From Halichondria panicea (Eukaryota; Porifera; Demospongiae; Suberitida; Halichondriidae), in assembly GCF_963675165.1 (NCBI RefSeq), contig NC_087379.1, positions 1,802,201-1,866,200 on the forward strand: a stretch of DNA of 64,000 nt, in the 5' to 3' direction. The notes beneath the pieces were generated by a model. That model was given only the letters and a program-made list of their open reading frames with translations, had not been told where the DNA came from and searched no databases. The stretch's first letter is position 1; each line of letters opens with the position of its first letter. Below, one piece after another: positions 1-64,000 of the stretch. The position numbers and the translations under genes were made by a program.

Positions 1-281
1 AGGCGGAAGAAAAATGCCCATGGGTGCATGTTCAAAAACACATCTATACTAGCTTATAATCATAATTTTCTACGGTCCCGCATTTAGGGGTTTCACTTAG
101 TTATGACTAGGGGTGGGTGGGTACATGCAATTTTGAGTATCGACAGTAACAGTCACATAATAATTCTTTGTGAGCATACGAAAAAAAGCATAATATATAC
201 CCACCCCTATTAATGAACCTCAAACTTATCGTGCATTTCAAACTTTGATTTATTTGATATGATCGTTTGAAGCTGCCTTAC

Positions 282-3200
282 TCCATACAGTGAGGGTCTT
301 TTGAACTCTATATTCGTTGGTAGGCCCTTCAGGTTCACTACAATGTCTTCACTGTCATATGGAACATCTCCGATATGGCCCGTAGAGATAGCTACACCAG
401 AAGTAAATCTTGCATGTTTGTGGGGAGTATAATTATAATATTATTATACGTACATTACGTGTGTTTAGATATCGTAACAGAAAATACATCAATCAATGAT
501 GAATATATAGTACTGCCAGACCACCAGACACGACTGTGTTTTGGGGGGACTGAGCACAATATCATGTAGCAGGCAGGGTGTCATACAGGATTTTGAAGTA
601 TAGAGGGGAAATAGGGCATGCTTTGAAAAGTCACCTAAATATAGTTATTTCACTACCCTGAAGGCTATGGACACTCAGTCATACAACTAGTACCTGAATG
701 CAAATTTAGGGGGGAAATTGTCGCCAGAGGAGGGATATCTCCCTTTCCCTCTCCCCTGTATGACACCATGGCAGGTTATTGGCGTATATAGAGCAAATAT
801 GAAAGCAGTGCTAGGCCTAAATAAAGTTGCTGTTGAAAAAACAAATGACTGATACTGCATGACCAGGAGCACGAGCACATACATTTAAGTGTTCCTGCAT
901 GGTATGACTTACTACTTTTTGCTTTCATTTGTACCCGTCAAAGTCAGGAAATGTAGTTCTCTAAAATTATGCTCATGAGTACCTATTATTATGCTAACAA
1001 AATCTCCCAAGGCCTAACAAGCACCCCCCGCTACCTATATACGCACCATCACCGTGGCCTATATATAACTCATCTCAAATTAATGTAAGCACACAGAATT
1101 AAGCTCACCATATTTCTGCTGGAAAATATTCTTCACTTGTTCAACCAACTTTTTAGAAGTAGCTCTTTGAGTGGACTCAGGAAGTTCTTCCTCGGCAGAT
1201 TCTGGAGACACAATTTTATGGAATTGAATGGAGAACTATTATACAAAAATTGAGTCATATGAAAGTTCATTATAAGGACAACCTGAATAAACCAGACACC
1301 ATGACTCAGCAAAATGTACAATGTGTATAAACAGCTAGTGCTTACTTTCATAAAAGTAAGATGTAAACGAGACTTTCACTACTGGATGCTCTTTCAGATA
1401 CTGTACGCCTCTTTCACTTCCTCCAGTAAACACATCCCCTTCATGAAAATGTAGCATTAGGTTTTTGTGTAATCAGTAAAATAAATTAAATTAAATAAAA
1501 ATGCAGGCACAATCACTAAGTGATGCGGCGGGAGTTGAGACAGTAACGCTACATTTTCATAAAGGGGAGGTGTTTACTGGAGGAAGTGAAAGAGGCGTAC
1601 AGTATCTGAAAGAGCATCCAGTAGTGAAAGTCTCGTTTACATCTTACTTTTATGAAAGTAAGCACTAGCTGTTTATACACATTGTACATTTTGCTGTTAT
1701 CGGTCATTTATCTAGGTGACTACTACAAGTGCATGCATGACCGTGCAACTTATTAATTTAAAGGCAACATGTGTATATAATGTGTACTGATACAAATGTA
1801 CATTGAATGAGAGCAAGAGTCCATTGCATTGATCAGAGACATGTCGACGTATTGTAATTATAAGTCCATAATTTAACAAGCTAACGAAACACTCCTCACT
1901 TGATTGCATATACATGTAGTACATGTTCAGTTAGGTTACTATGCAGTTGGTGTACAATCCTAGCCTATTTATGTAGAGATTAATTCTCACCCCAGAATTC
2001 ATCTGTCTCATCACTTTCTGAATCTTTGGCCACGTCACTTCTTTGCTTTTTGAATATTCTCCGATTCGTTCTTTACAGTTTGCTTTTTCCTCCTCTGACA
2101 TAGATCGCCATTTCTCTGCGGCTGCTGAGTATTTCTCCTTGGTTGTAGGCAGGGTGAGTGTTAAAAAATATAATTATGTACAGCCTAAAGGGTATACATA
2201 CACATTTCACAAGTGCAAACAACAACATAACGTTTGTGAATTATTTTAAGCTTATTCTTATTGTGGTTATCTATAAATTATTATTGCAGCCCATGAAACA
2301 GATGATGTATAACTATAGTAGTCACTTTAGAACATTATTGGGGGGGGGGGGTATATTAATTATTGCTATCTATATACACTTCAGTAGAAAAACATCGTAG
2401 CAAACAAAATGCCACACAGCACAGTACAGTTTTGACGATTTAACGTTTAATATAGCACCCAGATTAAGTATTTGTAATACTGACTTTCAGACTTGAGGAA
2501 TTCTGCAACATGCACATTATATGCATTGGGGATTGATAAGAATCTGCCTTTCTTTAGTGGTCCTGGACCACCAGGAATGTCACTGCTTGCAATCCCTACT
2601 CTTGGGCTATCGCCTTTATAATTGCGCTGAGATCTCTTGTAGTTGCTAATCCAATTCTACACATATAAATATGTACATAAATATAATATTGCCACTGACA
2701 TCATGTACACAACATAATGAATCGCGGCCTTCATTATAGACCACTCGTCTTAAATTAACGTGTGAAGTGGTGGAGGTGAAAAACATCAGCATAGGGATAG
2801 TAATGATCAGAGTAGTCATTGGAACAGGTTTTACTGTAGCTAGCTAGCTGTACCTGTACTGTATAAACGATGATATTAAAGTGCTATAATTATGAGCTCA
2901 CATGGTACTTTAATTGGTGGCACTGTAATTACCCCGTGTGTGCGCAGCAGGGGTAGAGTGATTGGTGTGTGTGTGGACACAAAATGAGCTGTTTGAGCAA
3001 ACTAGACACTTTCATAGACTGCTCTGCTAGTGAGACAGTAGTTGGAAAATAATAGGCAATTTGAAACTTGTAGACGATTTTTGAAGGCGACTGTTTTCTG
3101 ATTGTATCGTTCAGCTTTATAGATTCACAAAGTTATATCCATTTGCTGCTGTGCGATGAAGCTCAACTGAGCTCAACGCATGGGGTGAATTCTCCATGAA

Positions 3201-3417
3201 TGCATAGAGCATTCACCCCATGACATTAATTATGCCATTTAGATCTATTTATGGTATTAAACCTACCAGAACAACGTCTATATAAAGGGAGATTGGTTGC
3301 CTTCTGTGCCTGAAGATGAAATAATGCACAGGTTTTGCCCTTACTTTGCATGCCCTCCTCATAAAATCTTATTAAGGTCTTTTTTTGATCCTCACTTAGT
3401 GGGTATCTATCAGCCAT
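282..3417 (-). CDS. Putative multi-exon gene: homeodomain-like exon plus HMG-box-like exons
   Basis: Five or six minus-strand segments read as one gene. The first exon starts with ATG at 3417 and ends near 3267; it has a helix-1-like stretch (YPLSEDQKKTLIRFYEEGM). The exon at 2656-2481 opens with NWISNYKRS, which resembles the third, DNA-contacting helix of a homeodomain, and ends with IPNAYNVHVAEF, like the start of an HMG box. The exon near 2145-1991 continues it with AAEKWRSMSEEEKANCKER. Further exons are about 1455-1345, about 1211-1112 and 408-282. Several junctions keep phase (1345 to 1211 is phase 1), but those between exons 1, 2 and 3 could not be reconciled, so exons may be missing or the gene may be broken. 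The 3' end may lie beyond the left edge. A nuclear DNA-binding role is inferred from the fold-like motifs only; I do not recognise the family by name. Confidence 0.5.
410..1110. other. Intron or intergenic, nothing recognised
   Basis: This stretch lies between two exon-like segments of the minus-strand gene. It is AT-rich, and I see no domain-bearing frame, transposon end or RNA gene in it. Confidence 0.4.
1308..1695. repeat. Inverted duplication of an exon, 148-bp arms
   Basis: Arms 1308-1455 and 1548-1695 are reverse complements, differing at about two of 148 positions, with a 92-bp spacer. The left arm contains the exon reading TGGSERGVQYLKEHPVVKV on the minus strand together with its donor (GAAA then GTAAGC) and adjoining intron. 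The right arm repeats all of this on the plus strand. Transcription through the locus would give a long stem. The duplication is recent or maintained by gene conversion. Confidence 0.9.
1501..1663 (+). pseudogene. Plus-strand mirror copy of an exon
   Basis: From ATG at 1501 a 53-codon frame runs to a TAG just past the splice donor at about 1658. Its last 39 residues are the inverted copy of the minus-strand exon (TGGSERGVQYLKEHPVVKV). The first 15 or so residues lie in the spacer and have no counterpart in the minus copy. It may be an orphan exon, an alternative exon in the wrong orientation, or the original exon with the minus copy as the derivative. No downstream partner exon is visible on the plus strand, so I call it a relic with low certainty. 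Confidence 0.35.
3178..3223. repeat. Short inverted repeat
   Basis: CATGGGGTGAAT and ATTCACCCCATG form perfect 12-bp arms around a short AT-rich spacer. They lie just downstream of the first exon of the homeodomain-like gene, probably inside its intron. It could be a small hairpin or part of a decayed element. Confidence 0.5.
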
Positions 3418-3589
3418 AGTGGTAAATTAATATCAGCCAAAGCATATTGTAGAGCTGCATAGAGTATTGTTCACCAGTACATGCGATACCTTTACCATCA
3501 ATATTGCTGATCCCAGCCCTATACATAGCGGTGACCTGACACATGATCTTACCTCTTCTATAAAGCCATGATCTTATGCGAAGCGGGTG

Positions 3590-4060
3590 TTGTTACCCGA
3601 GGCGCGTGGGCGGCCACGGGTATAGTAGTCTGTTGGTTTGTTTGTTTGTTACCCGAGGCGCGTGGGCGGCCACGGGTATAGTAGTCTGTCTGTTTGTTTG
3701 TCTGTTTTTTTGTTTGTTTGTAACGAGTATATCTACTCACCTGGATGCCATAGCACTGCGTTTGCAGCATAGGTAGTTACCCGAGGCGCGCGTGGGCGGC
3801 CACGGGTATAGTAGTCTGTTGGTTTGTTTGTTACCCGAGGCCGTGCCGCGGCCAGCGGGTATAGTAGTCTGTTGGTTTGTTACCCGAGGCGCGCGTGGGC
3901 GGCCACGGGTATAGTAGTATGTTGGTCTGTTTGTTACCCGAGGCGCGCGTGGGCGGCCACGGGTATAGTAGTATGTTGGTCTGTTTGTTACCCGAGGCGC
4001 GCGTGGGCGGCCACGGGTATAGTAGTCCGTTGGTCTGTTTGTTTGTTTGTAATGTGTGAG
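3590..4060. repeat. Tandem array of a GC-rich hairpin module, about 54-bp period
   Basis: Seven copies of a GC-rich module start near 3595, 3651, 3779, 3833, 3882, 3936 and 3990. Five of them are spaced 49 to 56 bp apart. Each has ends ACCCGAGGC and GCCACGGGT that can pair (one mismatch) around a GCGCGTGGGCG loop, followed by TATAGTAGT and a TTTG run. Single copies recur at 5311, about 6519, 6567 and 8113, and inverted at about 21693, 21745 and 49389. The open frames across the array are low-complexity artefacts of the repeat. Confidence 0.9.
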
Positions 4061-7000
4061 TCTACTCACCTGCATGCCATGGCACTGCGTTTACAGCATG
4101 GATAGCCTTCATACAACAAGTTATTAATTTTAATAGTGGCAGAATTTCATGTTAAACCTTCGTTGTCAAATAAAAACGAGCAAAAGCTAAGAAGCTTGTG
4201 ACTGGGTCTGCTTACCTGGATGCTCTAGCACTGCGTTTACAGCATGGGTAGCCTCCACACAACAAGTCAGTACTTCTAATAGTGGCAGCTTTCGGTGTTA
4301 AAGCTTCGTTGTCTAATAAAAGTGAGCAAAATGTAGCTTGAACAGAACTTGCACATGCGTTACTTATAACTGAAGTGATCCTGTACCAGGTCCAGAAACA
4401 ATGGAACAGGGTCACTAAAGTAGAAAGCTGTATATACCAGGAACAATATTGGAACAGGGTCACTAAACCAGAAAGCTTGCTTTAGCTGACTGGGATCCAT
4501 GCAGGACCTGGAGCCATACTTCTCTGAGACTCCATGCTTCTTTGCTGTGATCCTAATCCACAGTGCATATATTTATAGTACTACTACCTGTTCTCAAATG
4601 TTTCAGCATGCATCCAGTCTGGTTTAGTTTTATTGCTCCTGAGTTGCTGTGCAAGTCATGCATGATGATGATAACAACATCACTATATGCACTGCATTAT
4701 ATCAGTCTTCTGGTTTCTTTATAATCATGTCACCAGCCGAGGGTTTGCACTTTAGTGCTCTAGTTTGTTTGTTTGTTTGTTTGTCACAGGTATATCTACT
4801 CACCTGGATGCCACAGCGCTGCGTTTACAGCATAGATAGCCTTCACACAACAATATCTTGATTTAAATAGTGGCAGATTTTGATGTTAAAGCTTCATTGT
4901 CGAGCAAAAGCTAAGAAGCTTGAACTTGCACGTTGGCAGCTAGCTACTAGCTACACATGGCCTTGATTACGTAGTTGCAGCTGAAGTGATCCTTACCAAA
5001 TATAATTATAGTAGAAAGCTAAAATTGTGACTGGTTGTTGGCTGACTCTGGATCCTATACTCCAGCCTGGCAGGAGCCATACCTCTTTAAGTCTAAGCTC
5101 CAGGCTTCTTTGCTGTCATCCCTGTCCACAGTGCATGTCTAATGTGACATGTACCACTCAATGTTTCAGCATGCCTCCAAGTCTGGTTTAAGTTTTATTG
5201 CTCTTGAGTTGCTGTGCTAGTCATACATGCTACATGCACTGCATTATCACTCTTCTGGTTTCTTTATTATCATGTCACCAGCCGAGGGTTTGCACTTTAG
5301 TGCTCTAGTTACCCGAGGCGCGCGTGGGCGGCCACGGGTATAGTAGTATGTTGGTCTGTTTGTTTGTTTGTTTGTTTGTTTGTCACAGGTATATCTACTC
5401 ACCTGGATGCCACATCACTGCGTTTACAGCATGGATAGCCTTCACACAACAATATCTTGATTTAAATAGTGGCAGATTTTGCTGTTAAAGCTTCTTTGTC
5501 GAGCAAAAGCTAAGAAGCTTGAATAAGCTTGTGACTAGGTCTGCTTACCTGGATGCTCTAGCACTGCGTTTACAGCATGAGTAGCCTCCACACAACAAGT
5601 TAGTACTTTTGATAGTGACAGCTTTCGGTGTTAAAGCTCCTTTGTCTAATAAAAGCTAGCAAAATGTAGCTTGAACAGAACTTGCACATGCGTTACTTAT
5701 AACTGAAGTGATCCTGTACCAAGAAAACGATGGAACAGGGTCACTAAAGTAGAAAGCTGTATATACCAGAAACAATGGAACAGGGTCACTAAAGTAAAAG
5801 CTTGAATTATAGCTCCTGCTGCTGACTGGGATCCTACTCCATGCAGAACCTGGAGCCATACTTCTCTGAGACTACAGGCTTCTTTACTGTGATCCTAATC
5901 CACAGTGCATATTATCTATAGTACCACTACCTGTTCTCAAATGTTTCAGCATGCCTCCAGTCGAGTCTGGTTTAGTCCTGAGTTGCTGTGCAAGTCATGG
6001 CATGATGATGATAACAACATCACTATATATGCACTGCATTATATCAGTCTTCTGGTTTCTTTATAATCATGTCACCAGCCGAGGGTTTGCACTTTAGTGC
6101 TCTAGTAACTGAAGTGATCCTGTACCAAGAACAATGGAACAGGGTCACTAAAGTAGAAAGCTATATATACCAGGAACAATGGAACAGGGTCACTAAAGTA
6201 GAAGCTTGAATTATAGCTCCTGTGCTGCTGACTGGGATCCTACTCCATGCAGAACCTGGAGCCATACTTTTCTGAGACTCCAGGCTTCTTTACTGTGATC
6301 CTAATCCACAGTGCATAATTATATCTATAGTACCACTACCTGTTCTCAAATGTTTCAGCATGCCTCCAGTCTGGTTTAGTCCTGAGTTGCTGTGCAAGTC
6401 ATGCCAGTGCATGATGATGATAACAACATCACTATAATATATGCACTGCATTATATCAGTCTTCTGGTTTCTTTATAATCATGTCACCAGCCGAGGGTTT
6501 GCACTTCAGTGCTCTAGTTACCCGAGGCGCGTGGGCGGCCACGGGTATAGTAGTCTGTTGGTTTGTTACCCGAGGCGCGCGTGGGCGGCCACGGGTATAG
6601 TAGTATGTTGGTCTGTTTGTTTGTTTGTTTGTTTGTTTGTCACAGGTATATCTACTCACCTGGATGCCACATCACTGCGTTTACAGCATGGATAGCCTTC
6701 ACACAACAATATCTTGATTTAAATAGTGGCAGATTTTGCTGTTAAAGCTTCTTTGTCGAGCAAAAGCTAAGAAGCTTAAATAAGCTTGTGACTAGGTCTG
6801 CTTACCTGGATGCTCTAGCACTGCGTTTACAGCATGAGTAGCCTCCACACAACAAGTTAGTACTTTTGATAGTGACAGCTTTCGGTGTTAAAGCTCCTTT
6901 GTCTAATAAAAGCTAGCAAAATGTAGCTTGAACAGAACTTGCACATGCGTTACTTATAACTGAAGTGATCCTGTACCAAGAAAACGATGGAACAGGGTCA

Positions 7001-9450
7001 CTAAAGTAGAAAGCTGTATATACCAGAAACAATGGAACAGAAGAGTCACTAAAGTAAAAGCTTGAATTATAGCTCCTGCTGCTGACTGGGATCCTACTCC
7101 ATGCAGAACCTGGAGCCATACTTCTCTGAGACTCCAGGCTTCTTTACTGTGATCCTAATCCACAGTGCATATTATCTAAAGTACCACTACCTGTTCTCAA
7201 ATGTTTCAGCATGCCTCCAGTCGAGTCTGGTTTAGTCCTGAGTTGCTGTGCAAGTCATGGCATGATGATGATAACAACATCACTATATATGCACTGCATT
7301 ATATCAGTCTTCTGGTTTCTTTATAATCATGTCACCAGCCGAGGGTTTGCACTTTAGTGCTCTAGTTTGTTTGTTTGTCTGTTTGTTTGTCACAGGTATA
7401 TCTACTCACCTGGATGCCACAGCACTGCGTTTACAGCATGGATAGCCTTCACAGAACAATATCTTGATTTAAATAGTGGCAGATTTTGATGTTAAAGCTT
7501 CTTTTGTCGAGCAAAAGCTAAGAAGCTTGAATAAGCTTGTGACTAGGTCTGCTTACCTGGATGTTCTAGAACTGCGTTTACAGCATGAGTAGCCTTCACA
7601 CAACAAGTTAGTACTTTTGATAGTGGCAGCTTTCGGTGTTAAAGCTCCTTTGTCTAATAAAAGCGAGCAAAATGTAGCTTGAACAGACTTGCACATGCGT
7701 TACTTATAACTGAAGTGATCCTGTACCAAGAACGATGGAACAGGGTCACTAAAGTAGAAAGCTGTATATACCAGGAACAATGGTCACTAAAGTAGAAGCT
7801 TGAATTATAGCTCCTGCTGCTGACTGGGATCCTACTCCATGCAGAACCTGGAGCCATACTTCTCTGAGACTCCAGGCTTCTTTACTGTGATCCTAATCCA
7901 CAGTGCATATATCTATACTGTAGTGGTACTATTATAGTACCACTACCTGTTCTCAAATGTTTCAGCATGCCTCCAGTCTGGTTTAGTTTTATTGCTCCTG
8001 AGTTGCTGTGCAAGTCATACATGATAACAACATCACTATATGCATTGCATTATATTTCTGGTTTCTTTTTAATCATGACACCAGCCGAGGGTTTGCACTT
8101 TAGTGCTCTAGTTACCCGAGGCGCGTGGGCGGCCACGGGTATAGTAGTCTGTTGGTTTGTTTTTTGTTTGTTTGTTTGTTTGTTTGTTTGTCACAGGTAT
8201 ATCTACTCACCTGGATGCCACAGCGCTGCGTTTACAGCATAGATAGCCTTCACACAACAATATCTTGATTTAAATAGTGGCAGATTTTGATGTTAAAACT
8301 TCATTGTCGAGCAAAAGCTAAGAAGCTTGAACTTGCACACTTGCACGTTGGCAGCTAGCTAGCTACACGTGGCCTTGATTACGTAGTTGCAGCTGAAGTG
8401 ATCCTTACCAAATATAATTTTAGTAGAAAGCTAAAATTGTGACTGGTTGTTGGCTGACTCTGGATCTTATACTCCAGCCTGGCAGGAGCCATACCTCTTT
8501 AAGTCTAAGCTCCAGGCTTCTTTGCTGTCATCCCTGTCCACAGTGCATGTCTAATGTGACATGTACCACTCAATGTTTCAGCATGCCTCCAAGTCTGGTT
8601 TAGTTTTATTGCTCTTGAGTTGCTGTGCTAGTCATACATGCTACATGCACTGCATTATCACTCTTCTGGTTTCTTTATTATCATGTCACCAGCCGAGGGT
8701 TTGCACTTTAGTGCTCTAGTTTGTTTGTTTGTTTGTCTGTTTGTCACGAGTATATCTACTCACCTGGATGCCATAGCGCTGCGTTTGCAGCATAGGTAGC
8801 CTTCACATAACAATATCTTGGTTTAAATAGTGGCAGATTTTGATGTTAAAGCTTCTTTGTCGAGCAAAAGCTAAGAAGCTTAAATAACCTTGTGACTAGG
8901 TCTGCTTACCTGGATGTTCTAGCACTGCGTTTACAGCATGAGTAGCCTCCACACAACAAGTTAGTACTTTTGATAGTGGCAGCTTTCGGTGTTAAAGCTT
9001 CTTTGTCTAATAAAAGCGAGCAAAATGTAGCTTGAACAGAACTTGCACATGCGTTACTTATAACTGAAGTGATCCTGTACCAGGTCCAGAAACAATGGAA
9101 CAGGGTCACTAAAGTAGAAAGCTGTATATACCAGGAACAATGGAACAGGGTCACTAAAGTAGAAAGCTTACTTTAGCTGACTGGGATCCATGCATGACCT
9201 GGAGCCATACTTCTCTGAGACTCCAGGCTTCTTTGCTGTGATCCTAATCCACAGTGCATATTATCTATAGTAATACTTGTTCTCAAATGTTTCAGCATGC
9301 CTCCAGTCTGGTTTAGTTTTATTGCTCCTGAGTTGCTGTGCAAGTCATGCATGATGATGATAACAACATCACTATATGCACTGCATTATATCAGTCTTTT
9401 GGTTTCATGTCACTAGCCGAGGGTTTGCACTTTAGTGCTCTAGTTGCAAA
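4060..9450 (-). repeat. Complex tandem array of two long repeat modules
   Basis: Two modules alternate. Module A (copies near 4068, 4799, 5400, 6656, 7408, 8208 and 8760) has, in minus orientation, a segment ending in CATCCAGGTGAGTAG. Module B (copies near 4214, 5545, 6804, 7552 and 8908) ends in CATCCAGGTAAGCAG. Their outer border is a shared 60-bp block ending in GCACTTTAGTGCTCTAG on the plus strand, with TTTG microsatellites and GC hairpins between units. Full units repeat about every 0.75-1.36 kb and shorter ones about every 0.6 kb. Similar frames recur on the minus strand (around 4212-4463, 5656-5859, 6913-7119, 7654-7857 and 8906-9154), all ending near NACASSVQATFC, but they match no protein family I know. 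An inverted copy lies at 20.4-21.8 kb, and partial copies at about 36.95-37.3 and 49.22-49.42 kb. It may be a non-autonomous mobile element that expanded locally. Confidence 0.85.
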
Positions 9451-9454
9451 GGTA

Positions 9455-9900
9455 ATAATTATACTAGTACAAAAATAGACAATACTGACTATAATCTATA
9501 AGGATCTGCTGTTATTATGTTACTATAGCTATTATAGGCTTAGTACAAATATCGTTTTCAGTTTAAATTTGTCAGTCGTATCACTTTCGTGCTTTCTTGG
9601 CACCTGCAATTAGGATACGATAGTTATTGTGCATATGCATGTCACTACTCTACATTTGCTTACTTTGTTGTCCACCATTTCCTTGATCCCCTAGTGCACC
9701 TAATGTGGTCATAATTATTGTAATCAGTATAATTATTATTATTGTAATCTGTATGATAATTAGTTATGACCAAACATTGTTGTAAAAAAGCATTTGTCAA
9801 CAGTATACGTGACATTCATATAAGCCTTAGTGCATGTATAGTGGTACATGTAACTGTATTGGTATGCATGACTCTTGCGCCTCTCCTCTATATATACTAA
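9455..9900. other. Intergenic, nothing recognised
   Basis: AT-rich sequence between the repeat array and the death-domain exon. I see no coding frame, inverted repeat or RNA gene. Confidence 0.4.
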
Positions 9901-9901
9901 G

Positions 9902-10257
9902 CTAAGTGAATGCCTGCATGTAATCACCATTCATTTGTTGAGCTGATCTTTTCCTATCGTTATCACCCTCAATTTTTAAAATGGCTTTCTCGACTTTTAA
10001 GTACAAGGTGTCTAGACCCACAGTATCTGATCTGAGAGCACTTAGGAAAGTGTCAAGGTAGCAGGGACTATCTTCAAACCACTTCAGCAGCATATCACGG
10101 AAACAATGTCTCACAACGTTCGACTGATTTTTTTCCAGAATGGCTTCCAAATTGACTTCAGACAAACCCAGATAATTACCGATGTTATGCCACATGTTCC
10201 ACCCATTATATGCAACTACGTCACATAGAGTGTTGTTGTGAGAGGGGGAGAGTTCGA
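9902..10257 (-). CDS. Death-domain protein, 3'-terminal exon (partial)
   Basis: A minus-strand frame ending at a TAG near 9902 encodes a death-like domain. The markers are W-NIGNYLGLSEVNLEAI, then NVVRHCFRDMLLKWFED, then FLSALRSDTVGLDTLYLKVE, which follow the helix pattern of Death-fold domains (buried tryptophan, LGLS, ML-W and a closing A-L segment). An acceptor (TTCACAG) just before 10257 suggests an internal start, so the ATG further upstream in the frame is not needed. Such domains mediate homotypic protein contacts in apoptosis and innate-immune signalling in the cytoplasm. No upstream exon is recognisable in the next kilobase because a fold-back element occupies it. The domain call is good; the full protein and its partners are unknown. 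Confidence 0.6.
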
Positions 10258-10527
10258 CTGTGAATGTATGGATATAGCAATAGATAAACAATAGTTAAAA
10301 TGGCTTGTATAATTATACTTATAAAGTTAGTATGATTTGAGTGTATCGATCGGTTTGGCATGCTGTGTATCACATGCATGCAGAGAGTAACGTGACTTCC
10401 TGTATCTATAGATCACAAGCTTGGAATTTGCACACTGAAAAGAAGATTACATCACCCACGCTTGGATTGGTCAGTGTGCAAATATATATCCGCATACATT
10501 TGATGTATACAGTATGCCTACGTTTGA

Positions 10528-11188
10528 TACAGTGCTTTTATGCACCTTTGCAACAAGCTGGTATCACATAGTAAACCACAAATAGTACACATACAAACCA
10601 CAGGCTGCTATACAGGCAAGGAGGAAGTTGTGATGTTGTCTTATTGATGAGCTGTTACATGTAGCTGCTTAAAGGATGTGTTCAATAAAATCTAAGGCTT
10701 ACAGTAAGGACATAAGGTGGAGGATGATACACCACATACTAGGTGTGTCATTATGTGTTATCTTATACAAAACAATAGCTGAAAATCTCAATATGAACCC
10801 CTCTACTGTATGCAGGACTGTGAGGCTTTTTTAGGAAACTAGTACGGTTGAAACATTCAAGGGTATCACAAAAGTACTACTATAAAAGGAACTAAGTGCC
10901 AGAGATAAAATTGTTCTTCTTGAAGCTGTTTTAGAAACACCTAACGATCTAAGACTTACAGTAAGGACATAAGGTCACACATCTGGTGTATCATCCTCCA
11001 CCTTATGTCCTTACTGCATGCATGTAAGCCTTAGATCATATCCTTTAAGCAGCTCATCAACAAGACAACATCACTATTTCTCAAATCCCTCCTTGATAAG
11101 GCGTGTATAGCCTGTGGTTTGTATGTTTACTATTTTGTGGTTTACAATGCGATACCAGCTTGTTGCAAAGGTGCATAAAAGCACTGTA
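10528..11188. mobile_element. Fold-back element with about 210-bp inverted arms
   Basis: Arms at about 10528-10738 and 10979-11188 are imperfect reverse complements, sharing the outer tip TACAGTGC, a TTTTATGCACCTTTGCAA block, and the inner block CTTACNGTAAGGACATAAGG. The inner block occurs a third time at about 10946. The 240-bp spacer encodes a broken transposase start. The structure is a snap-back derivative of a DNA transposon. Confidence 0.85.
10720..10960 (+). pseudogene. Tc1/IS630-like transposase N-terminus, dead
   Basis: The plus frame reads ILYKTIAENLNMNPSTVCRT, VRLF, a stop, ETSTVETF, a second stop, then KELSAR-KIVLLEAVLE. This matches the two-helix DNA-binding region of Tc1/mariner-superfamily transposases, where an NLN-(x)n-STV-RT helix-turn-helix is followed by an ETGTVE-like linker and an L-L-E-VLE helix. 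Two in-frame stops (TAG and TAA) are present and the catalytic domain is absent. It is a relic of the autonomous parent of the fold-back element. Confidence 0.65.
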
Positions 11189-11189
11189 C

Positions 11190-13910
11190 TCTCATCTCTA
11201 TCATAATTATACTCTTGATTATACCAATGTGAATAGTTATTAAATAGCCGATATAATCCCTGGGAAGTGTGGACAGATGGTGCATAAATTAGCTGTTAAT
11301 AAGTATACAGGCTCTAGGGTGCAATCTCACAATCACTTCTATACAAGATTTGGTAATCTATACCAATTGGTAATTCAAATGCCATATACAAAACCCCAGA
11401 AACAGTGAGACAGTGTATCTATACCAGTTACTATACACATTTTATATATACTTTGATCCTAAAAAATAGGCAATGGTTGTCACTACTGTAAACACATAGA
11501 GTACTGGGAGGAATTCCCGGACGGAAGAGTAGGCAGACCGTAGCAAAAAAGCATGAATCTCTATGTGGAGAGTTTTATCTATATTATATAGTTGCCAGTG
11601 GCCTCTGCTGTGACATCTTTCTGCCTTTAGAAGTCACTCTAAGCGTTCGTATCAGCACACAACCAAAATCCGGAAGTTCACTAAAAGAAGGCGTTTTACA
11701 TTAATTGGAAATAGTCGTCACTGTCGTCACTGTCCGCTTATATTGTCTTGTGAACTGCTACTTTTCAGGCTGCGCTCATTTCCAAAGAAAAACACTAACT
11801 TTCGCTGTTTTTGCTGCACAGTCGTTGCACAAGTGATGTTTGATACTTATTAAAAAAAAAGATCTCTATGTCATGCATTTAAAGTACAAAAGTTGGCGTA
11901 AGTGTCTGCTAATACCCTCCAGTGCTCTAATGGGAAAAGGGGCTGGGTTTTACACATGAACTCCTTTTATGAATCTCTATATATGCATGCTATGACTGTG
12001 AACGTTGAGAGAGCATCACTTCCAATTCTCCCTGACCAGCTAGGCTACCATCCAGCTGAGAACCTTTAAAATCCTACAATCAACGGTACCAGAAGTGGGC
12101 GTGGCCACACATTTTAATGCGCACACTTTTATTAACCTGCACAACATTGGTGGCTACGGCCCTGCACATGCATGCTAGGGGCATATCTATAGAAAAACAA
12201 GTATAGGTAAAGAAAAATTACGCAAGCGTGATTTTTGGGGCTACGTCCACTTTTGGGGCTATGTCCACTTTTGCGTCATTTCAAGTGTTGTTTGCAAGTA
12301 AAACCGTACTTTTACGGTGCTAGTCCGCACTGCAGCAGTGCTAGTTAAGCTTTTAGCACAGCTTTAAAAAAGACACGACTGCATGCATTTGATAGGTTTA
12401 ACAGCTATATATTCAGCTAGTACCAAGTCTATATATATTAGGAGTGCATATAATTATAGCTTCAGTTCATTGAGTGAGACACACAGAGTACAGATAACTG
12501 ATTAAATTCTCATATATTATTTGCTAGTGCATGAGTGTCATGGTAAAATATTTCTGTGCACTATGAATCCACTCACTTCGCCCATAGGAATTAAGGGGAA
12601 CCCCCAGAAACAGTGAGACAGTGTGTCTATACCAGTTATACCCACATACACAATCACATATTCTGTATAATTATTATACTTTGATCCTAGCAAGTTTAAA
12701 ACCATACAACAACACCCCACATTCTGCAATTAGGAATATAATAGGCTCAGTTCTTAAGGATTATTTTACCGAGCCTATATAATTATTTTAGCATTCATAA
12801 TATTATAGCTAGTGAGTGTTGATAGTGAAACATACATAATTATAATTATACAGCATAATTTATTTCTATGCACTATAATTATATGAATCCACTCACTTCG
12901 CACCCCATGGGAAGGTGCAGCTGGCTGCAGGGGTGGCTGATCTGGGCCTGAGCCTGATCCTGATCCAAGCGAGTCTATACCCATGTGCGTGAAAGATAAA
13001 GAGTAGTATAATTTTACACACTGCTTTGCATGTGCATGATCGGAGAAGGTGACACTCTTACACTAAAAAAACCACTCAATGGGTAAAGCTATAATGCATG
13101 GTTTTATGAATGGCTTAAGATGCTAAATCATAACAGTTACTATACATGCAGATACAACTTAGTGGCTAAATAGCTCTAAAATGCAATCGTAAAGTCACAG
13201 AATTATAATGATGCATGTGACTAAGCTAGATTTAGAAAGACACAAAAAATAATATATATAAGATATTCTGAATCTAAACACACGATCTAGACCAGTAGAT
13301 CTAGCTAGGTATAATTATAGCTAGCTATAGCTTGTATAAACAGCTTGCAAACTTCCAGTTCCAAGTCTATATGTCCAGCCTAGCTTGCTGAGTTTTATTA
13401 GATCTCTATATATACGTGGACAGTCCAACATCTCTAGCTCTGCATGCATTGCCCATGCTCATTTTCACCCTTCTACCACCTTTCTATACCCTCACGCGAC
13501 TTTCCGATATACAAGCTCTCCTTATTCCTAACTCGACCTCTATTTCTTTTTTTATTCCTACAATATTTAAACGATTGTGATGAAGAACAGAAAAAGGAGA
13601 GCCTGCATATGTGTAAAGGCTATACATGGTGGCCGCTATACCAATTAGGTGACATATTTTCTTGTCTGCGATTTCACTGTTTAGCTCATTTTTCTGGTAT
13701 TAAATTCGCTCAAGTTGTGATTACTCATAACGTTTCTCACAAGGAGATCATTACATTTTCCAATTATCTGCGTGTGTACATTTAATTTTACTCTGATTGG
13801 CAGAAAATTATAGCAGAGCTTAATACCCTCGAAATAATACTATACAGATTCTTATACTCACCATTTGCAGTTGGTGTTGTAGTGAAAGTCCGATGTTCTA
13901 CAAATAAAAA
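11190..13910. other. Intergenic, with two small dispersed repeats
   Basis: Two repeats are visible. One, containing CAGAAACAGTGAGACAGTG and TACTTTGATCCTA, occurs at about 11390-11465 and 12605-12690. The other, containing GAATCCACTCACTTCGC, occurs at about 12560 and 12885. A 113-codon open frame at 13444-13785 is rich in F and L and matches nothing I know. I see no gene here. Confidence 0.45.
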
Positions 13911-13915
13911 AAACA

Positions 13916-15883
13916 TTATTGAGACTTAATTGCAAAAATCGTTTTACCATAATAAGTGTCTGCAATGAATGAGTGATCAATACTGGAAATCTCCACAGCC
14001 AATCCCTTGTTTTTCCTTTCAAAAAAGCCAATCAGAGCTTTTCTTTCCTCGTCAGTGATGCCACGATGCTGCTCCACTTTCTCCTTGGTATCGTATTCAG
14101 TCTTAAGCCAGTCAGAATCAAACCTAAACATTAATTATACAGGGTGCATGATGGTTTAGTTATTATAGTCGTAATTATATATTGCCTCACCAGTAATGCA
14201 TTACACTGTCAGCGTCATAATCAGATCCTGTTCCTAGATCTTCATTTGTTTTAACATCCCTTTTATATTGGGTGCCAAAATACTTTGTCATTTCCTCTTC
14301 TTTTAAAAATTTTCCAATGTTGTTCCAGAAAAAAGCTTGCTGATGCTCATGATTCAGACCTAAAGCATGGCCAAACTCGTGCATCACTAGGTACTCCTTG
14401 TACCTGTCATCACCAGTCAGATCCAGCCATATTGTAGCATTCTCCTCCTTCTCTCCTTTTGGAACCGTTTCAGCATCTGTACCAACTTTAGTACAGGATT
14501 GACCAGGCTCTGCACATGCATGTACAGAGAACATAATAAATGCAAATTTCAGCTAACTTAATCACCCATGCAACTAATTAAATAAAAATGTTGCTGTAAA
14601 TTACTTTGAAACCACACACGAATGTCGGAATCCATTGCGGTTAAAACTGGTACAAAAGCGGGTACTTTTTCTTTCCTCTCCAGAGGAATAAAAGGAGGCA
14701 GCTTGGTGTTCCAGAGGTTGGCTAGGGTGAGAATGTCACTAGTGTCAATCATATGCCCACGTTTACCACCAGAAACAGGGTACTTGGAACCACTGTATGT
14801 CCAGGACCAAGAGGTTTCTATGGGGTTCAGGAAGCAAACCTTGAGGACAGTTTTATTCCACAGCTTGTTATGTGGGCAGATCCCCCCGGCTGTTCCTGCT
14901 CTCTGATCTTGAGGCACCACCTCTTGGTGGTCTTGCTCAAAGCAGGTTTGACATACATTCTGAAATAATTATGAGTAGTCATGAAGGGTAAATTTAACAT
15001 AAGGGAATTAGCTTTACCACTGTAGGTTTATTACAATCTGGTAGGGCCTCTTCAGCTTCAGGGGGAACTGGAGTCGGCACAAAAACTGGTTTCCTCTGCA
15101 TTAAATTGTAATCAAGATAGTATACGGTAACTATAATAATATAGAATCTAAATGTTGAAACCATGCAGGGGCTCCTATAGGGGGAGCATGATTGGCCAGG
15201 GGAAAAACACCGAAAAGCATAGAAACAAGAAACAGATGAGAGCATAACTCCAATCATGGCCAAGACTGTATAATTATAGAGAAGCTTCTCGAGACCCTTA
15301 CTTACTTATATTATGCACACTTATAGTCAGTCCCTTTGAGGTGAATTGCGATATTAGTACACTTTATGTGAAAAGTGCTAAAAAGCTACAGAAATATAAT
15401 ATATAGTGCCAATCCTAGGCTTTTAACAATAAAGGGAGGTTTGGAATTTTTTCTTTTAGCTATACGCAATTTAGCTAGTGTATTTTAAATGCCATGCATA
15501 ATTATACCTGCACAGCAGTTATCAAAGTTTGCATGCAGTATCGAGATAGACTACATGCATGCACGATAACTGTATGTGTCCAAGCATTAATTGGCACTTT
15601 TACGAAACTCTGGTATACGTCTAACCAGCATTTGTAAGCATTCATTCACGCTCACCGTAGTTAGCACTGCATTTATTCTGCATCCATTTTGTACCTCCTC
15701 AAATTTTTCCACATCTTTGTAGTCATCGAACTTTTCAGTCCATATCTGCAGATGAGAGATGCTGCCTTTCTCGAGCTGAAATGTGTCTTCAATACGAACT
15801 ATAAGGGTATCAATACTATCAGATCTAGTAACATCAACCTCTTTTTTGTTACGATTAATAAGCACTAGAGCAGTAGCAGCCAT
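13916..15883 (-). CDS. Astacin-like zinc metalloprotease with a beta-grasp-like N-terminal domain
   Basis: Five exons join in phase: 15883-15656, 15095-15018, 14959-14605, 14509-14191 and 14123-13916, giving 395 residues. Exon 1 (residues 1-76) lacks a signal peptide and has the strand/helix rhythm of a ubiquitin- or PB1-like fold (ALVLINRNKKEVDVTRSDS to NGCRINAVLTT). Exon 2 is a proline-rich linker (FVPTPVPPEAEE). Exon 3 carries the upper protease lobe, ending SDIRVWFQ. Exon 4 holds HEFGHALGLNHE, the full HExxHxxGxxHE zinc site with the catalytic glutamate, and the Met-turn SVMHY, as in astacins (M12A). Exon 5 is a short C-terminal lobe. Every junction has GT/AG borders and consistent phase, and no lesions are visible. 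The enzyme should hydrolyse peptide bonds, and its location is inferred to be cytosolic. The N-terminal domain call is inference; the protease call is firm at motif level. Confidence 0.8.
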
Positions 15884-15889
15884 AACTCA

Positions 15890-17735
15890 ATCTAGCTTAG
15901 CTATAATATTATAGGCAAGCTTAGCTTATAGCAAGCTATTTTAGCCAAGAATGTAATAGAAGGTGGGAGTTTTCCCTGGGACTATTTTCAGGTATATCTG
16001 GTATGTATATATGAATATGTGTGTTTACAGTAATAGATATGAAGATCTAAAAGTCTGATGCAATCTTCAATCTGTGGGAGGTAGAGCATAACACAAAGAG
16101 TGGGACTGTCCCGGGGGAATACCCATGCATGCATGGCATTAAATATCAATAACCTTACTGAGCAGTTTCACACGTTTAAAGTTACGCAGCTAATTCAACA
16201 CTCTATTTGACTTAATTCTGCTAATTCTGCAACTTCCACTCACTAAAAAACTTCCCGCCCTGTCAAACGGGCATACTAAATTGAGTTGAGCCTTAGATGC
16301 ATGCGTGGACTCAGTGAAATTCTGGCCCATCCATGTTTCGCCTACGCCCACGCAGTACTGTTGTGGCGACCTGAAGCATGGAAACATTGGCCTCAGGGGT
16401 ATTGCACAGAGCCATGTCAGCGAGTACTATGCTCTTTAGTACCTATTATAATTTTATTCGCTACCATACAGCAGACTCGAGGGTGAGGCACTGCATGGGG
16501 CTGAACTTTTTCTTTTTGCTTTAAACTGTTAAAATATCCGCAGACAAATATACAACTGCATGTAACACTTTTGTTCATTTAACATGTCAATTTACAGTAT
16601 ATACTGCTCAAGTATAATTTGAAATTAATACGTATTGTTCTGTGTGAAGACATTATCACAAGATTTGATTGTTTATACAACCAACATTTTGTAGATGAAG
16701 AGTCTCCGTCACTGGAAAGGTCAGCTTCGGTCCAGAGAGTAATGTTACCCTCAGTTAGTGATCACAATCAAGTCCGTGCTCAAAGAGGTAACTTGACAAA
16801 GTATAATTATATATACTGTTGAATCGAATGTGCATAGCTGCTCATGTATATACTGTAAAAATGTTAATGTATGGAAACTTACAGTCAGATCAAATCGATG
16901 TCTCCATAATAATATACAGATATGTGATATGTGTGGTCACTGGCCAGGACTGATGACACATAATTATTATTATGGAAACACAACACAACTATTACACTCC
17001 TTCGTTTTTGCTATTATTATTATGTATAAGTAACTATTATAGATAGGTTTCCACAAGTTAGCATTCCGTGTTGATCGAGTGTACGGTAGGATGACGATTG
17101 AAGCCAACATCCCCCTCTATACCTTTTGTATATACCCTCTCAAAAAACACACCAATCACTCTACAATGCACGAACGTATCACATGCGAATGTTGCTTATT
17201 ATGATTTAAATCATATACATGTACGTATATAAATTGTTCCATGCATGTTAGATATGAAGATCTCAATAGTTTTGTTAAGTGTGTGTTTCTAATGAGCTGC
17301 TATATTCATTTGATTATATGCCAAACAAACATGATGGGAGGTACATATACATGCAGATAGAGCATAAACATAGTCACAAGACGTCCTCAGAAGAGCGGGA
17401 CTGTCCCGGGGGAGTACCCTTAATTCGTCATTTGTACTTATGTTTCATGACACTTTGTGAATATCATTAAGGGTGCCCGCACATAGTAACAAATTGACAT
17501 AATTTAACCACAAAAATGCAACGTTTAGATCCTGAGACTTGCACACGCAGTATTTAATTTCAATGCGTGCGCTAGTATAGTAGTAACCACAAGTAACAAC
17601 ATAGTGGTTTTGTGAGAATGTCTTCAATCAAATTAACTACAAGCTGCAAAAGAAAATCAGGTAGCTACACAAACTAATAAATCAATAACAAAATAACACA
17701 ATCCAATAAATACAGAGCCAGATTTGTAGCAAAGG
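15890..17735. other. Intergenic, with two copies of a short dispersed motif
   Basis: No gene is recognised. The motif GGGACTGTCCCGGGGGA lies near 16100-16125 and 17399-17420; it recurs beside the LRAT cluster. The rest is AT-rich with TGCATGCA clusters. Confidence 0.4.
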
Positions 17736-18109
17736 AGTGCCTTCAGTAGTAGATGGGAGAAACGTAAGTGTGCCAATAGACCCCAGTCTCAGTACAATCA
17801 GCACGAGTGTCCGAGTTCCTCAACTAGCATTAGTCACACAGCAGGTTGGATTGTCTTTTAATGTTAATACACACTGTCTTCATTTGTGTCGAGTGGAGAC
17901 GTTTCTCTTCAGTGCTTTAGACGTGTACTATCCACGATTCGAGCTGTTCATGGCACTATCCAGTGTTGTCCTTTCTCCTCAATGGCCACCTGCATGTTGA
18001 TACGTCCGGTTGAGTGGCTGGTTGGGTCTTCCACCATGTTCCAGCACACAATGGCATCGCATCCTTCAGAAGCTGGAGATCCTTGCCACCAAGTTAGCAG
18101 AATGGTCCT

Positions 18110-18751
18110 GTGGTCAGGTACGAAAAAAATATTGTGAACAGGGGTGATGACAAAAATAAGTTGGTTCCTATGGATGGATTCTACCTGACCCGGTGCCACT
18201 ACATAATTATTCACTGTACATGCACATGTATTGTCCAGATGAAGGGGACAGTCACCTTTCTGGCAAAAAACTTGGGATGGAGGACCTATACTTACAAACA
18301 CGCTAGGAACTCGTCTGGAAGGTTGGCAATCTGTGTTATTATTTATTTTATGTATCACACTCACAGAAGCTCATTTCCAGATGTCCTGGCGATGGAGGCA
18401 GTTACGACACACCATTCACTGATCAGCTGCCTCCCCAACCTCCCTATTCGGTCTGCTAATAAGCAGATGGAGCTGTGTGGACCTCACAAAAGCGGAGGTT
18501 CCACCAATCTGATGCCCGGGGAAGCCAAGCATTACTGCAGCCCAGACAAAGAGACTGGTCCAACTTGGCCTGGAGCACAGCACTCTGGTGACACTGAGGT
18601 CCAAGAGTGGTATTACACACAGGCTTTCATGGAAGCTCTGAAGGGGAAGGGAGTGAAAAGCAAGGCCCTGTGTATCAAGCTAGCAAAGCTAGTTCATAGT
18701 TTACCTTCAAAGTCCATCAAAACAGCAGCCAACCCTGGCAGAAGTCTATGA
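18110..18751 (+). other. Long open frame of uncertain status
   Basis: A 213-codon plus-strand frame spans this interval, with the most coding-like part from about 18382 (after a TTTCCAG acceptor-like site) to the stop. The upstream interval 18045-18117 ends in a good donor (GGTCAG then GTACGA), with the possible frame ILQKLEILATKLAEW before it. No domain, repeat or catalytic motif is recognisable, and the opposite strand also has an open frame of 138 codons over part of it. It may be a decayed gene or element. I infer no function. Confidence 0.2.
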
Positions 18752-18901
18752 GCCAGCCAATTGTCAGCGCTGTCTGTAGCCCCAGCGTTGCCTATCTCTT
18801 CTCTTCAGGCTACTAACAAATGGCTCTTGATCTTCAACGCTAATTCTGCACTCTACGTACGCAATTGGGGCGTGGTCTACAGGCTTACGTCTTAATTTAT
18901 A

Positions 18902-18925
18902 CTCTAGCGTACGCGTACGCTAGAG
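18902..18925. repeat. Perfect 24-bp palindrome
   Basis: The 24 bases read identically on both strands and centre on ACGCGT. CTCTAGCGTACG is one half. The palindrome sits in an otherwise featureless stretch, beside a second CTCTA-GTACG match about 50 bp upstream. It could be a cruciform or a binding site for a dimeric protein; I see no gene close enough to assign it to. Confidence 0.85.
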
Positions 18926-19728
18926 CCAGATATAAAAAGTGTTCGATCTGACTATCTACGTACAGGACTTGGTCTATATTTAGCATGCTGCTATAATTAG
19001 GTAAGGTGAACAAAGTTACGGGCTGACTTTGTCCATGTACGGTCTAGATTTTTCGCTAGAGGGTGTGTCATGACAAAAAATTCTCATAAATAGATAACAA
19101 AGGGATTTTACAACAAAAGCTCTTCGTAATGTTGAAGAGCTGTGTGTAGTGCACCTGCAAACAAACAATCAAGTCCATAGCTCTACTGGTTTCCTAAGCG
19201 GAACTTCTTTTAGCTATATGATGAAAATCAAGTGTAAAATCTGTTGTCATCATCCTTTCCTCTCCATTTTTGGAATGCACACTAGTAGAGTGTTGCTTCA
19301 TAATCCTGTGAAGGATCCATGTCTCCCCTGCAGGTAGTTTCATAGTTAGCTTTCCCTAGCAACGTGTGTGTGGGCGTACGTGGGCGTAGGTGTTCCAGCA
19401 CCCTTAACCTTTACGGAAACAACCACTAGTGACTCTGTGTAGTTAAGGCCTGGGTCAGGCACTGATAAGATTAATTCTATTCATTACCAACATTTAATGT
19501 AGATGATGTACTGTTAATGAGATTCATAACCATTATTAATGTTATTCATTGCAATTGATGTCACGTGTCAAGAAGAAGTCAAGGTACTTGCTTAGCTAGC
19601 TGCTGGAACTATTGTACAGAATCTTTAGCAACAAATGCGGTGGACTTGCACAAGGTAAAACTAGTTGTTTAGGCCCTCAAAAGATAGAGTAGGTTGTCAT
19701 GATTATATTTCCAGCGGGGGAAGTCAAT

Positions 19729-19785
19729 ATGTGCAAAACTGCCTTAGCTATACTGGCTTCTTTAGCTCTGACAGCCACTCTAGAG
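19729..19785 (+). CDS. Possible signal-peptide first exon
   Basis: ATG at 19729 opens MCKTALAILASLALTATLE, a short basic start followed by a hydrophobic core typical of secretory signal peptides. It runs straight into a donor-like GAG/GTAGGG. No downstream exon was identified, so this is a weak candidate for the 5' exon of a small secreted protein. Confidence 0.2.
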
Positions 19786-20149
19786 GTAGGGCTATGCTGT
19801 GTATCTCAAGAATACAGTAACTCCTACTCTTCCCCCGCCGGATATTAGTACCTAGCAATGATAAGTTCATCTAGCCTTGTTTTTGAAGCTTGATCTTAGC
19901 ATCTTCATGGCCGCATTTGTAGTTCTTCTTATTAAAAGTGGCATGACGTCATCACCATTTTGGGGCTAATTAGCATAATTGAATTAAGCTAATTAGTTTT
20001 TTGGAAAAAGAAAACATTGTGCTTCATTTTGGATCATTTTGATGCAGCATACACTGTATATTGCAAATAATACAGCAGTATGAACATAGTGTTAAATTTT
20101 GGTATTTACAGCCAGACCCGGGCCTTAACTACGCAGAGGACAATGGCAC

Positions 20150-20225
20150 AGAACAGCTTCCATGCATTTAAAACCATGAGCTATGTATTTCACCGTTAGA
20201 AACCAGGAGACCACATCTTTGTTTT
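20150..20225 (+). pseudogene. LRAT-domain relic
   Basis: The translation reads stop-KPGDHIFVFYLQ, matching LKPGDHIYVYR at the start of the intact LRAT domains at 31.6 and 35.2 kb. Only this motif survives, with a stop directly before it. It is followed at about 20281 by a repeat (AATGAAAGCACCGCAGGTG) that recurs at about 30465 near another LRAT relic. Confidence 0.55.
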
Positions 20226-20359
20226 TTATCTTCAGTTACATGTGCATATTATACGCAGCTAATTCAATCACTACACTCTTAATGAAAGCACCGCAGGTGC
20301 TGATGCCTCGGTGGAGATACCAAAGCTACATAACATAAAGCTACTAATAGCTTATTTTT

Positions 20360-21775
20360 GCAACTAGAGCACTAAAGTGCAAACCCTCGGCTGGTGACAT
20401 GATTAAAAAGCAACCAGAAATATAATGCAGTGCATATAGTGATGTTGTTATCATGTACATGTATGACTTGCACAGCAACTCAGGAGCAATAAAACAAAAC
20501 TCAAAACTAAAGTAACAACGTGCACATGGACTGGGATCACAGCAAAGAAGCCTGGAGTCTTAGACTAAGAGAAGTATGGCTCCTTCCAGGCTGGAGTACG
20601 TATAGGATCCAGAGTCAGTCAACAACCTTAGTCACACAATCCTACTTTTTCTTGACCGTATTCAATTGTTCCTGGTACGGGATCACTTCAGCTGAAAATA
20701 CATAATCAAGCCTTGACTAGATATTTTTAGCTGAAGTGATCCCGTACCTTGACTCAAGGCCACGTGGCAAGTTTAAGCTTCTTAGCTTTTGCTCGCTTTT
20801 ACTCGACAAAGAAGCTTTAACATCAAAATCTGCCACTATTTAAACCAAGATATTGTTGTGTGAAGACTACCTATGCTGCAAACGCAGTGCTATGGCATCC
20901 AGGTGAGTAGATATACTCGTTACAAACAAACAAACAAACAGACAAACTAGAGCACTAAAGTGCAAACCCTCGGCTGGTGACATGATTATAAAGAAACCAG
21001 AAGACTGATATAATGCAGTGCATATAGTGATGTTGTTATCATCATCATGCATGACTTGCACAGCAACTCAGGAGCAATAAAACTAAACCAGACTGGAGGC
21101 ATGCTGAAACATTTGAGAACAGGTAGTAGTACTATAAATATATGCACTGTGGATTAGGATCACAGCAAAGAAGCATGGAGTCTCAGAGAAGTATGGCTCC
21201 AGGTCCTGCATGGATCCCAGTCAGCTAAAGCAAGCTTTCTGGTTTAATGACCCTGTTCCAATATTGTTCCTGGTATATACAGCTTTCTACTTTAGTGACC
21301 CTGTTCCATTGTTTCTGGACCTGGTACAGGATCACTTCAGTTATAAGTAACGCATGTGCAAGTTCTGTTCAAGCTACATTTTGCTCGCTTTTATTAGACA
21401 ACGAAGCTTTAACACCGAAAGCTGCCACTATTAGAAGTACTGACTTGTTGTGTGGAGGCTACCCATGCTGTAAACGCAGTGCTAGAGCATCCAGGTAAGC
21501 AGACCCAGTCACAAGCTTCTTAGCTTTTGCTCGTTTTTATTTGACAACGAAGGTTTAACATGAAATTCTGCCACTATTAAAATTAATAACTTGTTGTATG
21601 AAGGCTATCCATGCTGTAAACGCAGTGCCATGGCATGCAGGTGAGTAGACTCACACATTACAAACAAACAAACAGACCAACGGACTACTATACCCGTGGC
21701 CGCCCACGCGCGCCTCGGGTAACAAACAGACAGACTACTATAACCCGTGGCCGCCCACGCGCCTCGGGTTAATAA
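20360..21775 (+). repeat. Inverted copy of the 4-9 kb repeat modules
   Basis: The block starts with AACTAGAGCACTAAAGTGC, contains one partial and one full unit, both 5' splice donor motifs (CATCCAGGTGAGTAG near 20895 and CATCCAGGTAAGCAG near 21490) and two terminal GC hairpins (about 21693 and 21745). It includes the frame at 21247-21498, which is residue for residue the same as that at 4212-4463. It is opposite in orientation to the array and 11 kb away. Confidence 0.85.
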
Positions 21776-21789
21776 TTACACATGCAAAC

Positions 21790-22225
21790 TCAAAGAGTGG
21801 GTAATGATCGACCATGGTTGTTGTTAAAAACAATCGATGCCAAAAGTTCAAGTCTAAAATTAATGGCTGCCATCAGCAGAGCCTTGCAGCTCTCTTCCTC
21901 ACTCTTGCAGCTACCATAGGTAGCGTTCTAGTGCAGAGCTAACTACTAAGTAGAGTAGTAACACTCGGTAAACAAGTTTGGCTACGTGCTCTTCTGAAAA
22001 GGCTGCAATGGCATTCCAAGTAAGCAAAACTAGGCACATAAACTCGAGAACGAAGCATCATTTTGCAAATCCACGAATTAAAATCCAAGTAAACATGACT
22101 AGAAACTCTTACTTGCACTTGATTCATCCTTGAGCAGCTGTAGCAGTCTACACAGACACACACACACACAAACACACTACCGTATACCTCGCTTGCGCAT
22201 GCGCACCGAGGCATGATAAACTACT
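21790..22225. mobile_element. Dispersed repeat, family 1 (copy)
   Basis: Blocks such as GTAATGATCGACCATG, ATGGCTGC, AGCTGTAGCAGTCTACACAG, a CA run and ACCGTATACCTCGC occur here in the same order as at about 30290-30450. A related block lies at 30600-31010, and a reversed, diverged one at about 38340-38560. It has no coding capacity, and the ends are not sharply defined. Confidence 0.6.
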
Positions 22226-22713
22226 TCCACCCACTAAGCTCACACAAGAGGCTGTTTTCCTTGGCTCTGCATGTCAGCCATTTTAAGTATTAGTTTCCTG
22301 GCCTGAAACGAAAAAGCTTTGTGTAGCCCTCCAGAATTGTAAGAAGTATCCTATAAAAGCAAGAACACGGAGCTAGAAGCATTTTTGGAAGTATAAAATA
22401 ACTATACTAGTTTGTGTTGTTTCTTGTAACTTAATGATGGCTCAGAGCTTCCACTGAAAAATGTTTTGAAGATTGATACTTGTCATACAGATTGATACAC
22501 CAATATAGTTATCATGCCACAAAAATCATTGTAAGAAAATCATAAATTAATCATGAGCATAAATATTCATGCATATGAGCAAACTGTTTACCGTAACCTT
22601 TAAGCTGACTGGATCCACTACTGAGTCAGGTACGTACCTAACGCCCAAATACTTGTACACATCCCATTAACTAAGTCAATCTTATGTCATAGCCATAAAC
22701 ACGTAAAGGAGTA

Positions 22714-22817
22714 CCGTATAGCAGGTAATTTTCATTCGCGGGTAAAATATTCGTGGTCAGACCTCCAACCACGAAAATCACAAATATTTTGCCCCACGAA
22801 AATTACTCGCTATACGG
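22714..22817. mobile_element. MITE with TA target duplication
   Basis: The 104-bp element begins CCGTATAGC and ends GCTATACGG and is flanked by TA on both sides. Nearly the whole element is an inverted repeat of blocks such as TAATTTTC and CGTGGTCAG. Related elements lie at 38114-38315, about 46616-46814 and 60860-61075. Confidence 0.85.
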
Positions 22818-22819
22818 TA

Positions 22820-23560
22820 TATCAGAGGAGGTATGACAGGCGCGGTGCAGCTCAGGCAATTAACAATAATTATCCGCCCACTCACCGCCCACGTTGTATG
22901 TTTTTGCTGAGAGTAATCAGAGGCTAATTACTTGAGTTTTCATAGAACAGAGATAGGACTCTATAGAGACTGCAGACATCCTTTTTGATGAGAAAGTTGA
23001 AGAAGAACCTGTGAATGGTGCGTTTTATGTCTTTGTTGTAGATCTAGAGCTAGACTTACAGCTAGACATAGCCATAGCATAGCTAAGTAACCAGTCTAGC
23101 TACTATACTCGAGATGACTAGGATTAATTGTCTCTTTGTTTGTTTTCTAAAACTTTTCTGCAAAACGTACTTGCAACATACAACGGTAATTAGCAACTGG
23201 TACGGTAAATTCAATGCTTTTGATACGGTGTCAAAACGGAAACGCTTCGAACGTACTACGGACGTACTACGTAAACACGGGTACTTTTTTTGACCACTAC
23301 TGTGTCTCCAGCAGAGGAGTATTGCCCCGGGGGAAGTACCTATAACTCATATAATTATTACACAATGCAAAAGAGGTTAGTATCTTATAATGGCTGACAC
23401 AAGACAGTGTGCAGATTTGGAATGGGAATAATCGAGAAACCTACACGGACACTAGACAAAATTGTCACCAAGAAACGGAAACCTGATATACATGAAAACT
23501 TAACTAAACTATTGTAATACCAACAACCTCACCCCTCATACACACACACACACACACTCA
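22820..23560. other. Intergenic, nothing recognised
   Basis: One copy of the CCCCGGGGGAAGTACC motif lies near 23325 and a short CA run near 23542. No coding frame or RNA gene is seen. Confidence 0.4.
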
Positions 23561-23571
23561 CTGAGACGTTT

Positions 23572-26553
23572 CCCTGTGTATCTCTGTCAGGAATGATGAC
23601 TCCAAACTCTGTCTTGAACACACCCACCTCCCCCTCAGAGTCCTTGGACGAGACTACCTGCCGGCCAAGAGTACAAATCAGAGCTATTAGTACCGTATGT
23701 AGTAATATTGTGGCAATGAAACATTATGCGTAAATCAACAGTTTAACAGCTAATTGTAGAAAGTAGTTGCGGATCGACAAAGCCATTTACAATCTTTATC
23801 CATTGTTAAGTTAGGGACAAAACGATAGTCATAGTCACATTGTACTTATCAAACCATAGATTGAATAGCGAGAGGGATTGGAAACGGAAGTAGCGTCACG
23901 TGACATATTTTACATTGAATTTGCAGCATGGCACCTAGCTGAGAGCCTTAATTTGATGTCAATCCGTGTTACGATTGCTCAACATGCGGGAAACAATGTT
24001 TCATGAATTATAATCACTACAAGATATTCAGAGCCCCCCTAAAACGTCATTCTCATGCCCCCTAATGGTGGGTGAGCTCAGTTGGAAAAGAAAAAATACA
24101 TTTTTGACTTTTGTGAAGATAGCTAGAGGTACAAAACGTTCTTTGTCATGCCATGAGATCTTTATGTACCTAGAATGCTTCTAATAATAGCTAAGACTGT
24201 GCAACTCATCGGTGTACTGTGTCCCATATGGTCTCAAGTGTCAGTTGGAAGTGTAAGTTTAGTACAAATGTAGTATAATCTAGCAGACAGTGGAAGGTAC
24301 TCAACGTTAGATACACAGCCTCAATTACACCCCGGCATAATGCGGATATAATTCGAGGTAACTTCCATTTCTAATCCCTCTCTCTATTCGACCTATGGTA
24401 AAACATGTAGCTCAAGTTATAAGCACTCTAAGTTAATATCAAAACAGGGCCTATATTTCGAACATTTCACCAAGGCTATAATACATACATGTACATTGTA
24501 GCTACATAATTATGTAGACCATCTTTTTTTGCGAATGGATTCAAAAGCAATCACTGATCTAAACAGCATTGTATCAATTAATACACTTACATTTACATAC
24601 ATACACGTATAATCCTCTCCCTACACACGCACATGCACAAAAGGTCTAGAGCTGACTCTGTCTACTGTACGATACGATACACTAATTTCCTCACCTGCAC
24701 AATGGAGGAGAAGGTGTCCTTGTAAATGACGTTACCGGTCTGACTGCTATATGAAATGTCCACAATCCCACTGGACCATCCTGTTATCACATCAGGCACT
24801 CCATCCTCATTCATGTCAAACCCTGCCATACATATCGGCTGGTGCTTCGACTGTGTGTGGGTGTGTGGGGTGAAACAGTACTCATAGTTATGAATATCCA
24901 TTACTTCATCGTCCATACATTTTCAGTTTTCAAAAAGAAGATGGATATTCATTCTACAGGCTTTGAGGGACAGATAGTTAGACACACCCCCACTCACTTT
25001 GATCCTCCAGAATCTCTCTTGTCCGCTGTACACGCCCACTATTCCATTGGCGAGGGCGTAACTGAATTTGTCTCCCTGCAGGGGACACAGCGCCGTTGTG
25101 ACAGGGAAACATGTATGTACTTTCAGCTATACATCTAAACTCTCCCTAAGGGTGGACCAAATAGGCAATCTCTCAAATATGACCGTTGATAACATATTAA
25201 AAGGTCTCGGAAATTGGATCCACGTAATTCAAGTTATGGCAGCTGAAAGTACTCTAACTATGAGCACTCTGGTTATGTGGTCACAGTTTGTGTACAAAAC
25301 AACACCTCTGTACAATGGTCTAAACTTTGCTCTCCAAATGTACAGCAGGAGGCTCCACTACACACACAACACATGTCCATACACACACAGAGCTATACAG
25401 ACACTAGCTCACCTGCGTACAGTTCATCGCCCTGGAACACTCTGATGTCATAGTCCTCAGAGCCGACCAGCAGCTCACTCCTCCCATCAGAGTTAAAGTC
25501 CGCCAGGGCCAGCGAGCACACATTGTCCCCGGTTACCTAGGCAGGTTGTCAAGGCTTGAGCAACAGCTATAATAATTATTGTTACATTCGGTAGTAGCTA
25601 GTCTTAATACATAACAAAATTGAAGAGGAACCATTTCATAGTGGTACTGAGTAGATACTCACTGTCCAGAACGAGTCTTGTCCCTCATGGTCCAGTCCAG
25701 TGATTGCACAATTACCCCCAACAAAGGCCAGGGGCTTACTCATGTCCGCCAGCTGCCCTATCAGTATGGTATTAGCTCCGTCAGGCAGCTGCATGGAGAG
25801 TATAAAGTGTTTGGACCTGTGTCATAGTAAGTCAAATCTTATACAGACATTGTTGGTTTTAGGGTGGCCACTATAGACAGTTTTTACTGTACATACTATC
25901 AGGAGTTACCCAACTGGTACAATCACGGCATTGCACATACATTGCACATACATGTAAATCTCAAACTAATGCATTTTGTGCTAACAATATATAGAAAGGC
26001 AATACAAATAAGTAACCGTTTACTACCCCAGGGTAGACCACACCCACCACCCCTCCCCCTCACCTCCTTATAGAACAGCTCAGAGTTTTGCTCCACATCA
26101 TATGCCAGTACGTTGGTTTGGGTACCCACCACCAACACGTCCTGGTTCAGTTCCGGATCCAGTTTCCTCGCTGCCAATGATGTCACATGTTGTCCGATGC
26201 TCAGCAGAGTGATGTCAGAGTCTGAGGATGAGACTGAGAGACGAGCAGTGGATATGGTTGAGGGGGAGGGGCTGGACATACGCCGGTGAGGTGTGTGTAT
26301 GAAAATCTACACAGGAAGAAAACTAAATAATTATTAGTTTTATGATCACGTAGACAGCAATCTGTTGTAAGCACAGGGAACGTAAGAACCAATGTGTGAA
26401 TGTTGAGAGGTGCACTGTAATTAGAATGAACACTACCTTTCCACCATTTGTAGCTGCAGTTAGTGATGGATGCCTGCCATCGTAATGTCCGACCGTCACC
26501 AGTCTGGGGAAGATCTTCTGGTTCAGTTTGAGCGTGAAAATTGGTACCAGCAT
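23572..26553 (-). pseudogene. BBS2: BBS2 pseudogene, copy 1 (5' half)
   Basis: Exons match the N-terminal beta-propeller of Bardet-Biedl syndrome protein 2, a BBSome subunit that sorts cargo in cilia. Exon 1 (26553-26437) starts [19 protein letters not shown]. Exons 2 (26306-26064), 3 (25788-25663) and 4 (25536-25413) are open and in phase and include VGTQTNVLAYDV and [10 protein letters not shown]. Exon 5 (to 24998) has lost its acceptor and first residues through a deletion of about 55 bp relative to copy 2. Exon 6 (24850-24695) is open but has two small in-frame indels (for example TFSSIVQ where copy 2 has TFSSTVAGIVQ). Exon 7 is absent. Exon 8 (ending 23572) has lost about 34 bp. Nothing of the C-terminal half is present, so this is a truncated, decaying copy. 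Exons 1-4 alone could still be translated. Confidence 0.85.
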
Positions 26554-26732
26554 CTTTAGCTAGCTATATCAATGGCTTGATTAAATAAAGGGGGCGTAGC
26601 TGCTTGCCTGCAGCCTTTTCATCAACGATCATTTCCATTTGAGCAACATTTTTAATTTAGACTGCAATTATTCAACATTAATTAATTGCTCACTGCACAA
26701 AAATCAAGTGCAAGGTATACATGACATGACAG

Positions 26733-26910
26733 TTATCTGATATAGTCCACATCTTTGATCCCATATATACTTGCATGGTTGCCAGTAGCGACACCGCTCT
26801 CTTTGCAGACTCCACTGAGTCCACTCAATCCATTCAAGTGAGCTGGCCAGAGCCCTCCAGCAAAATAGATATTCCCCTGAGGCTTGACCTTTGCAGGGTA
26901 GAACTCGTGG
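26733..26910 (-). pseudogene. Amine oxidase C-terminal fragment
   Basis: The minus frame FHEFYPAKVKPQGNIYFAGG and the terminal YGIKDVDYIR match the last 60 residues of the flavin amine oxidase at 43.5-45.1 kb, with scrambling between them (GGLWPAHLNG versus GGHLASSLAW). Similarity stops abruptly near 26910. It lies about 180 bp before the BBS2 copy 1 start, the same arrangement as in the second block, so it marks the edge of the segmental duplication. Confidence 0.8.
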
Positions 26911-27288
26911 AATCGCAGCAAATTGGCAAATCATCATGAGGGATGCTCATTATCTTAAACTGGGAGTTTGAGTCTTTGACCAACTTTTAAAAATCCCTGA
27001 ACCCTCTTTCTGGAGTGCTGACTTGTACACCCTTAGAACTCGTACAGGATAGAGCACAGCTGTGTGTGTGGGGGCGGGGGTGAACAGTAGGATACTGAAG
27101 TATAGAGGTTACAAAATAATGGTTAATTTCAGCATATACAGTTGCACACTAAAAATTATAATCGCTATGCTACACAACACTAGCAGATACTTCAACATGA
27201 CTGAGTTTGTACATGTAATGAGTACAAACAATAAGTACAAATTACAGTACACACAACAAAATAATGTGTACCCTATTCTCACCATTCC

Positions 27289-27378
27289 GGCAGCAAAAAT
27301 TATCTTCTGCATGAGTGTTGTCTTGACTATGTGAGACGTGTGAGGAACGACAGACCCTCTCCAGTCTCCAGGACCAGG
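27289..27378 (-). other. Exon-like segment of unknown gene
   Basis: A minus-strand stretch bounded by CCATGCAG and GTGAGAA has an open frame containing PGPGDWRGSVVPHTSH. No family is recognised and no neighbouring exon was found. It may be another gene fragment. Confidence 0.2.
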
Positions 27379-27796
27379 CTGCATGGAGGGAGGGACACAC
27401 TGCGTTAGAGCTATGTATAGCTATCAATAACCTTTACCAAACTGATCATCACAATTGAATCTCTATAACAATGGCATATAATAAGAGCCTCACTGAGTGA
27501 GAAATGGGACAGGCTTATACAGCCTCAGGGATACCTGACCTAACACGAGTATATATATAATGCTGCGCATGCAGCACTATATAATATATCCTATTGAGCC
27601 AGACTTATGTATAGTATATATACATGCATAATATTATGGTTATACAATAATTATACTAAACAAACTCAAACTCATGCATGTCTATAATAAGTAAGGACCA
27701 CTATAGTCACAAGATATCTCACTATAGCAGAGGGGACTGTCCCGGGGGGAGTACCAATATAGCCATATATAGTCAGTTAAAACACTAATCAAAACA

Positions 27797-28129
27797 ATGG
27801 CTAACACACAAGACAGAGTACACGTTCCAAATCAAAAAATTGAGAGAGATGAAGTGAGAGCTGGTGATCACATATACGTCCATGAAGCTGGAGGCATCTT
27901 TAACAAACATGGAACTGTTTACAAGAAGGAAAATGGAGATATGAATGTGGTCTACTATGACAAAAAGTCAGCTTCAATTGCTTCAATTGCTGTACGTAAT
28001 TCTGTAGCCAGCTCCGCAGTGATAACTGCCTTGCCGCGAGAGGATCTGGCTCCTCATATTGCCTGGATCGAGGATCTAATTAGTGAGAAGGATAGGCGGC
28101 ATCTTAGCCAGTTAAGGATTTTTCTGTAA
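27797..28129 (+). pseudogene. LRAT-domain N-terminal fragment fused to antisense retroelement
   Basis: ATG at 27797 opens a 110-codon frame. Residues 20-40 (VRAGDHIYVHEAGGIFNKHG) align with the LKPGDHIYVYR...HHGI start of the intact LRAT genes and keep the first catalytic-type histidine. From about 28000 the frame is simply the antisense of the retroelement C-terminus on the minus strand, so the rest of the LRAT domain, including the NCETF cysteine, is gone. A TATA-rich leader and the CCCGGGGGGAGTACC motif lie about 50 bp upstream. Transcription is possible, but an active enzyme is not expected. Confidence 0.65.
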
Positions 28130-29200
28130 GGGTTGTCCCATTTGTGCGAGAGCAAGGAAGGCCCAATCTTTTATAGAAGGTTGTGGCCTCTCTGCCCATC
28201 CCACCAGTATAGTGGACATTACCAAAGGTGTAAATGATGCATGTTCTATTTCTCTTACTCTCTGTTCGTAGGATCTTTTCTTTTCTCTTTCATGTATCTT
28301 ATAGCACGCTGCTAGTGAGCCTCTGTTTGATGGGGCATGGGGGTTGAACACTCGTACATCAAAGTAGGTTTTTTCAAGTCTGCCTCCCCATACCCCATTT
28401 GCTGAGATGTCAAGACGAGCACCTTCTTGGGTATTAGCTATGGAAAACCAGAGTGTTTCTTCGGTAATTGGCTGTAGGCCCGGTTCAATGCAAACATCGT
28501 TGCATACTTCGGTGAGCAAGTCGGCAGTTAAGTCCCGTATCTCGTTGTGCCTGATAGTCGGGAAACCTCCTTTGGCACATGATAGAGCATGTTCAATAGA
28601 GAAAGCTCTGCCACAGTCACAATTTGATGAAGTATTTGTTGGATTCCATCTGTAGCGCAGTGCTAGGGTATCTTGGAATGCTCCCTTGTGTAGGGTAAAG
28701 CCATGTTCTGATAGTGGTAGTGCCGTCAGCCACGAGGAAGCGCCCTTCTCGCTGGCAAGATCCATTGCTCTTTGCAGCTAGAGTGTCCGGGAGAAGTTGA
28801 TTCAACTCCATGGCTTTAGAGGTGTTCTCATGGTTATTCAGCCTTCTAACGTTTTTCTTGTGGTCCAGTTGTGTGTTAAGAGTTTCCAATCCATAAACAT
28901 GGTCGTGCGATTGAATTCCATCAATGAGAGGCCCACATATAGCGAGTGATGATCGAAATTCGCTGTCTGCCTTCTTCAATGGAATGCTGATACCCAGTCC
29001 TCCTAGCCTGGCAGGTATAGTGCATGCATGTATAGGGTTGTTTCTAGGTTGTTCGGTGGTGGTCTCCCTGTAAGGGCTGGGATTAGATTTGTTTGAATAC
29101 TTATTAGATTCATCGAGTGGTTGTAACAGCTGACCAATGGTAGGCATTACTCGGCTCAGGTAGGTCCATTTGCTCATTAATCCATGTGTTAAATGTGGTG
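28000..29200 (-). pseudogene. Retroelement C-terminal region, frameshifted
   Basis: The minus strand reads THGLMSKWTYLSRVMPTIG, PARLGGLGI, EKGASSWLTALPL, EHALSCAKGGFPTIRHNEI, GARLDISANGVWGG and FDVRVFNPHAPSNRG, a string of motifs I know from the region after the reverse transcriptase in retroelement polyproteins of sponges and corals. Frameshifts separate the segments near 28750 and 28190, and stops interrupt the last part (to about 28000). The reverse-transcriptase core is missing upstream, so this is a 5'-truncated dead insertion. It landed in an LRAT gene copy. Confidence 0.75.
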
Positions 29201-29285
29201 CTATATGACATCTAGGTGAGTTCGCACATGCACACACAAACAAACAACATACCATTATACCCGCTGGCCGCAGGTTAATAATTAA
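29200..29285 (+). repeat. Degenerate GC-hairpin repeat copy
   Basis: A GTGAGT donor-like site, an ACAAACAAACAAAC run, and TACCCGCTGGCCGC followed by GGTTAATAATTA resemble the end of the repeat unit at 21.6-21.78 kb. It joins the retroelement relic to the LRAT flank. Confidence 0.5.
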
Positions 29286-29359
29286 GGACCACTTAGCACT
29301 ATAGTCACAAGGTATGGCACCAGCAGAGGGGACTGTCCCTATGCAAAAAAAGTGTGGGT

Positions 29360-29760
29360 GTAACATGCTACAAAAACTATCACTTATAGCATTTCCGAGC
29401 CACCTATAATTATATATATAGCATTTCTGCAGACATCTCAATAAACATTACTATGTCAATTGCAACAAAGTAATCAATAGTAATTTATTCTGACGCTGTC
29501 GATGAACTGTAAACTAGCTACTTTATCGAGAGCAGTTTTGTACATTAAAATTAATATGATAATTACAAACAGACATACCACCAACATGAAAGACAATAAG
29601 AAATCGGATAGCCAACAACTACATCGATTATGGTGCAGCTGTCAATCAAGGTATGTACATTATGTAACCATCTCCTCGCTCTATCAACAATGACGTAGTG
29701 AAAGTTAATCTGCACAGTTCGAAGTACCACATGTGGAAGTCGGGAACAATTAATTACTCG
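29360..29760. repeat. Diverged duplicate of 39.72-40.10 kb
   Basis: Shared blocks include GTCAATCAAGGTATGTACAT, ATCTCCTCGCTCTATCAAC and GTGAAAGTTAATCTGCACAG, in the same order and orientation in both places. No gene is seen. The pair lies near the LRAT cluster and on the flank of the second BBS2 block. Confidence 0.65.
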
Positions 29761-29974
29761 ACGTATAATTATAGTAATTATAAAAACTCAAAATTGTTGC
29801 TTATTAATAATATCAGGCTAATCGTTTTCTCATGATAAATGTATATACATGCGATCGAGGCTATATAGGAATGCATACATACAGAAACTAGACAGAGTTT
29901 TCTCCCTAATGAATATTGGTAGGAAAACCCACAAGGGTTCAATTCCCATCACTAATTAATACATTGTACATATA

Positions 29975-30185
29975 GAAAATGGAAGTGGCTGTACAAGAAG
30001 GGAAATGGTACAAGAGAGTTTACCATGCAGCCATTTGATCTAACGTGAAGACCTGCAGCCAGGTGACCACATCTACGTCTATAGAAAGCTATATAGGGAT
30101 GTACGCACATCACGGTATCTATGCTGGTAAGAACGAAGCAGGAAAACAAATGGTGATTCATTTTATCAACACAAGTACAGGTTCA
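29975..30185 (+). pseudogene. LRAT-domain pseudogene
   Basis: One frame gives LQPGDHIYVYRKLYRDV and another gives YAHHGIYAGKNEAGKQMVIHF, which together match the GDHIYVYR, HHGIYTGE and VIH segments of the intact paralogs at 31.6 and 35.2 kb. A frameshift lies between them at about 30095, and a stop follows within 30 bases of VIHF. The NCETF half is missing. Confidence 0.7.
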
Positions 30186-30289
30186 TCGTGCGGATTTGAT
30201 TGAGGTATTACAAGATGTATCGAAAAAAAGAACGTTGGACTGAAAGGCGCAAAGCCTCGATTGGTTGCACAGCCCACAGATTGCAGGGA

Positions 30290-31195
30290 AATTCAAAGAG
30301 TGGGAAATGATCGACCATGATTGTTGTAAAAAGGATGCCAAAAGTCCAAAGTCTAAAAATAATGGCTGCTGCAGCTGTAGCAGTCTACACAGACAGACAC
30401 ACAAGACACATATACACAAACACATACCGTATACCTCGCTTGTGCATACTGAGGCATAATAATGAAAGCACCGTGGGTATACTGATGCCGCCTTGATGGA
30501 GGAAAAAAAAGATTTATTACAAGGAAGCTAAAGTACTATAGCAGACTATTATTAAATACACACATGTAAAGTTACAATTTACATTTAACATTTTAATAGA
30601 GTGGGAAATGATCGGCTATGATTATTGCTAAAAAGGTTTAAAGTTCATAATTATTAATAGCTGGCTCTTTTCTCACTCTTGCAGCTATATACTATGCAAT
30701 AGCTAGCATTCTAGTGGAGAGCTAATTACTAAATAGAATAGCTATATAAGTTATATCAACAGATTTTGCCATACGCTAGAGTCTGAAGAGTCGCAACATA
30801 CAGACTTCAAAGTCAGCAAAACTAAGCTATAACTCGAGAACGAAGTATTATTTTGTAAATGCAATCCAAGCCTATATTAGATACTCTTACTTGCACTTCA
30901 TTTATCATTGACCAGCTGTAACAGCCAGTATACAAAGACAGACAGACAGACAAACACACTACCGTACACCTTGCTGCGAATGCACACCGGCCGAGGCATA
31001 AATACTACCTTGTTGCCGAGAAACTAGACAATGCACTTTGATCAGTTACTACAGAGTAAAACATTTCGTTTGATTCAGTTAGTGCACTGCATTGCATTCG
31101 TTCCGGTATTTCACGCCTACATTTTTCGTTGGTAAAATTTTCATATACATTGTGTAGAGGTCATGCAGCTTGCCCATAAAAATTACCTAAGGTTA
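30290..31195. mobile_element. Cluster of dispersed repeats
   Basis: Two copies of the family seen at 21.79-22.22 kb (about 30290-30480 and 30600-31010) are followed by a degenerate relative of the TA-flanked MITE at 38.11 kb (about 31050-31195, sharing CGTTCCGGTA, CACGCCTAC and CAGCTTGCCCA). No coding frame is seen. Confidence 0.6.
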
Positions 31196-31349
31196 GCAGA
31201 CAATATAGTTAATAATATAGTATAGGGCCAGGACTAGTAGATATTTATACCTATACTACATTATTACCATATCCTCATTGTACGAACCTAAACATCATTT
31301 TGTATATATGCATGTATATGCACATTCGTAATATTGCCAGTCATGCTGA

Positions 31350-31515
31350 GATAGACTAATGAATATTAGCAAATTCATTCCCCTGGGTAACTCCCCCAAA
31401 ACAGCAGCTACGTCATTAAAACAGCCCAAGAAATTTCCCTCTAAGCAATACACCAATGGAATTCCCCCCTATATAGGCAAACAGTAACTATAAAAGTGCA
31501 TCAATCAAAACAACA
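31350..31515 (+). promoter_or_regulatory. LRAT gene promoter, copy 1
   Basis: A block conserved upstream of both intact LRAT genes: AGACTAATGAATATT, CCCCTGGGTAACTCCC, then TATATAGG with ACTATAAAAG about 20 bp further on and an A-rich leader before the ATG. The TATA-like motif sits about 85 bp before the start codon. The same block is at 34960-35120 and, without a gene, at 39.28-39.43 kb. Confidence 0.6.
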
Positions 31516-31557
31516 AGATTACAGGTGATCTACAAATTCGTAACAAGATCGATAGCA

Positions 31558-32196
31558 ATGATGGAAGAGCACAATTCTACAAATGAGTGCACTGTTGTAC
31601 TCGGAGAGAGGTCTCACAGCTGCCCTACATTGAATGAAGAAGATGACTCGGCTAGTAGAGTACACTATATCAGTCATCTACAGCGACGGAGAAACCTGAA
31701 ACCAGGCGACCATATCTACGTGTATCGAGTCCTCCATTTATACCAGCACCACGGTATCTTCACGGGGGAGGAGGGAGAAGGAGAGGTCATTCACGTCAGT
31801 GGACACAAGTTCAGCAAGACTTCGGCTACTGTCACCTCCAGCAGTTTATCAGAGTTCCTTAGTGGTGGACTGCTACATCTGGTCTCCTACAACGATCCTC
31901 ACACAAATTTCAAGATACGAGGAACTTGTCACACAAGTTGTAGCAGACCAGCTGAAGATGTGGTGAGCACAGCAAAGGAATTCTTAAATAATCCAGACAG
32001 CTGGGGCAAATATAATTTAGCATATCGGAACTGTGAAACTTTCGCTTACTACTGCAAAATAGGGACAGAATCTTTGATCGGTAACACAAGCGTTAACTAC
32101 AAGCCTCGGGAACGCTCAACAACCAACAGAGTACAAGGTACAGGACCACTTGCCAAACATTTACTAGCTACATTAGTGGATGAGGAAGAATTTTGA
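31558..32196 (+). CDS. LRAT-domain (NlpC/P60-type) enzyme, copy 1
   Basis: A single-exon gene of 212 residues. I start it at the ATG at 31558 (MMEEHNS), not at the earlier GTG of the open frame, because the paralog at 35190 begins at the same place. After a serine-rich N-terminus, LKPGDHIYVYR opens the LRAT fold. HHGI supplies the catalytic-type histidine, VIHVSG the second histidine, and NCETFAYYC near residue 159 the nucleophile cysteine of the NCEHF motif. Family members (LRAT, PLAAT) transfer acyl groups from phospholipids or act as thiol phospholipases at membranes. Unlike many relatives it shows no clear C-terminal membrane helix. The conserved TATA-containing block lies upstream. The substrate cannot be told from sequence. 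Confidence 0.85.
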   Translation: MMEEHNSTNECTVVLGERSHSCPTLNEEDDSASRVHYISHLQRRRNLKPGDHIYVYRVLHLYQHHGIFTGEEGEGEVIHVSGHKFSKTSATVTSSSLSEFLSGGLLHLVSYNDPHTNFKIRGTCHTSCSRPAEDVVSTAKEFLNNPDSWGKYNLAYRNCETFAYYCKIGTESLIGNTSVNYKPRERSTTNRVQGTGPLAKHLLATLVDEEEF

Positions 32197-32199
32197 GAA

Positions 32200-33800
32200 T
32201 GGATTATGCATGCTAATTAAAATATATGTCACACACATGCACATTGATATACATTATAATAGTGAGGCTGTACCTGTAATACAAGTTGATTAAATTTTTT
32301 CTCGTTATACATATTATGTGCTGATATATATCAATGTAAAAATTAATGGTGTTCAATCACAGAGTACTTAATTTAATGATTATATATATGGACTGATAAA
32401 AAAAAATAAGGTAGAAAAGATTGTTAACGCAATAGCTTTGTTGTGTGTGTGTGTGTGCATGTTCCTGATCCAATCTACTATATTCATTTACGTATAATTA
32501 TGCCAAGCGGTATAGAGCGTAAACATAGTTACAAGATGTCACCCGTAGAGTGGAGTGGGGCTGTCCCGGAGGAGTATCCATCGTTCTTACAAGCCATGTA
32601 TGTCACAGTATTCATGAAACTTAAGTCTATGAAAATCACCTAGCTTGACAGAATCAAGATCGAGGCAGTCAGTGTTCAATGACTTAGTAAGGTAATAATA
32701 ATAATAGCAACTGCACAAAAAAACAGAACACAAGGACAGATAATTCTAGACTAAATTAAGCAACACTAAATATAGAACAGTATCACATGATGTCCAAACT
32801 ATGTAATTGTCATTTCATTACTGACAGTAAAGCCCACCATAACTTCTATATATAGGTAATATAGTGACAATGGCAGCATAGATAAAAGAGAGAAATGGAT
32901 AGGAAACACTTAGCGCCTCGAAAACTATCCGCGTTTCACTCCGGGATTTATTTGAGGCCACCTACTGTATACATGGAAAAAAATGGCCAAAAACACACAA
33001 ATGATAATTGTCTTACTGTCAGTGTGAGAATCCTGCTGCTGAACTTTTACTTCTGTTTAATATACTTGAGGCTATATGACACACAGTACACTACTTATTT
33101 AGGTTGTTCTAGCTGTATTATAGGTCAGAAACATCCTGAAGTAGTGAAAGCAATGCTCATTCTGTACACCTCTAGCTACTTCCTAGCAATCCCAAAATTG
33201 TTTCTGTTATTTCTAAATGATACCTAATATAAAGGGACATTAAATTGAAGTTGTAGGGAGACTTGGATTTTCCAAAACAGCCGTAGAAGTAGTTTTCCTG
33301 GGGGTAGGGAGCGAAACACGGCTGTATCTAAGCTAGCTCAGTGTATGTATTTTATATGCAGCTTATGGGATCACGTGATCAGTTTCCAATCCATGTAGCT
33401 CTTTTATCCCTATAATGGCAGTATAGCTTCATACAAGGAAGATCTAATTCCAGTTACACTATAGCCATTTCACCATTAAAATTAAAATGAGGAGACCATA
33501 TTTCAAAGTTGTTTGTAATAGATATAGCATGATACCGAGTGCATGTTTTATACAGGCACAAGCACAATGAAAGTTGCCTGTGTATTTCAAGTGATAATTT
33601 ATATCACGATGACCCCTTACCACTTGACATCATGCCTCGAGACTACGCGACCGTGTAATAATAATTACAACAATAGGGAACTTTATGACTTTTATTACAC
33701 CATTGACAACGTGATATAAATTACTTACAAAGCATTGTGTGTGATCATATGTAATGCGCTATTATAATTATCTATTGGATAGAATTACGTACACTGATTA
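32200..33800. other. Intergenic, nothing certain
   Basis: A TG run lies near 32440, and a copy of the dispersed motif (GTCCCGGAGGAGTATCC) near 32562. A 110-codon frame at 32895-33227 shows no domain. I see no supported gene. Confidence 0.4.
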
Positions 33801-33810
33801 TTTGCTATAG

Positions 33811-34111
33811 CTGCATCTACTGCACTTGAAAGAGAGGAATATAAGACTGATGAAACTCAGTTAATCAAAACCTCTGATCTGATACTTATAGCTGATTATT
33901 TTGATGATGTGGAACTCTACTTGGAAGCATTTGAACTGTCTACTGCTGAGCAAACTGATGTCAAAAACTTAATAACAAAGGGCACTCAAATAGCAATGAA
34001 TGAATGCTTATCTATTTGGAAACGACATAACCCTTCCACAGCTACAGTCAGGACATTGCTAAATATCTTAAAAAAATTGAGAAAAGAAGAAATAGCATTA
34101 AAAGTTCGAAG
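33811..34111 (+). CDS. Death-domain exon (partial gene)
   Basis: After an acceptor (TTTGCTATAG at 33810) an open frame encodes TASTALEREEYKTDE, then ADYFDDVELYLEAFELS, then MNECLSIWKRHNPSTATVRT and LLNILKKLRKEEIALKV, before a donor (GAAG then GTACTG) at 34111. The MNECLSIWK, NPSTATVRTLL and final L-EEIAL pattern is that of helices 4-6 of a Death-fold domain. The gene is on the strand opposite to the 9.9-kb death-domain exon. No partner exons are recognisable on either side, so it may be a fragment or part of a gene with unrecognised exons. A signalling adaptor role is inferred from the fold. Confidence 0.55.
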
Positions 34112-34119
34112 GTACTGTT

Positions 34120-34955
34120 TACTAACTGCTATATATATTATGTACGTACGTATATAGCTATATACACAGTTGTTTGAAAATTAATCTTTGGTCACAAAAA
34201 AATAAAAGTCGATCAATGGCCAAGTCTGTCGATCATTATAATCATTATACTACGCCCACTCACTGAAACATCTGTGTTTGTGTCTCCCCGTCAGACGGGC
34301 ACACTATATCGAGGAAGTATAATTATACATTATACAACTCCAGTCCTCAGTCAGGTAGCAAAAAGAGGACTTTCCCGGGGGAAGTACATGGCTATATATA
34401 ATAATAATAGTCAGTATAATTATAATTATTGGAAAGCACACAATGCAACTGTTATACAGTCAGAGCCTCCAAGTATACGGTTACTTCAGGATTTATACGG
34501 ATTTCTCTTTTCTAATACGGTTATACGGAATTAATTCGGATATAGACATGTGCTGCACTGTATACTTGTGACCTTTTGTCAGCTTACAGAATAACTGGCC
34601 TTAGTTTTGTGAAATGGGCAGTGAATTAAGTGTCTAGTAGCATCCCTTATATATACAGCTGCATGTAGTAACTCTATATGTCCTATAAATATATTATACT
34701 GGTGGGGAGTCTGATATTGATATAAATCCCCTCCCCCCCCCCCCCCCGGGGCGACTATTATAAAACCACTAAACAGTTTACCATGCTTTTACATCGTTTA
34801 TACTGAAAAATTAACTTAAGTTTCTACTTGCATGGGGAGGCTATGGCTATATATGCATGTGCAGTGCAGTGCAGTATCTGTACTCAAACAATGGCTGACT
34901 GACAAGACAGAGTGGGATTTACACGTACTAAATTCATTGTTATAATGTATATGCA
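34120..34955. other. Intergenic, with a long C run
   Basis: It holds a copy of the CCCGGGGGAAGTAC motif near 34375 and a homopolymer C run of about 18 near 34729-34748. No gene is recognised. Confidence 0.45.
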
Positions 34956-34959
34956 TGTG

Positions 34960-35120
34960 ATAGACTAATGAATATTGGTGATCAGTACCACAAATGCACT
35001 CCCCTGGGTAACTCCCTCCAAAACTGCAGCTATAATTATGTATACGTAAGTAAAACAGCTCAACAAAACGGAATTTCCCTTATATAGGTAACACACTATA
35101 AAAACAAAGCAATCAAAAAT
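34960..35120 (+). promoter_or_regulatory. LRAT gene promoter, copy 2
   Basis: It shares AGACTAATGAATATT, CTCCCCTGGGTAACTCCC, TATATAGG and CTATAAAA with the block before the first LRAT gene, in the same order and about the same distance from the ATG. TATAAAA at about 35097 is the likely TATA element. Confidence 0.6.
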
Positions 35121-35189
35121 CCTTATCATATACAAGTGTTTAGATAATTTAAACAAGTGTTTAGATAATTTATAACAAGATCTATAACA

Positions 35190-35843
35190 ATGATGGAAGA
35201 ACACAATTCCACAAATGAGTGCACTGGTGGACTCCGAGAGAGGTCTCACAGCTGCCCTACATTGAATGAAGAAGATGACTCGGCTAGTAGAGTACACTTT
35301 GCCAGTCATCTAAAGCGACGGAGAAACCTGAAACCAGGCGACCATATCTACGTGTACCGAGTCCTCCATTTATACCAGCACCACGGTATCTACACAGGGG
35401 AGGAGGAAGAAGGAGAGGTCATTCACGTCAGTGGACAAAGATTCAGCAAAACTTTGGCTACTGTCACCTCCAGCAGTTTATCAGAGTTCCTTAATGGTGG
35501 ACTGCTACATCTGGTCTCCTATAACGATCCACACACAAAACTCAAAATACGAGGAACTTGTCACACGAGTTGCAGCAGACCAGCTGAAGATGTGGTGAGC
35601 ACAGCAAAGGAATTCTTAAATAATTCCGGGAGCTGGGGCAAATATAATTTAGCGTATCGGAACTGTGAAACGTTTGCTTACTACTGCAAGACAGGGGCAG
35701 AATCTTTGATCGTTAACTCCAGCATCAACGATAATGATCTTCGGGAATTCGTGATAAGTAACAGAGTTCAAAGTACGGGACCATTGGCCAGACGTATACT
35801 ACCTCGTCGGGACAGTTCAAACGATGACAAAGAAGATAAATGA
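35190..35843 (+). CDS. LRAT-domain (NlpC/P60-type) enzyme, copy 2
   Basis: A single-exon gene of 217 residues beginning MMEEHNS and closely similar over its full length to the gene 3.6 kb upstream, so the two arose by tandem duplication with their promoters. LKPGDHIYVYR starts the domain at residue 47. The probable catalytic set is H65 in HHGI, H79 in VIHVSG and C159 in NCETF. The C-terminus is more acidic and charged (DSSNDDKEDK) than in the first copy, where the last 40 residues differ most. No membrane helix is obvious. The fold predicts acyltransfer or phospholipase-type chemistry on membrane lipids; the partner and substrate are unknown. No lesions are visible. Confidence 0.85.
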   Translation: MMEEHNSTNECTGGLRERSHSCPTLNEEDDSASRVHFASHLKRRRNLKPGDHIYVYRVLHLYQHHGIYTGEEEEGEVIHVSGQRFSKTLATVTSSSLSEFLNGGLLHLVSYNDPHTKLKIRGTCHTSCSRPAEDVVSTAKEFLNNSGSWGKYNLAYRNCETFAYYCKTGAESLIVNSSINDNDLREFVISNRVQSTGPLARRILPRRDSSNDDKEDK

Positions 35844-36269
35844 TAATGAAAATACCACATATATACACACACATAATTATTGCTACATATACTATATGAA
35901 TCTTTCTCTTTTTAATGTGCTTGATATTAATGATATTCAAATTAATGATAATGGTCTAAAGCCATAAATATCATATGGCTGATCTATCTACTTCCTTCCA
36001 AAAAAGAAACTATAGACAAAAGCTTATATCCTGAAAAAGGCATTTCCAGGGAGACTCCCAAGCAAGCATGTAGAATTATTATAAATCAAGATTACAGAAA
36101 CTACATGCACACACTAACAAGAAAATGGCAGCGGCTATATTTATACATAAAGGGGAAAATTCATGTACAAGAGAGAGTTAAACTTGTGTGTATACTTATA
36201 CATATGTGTGTATATCCCCAAACTGATGATTCTACCCTCAGAGTAAAGTTATTAGTAATACAATACAGC

Positions 36270-36360
36270 CGGTCAACCTGAAACGAAGAGACCACATTTA
36301 CACCTACATATAAAGTAGAGAATCTATTTCCATCACGGTATCTACATCGGCAAGAGAATA
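36270..36360 (+). pseudogene. LRAT-domain relic cut by a MITE
   Basis: The frames NLKRRDHIYTYI and, after a stop and shift, FHHGIYIGKR correspond to GDHIYVYR and HHGIYTGE of the intact paralogs. A TA-targeting element begins at 36361, directly after the second motif. Nothing of the C-terminal half is seen beyond it. Confidence 0.6.
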
Positions 36361-36780
36361 CAGTAGACTCTCGTTAATCCAGTCACCCTTGGCCGGAACA
36401 GCGAGGTGGTTGTATTTCAGAAAATAGCCGTGGCTAAAAAAACGACCTTACCTTGAATCTAATGACTATATAATTTTGCGGTTCTTCCTCGAGGATAATG
36501 AAGGAAAATGAATCATTTTGCTCTCTATTTAAGTGTAATCCGATCTTATTTGCCAAACCACACTCAAAACGTCATATATATATATGGCCGTTAAAATTAT
36601 ATTGAAAACCTTGTTTGGGGCAGCCAGCACGGGCCAGTATAATTATACAGAATAGTGAGTGGCCGTATTTCAGGGTGATTTTTGTGCAGTAAACATCTAG
36701 CTAGCATTCAGTGCCAAACCAAATGGCCGGTATATCAAGGTGGCCGTACTTCAAAGGGCCGGAATAGCAAGAGTCTACTG
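36361..36780. mobile_element. pogo/Tigger-like non-autonomous element
   Basis: The 420-bp element starts CAGTAGACTCTCGTTA and ends TAGCAAGAGTCTACTG, imperfect terminal inverted repeats with a CAGT...ACTG tip. TA precedes it; the expected TA at the far side reads TG, so one side has mutated. Internal blocks such as GGCCGGAATAGC echo the ends. It has no coding capacity. Confidence 0.8.
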
Positions 36781-36829
36781 TGCATAATTACACTTCACCA
36801 GAGATTCAGGAAAGCAAATCCTAGTCAGC

Positions 36830-37325
36830 CAGCAAAGAACCCTGGTGAGTCTTAGAAATTTGGCTTCTGGAATATATATGTTGCGGTAAGCAAAAAAAAA
36901 ACAAAGAAGCAACAACCACAATCATAATTCTAGCTTTCTACGTTAGTGACCCTTTTCCATTGCTCCTGGGACGGGATCACTTCAGCTGTAAATACGTACC
37001 TCGAATAAAGGTCGCGTGTAGCTAGCCAGCCATGCAGCAGCCAGCCCATTGCTCCTGGGATGGGATCACTTCAGCTGTAAAAACGTACCTCGAATAAAGG
37101 TCGCGTGTAGCTAGCCATGCAGCCATGCAGCCAGCATGCAAGTTCAATTACTTTTGCTCGCTTTTATTCGCCAACAAAGCTTTATAACATCAAAATCTAC
37201 CACTATCAAAAGGTTATCCACGCTGTAAACGCAGATCTCTGGCATCCAGGTGAGTATATAGATTCAGACATTATAAACAAACAAACAGACAAACCAAACG
37301 ACTACTAGCTATAACCCGTGGCTGT
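36830..37325 (+). repeat. Partial copy of the 4-9 kb repeat module
   Basis: GATCACTTCAGCTGTAAA occurs twice in an 80-bp tandem duplication (about 36975 and 37065), followed by GCTGTAAACGCAG, the donor motif CATCCAGGTGAGTA near 37244, and an ACAAACAAAC run. The terminal GC hairpin has decayed to ACCCGTGGCTGTCC. Confidence 0.65.
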
Positions 37326-37329
37326 CCAC

Positions 37330-38110
37330 ATTTTTGTATCTTTTGCAAGACTGGAAAAAAAGTTAAACTTTTTTATACTATCTTCGAAGGCATATTATAG
37401 ATCAAACTCATAACATGTGGGTGTTTCCTGTTGCGTTTGCATACGACACACTGGACATGCTATCAGAAGCAATCACATCACCAATGAGATCAACAATAAC
37501 ATAATTATAACGTGTATGTACCTCTCAATAAACAATTTTCTACACACTGTACACAAGTACCGTAACATTGTAGTCAATTACGTGTTTATGATGTATATAC
37601 TGTAATTACTGCATTAAAGTTTGTATCCAGTAATTGCATGTTGTCAATTAAGCGCTGCAATTGCATGGCCGTGGCTAAAGCAACGAAAACTGTACTCATA
37701 ACTCATAATGATCAGACGAGTGTGCGATGTTCTGACATGCACTAACTAAAGAGACAAAGCCAAACTAAAGGCCACCATACACCAGGCAACTTTCAGGAAA
37801 TTCACCAATATACAACTGTTGCACCAGTTGCAACCAGCCGCAAACAACTGGTTTACAATACACACTTGTACTGCCTGCCTGTATATACAATGGACAAAAT
37901 TATGACAGCATATAGGTATTGTGGTTTAATCTTTAGGCCACAATTATGTTGCCTGAAGTTGACCTTCATGTAGGGAGGAATTAAGAAGCCAAAACCTGTC
38001 ACACCCCCTACAGGGTACAGGGGCATAGCTATATCACTAGTACTGTGTCCTGCATGGTTGCCCCCCCCCCCATGCAAGGAGCTTGCTGAGAAAAATTGCA
38101 ATGCAGGGCT
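37330..38110. other. Intergenic, nothing recognised
   Basis: AT-rich sequence with no domain-bearing frame. A run of ten or more C lies near 38060. Confidence 0.4.
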
Positions 38111-38113
38111 ATA

Positions 38114-38315
38114 CCGTATAGCGGGTAATTTTCGTGGGGTAAAAATTCGTTTATTTGGAAAACAGTGGTTTTTGTGAGTAAAAATTTCGTTTAGTCTCGT
38201 TCCTGCACTGCATTCATACGTTCCGGTAAGCCACGCCTACGTTAACATTTTGTGAAGGTCAGCTTGCCCACGAAAATAACGAATTTTTACCCCACGAAAA
38301 TTACCCGCTATACGG
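38114..38315. mobile_element. MITE with TA target duplication
   Basis: It begins CCGTATAGCGGGTAATTTTC and ends in the reverse complement of that 20-mer, flanked by TA on both sides. The middle contains CGTTCCGGTA and CACGCCTAC, also seen in the degenerate copy near 31.1 kb. Confidence 0.9.
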
Positions 38316-39279
38316 TAGTAAATATGTACACATAATTATGCCTCGAGGCGTAGCCGCACGAGGGATACGGTAAAGCTGACTGTGTGTGTGTCTGTCTGTG
38401 TGTGTGTGTGTGTATTCCAGCTATAACTGCTCAACGGTTACAATGCGACGAAAACTAACAGCTTCTATAGGCTTCTAGCCACGTTCTCTTGGATTTTGAT
38501 TCGTGGATTAGCAAACTAAAGCTTCTTTCTCGAGTTATGGCTAGTTTGACTCACATTGAAGGCTGTTGCAGTCTCTTCAGAATCTTTCATAGCATCATCT
38601 GTCCGCACAAACTTTCTATTCAACATATGAGTTAGCCTTGCACTAAAGCGCTAGCTTTTTGTTAGCTACAATACTCAGAAAATATCTGTTAAAACAGCTA
38701 GCTAGCAGTACAGTAGCCATTTGTAAAATTGATCTCTTTGGACACACCCTTTAATTATTCCTGTGGATGTAATGCGCATGCGCGCTCATTCCCCATGTGT
38801 GAGAAAATAATATCCAAGATCCAGATCCAGATCCTCCTGGCAGAATCATCTTTGTCTTGAGGGCCTGGTAAGCCACAAAACACTACCATATAACAATATA
38901 GATAACAATATGCATGTACACAGGTCTTTTCTTCTTAGATATTATATACACTGAACTACAGATCCTGGAAGAATCAATTTTCTTCTTTCTTGATGTCCTG
39001 GTAAGCCACATAATACAAAAAATAATAACTTACAATAGATGCATGTAAATAAGTCTTTTCTTCTCAGTGACTTTATATAGATAAGCTAACTTTAATATAA
39101 AATTCATTATAGATAACACTCTAATACTTTTGAGCGAAAGCAAAAACATGGCGAGAGGCATTAGCACAGCGCCAGCTTGAACACTAGTTATATTAGGTTA
39201 CAAAATCACGCATGAACAACTTTGTATGTGTATGTACATTTGTAATCTTGCCGAGTCAGTGAACTGACCATGCAATCAC

Positions 39280-39430
39280 GCTGAGATAGACTATAATAAT
39301 TATAATATTGGTGATCAGTGCCACAAATGCATTCCCCTGCATGGGTAACTCCCATCAAAACAATATGTATACATGCAGTATATTCAATGGAAATCCCTTA
39401 CAAGTTATAGGATAAAACTATAGTGTTCCC
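39280..39430 (+). promoter_or_regulatory. Orphan copy of the LRAT promoter block
   Basis: CTGAGATAGACTATAATAAT, GGTGATCAGTGCCACAAATG, ATTCCCCTGC and GGGTAACTCCC match the promoter of the LRAT gene at 35.2 kb, but no LRAT coding sequence follows. It is a relic of a lost third tandem copy or a duplicated regulatory block. Confidence 0.55.
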
Positions 39431-40249
39431 CACACAAGAAAAGAAAGGTGGGCTGCTCATGCAGCCTCTGAACATTAATTTTGGCAAAAAAGCTAGCTAT
39501 ACATCTGCGGTCACTTTTCCACCTTTTTAGCTGATGATCATGTCCTAGTATTCAGCATGATCTATAATTAAACAACCTATGGGGCAGGGCCATATGTAAA
39601 AATGTTTGTAGAGAATCAAGACCCTGATTTATGATTGGACAACAAAATCACCACAAAGCACATACAATAATTGTAGACCCAGGACTTTCAGCTTGTTTGC
39701 ATTGTTTACAAAAACTATCCACATGCACAATAAACAAAAGCCACCTATAGCATATCCATTATAGATGTATCAGTCAACGTTACTATGTCAACTGTAACCA
39801 TGCAGACAGTAACAGTGTGGATAAATCAATAGTAAAACGTATAGTGCAGTTAAATAGCTATACTTTGTTTTTGTACATGATTATGAATGGATGCACATAG
39901 ACCACCAACATAAAATGATAGTTTAATGCTAACTGCAGCTATATACGATTATGGTACAGCTGTCAATCAAGGTATGTACATTATGTAACATCTCCTCGCT
40001 CTATCAACAATGAGGAGTGAAAGTTAATCTGCACAGTTCACATAATTAATTAATACTATTATTAAGAAGCACCACATGTGAAGGTCGGGAACAATTAATC
40101 ACTTGCCGTATACTTACCTAGCTAGCGTATTATTATGCATATTCACCAATGGAAATCATAAAGTCAGGAATCAACAACCCCATCCCCTCATTTCGTTTCC
40201 AATTCCTCTTCCTCTTCTATCTATGGTTCTCACACACCCACCCACTCAC

Positions 40250-43200
40250 TGAGACGTTTCCCTGTGCATCTCCGTCAGGAATGATGACTCCAAACTCTGT
40301 CTTGAACGTGGTACTGGCGGGAATCACCCCCATAGAACCGAACACACCCATCCCCCCTCAGGGTCCTTGGACGAGGCTACCTGCCGGCCAGGGATACAGA
40401 TCACAGAAATTTATACTGAAAATTATATTGTAGCAATAAAATATGCAAAAGTAGTTACTAATCGACAAAGCCATTTACCATTTCATTGATTTCGAAGTTC
40501 TTTAGCTCCATCGTTAAGTTCTATATAGGGACACAAAGGATGGACCTTACTGTACCAGTGATAATATTTGTAACTTACGGTACCAAAACAGTTCAAAACT
40601 ATTGATCCTCATTCACCCCACGCCCACACACTCTCACAACCTCACACCAGTCTCCTCTTTGTGAGCTCCTGCAGTGCCTTGCTCTCCGGCCCCAATGACA
40701 AGCTGTGTTGCTGGGAGACCATCCCCATACTGGCAGGCAAATAACCTCTGATCTCTCCCTCCACTGAGCAACAGATCAACTCCTCTTTGCCGTCCAATCG
40801 GTAGTCAGCCTGAGAGGGGGGCGGGGTGGGAGGTTGCTAAAACCATACACTAGAAGCACAATCTGATAGTGTGTTGGAAAAGCTTACTGCACAAAACCAA
40901 TTTTAGAATGCAAAGTATATATACACATAGCTATATGATATTACAGGTATACACGCAGGTATTTCAAAGGGCTACCAAATGTAATTGTGAACCTATAATA
41001 GCTCAAGTTATGAGCACTCAAAGTGATCGATCAAAACAAGCCCATTTTCGAACAAATCACCAAGGTCATAATAGCCCATGTTAATGGATACGAAAGCAAT
41101 CACTAATCTAAACACATCATTAGATGGCCATGTTGTACCAATACACCTACATGTGATACATGTATAATCCCCTCCCTACACACAGAGCTCACTGTTACTA
41201 TACACTAATCCCTTCACCTGCACAATGCCGGCCACGGTGGAGGAGAAGGTGTCCTTGTAAATGACATTACCGGTTTGACTGCTACGAACGTCCACCTTCC
41301 CACTCGACCATCCTGTTATCACATCAGGCACTCCGTCCTCGTTCATGTCAAACCTTGCCATACATATCGGCTGGTGCTTCGACTGTGTGTGGGTGTGTGG
41401 GGTGAAACAGTACTTATAGTTATGAATATCCATTACTTGATCGTCCATACATTTTCAGTTTTCAAAAAGAAGATGGTATATTCTACAGGCTTTGAGGGAC
41501 AGATAGTTAGACACACCCCTAGACACTCCCACACTCACTTTGATCCTCTAGAATCTCTCTTGTCCGCTGTACACGCCCACTATTCCATTGGCGAGGGCGT
41601 AACTGAACTTGTCTCCCTGCAGGGGACCACAGCGCCACCACTGCCTCCGCCTCGTTAATCTCTGTGCAAGTAAACATAAGATACGTCAAGTGAAGTTGTG
41701 ACAGGCAACATGTATGTATGTTCAGCTATACTCACTATCCTATCCAAACTCTCCCTAAAGGTGGACCAAATTAATAGGCAATCTCTCAAATATGACCGTT
41801 GATAACATATTAAAAGATCTCGGAAATTGGATCCACGTAATTTAAGTTATGGCAGCTGAAAGTACTCTAACTATGAGCACTCTGGTTATGTGGTCACAGC
41901 TTGTGTACAAAACAACACCTCTGTATAACAGTCTAAACTTTGCTCTCCAAATGTACAGCAGGAGGCTCCACTACACACAACACATGTCCATACACACACA
42001 GAGCTATACAGCTGCAGACACTAGCTCACCTGCGTACAGTTCATCGCCCTGGAACACTCTGATGTCATAGTCCTCAGAGCCGACCAGCAGCTAACTCCTC
42101 CCATCAGAGTTAAAGTCCGCCAGGGCCAGCGAGCACACATTGTCCCCGGTTACCTAGGCAGGTTGTCAAGGCATGAGCAATAGCTATAATAATTATTGTT
42201 ACATTCGATAGTAGCTAGTCTTAATACATAACAAAATTGAAGAGGAACCATTTCATAGTGGTACTGAGTAGATACTCACTGTCCAGAACGAGTCTTGTCC
42301 CTCATGGTCCAGTCCAGTGATTGCACAATTACCCCCAACAAAGGCCAGGGGCTTACTCATGTCCGCCAGCTGCCCTGGTATTAGCTCTGTCAGGCAGCTG
42401 CATAGAGAGTATAAAGTGTTTGGACCTGTGTCATAGTAAGTCAAATCTTATACAGACATTGTTGGTTTTAGGGTGGCCACTATAGACAGTTTTTACTGTA
42501 CATACTATCAGGAGTTACCCAACTGGTACAATCACGGCATTGCACATACATTGCACATACATGTAAATCTCAAACTAATGCATTTTGTGTTAACAATATA
42601 TAGAAAGGCAATACAAATAAGTAACCGTTTAGTTATTCCTACCCCAGGGTATACCACACCCACCACCCCTCCCCCTCACCTCCTTATAGAACAGCTCAGA
42701 GTTTTGCTCCACATCATATGCCAGTCCGTTGTTTGGGTACCCACCACCAACACGTCCTGGTCCAGTTCCGGATCCAGTTTCCCCGCTGCCAATGATGTCA
42801 CATGTTGTCCGATGCTCAGCAGAGTGATGTCAGAGTCTGAGGACGAGACAGAGAGACGTGCAGTGGATATGGTTGAGGGGGAGGGGCTGGACATACGATG
42901 GTGAGGTGTGTGTATGAAAACCTGCACAGAATAAAAATACAGTGGAACCTCTGTTAACAACCAGCTCCCAGTTGCTATATAACGGCCAGGCACCCAGGTC
43001 CCAAATGAACAGTTTACAACCTCTCAAAAAAGGCCACCTCTCAAAACATTGTCCACAAAGGTGTCCGTTATAGAGGGATTCCACTGTAATCATTAGCGAG
43101 AGTTTTGCATCTGTTGTATATTATTGTAAGCACGAACCCAAGAGCTGTTTTTATAATCAGTTGTATATAATTATTGTAAGAAGATTGTAAGAACAGGGAA

Positions 43201-43378
43201 CCTAAGAGCCAACGTGTGACGTGAATGTCGAGAGGTGCACTGTAATTAGAATTAACACTACCTTTCCACCATTTGTAGCTGCAGTTAGCGATGGATGCTT
43301 GCCATCGTAATGTCCGACCGTCACCAGTCTGGGAAAGATCTTCTGGTTCAGTTTGAGCGTGAAAATGGGCACCAGCAT
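40250..43378 (-). pseudogene. BBS2: BBS2 pseudogene, copy 2 (5' half)
   Basis: The same eight exons as copy 1, with exon 7 kept (DYRLDGKEELICCSVEGEIR) and exon 8 longer (GVIPASTTFKTEFGV). Exon 1 is 43378-43262, exon 2 42921-42680 and exon 6 about 41374-41221. Lesions differ from those in copy 1: a one-base loss in exon 2 just after VVGTQT, an 8-base loss in exon 3, a GAG-to-TAG change in exon 4 (DGRS-stop), and in exon 5 an extra G near the start plus a TGG-to-TAG change (ERF-stop). A 147-bp MITE sits in intron 1. The C-terminal half of BBS2 is absent, as in copy 1. So neither copy can make the BBSome subunit, and a working BBS2 should exist elsewhere. Confidence 0.9.
42940..43086. mobile_element. 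Short CAGTGGAACC-type MITE in BBS2 intron 1
   Basis: The ends CAGTGGAACCTCTGTTA and TAGAGGGATTCCACTG are flanked by TA on both sides. It shares the block GCACCCAGGTCCCAAATGAA with the element at 47476-47654. BBS2 copy 1 lacks it, so it inserted after the duplication. Confidence 0.9.
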
Positions 43379-43501
43379 CTTTGTTTAGATATAATATTAT
43401 GGGCTTGATTGCGAAAGGATAAATAAAGGGGGCGTAGCTGCTCACCTGCAGCCTTTTTCATCAACGATCATTTCCATTTGAGCAAATTTTAATCACTGCA
43501 T

Positions 43502-43507
43502 TTTATT
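43502..43507 (-). terminator. Poly(A) signal AATAAA
   Basis: AATAAA on the minus strand lies about 35 bases after the amine oxidase stop, in AT-rich sequence and well placed for cleavage before the BBS2 copy. Confidence 0.5.
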
Positions 43508-43541
43508 CAACATTGTTTTTAATCACAAAATAGCAATACAG

Positions 43542-45125
43542 TTATCTGATATAGTCCACATCTTTGATCCCATACTTGGTTGCCAGTAGCGACACCGCTC
43601 GCTTTGCCGATTCCAGTCCACTCACAATCCATGCAAGGGAGCTGGCCAGATGCCCACCAGCAAAATAGATATTCCCTTGAGGCTTGACCATTGCAGGGTA
43701 GAACTCGTGGAACTGTCCAGGCAGGTAGAATGTCATTCCCCACCAATCTATTTCAAAAGCTTGGCTCAGGAAATGTTCACTCCCTGGTTCACCTCCAGCG
43801 TATTCTTGGGCAATGTCCACTTCCGGATAGAGTGATTGAAGATCGTGCAGAGCCCTCTTTATCTTGTCCTCTTTCGACAGAATTCTCCACTGCATAGAGT
43901 CACTGTTCCAATTGTAGACATGAAGTACTCCTTTTTCTTTTTCTCCCACTCCGTAGTCAGGATATATAACCCAGTGAATTGGCAAGTCTGTCGTTGACTG
44001 ACCACCAAACGAGGGTGGGGGGTTTAAATCAGGTCGCTCCCAAAATCTCGAGTGAAATCGCAAGCCAAATTTACTCATAGGATCAAACAACGTTGCCCTC
44101 ATAGCTTGTTCTGCGTCCGTACCAAAATATGGTCTTTCGGGAATGAGACGAAGTAAAGGCAAAGGAACAGCCATAATCACAGCATCAAATTCTTCGTAGA
44201 TCAGATCTTTTGTTTTGGGTTGAGAAAATCCAATTTTAACACTCTGATTTGACTGTGATAGCGACTCGACTTTTGAGTTTAACAAAATCACTCCATTTCT
44301 TCTTTGAACGGCTTCAGCACACAATTCTGGGAGCTTGGACATACCTCCTTTGATAGTTTTCCATGTTAGCTGGAAATCAAAAATGCCATCAAAGAAAAAC
44401 TGTTCCAACAGTCCATCACGCAAGTCGTTGGTCTGACAACACATAACTTCAACATAGTTGATTTTCTTGGAACTCCAACCCAGATCACGAGAGAGGTATT
44501 CCCGAAAAGACATGTCGTGGTATTTCATCAAAGATGCTTCAAAATTGGTCTCAAATGCTTCAGAGAGAGGTTTCAGTGCCTCAAGATATAATTTATTGGC
44601 TTCTCCATCGGCTACAGCATCTTCCGGAAATCCAAGCTCTTTGTAGTGTTCAGCAGCATACTTAGCAGACATAATGCAACCATTCTTCTGTTTCGTATTG
44701 TTGACAAAAACTCGGTTTCCCTCTAAACTCAAATACTTGAAATCCATCAGCTCAATAGGATCGTCTGGGAACTGTTTGTTGAGAAACTCAATGAGTGAAA
44801 ATACAGGTCGGTGACTATCAATGCATGGAATTCTCATAGCGCCAGCTTCAAAATACTGATTTGGCTCAGACGAGAAACGGTAAGTGTACACAGAGCCTCC
44901 TACTCTGTCACTGGCATCGAAAATCTTGACTTCAACTCCTGGAAAGTGTTGCTGTAAAAGAATCGCTGAATATAAGCCAGACATTCCACCCCCCACGATG
45001 CCGACACTAAATTTAGGAGGGAGGGAGAGGGGAGCATGGTCCTCTGTGCGGTTCAGACCTGCAGCTCTGTCCAGGTACTCTTGGTATTTACTGAGCAGAG
45101 ATGCTGAGGAAGTGCTATTCGCCAT
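43542..45125 (-). CDS. Flavin-containing amine oxidase / L-amino-acid oxidase-like
   Basis: An intronless gene of 527 residues. Residues 41-51 (VGIVGGGMSGL) form the dinucleotide-binding GxGxxG turn, followed by KIFDASDRVGGSVYTYRF, the second FAD motif of the amine oxidase family. The C-terminal QGNIYFAGGHLASSLAWIVSGLESAKRA matches the closing FAD-contact region, although the usual GE before it reads GG. Family enzymes oxidise amines or L-amino acids to imines, giving hydrogen peroxide. The length is typical. No clear signal peptide is present (MANSTSSASLLSKYQEYL), so I infer a cytosolic enzyme. The start ATG at 45125 lies 69 bp from a 20-bp perfect hairpin upstream. Lack of introns is unlike the adjacent BBS2 exons and could reflect retrotransposition or horizontal transfer; neither can be decided here. 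Confidence 0.85.
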   Translation of the reverse strand: MANSTSSASLLSKYQEYLDRAAGLNRTEDHAPLSLPPKFSVGIVGGGMSGLYSAILLQQHFPGVEVKIFDASDRVGGSVYTYRFSSEPNQYFEAGAMRIPCIDSHRPVFSLIEFLNKQFPDDPIELMDFKYLSLEGNRVFVNNTKQKNGCIMSAKYAAEHYKELGFPEDAVADGEANKLYLEALKPLSEAFETNFEASLMKYHDMSFREYLSRDLGWSSKKINYVEVMCCQTNDLRDGLLEQFFFDGIFDFQLTWKTIKGGMSKLPELCAEAVQRRNGVILLNSKVESLSQSNQSVKIGFSQPKTKDLIYEEFDAVIMAVPLPLLRLIPERPYFGTDAEQAMRATLFDPMSKFGLRFHSRFWERPDLNPPPSFGGQSTTDLPIHWVIYPDYGVGEKEKGVLHVYNWNSDSMQWRILSKEDKIKRALHDLQSLYPEVDIAQEYAGGEPGSEHFLSQAFEIDWWGMTFYLPGQFHEFYPAMVKPQGNIYFAGGHLASSLAWIVSGLESAKRAVSLLATKYGIKDVDYIR

Positions 45126-45193
45126 TGTTTCCAGGATGACTGAGCAAATTGGATGACCTCCATTACTAGCCGTGTATAATGAAAAGTTGGTTA

Positions 45194-45244
45194 GTCTCGA
45201 ATACCCGCCTCAATCTATTTTAGGTTGAGGCGGGTATTCGAGAC
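45194..45244. repeat. Perfect hairpin just upstream of the amine oxidase start
   Basis: The arms 45194-45213 and 45225-45244 are perfect 20-bp reverse complements (one arm GTCTCGAATACCCGCCTCAA) around an 11-base loop. The lower arm ends 69 bp before the ATG, so it would lie in the promoter or 5' UTR. It may be a protein-binding palindrome or a tiny decayed element. Confidence 0.9.
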
Positions 45245-45261
45245 AACATGTTGGTAGTATA

Positions 45262-45728
45262 CAGTGGAACCTCCATTAACGACCACCTCCAAAGAGCAAC
45301 CACACGCTATATAAAACGGCCAAGAGCTCAGGTCCGGATTGAAACTACAATGACTTCAATGTAAAGCAACCTCTCAGGAGCGACCACCTCTCTACTCCGT
45401 ATAACGAGCAGCTTTCTAGTCCCCAACTAGCTTTAGCAATGGAAAATTACCTCCCAGAAGGGACAGCCACACCCAGAATTAGCAGAAAATTATTGCTGAG
45501 ATAGCATTATTGTGAAAACCTGGCTGTAGCTTGTCTCTACAGCCTTTTCAAAGCTTGTATGAGCTAAAGAAGCAGTTAGCAAAGCTCCAAGTCCAAGATT
45601 CATTTGCAGCAAGAAATGAGTCATAGAAAATACATAGCTGGCAATCGAAACCTCCCAAGGAAGACCACCTCTCTATAACGGCCAAAAGGCTGGTCCCCAA
45701 TGGTGTCCGTTTTATGGAGGTTCCACTG
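45262..45728. mobile_element. CAGTGGAACC-type element, 467 bp
   Basis: The ends CAGTGGAACCTCCATTA and ATGGAGGTTCCACTG are flanked by TA. Repeated motifs (CGACCACCTC, CTATATAAA, CGGCCAA) are typical of pogo/Tigger-like non-autonomous copies. No coding frame. Confidence 0.85.
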
Positions 45729-45729
45729 T

Positions 45730-46610
45730 ATTGTTTGCTACAAGAATGGTGACTACAAGTGCTCATGCTTGGGCTAAAATTAAAACTCATGCATGCATAC
45801 GCATGTACGTGCCTGTACAACAATTATAAAAAATAGTCTGCATTCGCAGCGTTGATGATAGCTATATACACATACAATGGACTAAGCAGGTCAAAAAGTG
45901 CCAAAAAAATCCTAAAATAGTTACTGTTGACACACAGCAGAGTGAGCTACACCCATGCATGCACAACGAGTCCTCTTATGGTGGCTCCTCTTTCACTATC
46001 TCTTCCTTTTCTTTCTCTTTTTGCCGACAAGATGCTGCGAATGTCAACCTGTGCAAATCATATATATAGCGCATTAAATGATGACTGAATGCATGCATGC
46101 ATATACTAATCGGGCGCCGCCGTGCACCCTGATCCCTCTATATACCATTGCCCGGAAGGAGGTCGGCAATATACCTGGCTATAGCTAGCTGGTACAACAA
46201 TCAATTCGAACCATTATAGTGGCCTACAGCCTATAATATATAGAGAGTAATGCCACAATAGGGTGAGAATATAATTGTACTTAAAGATTAGAACATTTCT
46301 AAGAAATTGTGCTGATATATAGTATACCATTACAGGTGAATTGCTAAGCGAAAAGGCACCCCAAAAACTCGATAATTCAGTACTGTAGTAATCAGTTTTG
46401 TATATAATTATACAGTCTGGCGTAGATTTTGGGAAGGGCAGGGGCTCAATGGTTGAGCATAAATATAGGCGCTGACTTTCATTGAATTAAAAAAAAAGGT
46501 CATCACTTTTTCTCAGCTGTGAGCATGCATCAGATCTACCATCAGCCCCCCTCTGCGGCGGGACTGCCTACGCCACTGCATGCATGGTATACATAATAAT
46601 ATTACTGTAT
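45730..46610. other. Intergenic, nothing recognised
   Basis: AT-rich, with TGCATGCA clusters; no gene, RNA or clear inverted repeat seen. Confidence 0.4.
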
Positions 46611-46615
46611 ATATA

Positions 46616-46814
46616 TATAGCGGGTAATTTTCGGGGGACAAAATATTCGCGGTTCAGCAATATTGAGACATTTCGTGGGTAAAATTTTCGTGGTTGCTGC
46701 TTGCACTGCAGGTAAAGGTAGGTAAGGTCGCTTCATTCGTGGGTAAATATTCGTGGTCAGACCTTCAACCACGAAAACAATGAATATTTTGCCCCACGAA
46801 AATTACCCGCTATA
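46616..46814. mobile_element. MITE, CCGTATAGC family, diverged left end
   Basis: The outer blocks TATAGCGGGTAATTTTC and GAAAATTACCCGCTATA mirror each other. The internal TCGTGGTCAG and CAACCACGAAAA are shared with the element at 22714-22817. The left boundary merges with an AT microsatellite. Confidence 0.75.
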
Positions 46815-46951
46815 CATATAAACTACAAAACTATACAATGCATAATTATATATGACGGTTAAACTATTCAGGATTGTTCACTCAGTTGTGCCAACATTCC
46901 ATATAGATCTACCTCAGCTGAAAACGATTGGCCTTTTAGCCTTTAGCTACA

Positions 46952-47065
46952 TACACTGTAAAAACAAATTGGTTGAAATAACCCATTTTTGGTTGCCTGA
47001 ATTGCAAAATTGCAATTCAGGCAACCAAAAATGGGTTATTTCAACCCATTTGTTTTTACAGTGTA
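46952..47065. mobile_element. Near-perfect 114-bp palindromic MITE
   Basis: The whole element is one palindrome with TACACTGTAAAAACAAAT at one end and its complement at the other, centred on AATTGCAAAATTGCAATT. I see a single mismatch between the arms. It would fold into one long hairpin if transcribed. Confidence 0.9.
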
Positions 47066-47475
47066 AACCACCACCTTTGGTTGCCATGGAAATCTGTTTG
47101 GGTGTGTTTTATAATTATAAGTTGTTCACCAACACAATGGTATCATAATAAATTAGAATGTTCCAATCCTTACATTTTTGTATGTACATGCACCAATACT
47201 GTAATGATCATTAGTCATTTCTTGTTCTTAATATTTCCTGTGTTGTAATGTTTACTGCATGCATGCATGCATGTACATGCGCATGAGTTCTTATCACTTC
47301 TTTTGTATAATTATGTCTATCTTATTGCTTTGCGCTCTAGCCCATGCATGCATGCTAAATGATGTACAAGTGTCTATAGTTTCCACGCTTTTTGGTGTTT
47401 CCCCTGGCCAATCCTTTACATTGCAAATGGTTTTCTAGTCGGATGTACATTATAGGTTTGTAGCATAAGAATATA

Positions 47476-47654
47476 CAGTGGAACCTCCTTTAACAACCAC
47501 CTCCGAATAAAGGCCAGTTGCTATATAATGGCCAGGCACCCAGGTCCCAAATGAACAGTTTGTGTACAAAACACACAACCTCTCAACAAAGGCCACCTCT
47601 GTATAAAGGCCAAAACATTGTTCCCCAAAGGTGCCCGTTATAGGGGTTCCACTG
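47476..47654. mobile_element. Short CAGTGGAACC-type MITE
   Basis: The ends CAGTGGAACCTCCTTTA and TAGGGGTTCCACTG are flanked by TA on both sides. The internal GGCACCCAGGTCCCAAATGA matches the element in BBS2 copy 2. Confidence 0.9.
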
Positions 47655-47659
47655 TAGTT

Positions 47660-48290
47660 GTAAGAATACAGAGGCGGAATCATTACTGTGCATCCCTTTG
47701 TGACCACATCCACTACCCCAAGCCTCCACTGGACTGTATACATGTATATAGGACATTGGCAAAGGCCACCACTCCTAAGATCAGTTTAAAGCACCCACTC
47801 ACTCACTGCAAGAAGATAGAGTTAACCCTATGAATTTTGTTGCAAAAGTAACGCTACGATCATGCCATCAGCTACTAAATATTATTTTAGCTTTGCACAA
47901 GTTATGAATATCAGAGTTAGCTCCGAAAGGTTGATTAAAGCCATGCACACTAGATTGCAAGACGTATACTTATAATTATGGGGATAAGAGCCTCTGCTCA
48001 TTGCATAACTGTTAATCTAGCTAACTACTTCGCACTTCCTATGCTGATACTTGGACTCTAAGCACCTCTAGTAACCGGTCCACCCTCCGAATAAGATGAT
48101 AGTATGTATTATATGAGACTTAGCTAGTGTCTTTACCTGATGACAATGATTCTATAGGATGGCTTCTATATGGAGACCCTGCAGCAGAGGGGGGAGTGAG
48201 GTATGATACTAAAGGTCCGACTATAATAAGAGAGACTTAGTACACACGTACACAGGAACAACATGGGCAAAGATTTCAATATAACTCACT
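47660..48290. other. Intergenic, start of the right-hand duplicated block
   Basis: From about 48170 the sequence (GGAGACCCTGCAGC, then GTATGATACTAAAGG and CTTAGTACACACGTACACAGG) matches 55.38-55.48 kb, downstream of the TRIM-NHL gene. The rest shows nothing. Confidence 0.5.
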
Positions 48291-48297
48291 AAAAAAG

Positions 48298-49152
48298 CTA
48301 CGAAAAGATTTGCACTCTATTGTTGTCACGATCACACACATACACCACACCACACTGGTCTACTGCTATGCCAAAAGGCCCATATAACTGTCCTAGTCCA
48401 GATCCTTTTGATCCAAACGATTTGAGAAACACTCCCTCACATGTGAACACTGAGACACGACCGTTCCCATTCTCCCCCACATACACCAAATCATTACTGT
48501 CCACACAGATGCTGACAGGCCCGTCAAGTTCTCCATTTCCACTGCCTTCCTTCCCAAATTGCCGCAGATAGACACCATCGGGTGTGAAAACTTTCACTCG
48601 AGCATTAGCAGGTTCAGCTACATACACACAACCACTACGATCGGATGCAACGTCATAGGGATGGTACAAATCTCGATTAGCACTGCCTTCACTGCCAAAC
48701 TTGCTGGAGAAAGTGAGGTCGGAGTTGAAGATGTTAACACAGTCAGCACCGCTATTAACAACATACACCTTCCCATTGACACTGTTGACACACACACCAT
48801 GAGGAAAATTTAACTGTCCAGGACCCGCATCAACACGACTACCTACTGCTGCTATCAGGTCTCCGCCACGTGAGAACTTCAACAGTCGACAATTACCAGT
48901 ATCTACCACTAGAATGTTGTCATCACCGTCCACTGCCACACCATAAGGACTCATCTCCTTAAAATCTGTGCCTCGAGTGTCTAATGTTCGCAGCTTCTCT
49001 CCTCTGGGGCTAAATATTGAGACAACACTAGTATTGGCTTCAGTCACAATTATCTCTCCAGCTTGGTTGAGTGCCACTCCATAAGGTTTCTTGATAGTCT
49101 TGATATCACTTCCTAGTTTATTGATCGGAGTCTTGACTGCCTCATTGCCCAT
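48298..49152 (-). CDS. NHL-repeat protein lacking the TRIM module
   Basis: An intronless gene of 284 residues, started at the ATG at 49152 (MGNEAVKTPINKLGS). It is made entirely of NHL-type beta-propeller blades: repeated patterns such as PYGVAVDGDDNILVVDTGNC and GGDLIAAVGS, ending FGIAVDQCGVVYVCDRDNNR. It aligns throughout with the C-terminal third of the TRIM-NHL protein at 55.6-57.8 kb. The short sequence before its ATG (a GACACAAAACTGA block on the plus strand) matches the leader of that longer gene, so it looks like a copy with the RING, B-box, coiled-coil and filamin regions removed in frame. A propeller alone could bind RNA or protein as a competitor of the full-length protein; that is inference. 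No lesions are visible. Confidence 0.8.
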   Translation of the reverse strand: MGNEAVKTPINKLGSDIKTIKKPYGVALNQAGEIIVTEANTSVVSIFSPRGEKLRTLDTRGTDFKEMSPYGVAVDGDDNILVVDTGNCRLLKFSRGGDLIAAVGSRVDAGPGQLNFPHGVCVNSVNGKVYVVNSGADCVNIFNSDLTFSSKFGSEGSANRDLYHPYDVASDRSGCVYVAEPANARVKVFTPDGVYLRQFGKEGSGNGELDGPVSICVDSNDLVYVGENGNGRVSVFTCEGVFLKSFGSKGSGLGQLYGPFGIAVDQCGVVYVCDRDNNRVQIFS

Positions 49153-49219
49153 TGACACAAAACTGAAGGGGGGAGAAAAGGATAAGTTATGGGGCTCGTT
49201 TATCTTTACTGGCCTACTA

Positions 49220-49425
49220 GAATAAAGGACGCATGTAGAGTGCTAGCTCAAGCTTTTGTACGATAAAAAAGCTCTAACATCAAAATCTGCCACTTAGGCT
49301 ATCTATGCTGTAAATGCAGTGCTATGGCACCCAGGTAAGTAGATGCACATGTCATACACAAACAAACAAACCAACAGACTATACTATACCCGTGGCCGCC
49401 CACTTGCGCCTCTGGTTAGAAAAAT
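49220..49425 (+). repeat. Isolated copy of the GC-hairpin/splice-donor repeat
   Basis: GCTGTAAATGCAGTGCTATG, then CACCCAGGTAAGTAG near 49330, an ACAAACAAAC run and ACCCGTGGCCGCCCAC near 49389 follow the same order as at 21.6-21.78 kb. It lies just upstream of the NHL-only gene. Confidence 0.7.
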
Positions 49426-49429
49426 ATTT

Positions 49430-51950
49430 ATAAAACGGCTCAAAGTAGCTCTAGACAACACTCACAGCTCTCACAGTGACTGGTCAGGTGATGCATGCAC
49501 AACAATATTCATAGGATCCGGCAAAGTATTGATTATGGTTAGACCACAATGCAATGGTACACACAAACTTGTGGCTATCAGTATTGCCTAGCAACATTCT
49601 ACACCCACTCTATTGCTAGCTCTCTGACCAGTTGCCTGAGATACAGACAACACACACTCATACAGTGTCACCCTCCATGCATGTTAACAACACTCCATAC
49701 CATTATGACATTGATCTCATGCACCTAATGCACACACTCAAATTTGTCATAATACAAAAGTTCGAATTGAGAATACGCACATTGATTTAAGAGTTGGTGC
49801 AACTGAAACCCAGTCTTCAAGAGAAGCTCTAAAACTGTCAGACAGTGGACTAGTGGACCTGCTAGACACAACCCACACATACACACACCAGACCACCCCC
49901 CCCACACACACGTACACACACACACACAAGTATATTTAAGGTTAGATCTCTTACACTGATTGTACATGTAGCTATACAAGCCACAAAACACCTAAACGTA
50001 AGATGATATCCAGATACAGAGGAGGTTGGACACGATCATGTGCACTACTTTTTTTGCTGAGCTGGCACAGAAATTAACAAGGATTTTCTATGTAAACTTC
50101 TAGCTGGTGTTGCACGATCATTGGAGACTGAAGGCAACATTTATGTATCTCTCTCAGGGCTCGCGCTAAAAATATTAGCATGACTGTCAACATGTCAGTC
50201 CAATTAATGTTTTGATCTGACAACATGTAATTTTGCTCTGACATGCAAATTAAGTTGGCTAGGCTATACAATTTCTATATTCAAAATCAGGCACACAAGT
50301 CATTGGTTCTTGTGCATGAGGCTGGCAGCATGATCTTCGAAGTTGGACTCTCGAATAATCCTTGAGCCATCAATAAACTCGTTCAAGTTTCTTAGGCCTT
50401 TTAGCTTATCATGAAACTTTGTAGAGAAAGACCCACCAGCCAAAGAGAGAGACCGACCATTCAGCCAGAGAGAGATAATAAACTAAGAACTTCAGAGACA
50501 GTTCGCTTGCTCTCAACTAGCTAACTACATTGAATGTACAGCCATGAGACAATTTGTAATTCTTGGTCATTTTCACTGATCCATTTATCCACACTTCTTG
50601 TTCTGAGCTACAAGAACTCTGATAAGGCTCTTACTAGTGCTAGAATAGCTAACCCCTATATAACGATCTCTGGCTAGCTCTACATGTATGCTCCGACAAA
50701 ATGTCTGACTAACACGTGCAATGATCGGACACGTGCACATAATGACCGGATTTTGTCAGGTGTCAGACTGTAATTTCGAGCCCTGCTCTCTGGCTACTTT
50801 GAATATAAAGTATTTATTAACCAACCCGATCCCCAGCGATCCCCTCTATTCTGGCGAGTTATCAGTACTGGCATACAGTGTTTACTAGATTCTTGCCAGC
50901 CAGTACAATGCAAGCTACATACAGCACCGCTGAACTATACTCTACCCTATAGTCTAGCTAATCTTGGTCCAGCCAGACAACAGACACAGCTAGTCCGGTG
51001 TTACAAGTCAGCAAAGCAAGAGTATCTATACATTTTTATTACAGTTATTCGGTATCTATGATAACGTGAGCAGAGACCTTAGGAATGTCACATGATTGAT
51101 AACACGTGGCCAACCTCCTCTGATCCAGATATGGGAATTACATGAGCCTAAACACAATCGGCATGGTATTAAAATTAGCTGAATGGAAAAGTGAAAAGAT
51201 TCTAACGTTGTCACGTGAGTACTACTACATCAAATAACAATAGTAATCTTTGGTTTAATGGTGCGACTATTCCGTATTCAATTTCAACGACCTTCCGAAT
51301 GGTGTTATCAAAGTTATTTAAGCCATACAAATATATTGGCTACACCATGGATACTAATAGTCTATGGTTCAAGGCGGAAAATAACAAATTATGACCCCGA
51401 CGAAATTTGGGATTGCAACACATCAATTAACCTTTATAGAAATCACACAAAAATGTGACATTAATCAACGATACTACCAGTTACGAAATTATAATAATGG
51501 TGGGGTTTTAGTATTCCCTATTGGAAATATCGGATTGCCTGCAGCAAATTACAAGGACCCAGAATTTCGTTGTTGTGTGCATTAAGAACTCAAGATAAAA
51601 CAGGTTCTATTTTCATGTACAATAGAGAGTTCTGGCCATTAATTTCTTCTCTGGAGAGATGCGCAATGCATCATGAGACAGCTAGAGAGTATAATAAACA
51701 ATATACCAATGACTAAAGGCCTTGTGTTCTTTCCTGTTTCAGTATATAGCTATCTATAGTAAGTCTTAATAGAATGGTCAGTTGGAACTTTAGGAAATGC
51801 AGTTGCTCCCAATGTTGTAAATACTTGAGAGACATAAACTCACTCTAATTAGCTGAGTCCCTAGGCTACTATTTGTCCCACCAGGCCGTTTATTTCTAGT
51901 TTATTTGTCATAATCAGTACGTTAGTTTGGCATGCATACAGGCGTCTTAG
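49430..51950. other. Intergenic part of the left duplicated block
   Basis: The stretch 49440-49740 matches 57990-58290 (for example GGTTAGACCACAATG and CTAGCAACATTCTACACCC). The stretch 49930-50010 matches 59760-59840, and 51120-51240 matches 59830-59970 (GAGCCTAAACACAATCG, GATTCTAACGTTGTCACG). The stretch 51270-51560 is a copy of a dispersed repeat also found at 60000-60230 and 61500-61800. No gene is seen. Confidence 0.55.
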
Positions 51951-51961
51951 TAAGTTAACCA

Positions 51962-52085
51962 CTTCTCACCGATCTCATCAGCAATGATGATGCTGCTCAA
52001 TCTGATTGGCTGGGTGGACTGAGCCGTGAGCTCTGCCTCCCAAGAGCATCCAGGCTCCTCCTCCAAATACAGCGTCTTCACTGAC
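51962..52085 (-). other. Exon-like segment of unidentified gene
   Basis: A well-formed minus-strand frame reads VKTLYLEEEPGCSWEAEL, then AQSTQPIRLSSIIIADEI, and ends at a donor-like ATCG/GTGAGAA. Codon choice looks genuine, but I cannot name the family. It sits among fragments of other conserved genes and may be one more. Confidence 0.35.
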
Positions 52086-52320
52086 ACTATATATGTCCGA
52101 TTTAGTGCTCAACCTGTGTGTATGGATGGGAGTGTATGTACGTGTGTGGAGGGTGGCATATACGTAATCATTAATATAATTATTTATTGCAGTGCACTAT
52201 AACTATTGAACGCTGGAATTCACCGAGCAATATATATTAAGCCATATTATTTTTAGGCCTAAATCTGTAAATCTTTGTACCAAGCTTAATTAACTATTGA
52301 CTGTAACTCACCGTCACAGC

Positions 52321-53412
52321 TAGCCTCGATCCCAGGCCGAGTTTTCGCTTTTATAACGGTTAGGCGAACAACTGGGCCTGGTACTAGTTGTCTGCGCATG
52401 CGTCAAAGTTTCATTGTATATTTGTGGTCGGCAAAAATATTTAATAAATCAATAATCGAAATTTGTACACAGAAAATGCACAGAGTGAGTACACAAAAGA
52501 TGCACATAGGGAGCTGCTTCACAAAGGCCTAGGGAGTTGCCAGTTGTGCTGCAGCACAATTACAGTGACCCAGGGCAACTTCAGGATGATTGAATGCCTT
52601 CAAATTACGTTTCAAAAAGATTTAGCAGGCTGCTGGACTTCTGTGATTCTAGGCCCCAACTCGTAACTCAGTTAAATTTTGCTTGAGAAAACGTAGATTC
52701 TCTTGATGTCTCTGAGCTACCCAGCAACGCTCGAATGAGCAGGTCATACTCCAGTCCTGTGAGTATAGGACAATATTAAAAGAAACCAAAACGGTTAAAC
52801 CCTTACCTCAAACTGTCCAGTCTCGTCCGTTACTATAGCCAAGAGGAGCACTGTTGGGATAGCTGGATATTAGCCATTGCTCCTAGATCCTGTACAGAGA
52901 AGTAGACATTTTAAATACGTGTAGATCTATACATATTAAATTTCTCGGTTATAGTGTCATTGTCAACGAGCTGATGATGGCAGCACCAAGTTCTCTAGCT
53001 CACACTCTTCACTTGATCCACCATATTAATGATGAAACTATAGTCTACCTACGTACCGGTAGATCTTGCCAAACATGAACAAGACTTGATAGCATAGCCA
53101 TAGGGCCCACACAAAAATATCTGACCTTAACAAGCTTGACAAAGCTTTATACCTCTTTCCTTGTTGTTCAGTCTTCAGAATAAGCTTCAGAGAAGAGAGA
53201 AGCTTCAGCTAAGAGCCATTCCAAATAATGATAAAACGGGAACTGACTTCTAGTACACGATAGTACACGAATATAAATGTCACAAAAGTGAACGAGAATA
53301 TCCATTCGTCAGAATCTGACGAACGACTGACGCATGCGCAGACAACTAGTACCAGGCCCAGTTGTTCGCCTAACCGTTATAAAAGCGAAAACTCGGCCTG
53401 GGATCGAGGCTA
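52321..53412. mobile_element. DNA transposon with perfect 85-bp TIRs and duplicated target (MULE-like)
   Basis: The terminal inverted repeats 52321-52405 and 53328-53412 are identical over 85 bp (outer tip TAGCCTCGATCCCAGGCC). CGTCACAGC, nine bases, directly flanks both ends. The paralogous block at about 62893 has one copy of that target and no insertion. The 0.9-kb interior has no transposase, but two minus-strand exon-like pieces are present: one ending TVLLLAIVTDETGQFE with donor GAG/GTAAGG near 52807, and one after a TACTCACAG acceptor near 52757. Long TIRs with a 9-bp duplication suggest a Mutator-like element. An 8-bp hAT target cannot be fully excluded. Confidence 0.85.
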
Positions 53413-53785
53413 CGTCACAGCTTGCACACTGCACCAGTATCCCCCCTCCCCTACACACACACAGTAGGTATACACTGACCAAGAGAAACAACCCCTTGAG
53501 GGGAGCTCAGAGTGAATTAAGTTGACCTTGTCAATGACTAAAATGTTGGAGGGGACATATTATAGGGAAGTCAAACCACGGTACGTTCAGCTTCCCCAGT
53601 GAGCTGGCTTTATATGAAGAGAGCAGACGAGTATGAGGACCGTGTGGCTGCCTTCATCTTGAGTATAGGAGAGATAGTTAGTTCATGTAAATGTAGTTTG
53701 TAGCTATCGATCAGCCCCTCCCCCACTTTGTTTGCAAAATAACATACTTTACACAAATTAATAATAACACGCTCATGCACCAATG

Positions 53786-54040
53786 CTAAGACTCAGAGTC
53801 CAATTGTTTGATGTGGTGTAGCACAGTGTCCATGGAGGGTCTGTCCTGAGGGGAGTGAGAGACACAGGGTGTGATGAGCTCCCGCCATACACCTTCCATA
53901 CTCGATAGCAGAACAAGAAATACAGCAGCTTCAGGAAATCTGGCATTCACCACTTCACAAAGCAAGCACTCTAAAACTGTACACATCATCTTTGTCCATG
54001 CACTAGGCTGTGGGGGGAGGGAAAATTGGTTCAGGAAATT
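53786..54040 (-). pseudogene. Protein kinase C-terminal fragment, copy A
   Basis: The minus frame gives CEVVNARFPEAAVFL, then WRELITPCVSHSPQDRPSMD, TVLHHIKQLDSES and a stop, matching the last helices of a protein kinase domain (E-W/F region, then P-DRPSM and a VL-I-L tail). The SFGVL start is scrambled relative to copy B at 63.3-63.5 kb, which keeps DDVKSFGVLACEVVNARF. ATP-binding and catalytic loops are absent. Confidence 0.6.
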
Positions 54041-54099
54041 GATCACATAAAAACACAATCTATACAATTAAAAATTAAATAGACAGTAGTGTACAACAC

Positions 54100-54570
54100 A
54101 GGAATATAGGGACAGTAATATCGAATGCGAGGTTATAATGACACTGTACAAGCTTGATTGCGTTTTAAATTGCAATCTAATTATTTCTTTAGACACATAA
54201 GAATTCATTCACAATCGAAAAATCGCTGCATTTGAAACTCGATATAATACTGGGATCATCATATTTTTATCAACACATATTAGTAAAAACAAGAGTACTA
54301 TCGAATGCGAAATTAGTCAATCAGGAATTATCAGAGCTATAGTCTTCGCAAGCCAGCCGTTACAATGTATCCTCTAGCAAATTACACATGAGCTACTTGT
54401 GCAGACTAAGTGGCTGTTTGCATTGAAAGTGGTTATAGTGGTTAGAGGACGGATGTGTGAAACCACATAATCAAATACATGAACTAGGATTACACGAGAT
54501 TATATACACCAGAGCAGATTGACCCTAAACACACACATGGGTACATACTGTCAAGGAGGTCATGATGAAT
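54100..54570. other. Intergenic, nothing recognised
   Basis: AT-rich, with no motif-bearing frame and no repeat ends seen. Confidence 0.4.
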
Positions 54571-54579
54571 ACACACTAA

Positions 54580-54700
54580 CCTGATGAGATAGGTTCTCCC
54601 TGGAGAGTACGGAGGGCAGGTACTGGTTGGAGGAGGTCGTGAGAACAGCTGCACCAGACACACCTCCCATGCAGTCTCACACACACTAGCGCTGCACAAC
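54580..54700 (-). other. Duplicated exon-like segment, copy A
   Basis: Bounded by TTGTGCAG and GTTAGTG, with a coding-like frame SVCETAWEVCLVQLFSRPPP then TCPPYSPGR. It recurs at 60470-60590 with a frame-changing difference. I cannot name the gene. Confidence 0.35.
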
Positions 54701-55149
54701 AGACACACTTTGAACAAAACCAAATATGGCAAATGATAATGTGTGTACGTAATCTAAAGTTACGGCCTCTCAAAGTCCTATATACAGCTATACCCAGGCA
54801 CACCCCACACCTCCATAATACTGGGATACCATTATACATAATTTTATGTTCTGACGGTCCAATTTCAATGATTTGATGCTTTTCTGAAAGCTCCATAAAT
54901 GGCACAATCAACCCACACATTCTCAAAGTGGTACAGCCACCACTGTACACATGTAACTCTTATAGAAAGTTCTATCAAAGTAATGGATGCTAAAATCAGT
55001 GGCAAAAGTTGTCCCCCTCAACAACACACTTGCTATCTGAGTCCTTGTGTTGTAGTGAGGAGGTCTGGGGGGTGGGTAGAGCATTCTGATTGGACAATCA
55101 AAACGACCATTGAAGTTCCAGTCCAGTGACCTTTGACCTATGTGGGTGG

Positions 55150-55395
55150 AGTCTCCCTACTGTCGTATACTTCCGATGTCATGGTGATGACGTCTGACCT
55201 CCCATCTCTCCACCAGATACTTAACAAAGGACAGTGGCAGATCCATGCACTCATCCATGGAGGGTTGTAGCATCATGTTCTCAATTAGTAGCTTGATGAT
55301 ATCAGGCTCCACCCCCTGTCCCTCAGACGGACCTTGACTTTGGCCGTACCAGTGTTGACGCCCACCACCAGCACCATGTCACCATGGAGACCCTG
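55150..55395 (-). pseudogene. NUP210: NUP210 fragment, frameshifted
   Basis: Consecutive minus-strand frames read LHGDMVLVVGVNTGTAKVKV, then VEPDIIKLLIENMMLQPSMD, then LPLSFVKYLVER, then SDVITMTSEVYDS. This follows the order of a lumenal segment of the nuclear pore membrane protein gp210 (GDRILVSGMKTGSSKLKARI, then RLLILENILLNPAYD, then a S-KV-K and T-LSMPS-Y pattern). At least two frameshifts separate the pieces. The rest of this very large gene is absent, so it is a fragment lying downstream of the TRIM-NHL gene. Confidence 0.7.
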
Positions 55396-55555
55396 CAGCG
55401 GAGGGGGGGTGGGGTGAGGTACGATACTAAAGGTATACGACTATAACAGGAGAGACTAAGTACACACGTACACAGGGACAGCACGGGCAAAGATTCACTA
55501 ATTTCAATTTTCAATATTCATTAGCAACGTTACGTAAAATAACTCACAACAAAAT

Positions 55556-57799
55556 TTACGAAAATATTTGCACTCTATTGTTACCATGATCACACACATA
55601 CACCACACCACACTGGTCTACTGCTATGCCATAAGGCTTGTTGAACTGTCCTGGTCCAGATCCCTCTGATCCAAACGACTTGAGAAACACTCCCTCACAT
55701 GTGAGCACTGAGACACGATTGTTCCCATTCTCCCCCACATACACCAGATCATCACTGTCCACACAGATGCTGGCAGGGAAGCTAAGTTCTCCATTTCCAC
55801 TGCCTGTCTTCCCAAACTGCCTCAGATAGCCACCATCGGGTGTGAAGACTTGCACTCGACAATTCGAATAATCAACCACATACACACAATCACTACGATC
55901 GGATGCAATGACCCAGGGAGAGCAAAACTGTCCATTACCACTGCCTTCACTGCCGAACTTGCTGGAGAAGGTGAGGTCAGAGTTTAAGATGTGTACACAG
56001 TTAGAACCAAAATCAGCCACATACACCTTCCCATTGATACTGTTGACATAAACACTAATCAGATAGTTAAACTGTCCAGGACCATCGCCATGACTACCAA
56101 CTGCTGCTATCAGGTCTCCTCTACGTGAGAACTTCAACAGTCGATAATTACCACTATCCACCACCAGAATGTTGTCATCACGGTCCACTCCCACACATTT
56201 CCCAACAGCTGTGACTCGAGTGTCTAATGTTCGCAGCTTGTGTCCTGTGGGGCTACACATCGAAATAATACCAGCATCGGCTTCAGCCACAATTATCTCC
56301 CCAGCTTGGTTGAGTGCCACTCCACAAGGTTTATTGAGATCATTGATAGTTTTGATAACAGTTCCTAGTTTATCGATCGGAGTCTTGACTGACACAGGGA
56401 ATGGACATCCTGCCACCTCCTCTCCACCCACTCTCACGATCAGCTCGCTGGCCCCGCCCACTGTCGGCTGGTAGGAGATCTCGTACTCTCCCTTCCCTCG
56501 TTCTTTCACAACACATTTTGTGGTTTCGTTCGTCAGCTTAGAGACAAGTTTGGCTTCAATGTTCAACAAATCCAAGCCAACAATTCGTTGTTTGGAATCT
56601 ATTGCATTCAGAATGGCAACAGGAAGAGGTTGGGTTGTCTTCATTCGTCTTGAGGGCACCACTTTCAATGCACAATAGTTAGTCACTTCTTTACTAGTAC
56701 AGATGTGAACTGAATCCTGACAAGCTTCAACAATTTGAGTAGAGTATGCAAAACAGGTGTTGGTTGTCTCACGAGGCTCTAGGGTGTTGGGGTCAAAGGT
56801 GTCCACCAGCTCTCTCACTTGCTTCACCACACCTTGCTTCATCTTGAGCACGTCTCCTGAAGACCCGGTACGAATGCTCTCTCTCACGAAATGCAGGCAG
56901 CTGTTACGTTGGGTTTGGAGGATCTCCACCTCCTCTCGCTGAGCAGAGAGGCTCTTGAGCTGTTGTTGTGTGTGGCCTTCCAACTCGGCCATAAGCTCCC
57001 CCTCACGAGCATACAGAGCTTGATGGATTTCATCGAATTTCGAGTGGATATTGGTCGCAATTTTTCCTCCTTGTTCAACAATTTCGGCATGTCGTCCATC
57101 TAGATTGACGAGAGCTGTGTTGGTGGCCTCTAGCTGTTTCTTAACGGGTCCCAGGGAGTCCAGGATCTCTTTCTTGTGGCTTTCAAAGGTGTCGGCAATC
57201 ACACAGTACTTGTGGTCTTTGTGTATTTGTACAATGCAGTGGGTACAGATCAGTTCTCCACAAGGTTCACAGTACAGCTTGAGGCTTTTGTTGTGTTTAG
57301 GGCAGCGAGGGGTCACCTTATTCGAAGAAACAAGACGAATCAAATCCCCCTCAACTTTTTCGATACTAACAAGTTCGTGATCTTTGAGCTCGTCCCATTC
57401 TTTGTGCATATCGGTACACTTCTCGCAGATGAACTTAGTGCATTGTCGGCAAAAGCTGGTGGCTTTACGATTGGTAACAGAACATTTCTCACAGGCCAAT
57501 TTCTGAGGCTCTTTCACCTTCTTGAGTGTTTCCTGGATGTCAAAGAGATGGTGTACATTGAAGGCAGCCTGGAGGCCACTCACACCAATGGGGGGTAGGG
57601 GGGTGGGCCGGCGACACTTGGGGCATTCCAGCTGGCCTTGTCGATTGTGGGCAACTATATCATCGAGACAATGTTGACAGTAGACGTGGAAACAGGAAAG
57701 CAGTCGAGGGTTGGTGTAGGGCTCCAGACAGACTAGGCATGACAGCTGGTCCTCCACTTTGGAGAGAGCTTCTTGAGCAGCACTCGGCCTCTCAGCCAT
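55556..57799 (-). CDS. TRIM-NHL protein: RING, two B-boxes, coiled coil, filamin repeat, NHL propeller
   Basis: An intronless gene of 747 residues, started at the ATG at 57799 (MAERPSAAQEALSKVEDQ). The RING has all eight ligands (C21, C24, C36, H38, C41, C44, C59, C62), so E3 ubiquitin ligase activity is expected. B-box 1 begins near residue 103 (CEKCSVTNRKATSFC) and B-box 2 near 167 (CPKHNKSLKLYCEPCGELIC). A coiled coil follows to about 330, then a filamin-type repeat (about 400-483, ending GGEEVAGCPFPVSV) and six or so NHL blades to the C-terminus. This is the layout of TRIM2/TRIM3/TRIM71-type proteins, which dimerise, ubiquitinate targets and may bind RNA. No lesion is seen. The NHL-only gene at 48.3 kb is its truncated paralog. 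Confidence 0.9.
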   Translation of the reverse strand: MAERPSAAQEALSKVEDQLSCLVCLEPYTNPRLLSCFHVYCQHCLDDIVAHNRQGQLECPKCRRPTPLPPIGVSGLQAAFNVHHLFDIQETLKKVKEPQKLACEKCSVTNRKATSFCRQCTKFICEKCTDMHKEWDELKDHELVSIEKVEGDLIRLVSSNKVTPRCPKHNKSLKLYCEPCGELICTHCIVQIHKDHKYCVIADTFESHKKEILDSLGPVKKQLEATNTALVNLDGRHAEIVEQGGKIATNIHSKFDEIHQALYAREGELMAELEGHTQQQLKSLSAQREEVEILQTQRNSCLHFVRESIRTGSSGDVLKMKQGVVKQVRELVDTFDPNTLEPRETTNTCFAYSTQIVEACQDSVHICTSKEVTNYCALKVVPSRRMKTTQPLPVAILNAIDSKQRIVGLDLLNIEAKLVSKLTNETTKCVVKERGKGEYEISYQPTVGGASELIVRVGGEEVAGCPFPVSVKTPIDKLGTVIKTINDLNKPCGVALNQAGEIIVAEADAGIISMCSPTGHKLRTLDTRVTAVGKCVGVDRDDNILVVDSGNYRLLKFSRRGDLIAAVGSHGDGPGQFNYLISVYVNSINGKVYVADFGSNCVHILNSDLTFSSKFGSEGSGNGQFCSPWVIASDRSDCVYVVDYSNCRVQVFTPDGGYLRQFGKTGSGNGELSFPASICVDSDDLVYVGENGNNRVSVLTCEGVFLKSFGSEGSGPGQFNKPYGIAVDQCGVVYVCDHGNNRVQIFS

Positions 57800-57849
57800 T
57801 GACACAAAACTGAGGGGGGAGAGAAAAGGATAACAATAGGCTAAAAAGG

Positions 57850-58400
57850 GGGCGTGTCAAGTTTTATAATAATAATAACAAAGAATTCAAGCAACAAAAA
57901 CTACAAACGAATGTATCAGAACATGTACAATAATTATGCTCACCTTTATAAAAGTGTTTAGTAGTAGAAAGAAAGCTTAAAGCTTGGCAAAAGCAGCTAT
58001 AGACTCACAGCTCTCATGCACAGTGACAGGTCAGGTGATGCATGCACAACAATATTCATAGGATCAAAGTATTGATTATGGTTAGACCATAATGGTACAC
58101 ACATACTTGTGGCTATATTGCCTAGCAACATTCTACACCCACTCTATTGCTAGCCCTCTGACCAGTTGCCTGAGATACAGACAACACACACTCATACAAT
58201 GTGACCCTCCATGTTAACAACACTCCATACCATGTTGAAATTGATCTCACATCATGCACCCATGCACACACGCAAGATCACAAAATATATTCAAATTCAT
58301 CATAATACAAAAATCAGCATACATACATACATACATGCGGATGATATTATTATAATCTCTATGTGTATAATTATGTTAGAATACTCTTAATTGGGTCCAT
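57850..58400. other. Upstream region of TRIM-NHL gene, duplicated block
   Basis: The stretch 57990-58290 matches 49440-49740 upstream of the NHL-only gene (CAGTGACAGGTCAGGTGATG, ATGCACAACAATATTCATAG, CTAGCAACATTCTACACCC). It may carry promoter elements shared by both genes. Confidence 0.5.
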
Positions 58401-58649
58401 GAGATGCATGGCTGAGTGGACTCCATTGCCCCACCCACTCACACCACCGGCCTTCTCTTGTGGTCGAGATATTTACGTATCAAAACTTTTGTTGCTATAA
58501 TGACAAAATCCAGTGTTGAAGGGATGAGCAATATATACAAGCTCAACAATGCACCAGGAGATACCCAGCGAGACAGAGACGCTTGGCAAAAAAGAAAACC
58601 AAGGAACCAAAACAAACAAAGATAGATTTTCCACCACGCACAAGATTCC

Positions 58650-59415
58650 CAATGTAATCGTCCATAATCACGATCTCTGAACATTGAACAACAACACTAC
58701 TCAGTAAAGGACTCTCCTTCACACCAACCCCTAACATTAATAATACTGTACAATATCCCCACCACTACGTCAATACAATGAGTTCACAAGATCACTTAGA
58801 TAAATCTACACACACGCAGACGAATGAAATTGTTACCGAAATCGAATTATGTAACTTACACTCAAGTATATTCACGAATGCCCACTTTAGAAGCGTACAT
58901 TGTTGACCAAACAAGAACAAAATTGGACGACAAACTACCACGTACTCATATTTAACCAAACAACATCTAACCTGAACAAACACACGATATGCCCTCGCCA
59001 AACTAAAAAAACAAAGAACCGATAAAACCAGCTGACACAAATCTTGGCATAGATACGGACGACTACATATGCTCTCTTGTACTCTGTGACCAAAGTACGT
59101 ACAGATTAACACAACAACACCAACTCAAGATATAGAACATCAACTACAAGAAACCACCAGACATTTTTCACCACAACTAAACGCAATACACAAAAACCTC
59201 AAAAAAATAATGCTTACTTCCCAACCTCAAAAATACACAACCTCCCAAGTTCTACGGAATACCCAAAATCCACAAAAAATGTACGACACTCCCCCGGTAT
59301 GACCAATAATTTCCCATTCTAATTCCATGCTCTCCCCTTCTGCCCACTTCATCGATCACGTACTACAACCACTCGCACGCTATTACACAGATTACCTACC
59401 AAACTAAAGTCTATT
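58650..59415 (+). pseudogene. Degenerate reverse-transcriptase relic
   Basis: Plus-strand pieces in changing frames read LLSKGLSFTPTPNINNT (about 58697), then, near 59255-59410, YGIPKIHKKC-like sequence, TPPV, PIISHSNSMLSPSAHFIDHV and LQPLARYYTDYL, the start of a reverse transcriptase as in Penelope-like or related elements (LSKGL-F-PTP, then PKIHK, then RPIIS). Many stops and shifts are present, and the catalytic YxDD is not seen. It lies in the middle of the right-hand block and has no counterpart in the left block. Confidence 0.65.
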
Positions 59416-59419
59416 TGCG

Positions 59420-60320
59420 TTGAGTTCGACCCCGGAAGTTATGTGGTCAATTATGGATTCATTTATACTTTATGCCGTGGTGGACAAGCATCAGTGCCTG
59501 GGACTCTACATGGAGTATGTTTAGCTGGTTGGAGCTTACCAGAGTATAGATACAAGCGCTTTTTAACAAGGAATCCAATTTCACTGAAGTATGACAAAGT
59601 TATAAGAACTTTATGAAGGTCAAACTCAACACAAACTGACCTTTAATTATAGCTTATTTTGACTAATGGCAAATCCAACCAAGGTTAGACATACCCCATT
59701 TCCAAACACACACACACACATGCACACACTCAAGTAATTAGCAAATCCACATTGTCAGAAGATTAGATCTTACACTGATTGTACACATAGCTATACAAGC
59801 CACAAAACATGCACCTAAACCGAAGATGATACACAGATATGGGAATCACATGAGCCTAAACACAATCGTCATGGTATTAAAATTAGCTGCAAAGAAAGAA
59901 CATCCTCAAAATGGAGAGAAAGATTCTAACGTTGTCACGTGGGTTACATTTTGCTCTTCTGACTACTACATCAAACAATAGTATGATCTTTGGGCATTCA
60001 ATTTCAACGATTTTCTAATATTCTGTAATGATATACCTTTTAAAAATGTTGCCGTCAAAGTTCAAATTATTTTGAGCTACAAAACTAATTTGGACACAAC
60101 CATAGATAATAGCTGATGGTCCAAGGCCGAAAAATTACACCAAAGAAATTTGGGATTGAAGCACATCATTTGAAAGTCTCTTTCTAAGCAATTAAAAATT
60201 TTGACATTGGATCAACGGTACTAAAGTTATGATAATGTGTTTAACTACCCCCTCCCCTCAAGAAGAGTACGTTAGATCTTTAATGGTTACTAAAGCACCC
60301 TAACTACAAACAAATGTACT
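59420..60320. other. Intergenic part of the right duplicated block
   Basis: The stretch 59760-59970 matches segments at 49.93-50.01 and 51.12-51.24 kb, and 60000-60230 is a copy of the GGTCCAAGGCCGAAAAAT dispersed repeat. A small palindrome at 60322-60355 (AGCCTCG and CGAGGCT arms around CACCGGCCTACCCTGGG) resembles the tips of the TIR transposon at 52.3 kb brought together. Confidence 0.5.
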
Positions 60321-60469
60321 AGCCTCGTTCACCGGCCTACCCTGGGATCGAGGCTATAATTATATGTACATGACATAATTATGTACAGTACATGACCTTG
60401 CAGTATTGACCCTAAACACACACCTGGGTACATACTGTCAAGGAGGTCATGATGAACAAACACTAACCT

Positions 60470-60590
60470 GAGGAGATATAGGTTCTCCCTGGAGAGTACG
60501 GAGGGCAGGTACTGGTTGGAGGAGGCCGTGAGAACAGCTGCACCAGACACACCTCCTCCGAGTCTCACACACTAGAGCTGCACAACAGAC
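60470..60590 (-). other. Duplicated exon-like segment, copy B
   Basis: The same segment as 54580-54700 (VCLVQLFSRPPP region; GTTAGTG donor). The bases before it differ and change the frame. Here it follows directly after the FARSB exon that ends at 60595, so it is joined to unrelated sequence. Confidence 0.35.
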
Positions 60591-60594
60591 AAAC

Positions 60595-61300
60595 CAGGAT
60601 GGAGCATGCCCAGTTTCCCGATCACCTTCCCACGTACACACACCTCTGCACAACGGCCCGGGAAATAGGTAGAGTCTGTGGAGTGTGTGTGCAGGGGAGG
60701 GGGCGGTAAACACAAGCAGTGCAGAAGTGTGGGCAGTGAGCAAGTGTAGTTGTAGGAATTAATTTTCTGGCAAAATAATCTTCCAGTGGATTCAACACAT
60801 ATATACAGTTCAAAAAACCTCACGGCCACTAATTTCCATCAAACTGGACTGAATGCATACCGTACGGGTAGAAAATTTCGAGGGTGTAAATTTTCGTGCA
60901 ATTCAATATTCTGTCTTATTTGGAAAATTTCGCGGGTAATAAATTTCGTGGAGTTAGGGTGTGTCACTATCTCGCATGCGTAAACAAAGCCTTTCGCGGG
61001 TTTTAATTTTCGTGTTCTGCAGCCACCCACGAAAAACGCGAAATTAAAAACACCTCGAATTTTCTACCCGTACGGTATATAGTAGTTCCTTCACAAGTCC
61101 CTAACACACATACACATGCAGCTGTGCTTATGCAACCCTCACCTTCAGCTGCCTTGAGGAAGTATCCATTGACATCTTTGGTGAAAAAAACCTCCGGCAG
61201 CTGCATGACACGGTCCAGTAGTCCATGGATCACTTCAAACCCGGGGGTACGACTATAATATACACTGCACACAACCGACGATGGTTCCGTGTTCCCACAT
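60595..61300 (-). pseudogene. FARSB: FARSB fragment: two exons of phenylalanyl-tRNA synthetase beta
   Basis: The exon 61300-61143 reads VVCSVYYSRTPGFEVIHGLL, DRVMQLPEVFF and GYFLKAAEG. The exon 60675-60595 reads YFPGRCAEVCVRGKVIGKLG, MLHPG. Together, in phase 1 across a normal GT/AG intron, they match the near-C-terminal part of the cytosolic Phe-tRNA synthetase beta subunit (GFEIIHGLLDRIMQLL and [20 protein letters not shown]). The intron holds a 216-bp MITE. No upstream FARSB exons are present, and an unrelated segment follows, so this is a gene fragment although its two exons are unbroken. Confidence 0.85.
60860..61075. mobile_element. MITE with TA target duplication in FARSB intron
   Basis: The ends CCGTACGGGTAGAAAATTTC and GAATTTTCTACCCGTACGG mirror each other and are flanked by TA. 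The internal TTTCGCGGGT and CACGAAAA recur in mirror image. It is related to the CCGTATAGC family. Confidence 0.9.
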
Positions 61301-61889
61301 CTACAGCATAGGACACACAAATTAGTGAGCTTTGGCACTGCGAGCAATTAGCGGTTTTAACACACTTTAATTATATACATACAATAGTGCTTTCTCAGAG
61401 CTACAGAATGCGTCTTTGAGTTTCAGGACGTTCCTAACACAAGTTATGGCCTCTAAAAGATAGCTCTAAAATAAACTTGATTTTTAAACAGGCATTAACT
61501 TTAATACCGTTGACCGTTGATCCAATGTAAAAAATTTTATGATTTTCAGAAAGTTTAGAAAGATACCTTTCAAATCATGTATTTCGATCCGAAATTTCGT
61601 TGGGGCCCTAATTTGTTATTTTTCGGCCTTGGACCATGGGCTATTCATGATATGGCCAAGTTGGCAAACAGTTTTACTCTCTCCAATATGAACTTTGATG
61701 GTACCATTTGAAAGGTCTCTTTCTAAGCTTACATGTACACAAAATTATAAAATCATTGAAATTGGATCCACATCATTCAAATTATAGCAGCTGAAAGATA
61801 GCTCTGAAAACAGGCCTGATTCTGAAAAAACACCCACGCCTTCCCCCAGAAAACAGAATATTAATTAATGTCAGCACTTGCGTCTCACA

Positions 61890-62561
61890 AAAATGCTTAC
61901 CTTGCAAATGGTCCTAGCCAAAGCAAATCTCATTCCTCTATGGAGTGAACCCCAGACCAGCCAGAATACAGCCAGCTCTGTGAGTGAGTGAGCACAGTGG
62001 GTAATATGGTACTTGATCTACTGCGTACAGTTACCTTGCTGGTGCTTTGTCAGTGTCTATCTCCTGTAGTCAAAGGTATACCTCAGCCAGCTCATCAGAA
62101 GCGCTACACATACAGAGGGAGGGGCATATGAAAGGTAAATAAAGTACTGAAAATAAGTACTGAAAATTAATATGCACACAAACCATAAATCATACAAATG
62201 CTCACTAGCAGTCAAACACACAGGACACTATACACACTAGGACACCTACATACTGCATGGTAACCCTAATTATAGCTGGATACCAATATGGTAGTTCTTT
62301 TCATTTGTAATTTTACTATACTTAAAACACCCACCCCTGGTACACAGAGCTGCCTGCTGCTGTGTCCTTGTCCCCTGAGGCCAGTAGCTCCCCCTCTCTA
62401 GCGAGCAGCTGCACTCTCTCAGTGTCACACTCGAGTACACTATCAAGTGCTAGTGTGTTGTCCCCGGTGACCTCTTGCTCCACGTGTAGTACACTCACAC
62501 CAGCTGGTAGACACAGCTCACGACACGCCATAGAGCGGAGGAGGGTGGACTTGCCAACACC
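61890..62561 (-). pseudogene. ABCF3: ABCF3 fragment, disabled
   Basis: Three minus-strand exons match the first ATP-binding cassette of ABCF3, a cytosolic ABC-F ATPase linked to translation. The exon 62561 to about 62342 has GVGKSTLLRSM (Walker A end) and VSVLHVEQEVTGDNTLALDS. The exon of about 62097-62033 has SDELAEVYL, a stop, then LQEIDTDKAPAR. The last (about 61985-61895) has CILAGLGFTP joined directly to MRFALAR, with about a dozen residues containing the ABC signature deleted. The stop and the deletion disable it, and no more of the gene is present. Confidence 0.85.
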
Positions 62562-62689
62562 TGCACGTGTGTGAGGGGGTGTGGTTAGGGCAGGGGAGAG
62601 ATATGTATCACTACAAGTATGCTAGCTGCATGGTTAGATTTGTGACACTATGTCTGGTTTAATGCTCAACCTGTGGGTGGGTGGGAGTG

Positions 62690-63200
62690 TGTGTGTGGTT
62701 GGGCATGGGAGTGTGTGTGGATCAAGGGTGTGTGGGTGGCATATACGTAATCATTAAAAATTATTTATTGCAGTGCACTATAACTATTGGACGCTGGAAT
62801 TCACCGAATAATAATTATTAAGCCATGTTACAATTATTTTTAGGCCTTGCATTTAATTACACCAAGCTTAATTAACTATTGACTGTAACTCACGTCACAG
62901 CTTGCACCAGTATCCCCCCTCCCCTACACACACACAGTAGGTACACTGACCAAAAGAAGCAACCTTGAGGGGAGCTCAGAGTGAAGTTGACGTTGACTCC
63001 AGTGCTGGAGGGGAAGGGAAGTAAAACCTTCAGCTTCCCCAGAGAGCTGGCTTTATGAAGGAGCAAATGAGTGTGCATGAGGACCGTGGCTGCTATCAAG
63101 GCTGCCTACATCTTGATATCTGAAAGTATAGGAGAGATAGTTCATAGCTTTCAGTGAGTGGCTTTCTGATCTCTGACCCCATGCAACACCCCCGCATCTT
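62690..63200. repeat. Right copy of the segment carrying the empty transposon site
   Basis: It matches 52.13-52.32 and 53.41-53.68 kb (GCAGTGCACTATAACTATTG, GGACGCTGGAATTCACCGA, CCAGTATCCCCCCTCCCC). At about 62892-62902 ACTCACGTCACAGCTTGCAC is continuous where the left block holds the 1.09-kb transposon. Confidence 0.85.
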
Positions 63201-63302
63201 GAGCAGCCCCTCCCCCACTTTGTTTGCAGAATAAGGTAAAAAATATGTCTTCATAATATTTATTCTTTACATAATAACACACTCATGCACCAATGCTAAG
63301 AC

Positions 63303-63530
63303 TCAGAGTCCAATTGTTTGATGTGGTGTAGCACAGTGTCCATGGAGGGTCTGTCCTGAGGGGACACAGGAGGTGATGAGTGGGTGGAGCTCCCGCCATA
63401 CACCTTCCATACTCGATAGCAGACCAAGAAATACAGCAGCTTCAAGAAATCTGGCATTCACCACTTCACAAGCAAGCACTCCAAAACTCTTCACATCATC
63501 TTTGTCCATGCACGAGACTGTGGGGGGAGG
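63303..63530 (-). pseudogene. Protein kinase C-terminal fragment, copy B
   Basis: After a CCCCCACAG acceptor the frame reads SCMDKDDVKSFGVLACEV and VNARF, the D-x-SFGVL-E motif of kinase subdomain IX. Further on, a frameshift leads into DRPSMDTVLHHIKQLDSES in another frame. No other kinase motifs are present. It is more complete at its start than copy A. Confidence 0.6.
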
Positions 63531-63748
63531 GAAAATTGGTTCAGGAAGTTGATCACATAAAAGTAACACAATCTTGATTTGCTATTTCATACCAAATCTC
63601 ATTCTCTATACTCTCAAGCAAGTCCTCTCCTTTTTTCTCCTAAAATATACAACCCGTGGCTAATCATGCATGTGCGTACATATTAACTATTATACACTTC
63701 TACAAAATCTAGCACAGATATCTGAGAATCTAATCTACCTGATTGGGG

Positions 63749-63793
63749 CAAGTTGGGTCGTCGCCCGATGAAACCGGGTCACGACCCAACTTG
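63749..63793. repeat. Hairpin, CAAGTTGGGTCGT arms
   Basis: CAAGTTGGGTCGT and ACGACCCAACTTG are perfect 13-bp arms; the inside CGCCCGA/CCGGG can extend the stem. It lies about 70 bp beyond the tRNA-like unit on the minus strand and could be the tail of the same SINE. Confidence 0.75.
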
Positions 63794-63861
63794 ATTATGT
63801 ACTTGACAGAAGCATGATGTATTTAAAAGTTAGGGAAATTACTTAAAGAAAGGAAGAAAAG

Positions 63862-63938
63862 TCCTCAGAAGGGAATCGAACCCACACCTTATCTATCATT
63901 TGATCTTCTAAGCCACCACCCTAACCACTAAGCCACAC
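63862..63938 (-). ncRNA. tRNA-derived SINE head or tRNA pseudogene
   Basis: The minus strand has TGGCTTAGTGGTTAGG (A box) and GGTTCGATTCC (B box), spaced as in tRNA genes and followed by a TTTTC terminator-like run. The acceptor stem does not pair and the T stem is only partly paired, so a working tRNA is unlikely. Confidence 0.55.
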
Positions 63939-64000
63939 TTATTATGCTTATATAATTATTTGTATTACCAGAATAATCCATGTACAAGCCTATGTAGCTG

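What the first reader, a model, noticed from the sequence alone, without database searches (positions are those of the whole stretch)
13916..15883. Astacin-like protease fused to a beta-grasp-like domain and lacking a signal peptide
The five-exon model joins in phase at every junction. The HExxHxxGxxHE zinc site and SVMHY Met-turn are typical of secreted astacins, yet the N-terminus is a 76-residue, probably ubiquitin/PB1-like, domain with no signal sequence. An intracellular astacin-like enzyme recruited through a beta-grasp domain would be unusual.
Basis: partly seen in the sequence, partly recalled or inferred. Interest (0 to 1): 0.72.

Follow-up and report, generated by a model that had tools for sequence, protein, structure and literature searches.

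The report
Ubiquitin-fold plus bacterial-type metalloprotease gene
An animal-type split gene encodes a zinc protease resembling bacterial rather than ordinary animal enzymes, behind a ubiquitin-shaped domain and apparently meant to work inside the cell; a nearby death-domain-like exon may or may not belong to it.

Summary
The exon chain and zinc site are real: the four junctions join in phase, and the two junctions inside the catalytic domain are supported by alignment with relatives. Exon 1 (residues 1-76) is supported as ubiquitin-fold by a medium-confidence model. Two corrections. (1) The protease is not a typical animal astacin. Among solved structures it is nearest to bacterial myroilysin, and about two thirds of 80 bacterial relatives show no obvious signal peptide (54 from the first ATG), so a missing signal is common there. 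It lacks the animal EXXRXDRD and FXGDI motifs but has a pre-catalytic cysteine aligned in 62 of 69 relatives, suggesting a cysteine-switch zymogen. UBL-metzincin-Death is therefore possible but unproven: the Death score is below cut-off, the linking exon has its own ATG, the intron would be long, and phase-1 candidate exons are no commoner than others. New variant of a known kind; moderately interesting.

The parts
15656..15883 (-). Exon 1: ATG and ubiquitin-fold (UBL) domain, residues 1-76; no C-terminal GG
15018..15095 (-). Exon 2: proline-rich linker, residues 77-102
   Evidence: acceptor 6 of 12 pyrimidines
14605..14959 (-). Exon 3: prosegment with candidate switch cysteine, start of catalytic domain
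14942..14944 (-). Cys108, aligned with a cysteine in 62 of 69 bacterial relatives; candidate cysteine switch (in the two-sequence alignment its neighbour Cys105 takes that place)
14191..14509 (-). Exon 4: active-site exon
14346..14381 (-). Zinc site HEFGHALGLNHE
14193..14207 (-). Met-turn SVMHY
13948..14123 (-). Exon 5: end of catalytic domain (Asp376, Tyr384 aligned in 69 of 69); donor at 13948/13947, or read-through to the stop at 13916
13862..13897 (-). Candidate exon 6 (36 nt, phase 1-1), strong acceptor and GTGAGT donor; codon use not coding-like
12897..12974 (-). Candidate exon 7 (GSGSG linker, phase 1-1), weak acceptor; could instead be part of a first exon from ATG 12984
9902..10257 (-). 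Candidate exon 8: Death-like domain (Pfam Death E 0.046, below cut-off), stop at 9902
9664..9699 (-). Possible alternative tail exon 9 after a donor at 9928/9927
9581..9603 (-). Possible alternative last exon 10, ending SAKKARK

Best explanation
Inferred mechanism: the enzyme is made as an inactive zymogen in which the conserved cysteine of the prosegment (Cys108, or its neighbour Cys105) sits on the catalytic zinc. The UBL, at the outer end of that prosegment, docks the zymogen to a partner. Cleavage, oxidation or pulling away of the prosegment then frees the zinc and switches the protease on inside the cell. Shown: exon chain in phase, zinc site and Met-turn, UBL fold at medium confidence, nearest solved relatives, conserved cysteine. 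Inferred: cytosolic location, latency, docking, activation, substrate. Whether the protein goes on into a Death-like domain is open.
For: Exon phases and splice borders. Pfam Astacin above cut-off. PDB: three myroilysin chains at 1.4e-9 to 2.2e-9, next best tolloid-like 1 at 0.0055. Of 69 relatives aligned: prosegment cysteine in 62; Trp136, Gly230, zinc histidines, Met324, Asp376 and Tyr384 in 69 (cysteine, Trp136 and domain end recounted with three longer versions of the query, same counts). Cysteine-switch latency of myroilysin as reported in the review PMC9848320 (passages). Exon 1 model and its Foldseek matches. No Sec-like N-terminus in the model.
Against: No transcript supports exon 1 to exon 2. 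The UBL model is single-sequence (mean pLDDT 66.5; the other four models score 39.2-52.0), its Foldseek E-values never reach 0.001 and rmsd in the shown rows is 4.5-6.4 A; no sequence relative of the UBL was found (one chance-like match). The relatives were chosen by similarity to this protein and by motif from a collection without animals, so they cannot show that it is closer to bacteria than to animals; only one search is unselected, and it covers solved structures only. Which of Cys105 and Cys108 is the counterpart depends on the alignment.
Confidence: 0.6

Rival explanations
1. The gene is longer: exon 5 is spliced at 13948, through exons 6 and 7, into the Death-like exon 8, giving UBL - metzincin - linker - Death (541 residues, or 552 with the other tail). 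The Death-like domain would gather the zymogen on a death-fold scaffold, as with initiator caspases.
For: The donor lies one residue after the last conserved residue of the domain. Exons 6, 7 and 8, and even a direct 5-to-8 join, are all phase 1. Exon 8 has no in-frame ATG ahead of its domain, so it needs an upstream exon. Pfam Death is the only family listed for that frame at E up to 1 (0.046). Linker exon 7 and tail exons 9-10 have coding-like codon use, though they are very short. An AATAAA lies at 9323, after the Death-like exon.
Against: Death score is 14.3 bits against a cut-off of 22.6; AlphaFold of exon 8 is poor (47.9) and Foldseek finds no death fold. The 7-to-8 intron would be 2639 bases, while Amphimedon introns average 327 bp and genes lie a median 587 bp apart (PMC4432959, passages; species of the window not established). 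Candidate exons with strict splice borders in this stretch, counted by distinct donors, are 3, 2 and 3 for phases 0, 1 and 2, so phase 1 is not special. Exon 6 codon use is not coding-like. AATAAA at 13556 could end the shorter transcript.
Confidence: 0.35
2. Exons 7 and 8 are a separate small gene: a first exon starting at ATG 12984 and running through exon 7 splices into exon 8, encoding a free Death-like adaptor next to the protease gene.
For: In-frame ATG ten bases upstream of candidate exon 7; the exon 7 acceptor is the weakest of the nine compared (5 of 12 pyrimidines); AATAAA at 13556 and 13399 between the two.
Against: No promoter or transcript evidence; the gap to exon 8 is just as long; the ATG has C at -3.
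Confidence: 0.3
3. The protease is a secreted enzyme after all: its first exon starts at ATG 15257 and runs without a splice into exon 2, supplying a signal peptide; exon 1 belongs to another transcript.
For: The open frame into exon 2 has, after a Met, a hydrophobic run.
Against: Its codon use is worse than most non-coding stretches; part of it resembles another place in the window, like a repeat; exon 1 ends in a clean donor in the right phase for exon 2.
Confidence: 0.12
4. Decayed or never-expressed copy with no function.
For: No expression data were available.
Against: No stop or frame break over 385 codons in five exons; the zinc, Met-turn and domain-end residues are kept.
Confidence: 0.08

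Closest known systems
Myroilysin (M12A, Myroides; PDB 5CZW, 5GWD, 5ZJK)
   Same: Best solved-structure match (1.4e-9); zinc site and Met-turn; held inactive by a cysteine according to PMC9848320
   Different: Bacterial enzyme; secretion recalled, not checked; the matched chains are 213-252 residues long, too short to carry a UBL as well as prosegment and protease (inference)
Bacterial astacin-like proteins and the Hymenobacter plasmid protein WP_139926228.1
   Same: Catalytic domain and a cysteine ahead of it align; about two thirds have no obvious signal peptide
   Different: None was seen with a UBL, but only two were scanned against Pfam; L039 carries a GDSL lipase domain
Animal astacins (astacin, meprin, BMP1/tolloid)
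   Same: HExxHxxGxxHE and SxMHY
   Different: Here no EXXRXDRD, no FXGDI, no signal peptide in the model; no CUB, MAM or EGF match in Pfam
M35 metallopeptidases of Amphimedon with prokaryotic origin (PMC4784904, passages)
   Same: Bacterial-type metallopeptidase with animal introns in a sponge (as published)
   Different: Different family; treated there under extracellular peptidases
Initiator caspases (only for the longer model; recalled)
   Same: Protease coupled to a death-fold domain
   Different: Metzincin catalysis, cysteine switch, UBL; not homologous

Membership tests
Astacins, peptidase family M12A (broad) | HEXXHXXGXXH followed by Glu | tested here: met
   HEFGHALGLNHE, residues 264-275
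Astacins, peptidase family M12A (broad) | SxMHY Met-turn with Tyr | tested here: met
   SVMHY 322-326
Astacins, peptidase family M12A (broad) | Pfam Astacin above gathering score | tested here: met
   29.8 against 22.5 bits
Typical animal astacin | EXXRXDRD after the third histidine (PMC9848320) | tested here: not met
   EHQQAFFW
Typical animal astacin | FXGDI aspartate switch in the prodomain (PMC9848320) | tested here: not met
   Absent from residues 1-135 (sequence, read by eye)
Typical animal astacin | Signal peptide | tested here: not met
   None in the model by crude hydropathy; no predictor run; rival ATG 15257 not fully excluded
Myroilysin-like bacterial group | Sequence closest to myroilysin among solved structures | tested here: met
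Myroilysin-like bacterial group | Prosegment cysteine as zinc switch | tested here: inconclusive
   Cysteine present and aligned (62 of 69 relatives); myroilysin itself was not in that alignment; switching not testable here
UBL-domain proteins | Beta-grasp (ubiquitin) fold | tested here: inconclusive
   Medium-confidence model, consistent Foldseek matches, best E 6.1e-3
Ubiquitin-like modifiers | C-terminal GG | tested here: not met
   Exon 1 ends NAVLTT then RKPV
PB1 domain | Pfam PB1 match | tested here: not met
   No PB1 hit at E up to 1; MEKK2 PB1 appears at Foldseek rank 43
Death domain (exon 8) | Pfam Death above gathering score | tested here: not met
   14.3 against 22.6 bits, E 0.046
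Death domain (exon 8) | Six-helix death fold | tested here: inconclusive
   Five helices in a model of pLDDT 47.9, no death-fold match

The most novel reading that the evidence does not exclude
The gene makes one UBL - cysteine-switch metzincin - Death protein: a metalloprotease of bacterial type wired into death-fold signalling inside an animal cell, a metal-dependent counterpart of an initiator caspase, activated by induced proximity that strips the prosegment cysteine from the zinc.
Probability: 0.3. Interest if true: 0.78.

Novelty: new variant of a known kind. Interest (0 to 1): 0.5.

Why it matters
Animal astacins are described as extracellular (PMC9848320, abstract). An intracellular metzincin with a ubiquitin-fold recruiting domain, and a bacterial-type cysteine switch instead of the animal aspartate switch, would show that an early animal lineage put a bacterial-type protease to use in its own cytosol. 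If the Death-like exon belongs, it would be a non-caspase protease in death-fold signalling, directly testable by RNA and by expression.

Tried and rejected
Whole-genome search: none held. Viral contigs with the catalytic core: no relative; with exon 1: one locus, L002, judged a chance match (residues 5-45, 39% identity, in a GC-rich viral contig). Phage records: no match. Plasmids: two Hymenobacter relatives. Other copies of the gene in the window: none beyond chance by blastn (E up to 1e-5) or tblastn (best other E 4.2). PDB sequence search with exon 1 and exon 8: only chance-level hits. Fold search with the exon 8 model: four matches, best E 5.5, none a death fold. Exon 8 against the other Death ORF of the window: 12 residues, no meaningful match. 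Chain of phase-1 exons as evidence for the longer gene: the first count looked good (3 candidates against a mean of 0.46 in 200 shuffles), but counted by distinct donors it is 2, reached by 6.3% of 300 shuffles and by 6.6% of 183 real control stretches (stretch and phase), and the other two phases give 3 each; rejected as evidence. The splice thresholds were set after seeing exons 6 and 7. My first exon borders were off by one at exons 3 and 4; corrected. In one search the query was cut at Tyr385, which could have pulled its end into line; repeated with longer queries, same result. PB1 and the lipoate-ligase C-terminal domain (Pfam E 0.016, below cut-off) were considered for exon 1 and rejected. 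Papers: seven searches; listed of found: 1 of 1, 13 of 13, 3 of 3, 20 of 63, 2 of 2, 12 of 128, 6 of 40. No title or abstract start that I saw describes an astacin-like protease fused to UBL or Death; that is all I can say about print. The one paper holding Amphimedon, astacin and death domain (PMC8195603) has astacin once, in a reference title. Of the papers that I opened I saw passages only.

Full report
Anatomy. On the minus strand, exons 15883-15656, 15095-15018, 14959-14605, 14509-14191 and 14123-13948 have GT/AG borders and join in phases 0, 0, 1, 2. The product has a start codon directly after an in-frame stop, a 76-residue first domain, a proline-rich linker (77-102) and a metalloprotease (about 103-385). 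The zinc site is at 14381-14346 and the Met-turn at 14207-14193. Pfam Astacin scores above its cut-off.

First domain. A single-sequence AlphaFold model of exon 1 (mean pLDDT 66.5, order strand-strand-helix-strand-strand; the other four models are worse) matches mostly ubiquitin-fold entries in the 50 rows shown (best E 6.1e-3, prob 1.00, rmsd 4.5-6.4 A). No convincing sequence relative was found in Pfam, PDB or viral contigs. It does not end in GG, so it is more likely a docking domain than a tag. PB1 is possible but has no Pfam match.

What kind of protease. Against all PDB sequences the three best are myroilysin chains (1.4e-9 to 2.2e-9); animal tolloid and BMP1 follow at 0.0055-0.014. With the plasmid relative L001 I examined 81; one had no start codon. 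Of the other 80, 26 have a hydrophobic N-terminus from the first ATG and 30 from any start, by a crude hydropathy rule; by the same rule the query has none (1.94 against 2.2). So a missing signal peptide is common here. I aligned the 69 that are 200-460 residues long (11 dropped for length). Trp136, Trp185, Gly230, the zinc histidines, Glu265, Ser322, Met324, Asp376 and Tyr384 are shared by all 69, Tyr326 by 66, His325 by only 30; a cysteine ahead of the domain, aligned with Cys108, by 62. The counts for the cysteine, Trp136 and the domain end did not change with three longer queries. In a two-sequence alignment with the Hymenobacter protein the cysteine falls on Cys105 instead. These relatives were chosen by similarity to the query, so only speaks without that bias about bacteria against animals. 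The animal features EXXRXDRD and FXGDI, given in PMC9848320 (passages), are absent. [quoted passage not shown] It also proposes that astacins arose in Holozoa and that bacterial ones came by transfer from animals, so the direction of any transfer is open.

How it most likely works. Shown: fold family, active-site residues, prosegment cysteine. Inferred: the cysteine holds the zinc, the UBL at the tip of the prosegment docks the zymogen, and removal of the prosegment activates it in the cytosol.

Does it go on? The last conserved residue (Tyr384) lies one residue before a GT donor of phase 1. Downstream on the same strand lie candidate exons 6 (13897-13862) and 7 (12974-12897), and exon 8 (10257-9902), which resembles a Death domain (E 0.046, below cut-off) and has no in-frame ATG ahead of its domain. 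All are phase 1. Against this: the fold prediction of exon 8 is poor and matches nothing useful; the last intron would be 2639 bases, where Amphimedon averages 327 (PMC4432959, passages; that the window is Amphimedon is not shown here); an in-frame ATG at 12984 precedes exon 7, whose acceptor is the weakest, so exons 7-8 may be a gene of their own; and phase-1 candidates are not commoner than those of the other phases. An AATAAA at 13556 could end the short form, one at 9323 the long one. Amphimedon is reported to retain introns often, so both forms could exist.

Context in print. Amphimedon carries 76 genes with M35 metallopeptidase domains, 56 of them candidates for prokaryotic origin and most with spliceosomal introns (PMC4784904, passages), and 357 TRADD-N proteins, most of whose architectures include Death-like domains (PMC8195603, passages). 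The passages that I saw do not describe this protein. The listings (32 and 48 capped) show no paper on this domain pair.

Verdict. What remains unusual is the partner domain and a bacterial-type protease inside an animal-type gene; the Death link would make it much more so and is open.

Noticed in passing
33798-34157 (+): Open frame with a Death domain just above the Pfam cut-off (23.1 against 22.6 bits).
   Followed up: partly
31477-32193 (+) and 35169-35840 (+): Two very similar open frames (by eye); the first matches LRAT (E 1.8e-18), the second was not scanned.
   Followed up: partly
55559-57856 (-) and 48301-49242 (-): Long open TRIM-NHL-like frame (RING, B-box, filamin, NHL) and a second frame with NHL repeats.
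   Followed up: no
43545-45209 (-): Long open flavin amine oxidase frame of 555 residues (E 8e-42).
   Followed up: no
10528-11188: Inverted repeat, arms 10528-10756 and 10967-11188, 76% over 245 columns, between candidate exons 7 and 8; perhaps a mobile element.
   Followed up: partly
5500-9300: Several long direct repeats with a shared core (read by eye).
   Followed up: no
L039, L047, L032: Bacterial relatives of 749-779 residues whose N-terminal parts look alike by eye; in L039 it is a GDSL lipase (E 3.2e-9) fused to the astacin-like domain.
   Followed up: partly
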